IMG/VR virus record: IMGVR_UViG_3300031705_000037 | Location: 1-27,462 of that record | DNA from: a virus | Strand: one strand, 5' to 3' | Length of the DNA: 27,462 nt | Shown here: positions 1 through 27,462 of the stretch, piece by piece | Position numbering within the stretch: the stretch's first letter is position 1 | How the letters are laid out: each line of letters starts with the position of its first letter | The notes under the pieces: model-generated | What the model was told of the DNA's origin: nothing | Seen by the model: only the letters and a program-made list of their open reading frames with translations | Database searches by the model: none | Program-made: the position numbers and the translations under genes

Positions 1-16
1 TTTATTTGTTTATGTA

Positions 17-1612
17 TTACATTGCCATTGGATCTTCCTCACCAGGTTCTCCGGCTTCCTTTGCTGCGGCTCTAGACTTATATGCCTCGTTTGCTGCTTT
101 GTCATCTGGCGATAACTTTAAGTATCTATCAACTAAGAATTCCATATCAAAATATGGAGATTCTTCCATAGTAACTGGGTCAGTTTTAACTAGTGAATCC
201 TGCATGCTTCCTATGAAATCAAGTCTCTTAACCATTATTTCCATTTGCTTTAATTCAGCAAACATGTTTTCTTCGTTATATTGTAACGATATTTGTGTTT
301 TAAACCCTGCGTCATCTTTGAACTCTGGAAATTTAAGACACATTTGTAACCATAATGGTTTTACTAATATTTCCTGGAATGAACTTCTTAAACGTTTAAT
401 GAATTTAGCGAATTTGATTTCATCTCTGATCATTCCGTCTGCTTCCATTGCGAAGTCTCCTCCTCCATCCTCATACATAAATCTAGAGTATGGAATCTTT
501 GAAACAGATTTAAGTTTATCTGTGAAATACTTTAATGATTCAGTGTCATTCAGTTCAGGTCCTTCTCCTCCCATTGTTTCAATCTCAGGTGATTCTCCGT
601 CCTTGCTAGGTAACCAATACTCTTTATTGAATTGTAACATAGGTTTACCATTGGTTGTCAGAGAAGCACTGTCCCAATCAAAATCTACAACTTCCTTATA
701 ATTACTCATAAGTTGTGAAAGTGATTGTTTTGCTCTAGTCTTAGATTTTCCTCCAACCGGTATAATGAACTTCATTCTATATGATGAATTTGTAACTGCC
801 CAGATAACTCTAGTATGTTCCATAATTCTCATCAGATTAAACGCTCTTACTAATCTTTCAAGATAAGAAACTCTAGATGCTGTTGTTATTGAAGAGTATG
901 ATATGTATACTACTTGAGAATCATACAGCTTTCTCTCCTTCATTGGATCATCTTTAAATTGGATCCATACCTTTTTACCATCTTCATGATTATATCCAGG
1001 TACTAATGTTATTGGGTCAATTTCTTTAAATCCGATGATCTCAGTCATTTCTGGATTATATATGATTTCGAATGACAAGTATCCGTCAATTAACCATTTC
1101 CTAAAGAAGTACCATGCAGATTGATCTGCGCTAAATCCAAAGTACTGATAGATATCTCTGTATGATTTATTAAGATATTTTTGAACTTCTTCTGAAACAT
1201 CCATTCCGATTATCTCGGGATTTGCCATGAAATTCTTATTGTCAAAAACAATTGATTCATCACATAGGATATCTAATATATCTTCTATTTCATCGTGCTG
1301 TGCAAACTTTCTAAGCTCATCTCTTTTGCCTTGATATCCTTGATCAAAGAACGGTATGTTCTTTCGCATCGTAGTATCTGCCATGGAAAGAGCGGCGAAT
1401 GCCCCATACATATCATCATTATCTAGACCCTGTGGATTCATTCCACCATATCCGAATTCATCTTCAATTGGTCCAATTGCCTGTGATTGTCTAAGTACTA
1501 AATCGTCGTAGTACATTCCGAATGAAGATAATTTCTTCAAGGTATCACTTAAGACGAATGGTTTCTTATTGGTACTCAGCGGTCCGTTTCTTCTTGGTAC
1601 AAATCCTGCCAT
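17..1612 (-). CDS. 20: T4 gp20-like portal vertex protein
   Basis: The product (531 aa) matches T4-type portal proteins in length and in stretches such as WYFFRKWLIDGYLSFEIIY, KEIDPITLVPG and SSYRMKFIIPVG. In this family twelve subunits form the ring at the special capsid vertex through which DNA is packaged and to which the neck attaches. The C-terminal part holds the long helical segment typical of portals, and the extreme C-terminus is acidic and Gly/Pro rich (EAGEPGEEDP). The start at 1612 follows an A/T-only leader with no Shine-Dalgarno. It is the last gene of the group gp55, gp4, unknown, portal, so it is probably expressed late. The recognition is from family knowledge, without an alignment. 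Confidence 0.9.
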   Translation of the reverse strand: MAGFVPRRNGPLSTNKKPFVLSDTLKKLSSFGMYYDDLVLRQSQAIGPIEDEFGYGGMNPQGLDNDDMYGAFAALSMADTTMRKNIPFFDQGYQGKRDELRKFAQHDEIEDILDILCDESIVFDNKNFMANPEIIGMDVSEEVQKYLNKSYRDIYQYFGFSADQSAWYFFRKWLIDGYLSFEIIYNPEMTEIIGFKEIDPITLVPGYNHEDGKKVWIQFKDDPMKERKLYDSQVVYISYSSITTASRVSYLERLVRAFNLMRIMEHTRVIWAVTNSSYRMKFIIPVGGKSKTRAKQSLSQLMSNYKEVVDFDWDSASLTTNGKPMLQFNKEYWLPSKDGESPEIETMGGEGPELNDTESLKYFTDKLKSVSKIPYSRFMYEDGGGDFAMEADGMIRDEIKFAKFIKRLRSSFQEILVKPLWLQMCLKFPEFKDDAGFKTQISLQYNEENMFAELKQMEIMVKRLDFIGSMQDSLVKTDPVTMEESPYFDMEFLVDRYLKLSPDDKAANEAYKSRAAAKEAGEPGEEDPMAM

Positions 1613-1636
1613 TGTATTATTATATTATTAATTTAG

Positions 1637-2227
1637 TTATATATTCCTTTTTAAATAGTCCCTGAACTGTGTTGCTATTTGCTGTGCGTTTGTTCCATTT
1701 AATTCCATGAAATCACATAACACTATTTCTGGCCATTTGGTGTAACCCACGACGGCTTGGTTCGTTTTTCTAGATGGTATATATTGTCTGAGTGCAAAAT
1801 CACACCCATGCTTTTTTAAATAAGCCTTCATCCCATCATATGTTATCCTAAGTGGTTTGTCAGTTATCACGTTAGAGCCTGGTTTAAATGCAGACATTGG
1901 CATCTTAGTATATAAGTCATCCAGTAACTGCTCCTTAACATTGCTAGGAAGTAAGTTCAAATTTACTCCAAAATCATTGCTCCCTATACCTTCTACTGCA
2001 AGTACTACTGGGTTTTCATCAAACCATGGTAATGTATTTTCATATTTCGGTTTGTATCCGAATACATATATCTTCCCTGTGTCGAATCGTTTCCTAGTGA
2101 CTGCTGCTTCCTTGATTGCTCTGTTCTCAATGCCCTCACTGAACCATTTCTCAGAATATCTAATTGCCTTAGTCCTTCCTCCATGTTCCTTTGTAAGTTC
2201 CTTGATTCTTTTCTTAATGTAACCCAT
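1637..2227 (-). CDS. conserved T4-like phage protein of unknown function
   Basis: A 196 aa protein with a basic N-terminus (MGYIKKRIKELTKEHGGRTK) and a central segment, YENTLPWFDENPVVLAVEG followed by GVNLNLLP. It resembles a family I remember from marine T4-like phages, where the equivalent reads roughly 'LPYYDxFPLV...GxNxHYLPP'. I know of no established role. There is no signal peptide or membrane segment. Its start overlaps the end of the gp4 gene by 14 bases and the portal gene follows 24 bases after its stop, so it is co-transcribed with late head genes and a virion or DNA-packaging role is likely. It does not look like gp2, gp3 or gp53 of T4, which neighbour gp4 there. Confidence 0.6.
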   Translation of the reverse strand: MGYIKKRIKELTKEHGGRTKAIRYSEKWFSEGIENRAIKEAAVTRKRFDTGKIYVFGYKPKYENTLPWFDENPVVLAVEGIGSNDFGVNLNLLPSNVKEQLLDDLYTKMPMSAFKPGSNVITDKPLRITYDGMKAYLKKHGCDFALRQYIPSRKTNQAVVGYTKWPEIVLCDFMELNGTNAQQIATQFRDYLKRNI

Positions 2228-2702
2228 TCTTTATTGTATCTTCGGTTAGGACTATAAATTTCCAGTTTAGTTCCTCTGCAAATTGCTTAGCCGCATTATA
2301 TTTGTCCATGTTCTTGACGTATTGTTCAGCAAGGAACCTGTATGATTCAATTGCCTTCTTTGTCATCTTAGTGGGTGGTTTCGGTTTCTGTATCTGTGCC
2401 TTTGGTTTTATTTCAACCAAGAACTCCTCGTTACTCCCATCCTGTTTTAATATTCTGAAGTAGAAATCAGGATAGTAAGTTCTCTGTTTGTTTCCCTGTC
2501 TTGACCAATATTTGATTGACACAGGTTCACTTGACCACAATACTACCTTATCATTAATATCACACCAAATCATAAACTTGTATTCCCAGGAGCTCCTATA
2601 TATTATAGGGAGTGGTCCAGCATACTTTTCAGGATTCTTTGGGTTGAAATATCCCTGTTTGAATTTTGAATTTTTTGTTGGTTTGAGATTCTTGATTGAC
2701 AT
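2214..2702 (-). CDS. 4: gp4-like head completion nuclease
   Basis: 162 aa. The N-terminal half carries the T4 gp4 (gp50/65) signature: FNPKNPEKYAG, then IYRSSWEYKFMIWCDIN, YYPDFYF and FLVEIKPKAQ. The E-x(n)-D-x(n)-ExK arrangement (Glu of SSWE, Asp of YYPDF, VEIK) is the catalytic core of a restriction-endonuclease/TnsA-type fold. In T4 gp4 joins the filled head before tail attachment and is thought to trim or process the packaged DNA end. Its start shares bases with the stop of the gp55 gene (TAATG), implying translational coupling. Length matches the family (about 150 aa). Confidence 0.88.
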   Translation of the reverse strand: MSIKNLKPTKNSKFKQGYFNPKNPEKYAGPLPIIYRSSWEYKFMIWCDINDKVVLWSSEPVSIKYWSRQGNKQRTYYPDFYFRILKQDGSNEEFLVEIKPKAQIQKPKPPTKMTKKAIESYRFLAEQYVKNMDKYNAAKQFAEELNWKFIVLTEDTIKNGLH

Positions 2703-3076
2703 TATATCGAGTATATTCCTGTGCTTTCGCCATCACCACCTGATGAACTATCAATAGATATGGTTCCTTTGTATTTCTGAGGATGTATTTTATTCCATCC
2801 CTTGGCATAGCCTCGTTTTGCAATTTCTGTAAAGTATGCGAATGCGTTCGGATAGTCGGGGTTGAAGTTTTTCCAGTATTTTAATAAATCTAGCATTGCA
2901 AACTGGAGACAATCATTTCGATCGTCACTGCTTACATAATGCATTTTTAGGATTGCTCGTTCCGCCAATAGTATTAACATCTTTTCTGCGACGGGGGTCA
3001 ATGCTCCTGAATCCTTTGATTCCGACATTGCCGTGTGCAGATCTTTGTTGTTTAGATAGTTTTTCTTTTTAGCCAC
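2702..3076 (-). CDS. 55: gp55-like late-transcription sigma factor
   Basis: 124 aa, shorter than T4 gp55 (185 aa). The N-terminal YLNNKDLHTAM and the block DDRNDCLQFAMLDLLKYW, then NFNPDYPNAFAYFTEIAKRGY, match the sigma region 2 of gp55 proteins, which directs host RNA polymerase to the simple late promoter TATAAATA. The start codon is GTG (3076-3074). The C-terminus is a short Ser/Gly-rich tail ending GIYSI, so the clamp-binding tail of T4 gp55 is missing or much altered. It is the first gene after the hairpin at 3171-3197 and has a TATAAATT box just upstream, which might allow autoregulation. A gp33-like partner lies at 7639-8082. Confidence 0.85.
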   Translation of the reverse strand: MAKKKNYLNNKDLHTAMSESKDSGALTPVAEKMLILLAERAILKMHYVSSDDRNDCLQFAMLDLLKYWKNFNPDYPNAFAYFTEIAKRGYAKGWNKIHPQKYKGTISIDSSSGGDGESTGIYSI

Positions 3077-3097
3077 GTTATTTCATTTATTATGTTT

Positions 3098-3105
3098 AAT
3101 TTATA
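3098..3105 (-). promoter_or_regulatory. candidate late promoter box TATAAATT
   Basis: TATAAATT on the minus strand about 21 bases before the GTG start of gp55 and after the hairpin at 3171-3197. It differs from the T4 late consensus TATAAATA at the last base only. The region is AT-rich, so chance occurrence is possible. Confidence 0.4.
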
Positions 3106-3170
3106 CTAATTATATGAAAATGAATGGGTTTGTTTCATTCTATGTAAATAGTATAATTTTGCTAAACTAG

Positions 3171-3197
3171 AAAAGGGACCCGTTAGGATCCCTTTAA
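3171..3197 (-). terminator. Rho-independent terminator
   Basis: On the minus strand a stem AAAGGGA-CC pairs with GG-TCCCTTT across one mismatch and a small loop (TAAC), and the RNA then runs into UUUU. It lies about 25 bases after the stop of the 253 aa gene and before gp55, and so separates two transcription units. The other terminators have the same style (A-run, GC stem, T-run). Confidence 0.75.
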
Positions 3198-3221
3198 TTT
3201 AATGATATGTTATATTAGATA

Positions 3222-3983
3222 TTATGCGTTTAAATTAGAAATCTTAGATTCCCATACTTTAATTTCAGTATTGATTAAGTTTTCTGCTTCCTTGATTGTT
3301 GAATCATTTCTGTCAGCCTCTGATAATAATCCCTTCTGATCCTTTAAAAATGTGATCATTGATTCATACGTTGCAATGTCTTTACTGTCCTTTGCAATTT
3401 TTACAGATTCTCCAGTAAGCATTTCGTTTAAGAATGAGTGTGCAGATTCTCCAGTTTCGTTAGTAACATATTCTGATGCTTCGTTTGCGTTAGCTGCTTT
3501 AAAGAATTTAGCAATACTATTTCCTTTATTGAATCTCGAAACAAATATATCTTCATTGATTTTAAATAAATCAACAGTTGTATTGTTTCCTTCATAACAT
3601 GCTGCAAAATCAAGAGTAACTAAGTTCTCTATTAATGATGGAATTGACTCAAACAAATCAGCGATATGCTTTTCGTTATATCTAACAAGTCCTGCAGATA
3701 ATACATGATTAGCGAATGTATTTCCTTCAATTGACATTGTATTATGTTGGAATTTGTTTTCGTTCATATTATATATGAATTTGCTAGTTCCATGAAACCA
3801 TTTAATAGTGTCGTTGTTGAATTCGAAAGATTCGAATGCACTTATTGTTTTGTTTAATGTTGAGTTATTAGAAACTTCAACTTCGTTAATTTCAGATTCG
3901 TTCATTTCAAAAACTCTTCCGTTTACGTAAAACTGAAAAGACTCTCCTACTTTAGCGAATGGTGCAAGAATATTAGTTGTCAT
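3222..3983 (-). CDS. hypothetical phage protein
   Basis: 253 aa, not recognised. The first 45 residues are predicted mixed/beta (VGESFQFYVNGRVFEMNESE), followed by a region with aromatic residues (IKWFHGTSKFIYNM), and the last 60 residues look helical and charged (KDQKGLLSEADRNDSTIKEA). There is no membrane segment or signal peptide. It is flanked by a 40-base A/T-rich gap upstream and by a strong terminator downstream, so it closes the transcription unit that includes the gp15-like gene. A structural or head-associated role is possible from position only. Coding is supported by its length, tight flanks and termination signal. Confidence 0.7.
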   Translation of the reverse strand: MTTNILAPFAKVGESFQFYVNGRVFEMNESEINEVEVSNNSTLNKTISAFESFEFNNDTIKWFHGTSKFIYNMNENKFQHNTMSIEGNTFANHVLSAGLVRYNEKHIADLFESIPSLIENLVTLDFAACYEGNNTTVDLFKINEDIFVSRFNKGNSIAKFFKAANANEASEYVTNETGESAHSFLNEMLTGESVKIAKDSKDIATYESMITFLKDQKGLLSEADRNDSTIKEAENLINTEIKVWESKISNLNA

Positions 3984-4023
3984 ATTATTTATTTTAATTT
4001 ATTTCTTTTGTTATATATCTTTG

Positions 4024-4815
4024 TTAATTTTGTTTCTTGGTATATGTACCATCAATATCCTTAGTGTCGATTTGGTTAGCCTCAGTTTCTACAATATTTG
4101 TTTTAATTTCAAACATTCGGTTAGCGACATGTTTTTCATTAGTAAAGTCAAATGATGGGATAAATGAATTGACATCGATTGGAATAGTGATTTTGTATTG
4201 TTCTTTATCCTCGAATGTAAATTCAAGAGGACGTTCCATTGTGTAGTCATCTGGCATTGCATAATATGATGCAATTCGATATGTACCTTCATTCAGGTGC
4301 CCTACTTCTACATTGAAATAGTTTGATTTGTATAATTTCTTTATAATAGATTCAGTTAACTTGAAAGAATCAAGAGTGGATGATACTAAAATTTCTATGT
4401 CGAAACTCATTGTGATTGGTATCATATCAAACTCAGCCGCGTATCCTTCCATTGCTCCCTGTTCATTCATTTTCGTATAATTTCCAACCGTTCGTTTGTT
4501 GACTAGCTTTGCTGAATCGATTGCTACTGAATTTAACTTAGCTACTCCCCTTGGAACAGCATCATAGTTTCCATCAGCATATCCCTTGTCAGGGTAGCAA
4601 TTAGGTCCACTTGCAGTTGAGAATAGGAATTGGTCACGGAGGAATTGATCGTCCCCTGTTATTGAATAATAGAAAGGTACATCAATCACCACTCTCTCGT
4701 CGTTTGAAAGTTGTCTGTGAAAATATACTTTATTATTAAGGTCTGCTAGAAATCCAATGATAATGTGTCTCATCACTGAATCATCTTCATTAAATTTTTG
4801 GTTATATGATGACAT
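4024..4815 (-). CDS. 15: gp15-like tail completion / sheath stabiliser protein
   Basis: 263 aa, close to T4 gp15 (272 aa). I base the call on pattern: an N-terminal MRHIIIGFLADLNNKVYFHR followed by RQLSNDERVVIDVPFYY matches the gp15 layout 'RYxTLMGDLFSNIxIKRQL...IRVPITY'. A central MIPITMSFDIEILVSSTLDS with a following helix and KSNYFNVEVG matches gp15's 'MIYELSIFTRYEDDMFQIVEQILPYFxPHF'. In T4 the gp15 hexamer caps the sheath and forms the connection to the head neck. The C-terminal 40 residues are polar and probably flexible. It sits directly downstream of gp46, which is not the T4 order. Homology is distant, so another neck or tail terminator protein cannot be excluded. Confidence 0.62.
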   Translation of the reverse strand: MSSYNQKFNEDDSVMRHIIIGFLADLNNKVYFHRQLSNDERVVIDVPFYYSITGDDQFLRDQFLFSTASGPNCYPDKGYADGNYDAVPRGVAKLNSVAIDSAKLVNKRTVGNYTKMNEQGAMEGYAAEFDMIPITMSFDIEILVSSTLDSFKLTESIIKKLYKSNYFNVEVGHLNEGTYRIASYYAMPDDYTMERPLEFTFEDKEQYKITIPIDVNSFIPSFDFTNEKHVANRMFEIKTNIVETEANQIDTKDIDGTYTKKQN

Positions 4816-4845
4816 TGTACTTATTTATTATTTTGTTTATATATC

Positions 4846-6519
4846 TTAATCTATTTTTATAACATCAAACTTTGAGAATCCGTTTTCACGGTATATCTGT
4901 ACTTCTGCATCGAATATCTCCCTAGGCAATGGTGTATGGTTAATTACAAATGTATTAATCTTACTTTCCTTTATGACCTGGCTCAATATCTTTAGTATGT
5001 TATGAATTCCGTCCGCATCAACTGAACTTAATAATTCGTCTAAGAATAATAGGTTAAGCTGGGGAAATCTAAGTTTCAGTATCTTTATGATTGCGATTAT
5101 TATGATAAAATCAGCTTTCTTTCTTTCACCAGTTGATAATGTTAATGGGTTTATCTCTTCGCCTAAATGATTGATTATGCAATTGAATCGTTCGTCAAAT
5201 CTTATGTGAAAATGTAAGTGCATTGTTTGTACCATTGCTGCTATGTTTGCGTTCAGACCTGGCAAAATCGTTTTAATTGCTAAATTCTTTACACCGTCTT
5301 CTCCTAAAACATCTTCTATCATTTCTAAAAACAAGTAGTCAGTTGACTTATCATCCTTAAGAATTCCCTTCTCATTCTCCTTGCTTTCAAAATCCTTAAT
5401 GATTTGTTCAAGATGTGAAAAGTCAGTAGTTCCTTTCATAGAATCCTTTATGCTTATAAGTTCCTTCTTGAAGTTTCTAATGTTTGTGTTTAATGTAGAA
5501 ACCTTATCACGAACTGCTCGGTCCTTTGTCCTAAGTCCAACAATATCCTCCCTAATGGACGTTACCTTCGATGTCGCTTCGTTTAACATAGTTGGAAGAT
5601 CCTTAAGTTCTCCTTCAATTTCACCCTTCCTTTCGTTATGGAAATCACCAGTCAGCTCACTTTCACATGTTGGACATGTATTGTTCTCATACAACTCCAA
5701 TTTCTTTTTAAGCTCTGATAACTTATATTTTAATTCCGACTCAGTGGACTGGTTTGATATCAATTCATTGGCAAATGTCCCAAGGCTTGCTGCAATCTTA
5801 GTTTGTGCTTCTTCTAGTTTCTTTTTATTATTATTATATTTAATAAGTGAATCCTTAAGTTCCTGTATTTTTTGCTTGTCCTTTTCCTGGCTTTCTGCCA
5901 TTAAAGTATCTAGCTTTTCTTTAACGGATTCTATGTTATCATTAATTTGAGAAAGTTCCCTAGAGAATGAATCTATGTCGGATTTAAGGGATTTTCGTTC
6001 ATCCTTGATCGCAACTTGCATTTCGTTCAGTATTGAAAATCCAAACATCTTATCGATAATTTGTCTCTTATCACTGTTGTTCATTGTTAGGAAAGACTTG
6101 AAGTCATTCACTGATAATATTATTATGTTCTTAAAAACATGGTAAGGAATTCCGAAGATTTCTTCTTCTAAATAATCTTGAACTGATTTCTTACCTGCCT
6201 TATCAAACTCAATACCATTCAACGTAACCTTAAAAATACCAGGTGCTAATCCTCGTTCAATAACAACGTCTGTTGATTTGCATTGTAATCGAATACGTAC
6301 CCATAATTCTTTATTAATCCTATTCGGAAGATCTGCCATTCTGATTCCTTCCACTTTACCATATAAAGCAAAAACTATTGCGTTAGCAATAGTTGTCTTA
6401 CCTTCTCCGTTCTTTCCTAAGGTTAAAAATAATTGAGAGCTATCTTCTTCAAACTCTATCTTTTGTATCTTATTACCATAAGAAGCAAAGTTTTTTAATT
6501 CCATGCTTTGTATTTTCAT
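4846..6519 (-). CDS. 46: gp46 recombination endonuclease subunit (SbcC/Rad50 family)
   Basis: 557 aa, the usual size for gp46. The ATPase head has Walker A GKNGEGKT at residues 35-42. It is followed by a coiled-coil arm (about 180-380) that carries a CPTC zinc hook at 282-285. The ABC signature LSTGE is at 461-465 and Walker B LLFLDE at about 490-495. With gp47 it forms the Mre11/Rad50-like complex that resects DNA ends to 3' single strands for UvsX-driven recombination-dependent replication. The gene starts two bases after the gp47 stop, so the two are translationally coupled and probably made in equal amounts. Confidence 0.95.
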   Translation of the reverse strand: MKIQSMELKNFASYGNKIQKIEFEEDSSQLFLTLGKNGEGKTTIANAIVFALYGKVEGIRMADLPNRINKELWVRIRLQCKSTDVVIERGLAPGIFKVTLNGIEFDKAGKKSVQDYLEEEIFGIPYHVFKNIIILSVNDFKSFLTMNNSDKRQIIDKMFGFSILNEMQVAIKDERKSLKSDIDSFSRELSQINDNIESVKEKLDTLMAESQEKDKQKIQELKDSLIKYNNNKKKLEEAQTKIAASLGTFANELISNQSTESELKYKLSELKKKLELYENNTCPTCESELTGDFHNERKGEIEGELKDLPTMLNEATSKVTSIREDIVGLRTKDRAVRDKVSTLNTNIRNFKKELISIKDSMKGTTDFSHLEQIIKDFESKENEKGILKDDKSTDYLFLEMIEDVLGEDGVKNLAIKTILPGLNANIAAMVQTMHLHFHIRFDERFNCIINHLGEEINPLTLSTGERKKADFIIIIAIIKILKLRFPQLNLLFLDELLSSVDADGIHNILKILSQVIKESKINTFVINHTPLPREIFDAEVQIYRENGFSKFDVIKID

Positions 6520-6521
6520 AT

Positions 6522-7634
6522 TTAGTCAGTTTGATTATTGTACGCATGAAAGTCATGTAGTTTCTTTAATCTATCTTTGATTTGATTTTTGGTACTTTCG
6601 CCATGCGTTAAGTTATCCACATACATATTACATAAGTGTAATATATTGTAATTCTTATAAAGATCTTCTATTTGTTCCATGTCATACATCTCTTCATCTA
6701 AAAAAGAATCTTGTTCATATATGTTAGGTTCTATCTTTCTACTTATTTTTTGTATTTTATTGATCAGCCTTGATAATGCAGATGATGTTGCAACATTAGA
6801 TGGAACATATAGATCCACATAATTGTTTCTAATCATCTCCTTAAACGTCCCTAGAGGGGTATCATATAACTGGGTTAAATAGAATTTAACAAACTTAGGT
6901 GATATAGTATTTTCATAGAAAGTTTCTTGCATGGTATCTAGGTCAATCATATCAAATCCCTTAGTATTATCCATGTCAGATCTTGTTAATTCATAAGGAA
7001 CACCGACCATTCTAAGTTTACCTCTGCGTTGTCTATAATGTATATGTCCTGAAAAAACCGCGTCAAATCTATTATATGTTGCAGCATCTACTCCATGGAA
7101 ATTGTCAACCTTCTTGTTTAGTTTAATACCTCTTACTTCGGAATGACAAAATACTATTTTAGCATTTGGAAATTCAGCAATTGTTTCTACCTCATGTTCA
7201 GTGTCTCTTCGCCATGGCATTAACAGAACTTTCTTTTTATTCCATTCAAATTCCTTAGGCTCCTTATATATTGCAACATTAGGAATCCACTTCAACACGT
7301 CAATAGAACTTACCTCATTACTCTTCTTTGCCCATATGTCATGATTTCCACATATTGCATGTGTTGGCAGAATAGTACCTAATCTCTCGAACAAATCTAT
7401 TGAATAATGAAGCACCTTTAGGTTTACACTTTGCCTATTATCGAATACGTCACCTACCTGCACTAAAATGTCTCCGGGTTTTACGTTTTCGAGTAAGGTT
7501 GGTATAAATTGATTATCATAGAAATCCTTTTGCATTTCTAACCATTCTAAAGAATTTGAACGTACTCCTAAATGCATGTCGCCTAGGATCCATATTCTTT
7601 TTACTGGTGATTTTAAAGTTTCTTCGCTAATCAT
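6522..7634 (-). CDS. 47: gp47 recombination endonuclease subunit (SbcD/Mre11 family)
   Basis: 370 aa. The calcineurin-like phosphoesterase motifs are in order: GDMHLG (DxH), VGDVFDNRQ (GDxxD), GNHDIW (GNHD), FCHSEV and SGHIHYRQ (GHxH). These coordinate two Mn ions at the nuclease site. The C-terminal third, about 120 residues, corresponds to the capping and gp46-binding region. It is in one block with gp46 downstream and the gp33-like gene four bases upstream. Length is close to T4 gp47 (339 aa). Confidence 0.95.
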   Translation of the reverse strand: MISEETLKSPVKRIWILGDMHLGVRSNSLEWLEMQKDFYDNQFIPTLLENVKPGDILVQVGDVFDNRQSVNLKVLHYSIDLFERLGTILPTHAICGNHDIWAKKSNEVSSIDVLKWIPNVAIYKEPKEFEWNKKKVLLMPWRRDTEHEVETIAEFPNAKIVFCHSEVRGIKLNKKVDNFHGVDAATYNRFDAVFSGHIHYRQRRGKLRMVGVPYELTRSDMDNTKGFDMIDLDTMQETFYENTISPKFVKFYLTQLYDTPLGTFKEMIRNNYVDLYVPSNVATSSALSRLINKIQKISRKIEPNIYEQDSFLDEEMYDMEQIEDLYKNYNILHLCNMYVDNLTHGESTKNQIKDRLKKLHDFHAYNNQTD

Positions 7635-7638
7635 ATTG

Positions 7639-8082
7639 TTAGAATAATCTGTTAATATTCTTTTTCTTAAGTATGTTTGTCTTTTCGTCCAATGCTTCTA
7701 TTAATTCTTCTTTAAACTTGTTTCCAAGCGACTGATAGAACTTTGTTGGATTTACATTAAAGTAATCACATAACTCAGAAAATACTTCAATGATCGAATG
7801 AGTTCCTCGCATTTCACCAGAGATGAATTCATAGATCTCGTTAATTTCAATCTTCTTTAATTTAATAGTCTGGTTAAATTCATTGATGTTGTTAAATTTC
7901 TTGAATCTTGATGATTCAATAAGTTCATGAATTTCGTTGATTATAAGTTCTGTTTCTATTTTGTCCTCCTCGTCTCTGTGGTCAACATAGCTTGGCGCTA
8001 CTGCAAACGAAAATGAAGGATCTAATTCGTATTCGCTATCGTCAAATGTATTGTCGAATATTTTATCTCTTTTTGTTCTCAT
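7639..8082 (-). CDS. 33: probable gp33-like late-transcription coactivator
   Basis: 147 aa, acidic. The C-terminal half (EINEIYEFISGEMRGTHSII, then ELCDYFNVNPTKFYQSLGNK, then FKEELIEAL) resembles the helical core of T4 gp33: a helix with an acidic/aromatic patch, 'EEFGMSYLEATTAFLEEN' and 'FIPSGIIEKIQ'. gp33 bridges the RNA polymerase beta flap and the sliding clamp to activate late promoters. The first 55 residues (acidic, FDDSEYELDPSFSF) look disordered and have no T4 counterpart. The protein ends NINRLF, a hydrophobic C-terminus like the clamp-binding tail (DFLL) of T4 gp33. It sits between gp41 and gp47. The call rests on pattern and context. Confidence 0.5.
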   Translation of the reverse strand: MRTKRDKIFDNTFDDSEYELDPSFSFAVAPSYVDHRDEEDKIETELIINEIHELIESSRFKKFNNINEFNQTIKLKKIEINEIYEFISGEMRGTHSIIEVFSELCDYFNVNPTKFYQSLGNKFKEELIEALDEKTNILKKKNINRLF

Positions 8083-8083
8083 A

Positions 8084-9397
8084 TTATAAACTGTGTATGT
8101 TTGAATTTGTTACGTCATTTGTTTCAGTAAGTCTCATATAATTATAATTGATGTCTAGTTTACACTTAACACCCTTACCTTCTCCATCTCTAATCTTTAA
8201 AACCTTTAGCCAATATTCATTACTTGCTCGCATCATATCATCTTGTATAATTCCTAGCATTAAATCCGCAGTATGTGATAAACCAGCAGACTCTGCAACA
8301 TCTCCCATACCAATATCGCTTGAATTATAATTGTTTCTATTAATTTGAGTTGCTGTAACAATTAACCAACCATTTCTGTTTCCCATGGCTCTTAAATCCT
8401 CTGCAATCTGCTTGATCTTTAGATACATGTTCTCTGAATTGGGGTTTCTATAATTTGCTAGGATATTGATATAATCAATAACAACGCAACCTAATTTGAT
8501 TTTTCGTTCTTCTTCGATTTGTTTTAAATAAGCTTCAATATCAGGTACTCCTGCTTGTGATGTTGGAAATTGTTTTACGAACAATTGACCAGGAGGTGTT
8601 AGTCCATCTCCTACATTTTCAAGCTTTCGTTTAATCAAGTCCCTATTCTTCGCTTTAGCCTCATATTCGTTCATTGGAATAGTCAATAAATTTGCACCTA
8701 TTCTTTTTAAAACCTTAGGTGCTGACATCTCTGCTGAAATAAATGCAGTGTTAACTCCCATTTTAACAAAGTTACCTGCATCATTCGCAAGATATATCGA
8801 CTTACCGATATTCTGTTCACCGACATATACTACTAAAGATCCATCCTTTTCATAACCGCCACCTAATAATCTATCGAGAAATGAATATCCTGATGATATC
8901 TTTACTCTTCCTTCTTGATGATGATCGTCTGCATTAAAGAAATCTAAACCTAAGTCTGAATTAAACACGATAGAGTTTCTATCATTAATTAATGTCTTAA
9001 CCTTTGCTATAATCGAATCAGCATTATCGGGAGTTACTTCCGTTGTTTTAATGTATTCTATTGTATCGATTAATGTACTATCGAATGTCCTCCATTTGAT
9101 CCATGCTTCAGACGTTGAAATCAACCACTCTTCATCATATTGTGTCAAGTCAGTCTTATACACTAGATCCACTAGGTTTTCATCCACCTTACCTTTGAAC
9201 TTTGGGCTTTGTAACAAGATTTTCATCTGTTCAGCCTTTGGAGATTCATGGAATTTAGCATGGAACTTAGTAGCTAGGAAATGCATAACATCAATCTCGT
9301 CTGATGTATAGAATCCCTTATGTATTTTCTCTAAGTATTTTGGTTTTGCCAAAGATAATTTAAAGAATATTTTTTCAAAATCTTGTCCGAATTTCAT
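8084..9397 (-). CDS. 41: gp41-like replicative DNA helicase (DnaB family)
   Basis: 437 aa. The RecA-like motor domain has Walker A VGEQNIGKS (near residue 192), an AxxISAEM segment, Walker B CVVIDYINIL and the sensor ATQINRNNY typical of DnaB/gp41 helicases. The N-terminal 150 residues form the smaller helical domain, with DEIDVMHFLATKFHAKFHES. In T4 gp41 is a hexamer moving 5'-3' on the lagging strand and working with primase gp61, which is not in this window. The upstream uvsX / small protein / gp41 order mirrors T4 uvsX-40-41. The leader before the start is A/T only. Confidence 0.93.
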   Translation of the reverse strand: MKFGQDFEKIFFKLSLAKPKYLEKIHKGFYTSDEIDVMHFLATKFHAKFHESPKAEQMKILLQSPKFKGKVDENLVDLVYKTDLTQYDEEWLISTSEAWIKWRTFDSTLIDTIEYIKTTEVTPDNADSIIAKVKTLINDRNSIVFNSDLGLDFFNADDHHQEGRVKISSGYSFLDRLLGGGYEKDGSLVVYVGEQNIGKSIYLANDAGNFVKMGVNTAFISAEMSAPKVLKRIGANLLTIPMNEYEAKAKNRDLIKRKLENVGDGLTPPGQLFVKQFPTSQAGVPDIEAYLKQIEEERKIKLGCVVIDYINILANYRNPNSENMYLKIKQIAEDLRAMGNRNGWLIVTATQINRNNYNSSDIGMGDVAESAGLSHTADLMLGIIQDDMMRASNEYWLKVLKIRDGEGKGVKCKLDINYNYMRLTETNDVTNSNIHSL

Positions 9398-9452
9398 TTA
9401 TTGTTTTTTTATAAATATTATATAAGGATTTGCGATAAAGTTTCCTAATTAA

Positions 9453-9776
9453 TTACTGATATGGATTTATTTGTATAGTGTAGGTTTCCTTACCTTCCTC
9501 CATGCATGTTTGGTTAATTAGTCCTAATGATATTGCTTTCTCCAATCCATTATTTGTGTTTTCTATGTTTCCCTTTGCATGATATTTTAATAATGATGCC
9601 TTGGAGAAATTAGTGCTAGCTCTACTGGGTCTGTTGATACCCTCAACCATATAAAGATGTATGATATCAAAAGCATCCGGGAAGTTTTCAAGTTCTTCCT
9701 GGATGCCTAATATATACTTTATAGGGAGTTTGTCTTCATCGATGTGAAAAAGATTTAATTCCATATTAGTCTTCAT
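9453..9776 (-). CDS. hypothetical protein between uvsX and gp41
   Basis: 107 aa, not recognised. Its start overlaps the 3' end of uvsX by 11 bases. A central run, NRPSRASTNFSKASLLKYHA followed by GNIENTNNGLEKAISLGLIN, looks like a compact helical, winged-helix-type fold, perhaps DNA-binding. It occupies the place that gene 40 has in T4, but it has no membrane segment and I see no sequence reason to call it gp40. It is followed by 55 non-coding bases before gp41. Confidence 0.65.
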   Translation of the reverse strand: MKTNMELNLFHIDEDKLPIKYILGIQEELENFPDAFDIIHLYMVEGINRPSRASTNFSKASLLKYHAKGNIENTNNGLEKAISLGLINQTCMEEGKETYTIQINPYQ

Positions 9777-10884
9777 CTTCCTCGCTATCGTTTAACATTT
9801 TTTCAATATCCATCGATGACGAATCTGAATTGTAGTTAAATATTGGTTGGATGTGTTCTTCGATTTTTTCAAGTACTTCTCGTGTGAATACTTTGTCAGT
9901 AAAGAATTCCTTGTTGGGAACAACTTCGTCTAAATGTTTACAAATCCATCCACGCGCAGTTGCCCTGGGGGTTTTAACTCCTTTTTCAATAGTTCCTTTA
10001 GCTACTCCACATATGTCCCATGTTGCGTATTGCTCCAATCCTACATATGCATTCATACCTTCACTGAAGTTTAAATGGAATTTAATAGGAGTTGGTTTAG
10101 CAAATCTGTTTTTAGAAGGTTTTGCCGTAACAATTATACCTACTTTATCCGCGCCATCCTTTAATTGTGCCTTACCTAACATTAATACAATAGATGCAGC
10201 ATACTCTGGTCCTGTTCCTCCACCTGCAATCTGCATTGGAATAAAGGATTGTGACTGGTATGTGTGATTTGTAAAGATAAATGGAATCTTAAGATCCGCC
10301 AATGGTGTCATTATAATTCTGAAAATAGATTTAAGAATCTTAGAACGAGTCATATCGGTCTTTTCAGAACCAGATGCAGCATCATCAATTTCTTTCCTTG
10401 TTGCCAAGTTACCTGCCGAATCTAAGATAATCATGATCTTGGGAATCTTCCCGCCATTATGTTTAATCTCTTGCATCTTTTGCGTAATTGTTGTAATAGA
10501 TGTTCTGAAATCTTGAACCGTATTCATTGGTTGATAATTTACTTTAGTAATATCAATACCGAACTTAATCATTTGTTCTTTATCAACCGCTGCTTCCGAA
10601 TCATAATAGATTATATGATAACCCATGTTAATTGCTTCTCGAACTGAGTTTAATGTAAGGAATGTTTTCCCTGTACCTGAAGGTCCTGCTATTGAACATG
10701 ATCTGTTATTAGGCCATCCGCCAAATAGAGATCCTGATACACATGCATTCAGATGATAGTTACCAGTATGAATCCATTCCGTAACTTCACTGAAGTTGGA
10801 TTTATCCATAACTGATCCTAGTGGATTTAATTCAGCTAACTGTTTATTTAAGTCAGAGAATGAAAAGTTATTGTTTTTTGCCAT
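9766..10884 (-). CDS. uvsX: UvsX recombinase (RecA family)
   Basis: 372 aa. Walker A GPSGTGKT is at residues 67-74, with the Walker B-like strand IMIILDSAG, then IFTNHTYQSQSF and GGGTGPEYAASIVLML, the L2/core region of UvsX proteins. The C-terminus is acidic (NDSEEDED), as in T4 UvsX, where it modulates DNA binding. It forms filaments on ssDNA and performs strand exchange for recombination-dependent replication and repair. It is preceded by a better than average ribosome site (AGGA four bases before ATG) and overlaps the upstream 64 aa gene by 17 bases. Confidence 0.95.
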   Translation of the reverse strand: MAKNNNFSFSDLNKQLAELNPLGSVMDKSNFSEVTEWIHTGNYHLNACVSGSLFGGWPNNRSCSIAGPSGTGKTFLTLNSVREAINMGYHIIYYDSEAAVDKEQMIKFGIDITKVNYQPMNTVQDFRTSITTITQKMQEIKHNGGKIPKIMIILDSAGNLATRKEIDDAASGSEKTDMTRSKILKSIFRIIMTPLADLKIPFIFTNHTYQSQSFIPMQIAGGGTGPEYAASIVLMLGKAQLKDGADKVGIIVTAKPSKNRFAKPTPIKFHLNFSEGMNAYVGLEQYATWDICGVAKGTIEKGVKTPRATARGWICKHLDEVVPNKEFFTDKVFTREVLEKIEEHIQPIFNYNSDSSSMDIEKMLNDSEEDED

Positions 10885-11062
10885 TTTCCTGTTTGTTTGT
10901 TTCGTTTATTCTCAATACCCTTAATTCATCGATAAGACACTTGGCCTCTTGTTGAATTATAGTCATTTGTCTTTGTAGAACATTCAATCGTTCATTGATT
11001 CGTTTAAACGATACAATTTGATCCTGTTGTTCTGTTGAAAAACTGTTAATATCTACTTCCAT
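10868..11062 (-). CDS. small coiled-coil hypothetical protein
   Basis: 64 aa. Residues 12-53 form one continuous amphipathic helix with heptad-like hydrophobics (IVSFKRINERLNVLQRQMTI), so a short coiled-coil dimer is likely. The tail is basic and polar. It has an AAGGA site just before the ATG. It overlaps both neighbours (17 bases each), which supports it as a real member of the clamp/polymerase/uvsX operon. By position it could be a small recombination mediator, but no UvsY motif is seen and UvsY is larger (137 aa in T4). Confidence 0.6.
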   Translation of the reverse strand: MEVDINSFSTEQQDQIVSFKRINERLNVLQRQMTIIQQEAKCLIDELRVLRINETNKQENGKKQ

Positions 11063-11237
11063 TTTCCTTATTTGTTATTTCATTAATAGAATCCATCAAA
11101 TCTACTTGATTAGGATCTACGTATATTTCACTGATATTCTCGCTCTTAGCTAATAATTCCCTAACAGCTTGTCCTAGCTTTTGATTATTAGGGTTATTTT
11201 GTACCAGTTGTTTTATTTGTGAGTGTGTAACTTTCAT
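11046..11237 (-). CDS. small hypothetical protein
   Basis: 63 aa, not recognised. An N-terminal helix with Gln/Asn (SQIKQLVQNNPNNQKLGQAV) is followed by an acidic middle (ENISEIYVDPNQVDLMDSIN). It starts one base after the polymerase C-terminal gene ends and overlaps the next gene by 17 bases, so it is translated within the same message. No domain can be named. Confidence 0.55.
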   Translation of the reverse strand: MKVTHSQIKQLVQNNPNNQKLGQAVRELLAKSENISEIYVDPNQVDLMDSINEITNKENGSRY

Positions 11238-11238
11238 A

Positions 11239-12435
11239 TTAGAATAGTGATGTTGAATATATTAGGTTTCTATTTAGTGTGTGCAATCCAGTTGCCTTAA
11301 GAACTCTGTTCAATGGATCAATTACACTTTTTTCAAATTGTAACTCGTAGTCTATTTCTGGAGCAATCTCATATGGATGTGCCTGTGGCTGAAATGCGAA
11401 TATTTCACAAGTTGTACTTTTACAGTGATATAGCTTTAGCTTCTCGCCATTCCCTATCATCTTGTACTTGTTCTTGTACTTCGGGTTCGTATTCATTAAG
11501 AAATTGTAAAACCCAGCTGCCTTGACATTCGGAGGACACTTGAGACCATACTGAAATTCAACCGTATCGTCTATAATATACTTATCAATATTATTCGTTC
11601 GTTTATTGAAACAAATATCATCGACGTTTGCTAATTTAAATTCCTTCTTACATTTTTTCAAATAGTCAACCAGTCTCTTTAGTAGAGATGCAGTTGGCTT
11701 TTCAGAAAGTATTAATTTAAGCGCATCTGTTAAATGCTGTCTGGCGATAGTTGGAGTTGAACTTTGTATCGTATCGAATCCGATCGTTTTGATCTTATCA
11801 AGGGATTTGTATCTTTCGTCTATTGCAATCTTATCTTCCCATGCTATATTCTGTAGATACTTTTTCTTTGCTAGCCATATACCTGAGTATGCTATAGTTT
11901 CAAGTTCAAATGATAGGAAGTTTTCAGTGTTAGTTGCTTCTGAATATTTCTCCATACATTTGAAAATATAATCCTTCAGCCTAAATACATATAATTCCAT
12001 TATGAACTTGTCTATTGTCATGCTCTCCCCTAACCATTCGATAGACTCATACATTTCTTCAAACTGAACGTAACATGAATCTGTATCAATATATACAACA
12101 GATGGTCGTACTAACTTACCAGTGACATTGATATTAAGATGCTCATGCGCCGCCTTGTCCTTTGTCCAAAATTCCATGAAATACTTATTAAGAATCTTTT
12201 CAGAATATAGAATTGCAGACTGACCCTGTAAAGTAATCGATTCTGCAATATCTATATTAAAAAAGTGAAACCATTTGTTACCAAACGCTCCATAAATGGA
12301 GTTAAGCATTACCTTAACTGCTTGTTCGTATGCCGTAAACTTAGCAGACATTGTTGAATAATGCTCTACCAAGATTTTAATCTCGTCCTGTGTCAGATCT
12401 CCCTCCGGCTTCAGTATTAATTCATCAATTGTCAT
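11239..12435 (-). CDS. 43B: DNA polymerase gp43, C-terminal part (palm motifs B-C and thumb)
   Basis: 398 aa. This is the second half of a T4-type family B polymerase. Motif B, KVMLNSIYGAFGN, is at about 41-53. Motif C, YIDTDS, is at 115-120 with catalytic D117 and D119. The KKKY motif, IWLAKKKYLQN, matches T4 GFWKAKKRYALN. It ends FEKSVIDPLNRVLKATGL...STSLF, parallel to T4 'FQKSFVKPLAGMCESAGM...SLDFLFG', so the C-terminus is intact, including a probable clamp-binding tail. It begins at the tip of the fingers; exonuclease and motif A are in the separate gene at 17436-18833. With 465 aa there, the total is 863 aa against 898 in T4. It starts one codon after the clamp stop, in the same frame. 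No intein residues are visible at the N-terminus. Confidence 0.92.
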   Translation of the reverse strand: MTIDELILKPEGDLTQDEIKILVEHYSTMSAKFTAYEQAVKVMLNSIYGAFGNKWFHFFNIDIAESITLQGQSAILYSEKILNKYFMEFWTKDKAAHEHLNINVTGKLVRPSVVYIDTDSCYVQFEEMYESIEWLGESMTIDKFIMELYVFRLKDYIFKCMEKYSEATNTENFLSFELETIAYSGIWLAKKKYLQNIAWEDKIAIDERYKSLDKIKTIGFDTIQSSTPTIARQHLTDALKLILSEKPTASLLKRLVDYLKKCKKEFKLANVDDICFNKRTNNIDKYIIDDTVEFQYGLKCPPNVKAAGFYNFLMNTNPKYKNKYKMIGNGEKLKLYHCKSTTCEIFAFQPQAHPYEIAPEIDYELQFEKSVIDPLNRVLKATGLHTLNRNLIYSTSLF

Positions 12436-12438
12436 ATA

Positions 12439-13200
12439 CTATTCAGCTGTTTGGCAAGTTGCGATTGTTAAAAGTGTTTCTGAATCCTTAGAGCGTAATA
12501 CTACTCTATTATCCATTACATTTGCTGAGTAATCTTCTTTGTCTAAAAGAGCAAGATACTTTTTAAACAATGTTACTTCTTTAGGGTCATCTCCTTCAAA
12601 ACCATCTGTAACTAAATAATTGTATGTCTTTCCTTTCATACGTACGCCATCTTTATTTGTAGAAATAGAGAATGTCTCTTCTTTGTCTAATCCAAATAAC
12701 GATCTTACTTTAGAAATTGCAGTATAATCCATATCGAAAGTATATCTTGCTGCATCTGTATTGAATATTCCCTTAATCTGTGAATCTGTCAAATCTTTAT
12801 ATCCTAATGATGGTTCAGAACATGCTAATTTAATTTCTAACTCATCGTTAAATACTCTGAATGTCGTAGCTACGAAATCTTCTTCGTTCTCCATGAATTC
12901 AATCTCAGCCTTGATATTTCCAAATTCAAACTGCTTAAATGCATCAGTTAATCGGGATGCGTCAAAGAAAGCAATCTTTAATTCCTTAGAACCTGCGGAT
13001 TCCATTGTACCTTCAGTCATTGCAAACACATGGTCAACTGGAATTCTATGATGTTTTACTGCATCTCTCTGTGGCAAGTATGCCGAGGCTTGTACTACAC
13101 CATCTTTAATTTTAAAGTAGACAAATGTGTCAATTACTTTAAGTCTATTCACAAACCCTATGAAATTGGTTTGGTCTACTTTGTCAATGCTAATTTTCAT
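12439..13200 (-). CDS. 45: gp45-like sliding clamp
   Basis: 253 aa from the ATG at 13200. The open frame extends up to 13257, but that start would lie against the T-run of the preceding terminator, and MKISIDKVDQTNF is the natural N-terminus. The pattern of alternating beta strands and helices fits the T4 clamp fold: FVYFKIKDGVVQASAYLPQ, KIAFFDASRLTDAFKQF, FSISTNKDGVRMKG, then the C-terminal NRVVLRSKDSETLLTIAT. T4 gp45 is 228 aa and trimeric. It tethers polymerase to DNA and also activates late transcription through gp33/gp55. Its position directly before the polymerase C-terminal part supports the call. Confidence 0.82.
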   Translation of the reverse strand: MKISIDKVDQTNFIGFVNRLKVIDTFVYFKIKDGVVQASAYLPQRDAVKHHRIPVDHVFAMTEGTMESAGSKELKIAFFDASRLTDAFKQFEFGNIKAEIEFMENEEDFVATTFRVFNDELEIKLACSEPSLGYKDLTDSQIKGIFNTDAARYTFDMDYTAISKVRSLFGLDKEETFSISTNKDGVRMKGKTYNYLVTDGFEGDDPKEVTLFKKYLALLDKEDYSANVMDNRVVLRSKDSETLLTIATCQTAE

Positions 13201-13216
13201 TTTTATAAGTTTAATT

Positions 13217-13224
13217 AATTTATA
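13217..13224 (-). promoter_or_regulatory. candidate TATAAATT promoter box before gp45
   Basis: TATAAATT on the minus strand, about 17 bases before the gp45 ATG and just after the terminator at 13261-13290. Since the terminator should stop the upstream transcript, the clamp operon needs its own promoter in the 13201-13260 gap; a TATAAT-like hexamer lies slightly further upstream. Both are AT-only and so weakly informative. Confidence 0.35.
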
Positions 13225-13260
13225 GTTATTATACTTATAAAAACGAGATTGTTTCACATA

Positions 13261-13290
13261 AAAAAAGAGACCGGTTAGGGTCTCTTTAAT
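13261..13290 (-). terminator. Rho-independent terminator
   Basis: Minus-strand stem AAAGAGACC / GGTCTCTTT with a short loop (CTAAC), followed by seven T. It lies 25 bases after the stop of the 182 aa gene and separates it from the clamp/polymerase operon. A textbook intrinsic terminator. Confidence 0.88.
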
Positions 13291-13314
13291 TACTTAGTTA
13301 TGTTTTGATATTGA

Positions 13315-13863
13315 CTATGCTTCGATGTTCATGATCTCATTATCTCTAATCTCAATATTGTTTTCTCCAACATTAATATCGAATGTACCATGTATGTCTA
13401 CATCACCTACCGTTTTAACAGGCGAATTTGCCATACCACCTAGTTTCCTAGCTGATTTGTTAGCGTTAACATCATCCATGAATCCTATGTTAATAACAGT
13501 ATCTGCACCGTTTAATACAATGTATATGTTATCTCTAGTTTCGATGTCAGCATTCAGTTTGTTAACTTCGTCTAATACCCATTCTCTTTCAAGGTTTACT
13601 GTAACTGAGGTAACGTCGTCTATTGATTTTACCTTCTTTTCTATAAATGGCATGATGATTGAAGATGCAGTATTCTGGAATTCCTTCCATTCCTTATTAA
13701 TTTCTAATAGAGTTGCGTCAACGTCACCGTCATAACTTATTGCTTCGATTTCTTTCTTAAAGGCTTGCATTACCTTTCCAATAATTCCAGTTGCGGAATA
13801 TGGTTTCGACATTCTGTATACTTTTTCGTTTACAAATGCTTCAAATAATTTTACGTGTTTCAT
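13315..13863 (-). CDS. hypothetical protein with T4-internal-protein-like leader peptide
   Basis: 182 aa. The N-terminus MKHVKLFEAFVNEK resembles T4 internal protein leaders (MKTYQEFIAEA), which target proteins to the prohead core and are cut by protease gp21 after L/I-x-E. Here VNE (residues 11-13) is the candidate cut. The rest is unrecognised: a helical middle (IGKVMQAFKKEIEAI), then a beta-rich C-terminal half (NIYIVLNGADTVINIGF, VGDVDIHGTFDIN). It follows a second gene with the same leader by 12 bases and ends at a strong terminator, so the two form a small unit after the late-type promoter at 14447-14454. Packaging in the head is an inference from the leader. Confidence 0.7.
   Translation of the reverse strand: MKHVKLFEAFVNEKVYRMSKPYSATGIIGKVMQAFKKEIEAISYDGDVDATLLEINKEWKEFQNTASSIIMPFIEKKVKSIDDVTSVTVNLEREWVLDEVNKLNADIETRDNIYIVLNGADTVINIGFMDDVNANKSARKLGGMANSPVKTVGDVDIHGTFDINVGENNIEIRDNEIMNIEA
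13832..13863 (-). repeat. leader-coding direct repeat, copy B
   Basis: The first 32 bases of this gene match the first 32 bases of the gene starting at 14415 with two differences, both at third codon positions. After that the two genes diverge completely. Similarity limited to the leader suggests spread or conservation of the leader itself. Confidence 0.8.
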
Positions 13864-13875
13864 AGCTTTATATCA

Positions 13876-14415
13876 TTAGTTAAGTCCTAATTCACTTCGT
13901 AATTCATTCCAGTCGAAATCAGATATAACTTCTTTACACGTTAAATCGTTATCTTCTCCCCATGCTAATATGTAATCTAACATGTTTTTTTGAGTATATG
14001 GTTCAACGTCTAAATCGTCTTCATCGTCAAGGAATTGATCCTCATATGTATCGTAAATTTCTTCTGCAACGTCATTTGCAAACGCTTGAATTTTTCTAAT
14101 ATCTGATTTAGAATATGCTTCATTCACTGATTTGTATGATTCGAAAAATTGCAAATCAGTTACTTCTAATGAATATTCATTCTCGTCACCGTTAACACCT
14201 TGTAATTCAACAGTTTCTTCCTTTTTGTTGAATTTTACAATTTCGAATTTAGTACCCTTACTCATTGTTATTCCGTCAACGTCGTTTGTTAGATCGTATA
14301 GAGAATATTCTAAGTCATTGTCGTTAACCTTCGAAGTGATTGTGTCTCCTTTTTTAAATTTTGATGCTTCATTCATGTTTGTAACGAATGCTTCAAATAA
14401 TTTTACATGTTTCAT
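13876..14415 (-). CDS. hypothetical acidic protein with T4-internal-protein-like leader peptide
   Basis: 179 aa. The leader MKHVKLFEAFV is identical to that of the next gene; MNE followed by Ala (residues 14-17) is a candidate prohead-protease site. Residues 20-85 look like a small beta-barrel (KKGDTITSKVNDNDLEYSLY, then TKFEIVKFNKKEETVELQGV), of the SH3/KOW type. The C-terminal part is helical and very acidic (EEIYDTYEDQFLDDEDDLDV). No enzyme motif is visible. It is the first gene after the nrdA terminator and carries a perfect TATAAATA box about 32 bases upstream, which points to late expression and agrees with a virion role. Confidence 0.7.
   Translation of the reverse strand: MKHVKLFEAFVTNMNEASKFKKGDTITSKVNDNDLEYSLYDLTNDVDGITMSKGTKFEIVKFNKKEETVELQGVNGDENEYSLEVTDLQFFESYKSVNEAYSKSDIRKIQAFANDVAEEIYDTYEDQFLDDEDDLDVEPYTQKNMLDYILAWGEDNDLTCKEVISDFDWNELRSELGLN
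14384..14415 (-). repeat. leader-coding direct repeat, copy A
   Basis: Partner of the repeat at 13832-13863 (30 of 32 bases identical). A more diverged relative codes for MKHIKLFEEY at the start of the gene at 23605. Confidence 0.8.
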
Positions 14416-14446
14416 ATGTGATGTATTGTTTGTTTTATTATATATC

Positions 14447-14454
14447 TATTTATA
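14447..14454 (-). promoter_or_regulatory. T4-type late promoter TATAAATA
   Basis: Exact TATAAATA on the minus strand, directly after a terminator hairpin (14459-14485) and about 32 bases before the ATG at 14415. This is the consensus read by gp55-containing RNA polymerase, and this phage encodes a gp55. Confidence 0.7.
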
Positions 14455-14458
14455 CTAA

Positions 14459-14485
14459 AGACAGGGAGTAGCGAATTCCCTGTCT
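14459..14485 (-). terminator. intrinsic terminator after nrdA
   Basis: Nine-base perfect stem AGACAGGGA / TCCCTGTCT with a 9-base loop, followed by TTTAG on the minus strand. It lies about 57 bases after the nrdA stop. The T-run is short, so efficiency is uncertain. Confidence 0.68.
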
Positions 14486-14541
14486 AAATCCGAAATCTAG
14501 TTCCGGTCCTAAGAGTGGACTACCACCATTTTACCATGTGA

Positions 14542-16167
14542 TCAACCCTCACAACTCGAACATTCCAGTATATCCCTTGCAAATGACTGAGCTGAACTTT
14601 GACTAAATTGATAGTATAGTGTTTTAACTCCTTCTGTATGTGCATTAAGATACAATGTATTAATGTCCTTTGCTGGAACACTGGGGTGTATCATTAAATT
14701 TAATGATTGTGATTGATCAATGAATTGTTGACGCTGACCTGCTTGCAATATTAATTCGTTTGGCGAAATTTCTATGAATGATTTGAAAACTTCCTTAGTT
14801 GGAAAATCCAAATGTTGAACGCTACCATCTCTTTTAAGAATTCCTTCCCATGTTAACGGAGTGTTCATGCCATATTTTTCTAGCTCAGATTCCAATTGAG
14901 CATTCTTATAAATTGTTTTTGACTTTGCTAAATCTTTAATAAAGTAATTGGATTTGATCGGTTCAATACCCATAGAAACTTGTCCTAAAATAAAAGAACT
15001 TGATTTAGTAGGGGCTATGGCCATTAATGTTGAGTTTGCATAACCTGGTCTAATAGACCTGTAACCTCTTTCATCATGCAACCACTTAGATGCATTGTCG
15101 CTTCTTTCCTTTAATGTACTAAATATTTCATGGTTTAATCCCTTAGCTTGTAATGAATCGAACTCAATTAATTTTGATTGAAATAACGAATGGTATCCGA
15201 GAACTCCTAATCCTAATGCTCTGTGCTGTTCTGCAAATCTGTGTGCGCGTTGCATTCCTGGTAAATTATATGATTTCTTAACGAACTCATCCATTACTGC
15301 ATTTAAGAATAAAACATATGTCTCTACTGCGTCGGTTTCCTTAATCGCATCCCAGTGTAGTAAGTTAATAGAACCTAAGCAACATACGAATGAATTAAAA
15401 GAATCCGTTGGTAGTTGTATTTCTGAACATAAATTTGAGGCTGTTATCTCAAGTCCTAGTTCCTTGTAAGGTGTATTGTTGTTAGTGTTATCCTTGAACA
15501 TAATATATGGAAATCCAAACTCATTTCTTCTTTGAATAACTTTAGCCCATATCTTACGTTTGTCTGAATCTCCTTCTTTCATTTCAGCAATCCATTTGTC
15601 AGTAACCGTAACACCATATTGTAGGTTTTGAATAGGATTTCCATCAGTTCCTATATCTAAGAAATCACTGATGTCCTTGTGTTCAATTGGTAACCATGCA
15701 GCACATGCTCCTCTTCTTGCTTCAGATTGTTTACACACGTCAACTGTAGTGTCATACATTCTAGCGTAATGAACAGGTCCATCTGCAGTTCCGCCTGTTG
15801 AAATTGATTCTCCCCTTGCTCTGATGTTTCCAAGATAAACTGATGTTCCTCCGCCATATTTTGACATCATTCCAATTTCTCTACTTCCGTTTAATATACT
15901 ATCCAACGTATCATCTACGTTTGAACCATAGCAACTAACTGGTAATCCCTTATCCTTTCCAAAATTGATCCATACTGGAGTTGATAAGCTATAGAATCCA
16001 CGCGTCATATAGTCTTCAAACTTCTTTGCAAACCCCTCGATCTTTAAATATTTTTCTGCTGTGTTTGCAACATCCTTTATGCGTTGTTCTGGTGTTTCAC
16101 TGATGTATCCTCTTGATAAAAACGTTCTGCTGTCTTCATTAAGCCAATAATTCTTTTCGTAATTCAT
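14542..16167 (-). CDS. nrdA: ribonucleotide reductase class Ia large subunit NrdA
   Basis: 541 aa. It converts ribonucleoside diphosphates to deoxy forms together with NrdB. Visible active-site elements are C79 (LPVSCYGSN), N245/C247/E249 (SNLCSEIQL), the second redox Cys at 262 (CCLGSINL), the radical-transfer tyrosines TLYYQF near 519-522, and the C-terminal shuttle pair CSSC at 536-539. The protein begins right at the catalytic barrel: the ATP-cone of E. coli and T4 NrdA (761 and 754 aa) is missing, so inhibition by dATP through that domain is not expected. NrdB is encoded upstream with two mini-ORFs between. Transcription ends at the hairpin 14459-14485. Confidence 0.95.
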   Translation of the reverse strand: MNYEKNYWLNEDSRTFLSRGYISETPEQRIKDVANTAEKYLKIEGFAKKFEDYMTRGFYSLSTPVWINFGKDKGLPVSCYGSNVDDTLDSILNGSREIGMMSKYGGGTSVYLGNIRARGESISTGGTADGPVHYARMYDTTVDVCKQSEARRGACAAWLPIEHKDISDFLDIGTDGNPIQNLQYGVTVTDKWIAEMKEGDSDKRKIWAKVIQRRNEFGFPYIMFKDNTNNNTPYKELGLEITASNLCSEIQLPTDSFNSFVCCLGSINLLHWDAIKETDAVETYVLFLNAVMDEFVKKSYNLPGMQRAHRFAEQHRALGLGVLGYHSLFQSKLIEFDSLQAKGLNHEIFSTLKERSDNASKWLHDERGYRSIRPGYANSTLMAIAPTKSSSFILGQVSMGIEPIKSNYFIKDLAKSKTIYKNAQLESELEKYGMNTPLTWEGILKRDGSVQHLDFPTKEVFKSFIEISPNELILQAGQRQQFIDQSQSLNLMIHPSVPAKDINTLYLNAHTEGVKTLYYQFSQSSAQSFARDILECSSCEG

Positions 16168-16195
16168 TTATTTTATTATTTTTTAAGTATATCTT

Positions 16196-16336
16196 TTACT
16201 GATATGTGTCGATTGGTTCTAACTCTCCTACTTTTATTTTGTTTATTTTATAAAAAACAATGTTACCGTTTGATGTATTTGCAAATTCTTGTGCCTTCTT
16301 GACACAATAATCTATTTTATATGCCACTGATAACAT
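16196..16336 (-). CDS. mini-ORF between nrdB and nrdA (second of two overlapping)
   Basis: 46 aa, starting MLSVAYKIDYCVKKAQEFAN and ending VGELEPIDTYQ. It overlaps the 3' end of the other mini-ORF (16312-16434) in the -1 frame. The two together read as one plausible protein of about 79 residues if the ribosome or the sequence shifts by -1 at AAAATAG (16312-16318). No family is recognised. It may be an independent small gene, the second part of a frameshifted gene, or a decayed gene. Confidence 0.4.
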   Translation of the reverse strand: MLSVAYKIDYCVKKAQEFANTSNGNIVFYKINKIKVGELEPIDTYQ

Positions 16337-16434
16337 ACTGTTTTATCATTATATTTGCCCATTCCCATGTAAATATATTCCCCTAGGACAAAGTCTTTAT
16401 CTAGTATCGATTCAAGTTCTTTAGAATAAGTCAT
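16312..16434 (-). CDS. mini-ORF overlapping the nrdB 3' end (first of two)
   Basis: 40 aa, beginning MTYSKELESILDKDFVLGEY and ending CYQWHIK before TAG. Its ATG lies inside the last codons of nrdB, an arrangement typical of coupled phage genes. Tyr/Gly/Met-rich strands (YIYMGMGKYN) suggest a small beta fold continued in the second mini-ORF (NGNIVFYKINKIKVGELEPI). Function unknown. Confidence 0.4.
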   Translation of the reverse strand: MTYSKELESILDKDFVLGEYIYMGMGKYNDKTVCYQWHIK

Positions 16435-17398
16435 CTTCTGTTATTGATTTTGATTTTTTGTTATAATCTGTTGATTTTTTGTAAAAGAAATCACCTTCCT
16501 TTGTTGATAATATCTCAACATCAAACCATAATGATTTTTCTATCTCCAATTGATCTACATCAAATATTGATTTCATTCCAATTCTATTTAGTGAATTGTT
16601 AAAACGATTCTTTATAAAATGTTTAATGTTTTCTTTAGATAGGAAATCAAGTTCTCCCTTTTCAAAGATCCAATCAAGAATTTTAACCTCTGCAGCATAC
16701 GCCTTTCGACATGCAGAATCTATTAATAATTCAAATTCTTCATCAAACCATTCTGGATTTTCTTCCTTAATAATATTAATTAATTCAGAACCAAAGTTTC
16801 CATGAATCTCTTCCTCCTTGCTCGTCGCTTCCACTACATTTGAAATACCTTTAAATAGATTCTTCTCTTTGTTAAACGACATCATTATATAGAACTGACT
16901 AAACAAACTAACATGTTCAATGAACAATGAAAACAATAAAACTGATTTCGTGTACATTTTGTTATCTCTACTCCTTGTTCCATCTAAATATTTGGTAAGG
17001 TATGCAATTCTATCCTTAATTGCAGGAATTTCAATTACACTCTGGAATTCTTCCTCTAATCCTAATATTCTCAATAATTGTGCATATGCATCTTTATGTC
17101 TTACTTCTGATTCAGCAAACGTCATTCCGACATCACCTATTTCGGTAATTGGCATTCTTTTATAAAGATCTGCCCAAAATGTTTTAACGTTTACCTCAAT
17201 CTGGGCAATTGCTAACATTGCTCTTTTAATAACTTCACGCTCTTCTTCCGATATCTTTGTTTTAAAATCATCAATATCTGTGGTGAAATTAAATTCAGTA
17301 TGTATCCAATATGAATGTCTAATAGCATCCTTATACGCCAATAGCTCTGGATACTGATATGGTAAAATGTTTACTCTCTTTTCAAAAATGTTGCTCAT
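16421..17398 (-). CDS. nrdB: ribonucleotide reductase class Ia small subunit NrdB
   Basis: 325 aa. A ferritin-like R2 that makes the diiron-tyrosyl radical for NrdA. The first iron-ligand helix reads AESEVRHKDAY: Glu, His three residues later and Tyr seven later, matching E115/H118/Y122 of E. coli, so the radical Tyr is present. The second ligand pair is seen in SKEEEIHGNFG (ExxH). The C-terminus SITEDDLF resembles the acidic R2 tail that docks on R1. It lies 37 bases downstream of the polymerase N-terminal gene, inside the gap that separates the two polymerase halves. Confidence 0.93.
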   Translation of the reverse strand: MSNIFEKRVNILPYQYPELLAYKDAIRHSYWIHTEFNFTTDIDDFKTKISEEEREVIKRAMLAIAQIEVNVKTFWADLYKRMPITEIGDVGMTFAESEVRHKDAYAQLLRILGLEEEFQSVIEIPAIKDRIAYLTKYLDGTRSRDNKMYTKSVLLFSLFIEHVSLFSQFYIMMSFNKEKNLFKGISNVVEATSKEEEIHGNFGSELINIIKEENPEWFDEEFELLIDSACRKAYAAEVKILDWIFEKGELDFLSKENIKHFIKNRFNNSLNRIGMKSIFDVDQLEIEKSLWFDVEILSTKEGDFFYKKSTDYNKKSKSITEDDLF

Positions 17399-17435
17399 TT
17401 TATTACGTATTTTTAATGTTAATTATATATAGATG

Positions 17436-18833
17436 TTACTTAAGAAGCTTTTTTAACTGATCAGCTTTTGTGTAATAATCATATGATGTTTTCTTGTAGT
17501 CTTTACGCTGGGCATATAGGTCAGTTAATAATTTTCTAAGGATTGAGTCTTCTGTGTTATATACTACGCCATTATCGCAAACTATTATGTCTTTATTTTT
17601 TCTTTTTTCAGCAATTTCATGCTTTGGTATCTTTTCGATAAATGCATCTGGAGATATGTTAAACTGTCTCATGATTGAAGGGTATAGGGAAGCAAAATCA
17701 AATGCTGTTACACCTTCATAAAAACCAAGGGTTGGTTCCTTTACATATGCTCCGGCATATTGCGTGTTCTTTTCACTATCTTCTTTCTTCTCTGTTCCGA
17801 TTCGCATTCCCTGTTCTGCTAGTTTTCTAGCCATAATTGCTTCGGTCACTGCCACTGGAGAACTTGCCTTATATAATGGCATGTTTGTTATGTTTGCCAA
17901 GGTTAATAGCACTTCCATTGATTTTAATTTCTGATCAATATAGTATACCAGTACTGAATCGACTACGTTATAATATATGTACTTAACGAAATTGTCCCTG
18001 TATAGATCTTGTAATGATCCAGTGAACTTAATTTTATTAACCTTAAGTACTTGACTTGACACATAATCTAATGAATTCGATTCCTTTACCTTTACGCTTC
18101 TATCATACTTATCGTATAATGACATGTAATCTAAAATACCAATGTGTAATGGTCTACTGTCATTCCTGTCTAATGCACCTGTCATTCCAACTTGGCTAAT
18201 ATCTATTTGTAATCTCTTACATCTATTTGTAATATATTGCCAATCATAATTAATGAAGTTCCAACCTGACATCATTGGAAATTTAGGTAAGAACTTCATT
18301 AAGAATGTATATACCATATCATATTCGGATTTGAACTTATGGTACTTAAATTCCCAATCTTGATCGAAATCCTTAAAATATTCATTGGTGTCGTCTTGTA
18401 TCTTTTTAATACTATCTGACGACATATCCTCTAATCCTAACACAATTGCCTTACGTTCTGGGGTAATAATTGAGAATGAAAGGATTCGAGTCTTTGCTTC
18501 TTCTGCCTTTGGAAAGCCGTCAACAATTTCTGTTTCAATATCTACAAAATATGTTTTTGGCATATTATATGCTGTTAATTCTGCCTTGTCTGCATCTGAT
18601 AATGAATCCATGAAATAGACCAAAGAAAACTTATTAAATTGTCTACCATAACCTAGTTTGACCGCTCGACCATCCCAGTTTTTGTATTGCGAGCTTGCAC
18701 CTTTATCCTTATCTCCACATACATACCAGTTTTGGAATTTATCAATGGGATATTGTTTATATGCTACTTCACCTTCTTTGTTATAATATGAAATAATAAT
18801 GTCTTTTTCTCTCTGTTCAACGTCTAATATCAT
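17436..18833 (-). CDS. 43A: DNA polymerase gp43, N-terminal part (exonuclease and motif A)
   Basis: 465 aa. This is the first half of a T4-type family B polymerase. Exo I is FVDIETE (D98, E100), Exo II is GWNFINYDW (D197), and Exo III is NVVDSVLVYYID (D292). The motif A is FDFASLYPSIMRQFNISPDA (D379 metal ligand). The last part, LYAQRKDYKKTSYDYYTKAD, matches the first fingers helix of T4 (FYGQRKKWKKKMFAEEMNAE), and the protein then stops at KKLLK. Motifs B and C and the thumb are encoded about 5 kb away at 11239-12435. All catalytic residues expected in this part are present, so it looks functional as one subunit of a two-chain polymerase. A TATAAATA box is about 50 bases upstream. Confidence 0.93.
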   Translation of the reverse strand: MILDVEQREKDIIISYYNKEGEVAYKQYPIDKFQNWYVCGDKDKGASSQYKNWDGRAVKLGYGRQFNKFSLVYFMDSLSDADKAELTAYNMPKTYFVDIETEIVDGFPKAEEAKTRILSFSIITPERKAIVLGLEDMSSDSIKKIQDDTNEYFKDFDQDWEFKYHKFKSEYDMVYTFLMKFLPKFPMMSGWNFINYDWQYITNRCKRLQIDISQVGMTGALDRNDSRPLHIGILDYMSLYDKYDRSVKVKESNSLDYVSSQVLKVNKIKFTGSLQDLYRDNFVKYIYYNVVDSVLVYYIDQKLKSMEVLLTLANITNMPLYKASSPVAVTEAIMARKLAEQGMRIGTEKKEDSEKNTQYAGAYVKEPTLGFYEGVTAFDFASLYPSIMRQFNISPDAFIEKIPKHEIAEKRKNKDIIVCDNGVVYNTEDSILRKLLTDLYAQRKDYKKTSYDYYTKADQLKKLLK

Positions 18834-18882
18834 TCGTGTCTATTTGTTAATGCTTGCTATTATTTTTTATTGTCTACTATAC

Positions 18883-18890
18883 TATTTATA
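18883..18890 (-). promoter_or_regulatory. TATAAATA late-type promoter before 43A
   Basis: Exact TATAAATA on the minus strand in the 58-base gap between the dUTPase/dCTPase gene and the polymerase N-terminal gene. A late-type box before a replication gene is unexpected, and with this base composition a chance match is possible. Confidence 0.45.
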
Positions 18891-18891
18891 A

Positions 18892-19359
18892 TTAGTAGTT
18901 GTTTTTCTGGCGATTTACATTCTCTTCAGCTTTTGCAAAATAGTAATTAAAGGCAGTTTTTGCATCTAATCCAATTGAAGAAGCGTAATTCATAAAGAAG
19001 TGCAAAATATCTACCCATTCCATATATAGTTCTTTTTTATCTCCTTCAGAAAGATCCGATACTTTCATTGTATCATATTTCTTAAAGTCTTTTTTCCAGT
19101 ATTTCCATACTGCATTTCCAGAACCATCTTTAATACCTCCAAGTGCATCTGTCATTTCATGAATTTCATCAACTAATGCATGTGTGTTAACATGCCAAAA
19201 ATCCATTACTTCTCTTATTGACATATCTTCAAAGTTAAAACCGTAAGTCTGCTCTTGCATCTTTTTTTGGTTTTCCATGATGTCTGCTAAATGTGTTGTT
19301 GATTTTGAATAGAAATCTTTAACTTCTAAATCCTTGCATTCGTTATCTATATTTGCCAT
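18892..19359 (-). CDS. 56: dimeric all-alpha dUTPase/dCTPase (dUTPase_2 / gp56-type)
   Basis: 155 aa. The sequence has the marks of the dimeric dUTPase / MazG-like all-alpha pyrophosphatase superfamily: ALVDEIHEMTDALGGIKDG with the ExxE metal motif, WKYWKKD, then LYMEWVDILHFFMNYASSIG with the second acidic motif, and YYFAKAEENVNRQKNNY. Members hydrolyse dUTP (and in T4 gp56 also dCTP) to the monophosphate. Which substrate is used here cannot be read from sequence. The neighbouring glycosyltransferase makes a dCTPase role in a modified-cytosine pathway attractive, but no dCMP hydroxymethylase is in the window. Confidence 0.85.
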   Translation of the reverse strand: MANIDNECKDLEVKDFYSKSTTHLADIMENQKKMQEQTYGFNFEDMSIREVMDFWHVNTHALVDEIHEMTDALGGIKDGSGNAVWKYWKKDFKKYDTMKVSDLSEGDKKELYMEWVDILHFFMNYASSIGLDAKTAFNYYFAKAEENVNRQKNNY

Positions 19360-19391
19360 ATTTTTATTTGTGTTGTGTTATGTTAGTTTTA

Positions 19392-20486
19392 TTAGAATAA
19401 TGAGTTTTGTTTATGAATTGGTTTAATTATTTGTGAAAGATCAACAGTTAACTCTGGACATATTCCCTTGACGATATCAACTATCTTATTGTCGAAATCT
19501 TCTTTAGTCCACATGAATGATAATACAGTGTCAGACTGCAACTTTGCGTAATCTACCAATTCATTATCACTTAATGATTCTATGTTCTGTACAGGTAACC
19601 CTAATGCCTCTGTATCCTTCGGGGATGATAGCAGTACAGACTTCTGAATAGCTGCATAGATCCATCTTATTCTAAACCATCCAGAACCTGCATGTGGGTA
19701 TTCTGGACATAATATACCCCAATATTTTCCACATGTTTCAAACACATCAGTCTCAGTTGCAAGCTGACTTGCTTCCTTGATACTCTTGGCACCAAAATAA
19801 TCAACTGGCCATTTTAATTTGTTTCTTCGGACCCATGGCTGATGATTAACTAAAGATGCTAACATATGCTTTCGTTCCTTGGGTTGAGTAGGAGTATCTA
19901 AACTAATATTCCAGTTTTCTAAAACATATGGGGTTAAATCAATGTTGTAGATGTTCTTCATATTTATAATGTCTCTTACCTTCTCCTTATCTCCCCAGTC
20001 AAATGCAGGGATTAGTGCATGGTCAAATTCTCCTTCAGCCACCTTTCTAATAACTTCCATTGCTGCATCACCATCAAATTCAGGGTGATCAACTCCACCG
20101 TAAAAATGTCTACCATCACTCCATTTCTTAGATACTGATTTGTCAAATACTTCTTGTTCCAGCATCTTTGTCCATGATTTCATAGTTCCATCTATCTTCC
20201 AATCTTCATGGAAGATCAATACATTCTTGACTGTCTTTAGTGCGTATATTGCGTTAAATATGTCTCCTGAATAATTGTTGGAACCAAATTGACCAATACC
20301 GACGATTGCTAGTCCATATTCATTAAGGTCATCTCCCCATTTGACCTTTCGTCTATCTACTGCATATCCCTGTCGGCGTAATGAGTTACATATAATAGAA
20401 CTGTCATCTATTCGTTTTACCCTTGCTCGTTTGTATGCATCGTCATCGACTTGCTTGGCAGTGCACCCTGTAAAAAGTATTTTCAT
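19392..20486 (-). CDS. putative GT-B-fold glycosyltransferase, possibly DNA-modifying
   Basis: 364 aa from the ATG at 20486. An in-frame ATG 57 bases earlier lies inside the upstream gene and is less likely. The N-terminus MKILFTGCTAKQ, a helix with SIICNSLRRQGYAVDRRKVK and the strand YGLAIVGIGQFG look like the first Rossmann unit of a GT-B enzyme, laid out as in T4 beta-glucosyltransferase. The C-terminal part (FRIRWIYAAIQKSVLLSSPK followed by ESLSDNELVDYAK) resembles the nucleotide-sugar-binding lobe 'FITLRVWETMASDAVMLI...'. Homology is distant; donor and acceptor are unknown. The protein ends KQNSLF, a possible clamp-binding tail; T4 alpha-glucosyltransferase is reported to bind gp45. Confidence 0.55.
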   Translation of the reverse strand: MKILFTGCTAKQVDDDAYKRARVKRIDDSSIICNSLRRQGYAVDRRKVKWGDDLNEYGLAIVGIGQFGSNNYSGDIFNAIYALKTVKNVLIFHEDWKIDGTMKSWTKMLEQEVFDKSVSKKWSDGRHFYGGVDHPEFDGDAAMEVIRKVAEGEFDHALIPAFDWGDKEKVRDIINMKNIYNIDLTPYVLENWNISLDTPTQPKERKHMLASLVNHQPWVRRNKLKWPVDYFGAKSIKEASQLATETDVFETCGKYWGILCPEYPHAGSGWFRIRWIYAAIQKSVLLSSPKDTEALGLPVQNIESLSDNELVDYAKLQSDTVLSFMWTKEDFDNKIVDIVKGICPELTVDLSQIIKPIHKQNSLF

Positions 20487-20487
20487 A

Positions 20488-20757
20488 TTATTGTTGTTTT
20501 TCGTTAATGTAGTTATCAAGTCCTTGTATATATGCAACGGCATCTAATAGGTTATCCTTCTTATGATTGTATGATTCCCTTGAGAATTTAAGTGCAACTA
20601 GTGCCTTATACATATGTTCTCCAGTAACTTCAAAACCTGTCATACCTTGGAAAATCATGGCTGCTCGATCCATTCCTTCTGAAAATGGACCATATTGTCT
20701 ATCAGATTCTTCTGATCTATTATTAACTATACTGCTTGCTTCGTCTAATATGTTCAT
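20488..20757 (-). CDS. DUF6378-like phage protein
   Basis: 89 aa. ILDEASSIVNNRSEESDRQY, PFSEGMDRAAMIFQGMTG and LVALKFSRESYNHKKDNLLD, then AVAYIQGLDNY, follow the pattern of a short phage family (DUF6378: 'ILxEAxxIVxGxRxxxYGxPxExFxRxAxxWxxxxG...KLxRExxxHKxDNxxDxxGY'). The function is not established, although the all-alpha layout and the conserved His-Lys-x-Asp-Asn recall NTP-pyrophosphatase-like folds. The start shares bases with the stop of the upstream mini-gene (ATGA), and the glycosyltransferase ATG follows one base after the stop. Confidence 0.65.
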   Translation of the reverse strand: MNILDEASSIVNNRSEESDRQYGPFSEGMDRAAMIFQGMTGFEVTGEHMYKALVALKFSRESYNHKKDNLLDAVAYIQGLDNYINEKQQ

Positions 20758-20918
20758 ATGTTATTTGTTTTTATATTAATTGTTTCTGTTATCTTAATAA
20801 TAAGATCCTCGATACCTTCGTTGTATGCAAATTGTGTATCGTCTGTTGGATCTTCGAATTTAATAGAATCCTTTGCTATTTCCATTAACAATTCGATATT
20901 GTCTATATTGTTCTTCAT
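20754..20918 (-). CDS. small hypothetical protein
   Basis: 54 aa, acidic, beginning MKNNIDNIELLMEIAKDSIK and ending INIKTNNI. Its TGA stop overlaps the ATG of the DUF6378-like gene (ATGA), the classic coupled arrangement. That and the codon use like its neighbours are the reasons to accept it. Two helices are likely; no family is recognised. It would be the first gene of the unit that includes the glycosyltransferase. Confidence 0.5.
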   Translation of the reverse strand: MKNNIDNIELLMEIAKDSIKFEDPTDDTQFAYNEGIEDLIIKITETINIKTNNI

Positions 20919-20979
20919 CTTTTAATTATTATTATATATGTAAATATAATCATTTTATTTGAATATAAAAAACTTTAAG

Positions 20980-21243
20980 CTACTTATTTTCAATAAAGTT
21001 ATTAACATGTTGGATTACTTGCCCTCGCAAATCCACCTTTAACCAAAACAGTCTAGCAATTATTTCAACATCATCCTGTGATATGTCTGTTTCGAGGGAA
21101 GTAATAAATACAAAATTGCTTATCATCTTCCTAGGGATTCCTAATTGATTCATATCATCGCATGATGATATAGTTTCATTGATTTTATTGATTTCCAAAA
21201 CTGACCACTGTTTCCAATCATCAGGTGTATAAAAATATTCCAT
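20980..21243 (-). CDS. hypothetical protein
   Basis: 87 aa, probably all helical: YTPDDWKQWSVLEINKINET, then LGIPRKMISNFVFIT, and RLFWLKVDLRGQVIQHVNNF. Not recognised. Its start is only ten bases after the hairpin at 21254-21288, so it is either transcribed by read-through or from a promoter hidden in the non-coding stretch 21289-21370. It is followed by 61 A/T-rich non-coding bases. Confidence 0.55.
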   Translation of the reverse strand: MEYFYTPDDWKQWSVLEINKINETISSCDDMNQLGIPRKMISNFVFITSLETDISQDDVEIIARLFWLKVDLRGQVIQHVNNFIENK

Positions 21244-21253
21244 ATATTAAACG

Positions 21254-21288
21254 GTTAAAGGCCCTGTAGATTATACAGGGCCTTTAAC
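21254..21288. terminator. strong bidirectional-type hairpin terminator
   Basis: Perfect 15-base stem GTTAAAGGCCCTGTA with its complement around a 5-base loop (21269-21273). The outer A and T runs within the stem and a following TTTAAT give terminator character on the minus strand. It lies 82 bases after the stop at 21371 and ends the long ligase/tagged-protein operon. Confidence 0.78.
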
Positions 21289-21370
21289 AAAGGTTTCAAC
21301 TATGTTGAACTATTTTCCGATGATACACGGAATATTTTATAAAATAGATATCGAGTGTACGAATACCTTA
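21289..21370. other. structured non-coding stretch between 21371 gene and terminator
   Basis: Contains three further inverted repeats: TTCAAC/GTTGAA (21295-21309), TTCCG/CGGAA (21315-21332) and the 14-base perfect palindrome at 21333-21346 (TATTTTATAAAATA). No open frame or tRNA is seen. It may be a 3' untranslated structure, a small RNA or a promoter/operator for the gene at 21243. Confidence 0.4.
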
Positions 21371-21772
21371 TTAAATGTGACTAGACGTTTGTCCAATTGA
21401 ACTACTAATTGATTCAATATATGACTCGAATGTTAATGATAATATCGTATGTTCAGTTGATTGAACATCTGATAACGATTCTTCGACTCTGTCATACAAT
21501 TGAGTATCTCCGTTCCATCTCCAATCATCTACATTAAAATCTTTAAGTTTTTTAACCTTTTGATAATCCGAAGGTGATAAACTAGATTGTTTAAGAGTTG
21601 CAGCTTCAGCTAAGAAAGATTCTATTGTTTTTAAATATTTCATTTTCTTCTTTTTCTTTTCTGTATCATTGTCAGATGGGATGTCCCCTGAACCATCAAT
21701 ATCGCCTGTTGGTAGAATGGTTGCTCCCATTCCTCCAATATGACCTAATGTTATGTTCTCATACATGTCCAT
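21371..21772 (-). CDS. hypothetical protein with internal leader-like motif
   Basis: 133 aa. The first 43 residues are Gly/Asp-rich (HIGGMGATILPTGDIDGSGD) and end in a Lys run. Residue 44 is a Met that begins MKYLKTIESFLAEAATL, very like T4 internal protein leaders, with LAE followed by Ala (54-57) as a candidate gp21-type site. Either translation starts at 21772, giving a two-part protein, or at the inner ATG (21643), giving a 90 aa tagged protein. The 21772 start fits the 11-base spacing from the upstream gene. The remainder (DYQKVKKLKDFNVDDWRWNG) is unrecognised, and the C-terminal region contains a further TFESYIESI. Confidence 0.6.
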   Translation of the reverse strand: MDMYENITLGHIGGMGATILPTGDIDGSGDIPSDNDTEKKKKKMKYLKTIESFLAEAATLKQSSLSPSDYQKVKKLKDFNVDDWRWNGDTQLYDRVEESLSDVQSTEHTILSLTFESYIESISSSIGQTSSHI

Positions 21773-21783
21773 GTCAATTTTAT

Positions 21784-22590
21784 TTAGTTTAATCCTGAAA
21801 TTTCAGCTTCAATGCTCATTAATTTATCAACGAAAGGCTGAACGTCAGACCACTTGATTTCCTTAGCATCGAATCTCTTACGTGCATCCGCAAAATCACT
21901 CTCAGCCTTTGCAAAATCCGCTTGTAACTTCTTAACATCTTTAACATCATCCTGTGCTTCTTCGTCGGCATCGTCTAGTTGTCCTTCTAAATTGATAAGC
22001 CTAGCTTCTAAATCAACAGTAGCTGAGGCCAATGGATGTACTTCCGACCACTTGATTTCCTTAGCATCAAACTTCTTTCTAGCTTCTGTAAAATCGTTTT
22101 CAGCCTTCTCTAATTCCTTTTCAACCTTCTTGATTTCAGCCTTTATTTTGTCATCGTCCTTTGCCGTAGCTTCTTCTCCATCAAATGCAGGAGCGATTGA
22201 CGTATCGAATGTTGTCTTTGCTTTCTTAGCGGCAGATGCAACATCGTTTAGTATGTGCTTTAGTTTATCATTGTCTGATATCTTCTGTGTCTCCTTCTTA
22301 AATGCTCCCTTCATTGAGTTCCATTTATCAGCTGATTTAGACTTACTGTCATCATCAAGATCATCCCATTGATCAGCTATTGCAATGGCAAATTTAACAG
22401 CCTTTGACGCTGAGGATTTACCTCCGTCGCCAATTGCCCATTTTACCATTTTCATAGAGGGCTTAAAGTCTCCCTTGCTTGCTTCGTTAATTTTATCTAT
22501 GTTAACATATTCACCATCTAATATAGATTCTATTAGTAAATTGTTTTTTATAGACAACGTGTACTCTTCGTATAGTTTTGTTCTTTTCAT
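21784..22590 (-). CDS. tagged, Lys/Asp-rich coiled-coil protein with tandem duplication
   Basis: 268 aa. Leader MKRTKLYEEY; INE followed by Ala (34-37) is a candidate prohead-protease site. Residues 37-140 are highly charged with many Lys/Asp/Ser/Ala (DDLDDDSKSKSADKWNSMKG). The C-terminal 108 residues contain two copies of a unit centred on FTEARKKFDAKEIKWSEV / FADARKRFDAKEIKWSDV (residues about 161-204 and 227-268) in a coiled-coil setting. The composition recalls scaffold-core or internal head proteins. Function not known. It is in the operon with the genes at 23605 and 21772, with 4 and 11 base gaps. Confidence 0.7.
   Translation of the reverse strand: MKRTKLYEEYTLSIKNNLLIESILDGEYVNIDKINEASKGDFKPSMKMVKWAIGDGGKSSASKAVKFAIAIADQWDDLDDDSKSKSADKWNSMKGAFKKETQKISDNDKLKHILNDVASAAKKAKTTFDTSIAPAFDGEEATAKDDDKIKAEIKKVEKELEKAENDFTEARKKFDAKEIKWSEVHPLASATVDLEARLINLEGQLDDADEEAQDDVKDVKKLQADFAKAESDFADARKRFDAKEIKWSDVQPFVDKLMSIEAEISGLN
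21787..21912 (-). repeat. intragenic repeat unit, copy 2
   Basis: Codes for residues 227-268 of the 268 aa protein. Bases 21848-21870 are identical (23 of 23) to 22046-22068 in copy 1, indicating a fairly recent tandem duplication or selection on the FDAKEIKWS core. Confidence 0.75.
21979..22110 (-). repeat. intragenic repeat unit, copy 1
   Basis: Codes for residues 161-204. It shares KFDAKEIKWS and flanking coiled-coil pattern with copy 2; a 22-residue acidic linker separates them. Confidence 0.75.
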
Positions 22591-22594
22591 AATA

Positions 22595-23605
22595 TTATGC
22601 GTATGTTAATCCTTTAATTTGATTGATTTTATCGATAATTTTCTTTGCGTATTGTTTAACCTCTTTGTCATAGTATGAGTTACCATACCCTGCTTCAGTC
22701 TCTTTCTTTGCATTATCAGTGTATTCAACGTATCTTGAAAAATCATCTAATATACTCTTCATATGGTATGATGCATCCGATAATTTAACGTCACGTTTGT
22801 TTGTAGATACTCCGATCATAATGTCACCATATTTTGTCTTCGCACCTTTCTTAATACCATCTTTGATTTGTAATGTCAAATCGTCAATTGCATCAAATAC
22901 TAATTTGTCAATCGGCATCTTAGCTGCTCTGTTCGCAATGATGTCCGAGTATCTTCTCTTGTTATCTGCTTTGAAATCTTTATCAGATTTATATGCGATT
23001 GCTCCAGTCTTTGCTTCCTTTCTAGCGTCAATAATATCAGCTGAAGAATATCTTGCCTTTAATACATCTAAGTCTAATACATATGCGCGATCTGCAAGTA
23101 ATGCAACCTTTTTCATACTAGATATACCAGTACCGTATGTTCCACTTGCTGGAGATTTAGCATATCCTGCAGAATCATCTCTCTTACTCTTTGACAATGT
23201 TAATCCACCCTTTTTCTTACCAGGATATAATGCCCAATTTGATGTCCATGTTACATTCATCCAATCATTGTTACCGTCGGTTATTGCCAATAATGTATTG
23301 GCTGGAATTGTTTTAGAATTCTCGTCCTCTGTGTATTCATTTTGCTTTTCGTTAGTAGTAAAGTAAAGGTACACTGCGTTTGCTCTTCTCTCTCTGTTTG
23401 CCAAGCTAGGAGACATTTCAATGATGTCTTCATCTTCAATCTTATCTAACTTCAATTTCGTCATTCTATAGAATGCCTTTGGTAAACCCTCTGGAATTGC
23501 ACCAGCCCCTGTGAAGATACTTGCAAGTTTTGCACTTTTAAATGCTTCATTTAATGAAGGGAATCTAGTTTCAATGTATTCCTCGAATAATTTAATGTGT
23601 TTCAT
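22595..23605 (-). CDS. hypothetical protein with capsid-targeting-like leader
   Basis: 336 aa. Leader MKHIKLFEEYIETRFPSLNE followed by Ala21: LNE at 18-20 is a good L-x-E protease site. The body is unrecognised: VYLYFTTNEKQNEY, PANTLLAITDGNNDWMNVTW, then GISSMKKVALLADRAYVLDL and a Lys/Arg-rich helical part. The mixed alpha/beta layout with an N-terminal leader could fit an injected enzyme (T4 packages the ADP-ribosyltransferase Alt this way), but I do not see a clear R-S-ExE signature and do not assign one. It lies between the 299 aa and 268 aa genes in the same operon. Confidence 0.7.
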   Translation of the reverse strand: MKHIKLFEEYIETRFPSLNEAFKSAKLASIFTGAGAIPEGLPKAFYRMTKLKLDKIEDEDIIEMSPSLANRERRANAVYLYFTTNEKQNEYTEDENSKTIPANTLLAITDGNNDWMNVTWTSNWALYPGKKKGGLTLSKSKRDDSAGYAKSPASGTYGTGISSMKKVALLADRAYVLDLDVLKARYSSADIIDARKEAKTGAIAYKSDKDFKADNKRRYSDIIANRAAKMPIDKLVFDAIDDLTLQIKDGIKKGAKTKYGDIMIGVSTNKRDVKLSDASYHMKSILDDFSRYVEYTDNAKKETEAGYGNSYYDKEVKQYAKKIIDKINQIKGLTYA

Positions 23606-23627
23606 ATTTGTGTTTTTTTATTGTGAT

Positions 23628-24527
23628 TTATATATTTGCGTTTAAAAACGATCCAAATGATTCATGAACGAATGTAACTGCTTCATCTAGATCTAATGTC
23701 CATGCAAATTCAACGTATTCAATAGCATCCTTCTCTGATACTTTCCATTTGTTCGCTGTTTTTAATACTATTTCTCGTGTTATATCCTTATTTTTATATT
23801 TCGATATATCTTTGTCAAAACCACCAGGCACCCATGTTTCTGGATTCTTCATTGTTTTTTCATTGATCGTTATTCCCCTTAAGATCCTGTTACCAAATCC
23901 TGATAATGAGATTCCATCCTCAGATACATTGAACATGCTTGAATTGCGTTTCATCCATCTCTTAGAATCGCTAGACATCTCCTTTAATATTGCGTCGAAT
24001 TCCAACTGAGAAATCTTCCCATCCTTTATCGCTTCTAACATTTTATTTCTGATTCGTGCAGATTTACCAACAGTTGACGCTGGGTGGTTTTCAGTATATT
24101 TTCGTTTTGTCGTTATGTTACGTCCTTCGATAACTACAGATTCATAAGTCTTACGTAAATACTTTAGTATCTCCTTGGCTAGGTTAGGATTGTCGTTATC
24201 TATTGCAAAGTCGTATATTTCATAACCTTCTTTCTCGGATTTACCCTTTAGCATTTTTTGAACATATTGTGTTGAATATTCATTAACGGTTTCATTCGAC
24301 TCTAATGTCATTGCAATAGAGTCCTTATATATTGATTTTGCCCATTTTATAGAATCTGCATTTTTTTTAACCTTATCACCAAACTCCTTGAAGAATTTTT
24401 TAATAAAAGAATCCTCGTCATCCGATTCTTCTGCTAATTCGTATATGTCAGACATACCACCTTCTATTAGTAATATGCTCTCTTCAATCGATCTGTCATC
24501 GTTGATATATTTATTAAATGTTGTCAT
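23628..24527 (-). CDS. hypothetical helical protein of the tagged operon
   Basis: 299 aa. N-terminus MTTFNKYINDDRSIEESILL, then LIE followed by Gly23: a weaker version of the leader with a candidate L-x-E site at 20-22. The body is mostly helical and charged. A conserved-looking segment, HPASTVGKSARIRNKMLEAI plus DGKISQLEFDAILKEMS and RWMKRNSSMFNVSEDGISLS, hints at a compact folded domain. The C-terminus VTFVHESFGSFLNANI resembles the leader motif again. Not recognised. Its start is nine bases after the stop of the ligase/NMNAT fusion. Confidence 0.65.
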   Translation of the reverse strand: MTTFNKYINDDRSIEESILLIEGGMSDIYELAEESDDEDSFIKKFFKEFGDKVKKNADSIKWAKSIYKDSIAMTLESNETVNEYSTQYVQKMLKGKSEKEGYEIYDFAIDNDNPNLAKEILKYLRKTYESVVIEGRNITTKRKYTENHPASTVGKSARIRNKMLEAIKDGKISQLEFDAILKEMSSDSKRWMKRNSSMFNVSEDGISLSGFGNRILRGITINEKTMKNPETWVPGGFDKDISKYKNKDITREIVLKTANKWKVSEKDAIEYVEFAWTLDLDEAVTFVHESFGSFLNANI

Positions 24528-24536
24528 GTTTTATTA

Positions 24537-26408
24537 TTATTGTTTATTGATAAATTGTTCGAACGTCATTACTACTTCTTCGTGTTCAGTAGCAACTCCC
24601 ATTGCATCTTCGATCTTTGTTCTTAATTCACTATACATTGGGTGTATTGCCTTAGGCGTCATCAATTGGTATTCCTTTTCGTTGTTGTCTAGCATTGCAT
24701 TTCTAACCTTCGTTGCTGATATGTTGTCGTCAGTTCTTGGTATTTCAAATAATCCGAAATCTGCTCTAGCGTTTAATTGATCTCGGTATGAATCGTTGTT
24801 GACTTGAAACCCATATGATTTCATTCTGTCGCTCCCTGTTCCCCATAATACTGGTTCATATTTTGGACGCATTTCATTAAACATCGTATCAATTGCTCCG
24901 GTTGGTATAACAAATATCTCCTTCAGAAAAGGATACTGCTTCTTAACCTTGTTGAACATATCGATCTGTGTCTTTTCGTCGTATGGTTTTTTAAATTCAT
25001 CACCCTTCTTTTTCTTCTTCGCCTTAACTAGAAATACTACCACCGGAAATCCGTTCTCCTTGTGAATAGTTTCCAATACCTTAGCATGTCCCAGTGTAAA
25101 TGGCTGAAATCTTCCGACAAACATATTAACGGGTTGTTTTCCCTGTTCGTTATATTTTACAGTAAGTGCTTCGTTTAGATCTATTGTTGTTTTTACCTTA
25201 TTATGTAGCATAAAATTTTTGTAATTATGAATTGCATTCTCGTCTGTATTTTCCACGAATATTTTATCAGATATAGATTTAACCACGTCGTTCATTCTGT
25301 TCATAGTATCTTTGTCGATCAGATCGGTCTCCTTGTTTCTCTCCTTTTTAAAAGAACCTAGTATCATTTTGAATAATTCGGCTAGTACTTCATTTGAAAC
25401 ATATTTTAATGTTCTCTCATTCTTAATATATTTGGTATTTAACTTAAAAGATTCTGCTGATGCGAATTCAGCACTTTCAAAATTAACTCCAATATATTTT
25501 GAAGAATGTTTATCAATATATCCATTGAATACTATTGACATTAATTCCAAATATCTATGGTTTGGACTTTCCTCCTCTAGTTTAATATCACTGATTTTCT
25601 CCTGCATGATATATTCTAAGAAATCTGTAACTGCTATTTGATATGTATGACTTGATTCCTTCGAATCAACATCGTATTTTCCCCTATTGAAATCCTCGAG
25701 CTTAAATGACCTAGCTGATTTTCCATCAACGAAGTTTAATATTAAACCATCAATTTCGGTTGTAAGATCTGGATTTAGGATTGAAGATATTAGTGTAGGA
25801 TTGAATAATTTAAATATCTTCGTTGTGAAACTCATCTTGTCGCTCGACACCGTTGAATATTCATATGCATTGGCAAATTCCTTATCATTCATTTCTAGTA
25901 ATTCTAGCAATTCATCACGTTGTTCCTTTGAAAGATATCCGTCAAAAATAATACTAGCAGGCTGTACTTCAAGGGCCTTTGCCCATTTGTTCAGTATAAC
26001 TGGATCATTTATTGTCTTTTTAATCTTGCCACTATTGTTCACTTGGTGAATATGCGTAAGAATCAAGTTGCCCATCGGTGTACTTTCATATTCGATCCTA
26101 GATGCCTTTATCTCTGGTAAATATTCAAAACCGAATTTCCAATCGTTCGGTATTGAATTCTTAACGTCGTTTGGTAGACTTTGTAAATGGTTTATTGCCA
26201 TTTCATATAATGATATGATAGTTCTATCTACCAGATTTAACCTTTCGGAATTAGAAGACTTATAGAATTCAAATCCATCGTCTTTCCTTGTAAAAAGAAA
26301 TGATGGTGCAGCTATTTTCTCAGTAACCAGTACTCTGTTCTTTAACATACTAATGAAGTTCTCTCTATTAGCTTTGTTAAAATGATCTCTTAATTTTTGT
26401 AACGCCAT
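24537..26408 (-). CDS. RNA-ligase-like and NMN-adenylyltransferase-like fusion protein
   Basis: 623 aa. The N-terminal part resembles the Rnl2-type covalent nucleotidyltransferase fold: motif I VTEKIAAPSF with K31 as candidate nucleophile (T4 Rnl2 has EKIHGTNF), motif III FGFEYLP (about 92-98), motif IV EIDGLILNF (about 218-226) and motif V SFKLED (about 234-239). The C-terminal part, from about residue 425, is a (H/T)xGH nucleotidyltransferase of NadM/NadR type: MFVGRFQPFTLGHAKVL, then WGTGSDR and ISATKVR. The first would adenylylate itself and seal RNA or transfer AMP; the second would make NAD from NMN and ATP. A helical linker of about 180 residues joins them. The C-terminus MTFEQFINKQ resembles the leader motif of the downstream genes. 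Domain calls are by motif; substrates are unknown. Confidence 0.72.
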   Translation of the reverse strand: MALQKLRDHFNKANRENFISMLKNRVLVTEKIAAPSFLFTRKDDGFEFYKSSNSERLNLVDRTIISLYEMAINHLQSLPNDVKNSIPNDWKFGFEYLPEIKASRIEYESTPMGNLILTHIHQVNNSGKIKKTINDPVILNKWAKALEVQPASIIFDGYLSKEQRDELLELLEMNDKEFANAYEYSTVSSDKMSFTTKIFKLFNPTLISSILNPDLTTEIDGLILNFVDGKSARSFKLEDFNRGKYDVDSKESSHTYQIAVTDFLEYIMQEKISDIKLEEESPNHRYLELMSIVFNGYIDKHSSKYIGVNFESAEFASAESFKLNTKYIKNERTLKYVSNEVLAELFKMILGSFKKERNKETDLIDKDTMNRMNDVVKSISDKIFVENTDENAIHNYKNFMLHNKVKTTIDLNEALTVKYNEQGKQPVNMFVGRFQPFTLGHAKVLETIHKENGFPVVVFLVKAKKKKKGDEFKKPYDEKTQIDMFNKVKKQYPFLKEIFVIPTGAIDTMFNEMRPKYEPVLWGTGSDRMKSYGFQVNNDSYRDQLNARADFGLFEIPRTDDNISATKVRNAMLDNNEKEYQLMTPKAIHPMYSELRTKIEDAMGVATEHEEVVMTFEQFINKQ

Positions 26409-26430
26409 TGTTATTTATTATGTTTGATAG

Positions 26431-26443
26431 CCGGACCGTCCGG
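26431..26443. promoter_or_regulatory. GC-rich inverted repeat upstream of the fusion gene
   Basis: CCGG-ACCGT-CCGG, an isolated GC-rich symmetric site in an AT-rich 89-base gap, about 23-35 bases before the ATG at 26408. It could be an operator or mRNA hairpin in the leader. Confidence 0.35.
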
Positions 26444-26457
26444 TTATATTTAATACA

Positions 26458-26478
26458 AAGAAACATAGTACGTTTCTT
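26458..26478 (-). terminator. weak candidate terminator hairpin
   Basis: Seven-base stem AAGAAAC/GTTTCTT with a 7-base loop, about 20 bases after the stop at 26498, followed by a T-poor tail. The stem is AT-rich, so termination would be partial at best. Confidence 0.4.
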
Positions 26479-26497
26479 GATTTATTTATCTTAATTT

Positions 26498-27028
26498 TTA
26501 TAACGATTCATTTAGCGATTCGATATCCCATTGTATTCTCTGTAATGGATCATCTCCTTTAAATTGTTTCGATATCCATGCAATAAGTCCAGGCTCGTTC
26601 TTTGCATTTTGCGATAGATCGCTTGCGTTTTCCGTTCCTCCATTTGATACATTAGTACGTAACCATTTAGTATACTTTGTTTGATTCCACTTTACCTTCT
26701 TAACAGTCTTGTCATGTGGTCCATTTCCTAATTCAGAAATTGCGGCAGCATATGATCCTGGTAAAAATACACCAGTATATTCCTCATCTGCATTACCAAA
26801 ACTAATTTCCTTTCTGAATTTTATTAGTGCAGTATCTGCTACTTTGACTTGGCCAGAAACAGTACGTTCCCCTGCGTCACTGCCATATTTTATTTTTAAT
26901 GATAGGGCATCGTCTGTATCTGTTGCAAAATGCAAATCATACATACCTGATTTTTTATATTGTCCTATGTCTGTTTTTTCATTGATAAACTCGTTTACGA
27001 ATGATTCAAATGTAGTTTGTATTCTCAT
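26498..27028 (-). CDS. hypothetical protein with capsid-targeting-like leader
   Basis: 176 aa. N-terminus MRIQTTFESFVNEFINEK: two overlapping leader cores, with VNE (11-13) and INE (15-17) as candidate protease sites. The body is beta-rich (YDLHFATDTDDALSLKIKYG, then VSGQVKVADTALIKF) followed by Trp-containing helices (KYTKWLRTNVSN). Not recognised. The bases before its ATG, GATAAATAAATC, are shared with the region after its own stop (26481-26492), which may reflect a repeated leader. It is followed by a weak hairpin and a promoter-like gap. Confidence 0.7.
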   Translation of the reverse strand: MRIQTTFESFVNEFINEKTDIGQYKKSGMYDLHFATDTDDALSLKIKYGSDAGERTVSGQVKVADTALIKFRKEISFGNADEEYTGVFLPGSYAAAISELGNGPHDKTVKKVKWNQTKYTKWLRTNVSNGGTENASDLSQNAKNEPGLIAWISKQFKGDDPLQRIQWDIESLNESL

Positions 27029-27046
27029 GATTTATTTATCTTAATT

Positions 27047-27462
27047 TTATCTAGCGTATTTAATAACTCCCATTAATTGATTAATTGCAGCGTATGTTCC
27101 AGTAAGTTTCATTGTTTTACCTTTGTAAATAAATACAACTCCTTCTGTTGGGATTATTGATTCAATTCCTCCGATTCTGTCAAGTCTTTCTAATTCTGAC
27201 ATTACCTTATCTATTTGTGCAAGGTTATCTCCCTTCTTAACATCTTCGGCCGCTTGCTTAATTTGCTTATGTAATCGTTGCATTTCAGTTGCAGGGTTTG
27301 CTGCTATAAAATCGCTAGCATTTTTAAGAATAACGCTTCCTAATTCTAAGAATAAATCTTCAAATGGTCTAATGTTTTCTTTTTGTTTCTTTTTAACATC
27401 TTCTTTATCAAACTTCTTGATTACAGATGCTTTGTCTTTTCCAAGTTCTTTATCAAGAGCTC
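27047..27462 (-). CDS. 3' part of a ligase-fold-like protein, cut by the window edge
   Basis: The frame is open to the window end, giving at least 138 residues; the ATG at 27283 is internal, not the start. Lys-rich helices (DKEDVKKKQKENIRPFEDLF, then IKQAAEDVKKGDNLAQID) precede a C-terminal block, IPTEGVVFIYKGKTMKLTG, ending TYAAINQLMGVIKYAR. EGVVF and KLTG have the look of motifs IV and V of covalent nucleotidyltransferases (ligases), and I recall similar tails in T4-like marine phages. The N-terminal part with the nucleophile lysine would be outside the window, so the function is open. Confidence 0.55.
   Translation of the reverse strand, partial: ALDKELGKDKASVIKKFDKEDVKKKQKENIRPFEDLFLELGSVILKNASDFIAANPATEMQRLHKQIKQAAEDVKKGDNLAQIDKVMSELERLDRIGGIESIIPTEGVVFIYKGKTMKLTGTYAAINQLMGVIKYAR

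Follow-up and report, generated by a model that had tools for sequence, protein, structure and literature searches.

Introduction

Why would a series of genes with unrelated bodies all carry the same short leader? The question is raised by a window of viral DNA that is the entire 27,462-base virus record IMGVR_UViG_3300031705_000037 and in which seven genes, all on the minus strand, have such a leader. A previous sequence-only reading had placed the leaders at 13863, 14415, 22590, 23605, 24527 and 27028 and at an inner ATG at 21643 (residue 44), where all seven were found again, and had likened them to the leaders that direct internal proteins into the head of phage T4. The core of that idea is right, and the system is larger than was proposed. 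We consider it very probable that the leader is a capsid-targeting sequence of the T4 type, which would load many unrelated proteins to be cut by a protease and delivered with the DNA.

On sequence grounds, the window is a fragment of a T4-superfamily phage whose main genes are on the minus strand. It includes the portal gene gp20 (17..1612, minus strand; PF07230, 2.4e-67) and a gp15-like tail sheath stabilizer gene. Putative gp46/gp47-like, helicase and UvsX-like genes, and likewise a split family B polymerase, a clamp and ribonucleotide reductase genes, were named from their translations without a database match. Among the best 15 of 2301 portal matches in phage records, the top was an uncultured 462-kb phage (58.5%), followed by huge uncultured phages, PAU and Lak phages at less than 40%; a near-DNA search with positions 1-25000 of the window found no match in phage records. 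The host probably belongs to the Bacteroidota because the hosts of PAU (PMC3738902) and of Lak phages (Prevotella, according to the sequence record) do. The absence of a GGAG-type signal from the 15 bases before all nine window starts examined fits such a host.

The leader genes of the window

Eight minus-strand genes of the window belong to leader proteins, and are called g1 to g8 here. g1 (13315..13863) encodes a cargo of 182 aa with the leader MKHVKLFEAFVNE at 13825-13863, followed by K. F10, E13 and K14 are invariant in 14 aligned sequences, one of which has the leader inside a 651-aa ORF of contig G008, where g1 and its leader form the C-terminal part. The AlphaFold2 model of g1 has a mean pLDDT of 85, with about 51 for the first 20 residues, and residues 7-18 form a low-confidence helix. 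g2 (13876..14415, 179 aa) has the leader MKHVKLFEAFVTNMNE at 14368-14415, followed by A; its homologs bear a leader in loci L212 and L124, one lies within a longer ORF in L167, and its best Pfam match, DUF6763 at 20.2 bits, is below the cut-off of 27. In g3 (21371..21772, 133 aa) the leader MKYLKTIESFLAE, again followed by A, is internal, at residues 44-56 (21605-21643). g4 (21784..22590, 268 aa) has the leader MKRTKLYEEY at 22561-22590 and is probably a coiled-coil cargo; its sole match among the loci searched is in the overlapping record L090.

The leader of g5 (22595..23605, 336 aa) is MKHIKLFEEY, which together with a candidate site LNE-A at residue 20 covers 23546-23605. g5 has 51 relatives, and its Glu20 is the same in all 38 aligned sequences, whether or not a leader precedes the g5 part; a tblastn search of phage records with g5 gave no match. 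g6 (23628..24527, 299 aa) begins with MTTFNKYIND at 24498-24527. The leader proposed at 24527 is thus present, with Asp in place of the Glu of the T4-spaced cleavage residue. Many g6 relatives begin with MNFNQFLNE and run on into g5. g7 (26498..27028, 176 aa) has the leader MRIQTTFESFVNE followed by F and then a second site, INE-K (26978-27028 in all), and leader-bearing homologs in L124, L089, L134, L114, L178 and others. Two features extend the initial set of seven. One is g8 (27047..27462), whose frame is open at the window end and which encodes the C-terminal portion of a leader protein of 428 aa; the full gene, with the leader MKKRILGFSAFITE, is found in the overlapping record (L090:5273-6559). 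The other is a C-terminal copy of the leader on the protein encoded at 24537-26408, discussed below.

The seven leader proteins gave no Pfam family over the cut-off, and in the window's cargo as a whole searches of Pfam and PHROGs gave only the portal and, in 24537-26408, CTP_transf. No PDB structure matched the AlphaFold2 models of g1 and g5 at E 0.001, and g5 and g8 profiles had no credible match there; a KxDG ligase-like motif is visible only by eye.

A leader family on unrelated bodies

The leader has the consensus MK[HK][IV]KLFE[EQD]F[IVL]NE, followed mostly by S, A, K or G. In the window and ten related contigs (11 records) it is carried by 137 genes in 74 unrelated body families, as defined by blastp at 1e-3 after leader removal, which bears out the proposal of a T4-type leader on unrelated bodies. 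The related contigs have 3 to 25 leader genes each (G001, 25; G005, 21; G009, 21; G004, 15; G003, 13; G011, 13; G007, 10; G014, 8; G008, 3; G010, 3) and the window has 5; as the contigs span 27 to 234 kb, these counts are not rates. Bodies are nearly all unique within a contig, with 25 families for 25 genes in G001, and the leader is at ORF residue 1 in 116 of the 137. A phosphoesterase family of four, first counted as leader genes, was dropped because its motif begins at an internal Met; a helicase whose motif is at residue 38 had been excluded by name ahead of the count, and one wrong-strand match was also dropped. Doubtful short or odd leaders were kept among the 137 (e.g., G010 142671, G011 147303, G009 1515 and G004 40954).

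Of the 32 ORFs in the window, 5 have the leader core at residue 4-6, where 0.11 would be expected (Poisson 1.3e-7); this figure is post hoc, the regular expression having been adjusted by eye to the window and its relatives. The relatives and the cleavage site are better tests. Nine of the ten related contigs are enriched for the core (P 1.1e-5 or less), e.g., G001 (20/295, 1.02 expected), G009 (21/194, 0.67) and G005 (17/276, 0.95); G010 is not (1/171, 0.59).

A minority of the bodies match a known family. When 75 representatives (one later dropped) were searched, 16 Pfam families were found at 0.001; every family was matched by a single representative, and some representatives matched more than one. 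The families include Tad3, PAP2, Lcl_C, AAA_33/Zeta, CTP_transf, HD, Acb1, ATP-grasp, acetyltransferase and DUF6763; at least 59 of the 75 had no Pfam match. The anti-CBASS protein Acb1 exceeds the curated Pfam cut-off in 6 of 26 records, with a leader in all six; the Acb1 of G003 passes the cut-off only together with its neighbors in the frame. A scan of IMG/VR for Acb1 gave 12 loci; the 11 ORFs listed (5 distinct) all bear a leader and have three or more HxT motifs each, where two mark the family, and the twelfth locus, in the record of G005, is leader-bearing as well. Acb1 had no match among solved structures by phmmer, and its assignment therefore rests on Pfam and the HxT motifs. The anti-Thoeris protein Tad3 of G003 matched PDB 9b7d, a solved Tad3, at 1.8e-35 (residues 45-249 of 254 on 5-190 of 194). 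Tad3 is present in 2 of the 26 records, leader-bearing in G003 and leaderless in G011, from which it follows that the leader is an addition. A Tad3 scan found 7 loci including G003, with a leader in 7/7; both scans reach close relatives only, so that the leader counts are not independent. Across the 19 Acb1 and Tad3 loci the leader opens 49 of 137 distinct ORFs, often in tandem. The suggestion that anti-defence effectors are among the cargo thus holds for relatives, through Acb1 and Tad3, and finds no known-family match among the window's own seven.

The portal neighborhood in relatives

A gp21-type protease beside the portal was one expectation of the sequence-only reading. The window stops at the portal, before any protease gene, and the evidence comes from relatives. 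A search of the window record for gp21 gave no match, and control genomes gave no match either. Among 80 portal loci, 64 had enough sequence, and in 57 of these a protease signature lies no more than 2.6 kb downstream of the portal; it was missed at the other 7, perhaps through a limitation of the pattern. Irrespective of place, protease matches were found in 16 of 16 records searched. In L012, L006 and L034 the portal is followed by a small acidic protein, a protease-scaffold ORF of 638-643 aa, gp23 and a longer protein, and at the five portal neighborhoods examined (these three, L028 and L075) the acidic protein bears a leader and is accompanied by the S77 protease-scaffold and gp23. The L012 protease matches Peptidase_S77 (PF03420, 4.9e-12) and the PHROG head maturation protease (4.2e-40), and the ORF next to it is gp23 (2.6e-42). 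Each of the 37 distinct protease ORFs that another motif had singled out has GELDHP and SSR motifs, which we take to hold the catalytic His and Ser.

All 57 of these loci have an ORF between portal and protease. It begins with a leader-type sequence at 54 of them and has the motif at an inner Met at the remaining 3; of the 27 distinct ORFs, 26 have the leader-type N-terminus. This acidic protein occupies the place of T4 gp67/68, which are themselves without a leader, and the long protein after gp23 is also leader-bearing. In relatives, then, the leader is on a likely core component as well as on cargo, and some leader proteins, namely the post-portal acidic protein and g5 and g6 with their many relatives, may serve as scaffold of the core and not as injected effectors.

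An alternative generalizes from these proteins: the leader would target the prohead core, and most tagged proteins would shape the head as core or scaffold, few being injected. Apart from the leaders on the acidic and post-gp23 proteins, it can draw on the co-occurrence of g5, g6, g8 and the adenylyltransferase-like gene in many loci, although these loci were chosen via g5 or the adenylyltransferase-like gene. We regard it as unlikely, in view of the 74 body families, with 47 of the 75 first body clusters confined to a single contig, and of Acb1, Tad3, acetyltransferase, HD, ATP-grasp and kinase-like bodies that have no evident role in the head.

The candidate cleavage site

For T4 IPIII, the residues that matter most are 4 and 7 for capsid targeting and 8 and 10 for processing, and an Asp at position 10 stops processing, not targeting (PMC9026906). 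The T4 leaders were read from NC_000866, where that of IPIII is MKTYQEFIAE. In the present leader F7, F10, [ILV]11 and E13 have a spacing equal to that of these targeting and processing residues. The aromatics at i and i+3 were used for selection, and [ILV] at i+4 and Glu at i+6 were unused. Both of the latter are present in 92 of 137 leaders (52/74 when the first member of each family is counted), compared with 11 of 316 internal copies of the leader core and 39 of 1493 non-leader genes.

The other 45 of the 137 lack a site at T4 spacing. Counted before the last false positive was dropped, such leaders numbered 46, of which 33 have another [LIVM]-x-E within 30 residues, by a criterion that is loose. 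[LIVMF]-x-E occurs within residues 11-25 of 429 of the 1493 non-leader genes. L/I/V/M-x-E within 40 residues, as noted at the outset, is indeed found in 7/7 window leaders but is weak as evidence, and we rejected the loose L-x-E test because it is common in non-leader genes. Three of the seven have the T4-spaced site, VNE-K (13863), LAE-A (21643) and VNE-F (27028). Off this spacing are MNE-A three residues later (14415), LNE-A at residue 20 (23605), LIE-S at residue 21 together with INE-A at residue 36 (22590), and the Asp at the site of 24527; the candidate sites of the window leaders span residues 13-36.

A generic T4 pattern was found in 2/65 ORFs of T4, 2/152 of KVP40, 1/149 of S-PM2, 0/94 of PAU, 3/103 of LR756500 and 0/57 of Lak-C1, all lower bounds because the genomes were read in part and the pattern misses T4 IPI. 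The corresponding counts were 23/295 in G001, 20/276 in G005, 21/194 in G009, 10/94 in G003, 5/171 in G010 and 2/32 in the window.

Amphipathic helices target several places, and the low-confidence helix of the g1 model could be read in this way, with the leader as some other address or regulatory tag (replication compartment, membrane) and the Glu site as a coincidence of an amphipathic helix. We hold this to be very improbable given the excess of the site over the matched internal motifs, the invariance of Glu13 of g1 and Glu20 of g5 and the spacing shared with the mapped T4 determinants.

Leaders at the C-terminus and inside longer ORFs

The leader is also found away from the start of genes. 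The adenylyltransferase-like protein of 623 aa (24537..26408, minus strand) has a leader copy, MTFEQFINKQ, at its C-terminus (24540-24569). Its nucleotidyltransferase domain comprises residues 429-570 (24699-25124; PF01467, 3.8e-8); PHROG matches are to cytidyltransferase (4.8e-18) and nicotinamide-nucleotide adenylyltransferase (6.5e-6), and there is a weak profile match to PDB 2qjo (0.0023). An aromatic-x-x-aromatic-[ILV] motif stands at the C-terminus of 31/31 distinct full-length homologs, against a background of 77 of 2423 proteins in which the 31 are included. The 18 distinct tails listed are all without Glu at i+6. By the T4 rule, a C-terminal tag without Glu would have this protein loaded and left untrimmed. 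A scan of the genome contigs for this family found no relative.

g5 and g6 are one gene, or a fused ORF, in most relatives. Among 46 distinct ORFs with a long g5 match, 37 have more than 100 residues ahead of that match and 32 also match g6; the ORFs have 330 to 1037 aa. The bodies of the window's leader proteins are unrelated, as had been claimed, and the fusion means that g5 and g6 are not two independent cargoes. With a tag inside a fused ORF, the protease would release two products. A g2-type segment likewise follows a leader within a 411-aa ORF in G004. In g3 the leader is preceded by a conserved GGMGAT-LP-GSGD module that resembles the N-terminal arm of gp23 (GMGAT-x-LP...GSGD) and is conserved in relatives. 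Since the residues before the leader are conserved in homologs, the upstream start is real coding sequence; the leader proposed at the inner ATG 21643 is there, and is probably internal rather than the protein start. It is possible that the inner ATG is used as well, and a free-standing g3 relative (L142:7245-7715) starts at the leader.

That the shared N-terminus is a functionless hitch-hiker of recent recombination (identical DNA between cassettes) has a negligible chance of being right: leaders do cluster in tandem (19 of the 25 leader genes in G001 have a leader neighbor within 60 bp), and same-residue codon identity among leaders is slightly over codon-usage expectation in three of three contigs tested, but the excess is small (0.66, 0.59 and 0.59 vs. 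0.58, 0.56 and 0.52) and the motif persists within longer ORFs and at a C-terminus. As codon identity is barely over expectation, selection at the protein level rather than recent copying is indicated, and the leader as a mere DNA repeat was rejected on this test.

Comparison with known systems

The present system agrees with the T4 type on every feature that can be tested in sequence, and its scale and tag positions are new. T4 IPI, IPII and IPIII are alike in having a short N-terminal leader on unrelated small bodies (MKTYQEFIAE-A in IPII and IPIII), the same aromatic-x-x-aromatic-[ILV]-x-Glu spacing and a gp21-type protease after the portal, here in relatives. They differ in that the present leader has three more residues before the first aromatic, in number (T4 has three internal proteins, whereas a single contig here has as many as 25 leader genes), and in the Acb1 and Tad3 cargo of relatives, the C-terminal Glu-less copies and the leaders inside longer ORFs found here. 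T4 Ip1-3 are described as injected and as inhibitors of type IV restriction enzymes, and at least 10 internal proteins are reported for T-even relatives (PMC12373910). T4 Alt is a packaged, gp21-processed and injected enzyme (PMC9026906); it is an ADP-ribosyltransferase, a family absent from the 16 Pfam families of the 75 representatives.

In phiKZ and SPN3US many head proteins are cut after Glu by a gp21 relative and ejected (PMC5694885). Several of their propeptides, and phiKZ-type propeptides often, exceed 100 residues, in contrast to the window leaders, with candidate sites within about 36 residues; family S80 has the phiKZ protease as its type, whereas the protease here matches S77 best. 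Sphingomonas phage PAU has a repeated leader of its own: among 94 ORFs read, 14 begin with a sequence of the MKT[LI]-x-KLYE type, and two genes with this leader are annotated as internal capsid protein. PAU also resembles the window in having two DNA polymerase genes. It differs in having one aromatic, and none of the 94 ORFs fits the generic T4 spacing. In the portions of the open-licence literature available, there was no earlier report of this leader or of capsid targeting in related phages, nor of packaged or injected Acb1, Tad3, anti-CBASS or anti-Thoeris proteins.

A proposed tag for head cargo

If the leader works as in T4, its two aromatics three residues apart, F7 and F10, would bind cargo to the core of the prohead as the head is assembled. 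Cutting by the gp21-type protease after the Glu of [ILV]-x-E would then free the body inside the head, and the freed body would enter the cell along with the DNA. Acb1 and Tad3 of relatives would in this way act ahead of new viral protein synthesis. We lean, with less assurance, towards a wider reading as a modular head-loading code, in which cleavable N-terminal, uncleavable C-terminal and internal polyprotein tags load the capsid with enzymes and inhibitors, up to 25 or more of them, and preloaded anti-CBASS, anti-Thoeris and RNA or NAD repair enzymes disarm the cell before viral expression.

With a sequence tag for head cargo, finding injected phage proteins would become a genome search. 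The tag yields a list of 74 body families, mostly without a Pfam match and including two known counter-defence families. The T4 rule would be broadened by tags that lie within a protein or, lacking a cut site, at its C-terminus. The prediction that follows is that anti-CBASS and anti-Thoeris proteins can be delivered with the DNA instead of being made after entry.

Protease and leader families in related phages

A 132-aa frame in the related contig G001 (G001:36016-36351) matched the prohead protease at 3e-8, and the same protease-matching frame is present in the related record G002. On sequence similarity, this frame is perhaps a second, short relative of the protease, comparable to the paralog reported in SPN3US (PMC5694885). 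In phage PAU (L217, L229), a leader family of the form MKT[LI]-x-KLYE, separate from the window-type leader, occurs in 14 of 94 ORFs read, and its carriers include genes annotated as scaffolding and internal capsid protein.

By eye, the family B DNA polymerase of the window appears split into two genes (17436-18833 and 11239-12435), between which lie reductase genes, two leader genes and the clamp; PAU likewise has two DNA polymerase genes (gp105, gp110). Loci in relatives also carry a BspA-type leucine-rich repeat protein near the tail sheath stabiliser gene (L034:5224-7398; PF13306, 5.6e-48) and a homing endonuclease gene after the gp46-like gene (L006:5941-6738; phrog_314, 3.9e-29).

Modules and motifs in tagged proteins

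Upstream of the g3 leader is a GGMG-x-x-x-LP...GSGD module (window 21643-21772), seen in 19 distinct non-capsid sequences among those listed. By eye it is similar to the arm at the N-terminus of the major capsid protein, directly after a likely cleavage site, and it could possibly be a shell-docking mimic.

Inspection by eye suggested motifs of the KxDG type, as in the DNA/RNA ligase superfamily, both in leader protein g8 (C-terminal part at window 27047-27462; full gene L090:5273-6559) and in the N-terminal part of the adenylyltransferase-like protein (window 24537-26408); profile search gave no support for this ligase-superfamily reading. Judged from their sequences, these two tagged proteins may possibly form an RNA repair pair.

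Follow-up and report, generated by a model that had tools for sequence, protein, structure and literature searches.

A T4-like phage protein joining an Rnl2-type ligase fold to an NMNAT-type nucleotidyltransferase, and its possible packaging with a second ligase-fold protein

Results

A fusion gene among leader-tagged neighbors

The window, by which we mean the whole stretch of 27,462 nucleotides analyzed here, is a virus record from a T4-like phage: the portal protein (phrog_213) and a DNA polymerase (phrog_2062) were confirmed by profile, and gp46/47-, UvsX-, NrdA/B- and gp45-like ORFs were assigned by sequence reading only. Gene A is a single ORF of 623 aa with an ATG start on the minus strand, running from 26408 to 24537, and the plus strand across 24537–26408 is stop-rich throughout. 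From the N-terminus its product is predicted to consist of an Rnl2-like covalent nucleotidyltransferase (ligase) fold (residues 1–245; 25674–26408), a helical domain (residues 246–385; 25254–25673), a HIGH-superfamily nucleotidyltransferase (residues 424–603; 24600–25139) and a capsid-targeting-like C-terminal tail (24540–24569), all on the minus strand. The preliminary description of this DNA had placed ligase-type and nucleotidyltransferase motif sets on one chain, and we found the ORF to be real and every motif quoted to be present in it: EKIAAPSF, which includes K31, FGFEYLP, EIDGLILNF, SFKLED, GRFQPFTLGH and ISATKVR. An identical copy of A lies on a second contig, L004, which continues the locus upstream, and relatives occur in more than 300 IMG/VR stretches, the majority of those listed being full length; the fusion is therefore no assembly artefact. 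Clustering these relatives near 75% identity gave 65 representatives, 39 with both domains and 26 ligase-only proteins from huge phages.

Several neighbors of A on the minus strand begin with short leaders. Directly upstream on the same strand lies gene B, whose C-terminal part occupies 27047–27462 and whose full 428 aa are encoded at L004:4076-5362, with a 176-aa ORF carrying a CTS-like leader (MRIQTTFESFVNEF; 26498–27028) in between. Downstream of A are ORFs of 299 aa (leader MTTFNKYIND; 23628–24527), 336 aa (leader MKHIKLFEEYIET; 22595–23605) and 268 aa (leader MKRTKLYEEYT; 21784–22590). A had been taken for the head of this operon, which is incorrect: B, the tagged 176-aa ORF and, in L004, a 661-aa ORF that likewise has an F-containing leader all come first.

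The N-terminal half of A has a ligase fold with an atypical active site

Profile searches found no Pfam or PHROG family for the ligase-like half of A, and a sequence search of the N-terminal half against solved structures gave no match, fold comparison alone providing one. With the AlphaFold2 model (mean pLDDT 87.9; built on 65 relatives, loci of the phage collection being left out), Foldseek placed adenylated T4 Rnl2 first (2hvq at rank 1, E 2.1e-7; 2hvr_B at rank 2); fungal tRNA ligase and Naegleria, archaeal and T4 Rnl1 ligases are among the matches with E values of 0.001 or below. A ligase fold is thus predicted for this part, as had been proposed. The window protein gave no match to Pfam RNA_ligase, its best relative reaching 18.2 bits against a gathering score of 27; one relative (L182) matched PF09414 over residues 23–174 (E 0.0028).

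A has the overall fold of T4 Rnl2 (PF09414, RNA_ligase) and the Naegleria RNA ligase, and its sequence runs, as expected of such enzymes, from the Glu-Lys of motif I through motif III and an acidic residue in motif IV to a lysine in motif V. It differs from T4 Rnl2 and PF09414 in its score below the Pfam gathering threshold, in motif I, where the glycine of KxxG is replaced by A34 (Gly in 34 and Ala in 31 of the 65 representatives), in motif IV, where D220 stands instead of Glu, and in motif V, where the sequence S-F-K-L-E offers a lone lysine, K236 (25701–25703), rather than the two of KxK. It further departs from T4 Rnl2 in being fused to a nucleotidyltransferase and in having huge-phage relatives that have lost the lysines. 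These deviations in motifs I, IV and V make ligase activity of A uncertain.

The candidate AMP-accepting lysine in motif I (EKIAAP) is K31 (26316–26318), and in our alignment the preceding E30 is invariant (65/65). Position 31 itself varies (K in 35 representatives, D in 25, M in 2, N in 2 and E in 1) and splits by clade. Conservation of K31, on which the preliminary description had staked its ligase call, was borne out in two-domain members, 35 of 39 of which keep it (the other four have M or N), and failed in the huge-phage ligase-only relatives, where position 31 is D or E in 26/26. Position 236 follows the same division, being K in 37/39 two-domain representatives and E, Q or A in all 26 of the others. 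The window clade therefore looks constrained at both lysines: two-domain members mostly retain them at an overall identity of only about 50–70%, which suggests catalytic constraint. From these residue patterns we consider ligase activity plausible for A, and not general across the family since K31 and K236 are lost together in the huge-phage relatives; for A itself, we put an active ligase site at about even odds. We considered the nearby K36 as a migrated catalytic lysine in huge phages and rejected it as unconserved (K in 20/65). Two two-domain relatives (L202:6001-9369 and L171:6001-9303) are about 1100 aa long, with some 500 extra C-terminal residues and Met in place of K31.

The strongest rival reading makes the ligase fold of A a pseudo-ligase that binds nucleic acid or the capsid and carries the nucleotidyltransferase; in huge phages it would act alone in head assembly, and any sealing would be left to B. 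The concerted loss of both lysines in huge phages fits this proposal, as do the M or N substitutions of K31 in four two-domain representatives, the N at this position in the close relative L031, and the Ala in motif I of the window protein while B retains every catalytic residue. The helical domain points the same way: between clades it is conserved at least as well as the ligase core (shared conserved positions 13.8% versus 12.8% and 7.8%), which would suit a retained binding function. Huge-phage relatives have neither the nucleotidyltransferase nor the C-terminal tail, and the one in L149 has gp23-like and prohead-protease-like genes next to it. Such a context is suggestive only, gp23-like genes being nearby in just 13/80 loci and the protease in one. 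Against a pseudo-ligase stands the retention of K31 and K236 in divergent two-domain members, and we regard this alternative as unlikely for A, if the best of those considered.

The nucleotidyltransferase domain resembles archaeal NMNAT and carries its own conserved residues

Pfam CTP_transf_like matches residues 429–570 of A (3.8e-8) and PHROG phrog_3041 matches as well (4.8e-18), both collections seeing the C-terminal part only. The nearest structural relatives are archaeal NMNATs: VIA-align superposed residues 426–603 on 1f9a with Z 15.7 and an rmsd of 2.5 over 156 residues. With the ligase fold above, AlphaFold2, Foldseek and VIA-align thus back the earlier call of an RNA-ligase fold joined to an NMNAT-type fold, and we hold this modeled anatomy with high confidence. 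A shares with archaeal NMNAT/NadM (1f9a, 1ej2, 2qjo) the fold, the GRFQPF start motif and the ISxTxxR end motif, so that both the (H/T)xGH and ISxTxxR signatures are found. The nucleotide-binding motif is TLGH (residues 438–441; 25086–25097), and the catalytic residues of the domain are nearly fixed among the 39 two-domain representatives (T438 and H441 in 39/39, S564 and R569 in 37/39, R433 within the range of 37–39/39).

The differences from archaeal NMNAT/NadM bear on the substrate. A has T for the first H of HxGH and no Nudix domain, and the FNSIW segment of MJ0541 aligns with FNEMR of A, so that the Trp position is taken by R514 (38/39). We take the Trp of the archaeal enzyme to be the residue that stacks on nicotinamide/NMN. 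The NCBIfam NMNAT equivalog models gave A just 26–27 bits against cut-offs of 181–409 (27.3 versus 181.2 for TIGR01527). R514 and these sub-cut-off scores make NMN no more than a candidate substrate.

One reading is that the domain makes something other than NAD, joining a nucleotide to a nucleic-acid 5′ end, to pantetheine or sugar phosphate, or to a DNA-modification precursor. Besides the low equivalog scores, it is favored by Foldseek, which orders phosphopantetheine adenylyltransferases (PPATs) above NMNATs for A, by the (T)xGH form, as in PPAT, and by a conserved set, FNxxRPxYEPxLWGxGxDR, that differs from the NMNAT signature. VIA-align disagrees, its best 12 rows all being archaeal NMNAT or NadM and PPAT reaching Z of about 14, and every substrate-specific NCBIfam match of A is a nicotinamide or nicotinate nucleotide enzyme. 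On balance we judge a non-NAD product to have about one chance in four, and NAD formation by A falls slightly short of an even bet. The contigs of L046, L048, L050 and L055 (G003–G006) show that several fusion-bearing phages carry a second small CTP_transf_like gene (frames of 158–193 aa).

Gene B encodes a second RNA-ligase fold

B has no Pfam family in profile searches. Its AlphaFold2 model (pLDDT 86.5, leader disordered) gave best 50 Foldseek rows that are nearly all RNA or DNA ligases, none reaching E 0.001, and a best VIA-align Z of 9.8, to the Naegleria RNA ligase. The KxDG, EG and K motifs are intact, E68-K69-x-D71-G72, R88-N89, E150, E397-G398 and K409 being kept in 28/28 sequences, and from this conservation an active ligase site in B appears probable. 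A profile comparison of A with B was not significant (E 0.055, probability 1), and we therefore claim no close kinship between them. Weak Pfam DNA_ligase_aden matches (3/28 members, best E 0.0016) also led us to entertain that B might be a ligase dependent on NAD, with the nucleotidyltransferase recycling the NMN that it releases; we dropped this idea because RNA ligases lead the fold comparison and no NAD-dependent ligase is among the rows listed.

The two genes travel together. B relatives were found in 158 of the 252 loci examined, 156 of them with A, and in about 115 less than 50 bp separates the genes. A functional link between A and B is very probable.

Ligase-like and nucleotidyltransferase parts are paired in other phages

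Time and again, the partner of the CTP_transf-type domain is a protein that has a ligase fold or resembles a ligase, and three families of such partners were seen. In Microcystis phage Mel-JY01 the domain directly precedes B on one chain, and in LR756508 one chain holds a ParB-like domain, then a CTP_transf-type domain and then B. In cyanophage S-PM2 the CTP_transf-type domain is fused to DUF6267 (PF19782 match 1.6e-111), a third ligase-like family in which we read KWDG and EGFV motifs, and in S-SZBM1 a DUF6267-type and a CTP_transf-type protein are encoded by adjacent genes, the former recognized by eye because it closely resembles the S-PM2 protein. Finding two parts on distinct genes in one phage and on a single chain in the next is classical evidence of shared function, and the fused S-PM2 and split S-SZBM1 arrangements indicate as much for these two.

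The cyanophage proteins (S-PM2d138, and S-SZBM1_141/_140 as the split form) resemble A in that a CTP_transf-type domain is linked to a ligase-like part or encoded next to it, and a bearer of this domain has been detected in virions. They differ in the N-terminal domain, which in A belongs to another family (PF19782 gave no match to the window protein), and in the TFxxF C-terminal tail, which is not seen in the cyanophage proteins. The general architecture of a ligase-like part with a CTP_transf-type domain is thus already in databases in the form of DUF6267 cyanophage proteins.

Tags on A, B and their neighbors suggest head packaging

The capsid targeting sequence (CTS) of T4 has 10 residues, of which those at positions 4 and 7 direct targeting and those at 8 and 10 processing; an Asp at position 10 stops cleavage and not packaging (PMC9026906). 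B and the neighboring ORFs resemble the T4 internal proteins (IPI-III, Alt) in having a short [FY]xx[FY][ILV] leader with a Glu two residues on; B leaders such as MKLLTYNQFIVER or MKFLKSYEEFLNE stand at the N-terminus and contain the prohead-protease glutamate site. In A the corresponding motif is at the other end, within its last 10 residues (MTFEQFINKQ; tails of the family are of the (I/L/M)MTFEQFINK type), and no such glutamate site follows it. A targeting tag at the C-terminus is unusual. C-terminal propeptides are found in T4 Alt and gp21 (PMC9026906), and A differs from Alt in carrying the motif at its extreme C-terminus without the cleavage glutamate.

The motif [FY]xx[FY][ILVM]x?[ED] occurs in 24.1% of 1000 ORF N-termini in these loci, compared with 1.1% of equal-sized internal windows, figures that are partly post hoc given that the motif was picked, and the tail recognized, with the leaders already in view. 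The N-terminal targeting-type motif is present in 79/87 B proteins. Its C-terminal form is present in 80/98 A proteins, with TFxxF in many of the remaining ones, and over all ORFs in 80/1000, roughly the contribution of A itself. Purified virions of S-SZBM1 yielded a cytidylyltransferase, by only 2 peptides (PMC9146016), and those of S-CREM2 yielded one as well, although its authors did not exclude contamination and caution that virion preparations may pick up enzymes that are abundant (PMC10665884). The S-SZBM1 protein starts with MRFRQFIIEA, a leader of the type seen in B. By analogy with these systems, head packaging is somewhat more probable than its absence.

Discussion

Our preferred reading, to which we give a probability of roughly 55%, is that A and B form a head-packaged, injected ligase/nucleotidyltransferase pair of a T4-like phage. 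A would be a bifunctional protein, probably head-packed, in which a helical domain separates an Rnl2-type ligase fold from an NMNAT-type nucleotidyltransferase and a C-terminal peptide could dock the chain to the prohead core. Its partner would be the adjacent B, which combines an RNA-ligase fold and an intact predicted active site with an N-terminal capsid-targeting leader that is presumably cleaved off. The two proteins would enter the prohead during assembly and leave the head together with the DNA, and in the first few minutes after entry they would work on the ends of nucleic acids and on adenylated nucleotides: B, and perhaps A, would repair RNA or tRNA, and the nucleotidyltransferase domain of A would make NAD or a related dinucleotide. 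That RNA repair and NAD synthesis are coupled in one role is doubtful. A bolder version holds that the head carries B and A as a ready-made kit that enters with the DNA and mends host RNA or replenishes NAD ahead of all phage gene expression, that this kit evolved three or more times, each time from another ligase-fold family, and that A reaches the head through a form of the CTS which lies at the C-terminus and is not cleaved; we offer it tentatively, as having somewhat under one chance in three.

The role proposed in the preliminary description would instead make A an unpackaged intracellular enzyme that regenerates NAD and repairs cleaved RNA in response to NAD-depleting or tRNA-cutting defence. 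The folds agree with it, an NMNAT-type fold being the closest match on one side and nick-sealing RNA ligases the nearest relatives on the other, and A shares with phage NAD salvage (NadV with NadM/NadR) a HIGH-superfamily NMNAT-type nucleotidyltransferase. However, A lacks the Nudix or kinase fusion of those systems, and NadV was found in only 2, and canonical RNA_ligase genes elsewhere in 4, of 12 large contigs (139–234 kb; possibly incomplete). The conserved R514 at the NMN-stacking position, the conserved capsid-targeting-like tail of A and its tagged neighbors also argue against this idea, which we consider improbable. Still less likely, and by far, is that A and B make or join NAD-capped or adenylylated RNA, for example in RNAylation priming or phage transcript capping: both folds handle AMP and two ligase folds are linked with a nucleotidyltransferase, but no ADP-ribosyltransferase was identified beside A and no direct evidence was found.

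Our analysis goes beyond the preliminary description through the clade split of K31 and K236, the partner B, the C-terminal tail and the recurring pairing. Our literature search found no description of a ligase-NMNAT fusion or of DUF6267, nor of the N-terminal family of A, family B, the C-terminal tag or the three-fold recurrence, an absence that is no proof. The 'cytidyltransferase' annotations of marine T4-like phages stand without tested function, and two of the three ligase-side families (the N-terminal domain of A, and B) are without a Pfam family. If packaging is true, these proteins would provide a concrete, testable system of pre-emptive counter-defence, in which a widespread group of phages injects enzymes that repair RNA or restore NAD.

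Other features of the window

Within the window we found no enrichment of the T4 late-promoter sequence TATAAATA and no Rfam RNA or tRNA, and the stretch that separates the 176-aa ORF from A forms only modest hairpins (z -1.85). A 17-bp perfect repeat, TTAAGATAAATAAATCA, lies just past the stops of the 176-aa ORF and of B (26478–26494 and 27028–27044, minus strand); an equal number of matches at up to 3 mismatches arose in 6/100 shuffles. Within the tagged cluster, a 133-aa ORF (21772–21371, minus strand) has a leader-like FLAEA segment about 50 residues in and not at its N-terminus. Far from this cluster, amid replication genes, two adjacent ORFs (14415–13876 and 13863–13315, minus strand) share the leader MKHVKLFEAFV. 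The DNA polymerase gp43 is apparently split on the minus strand into halves of 465 aa (18833–17436) and 398 aa (12435–11239), of which phrog_2062 confirms the first only; they lie about 5 kb apart, with nrdB-like, nrdA-like and two leader-tagged genes between them.
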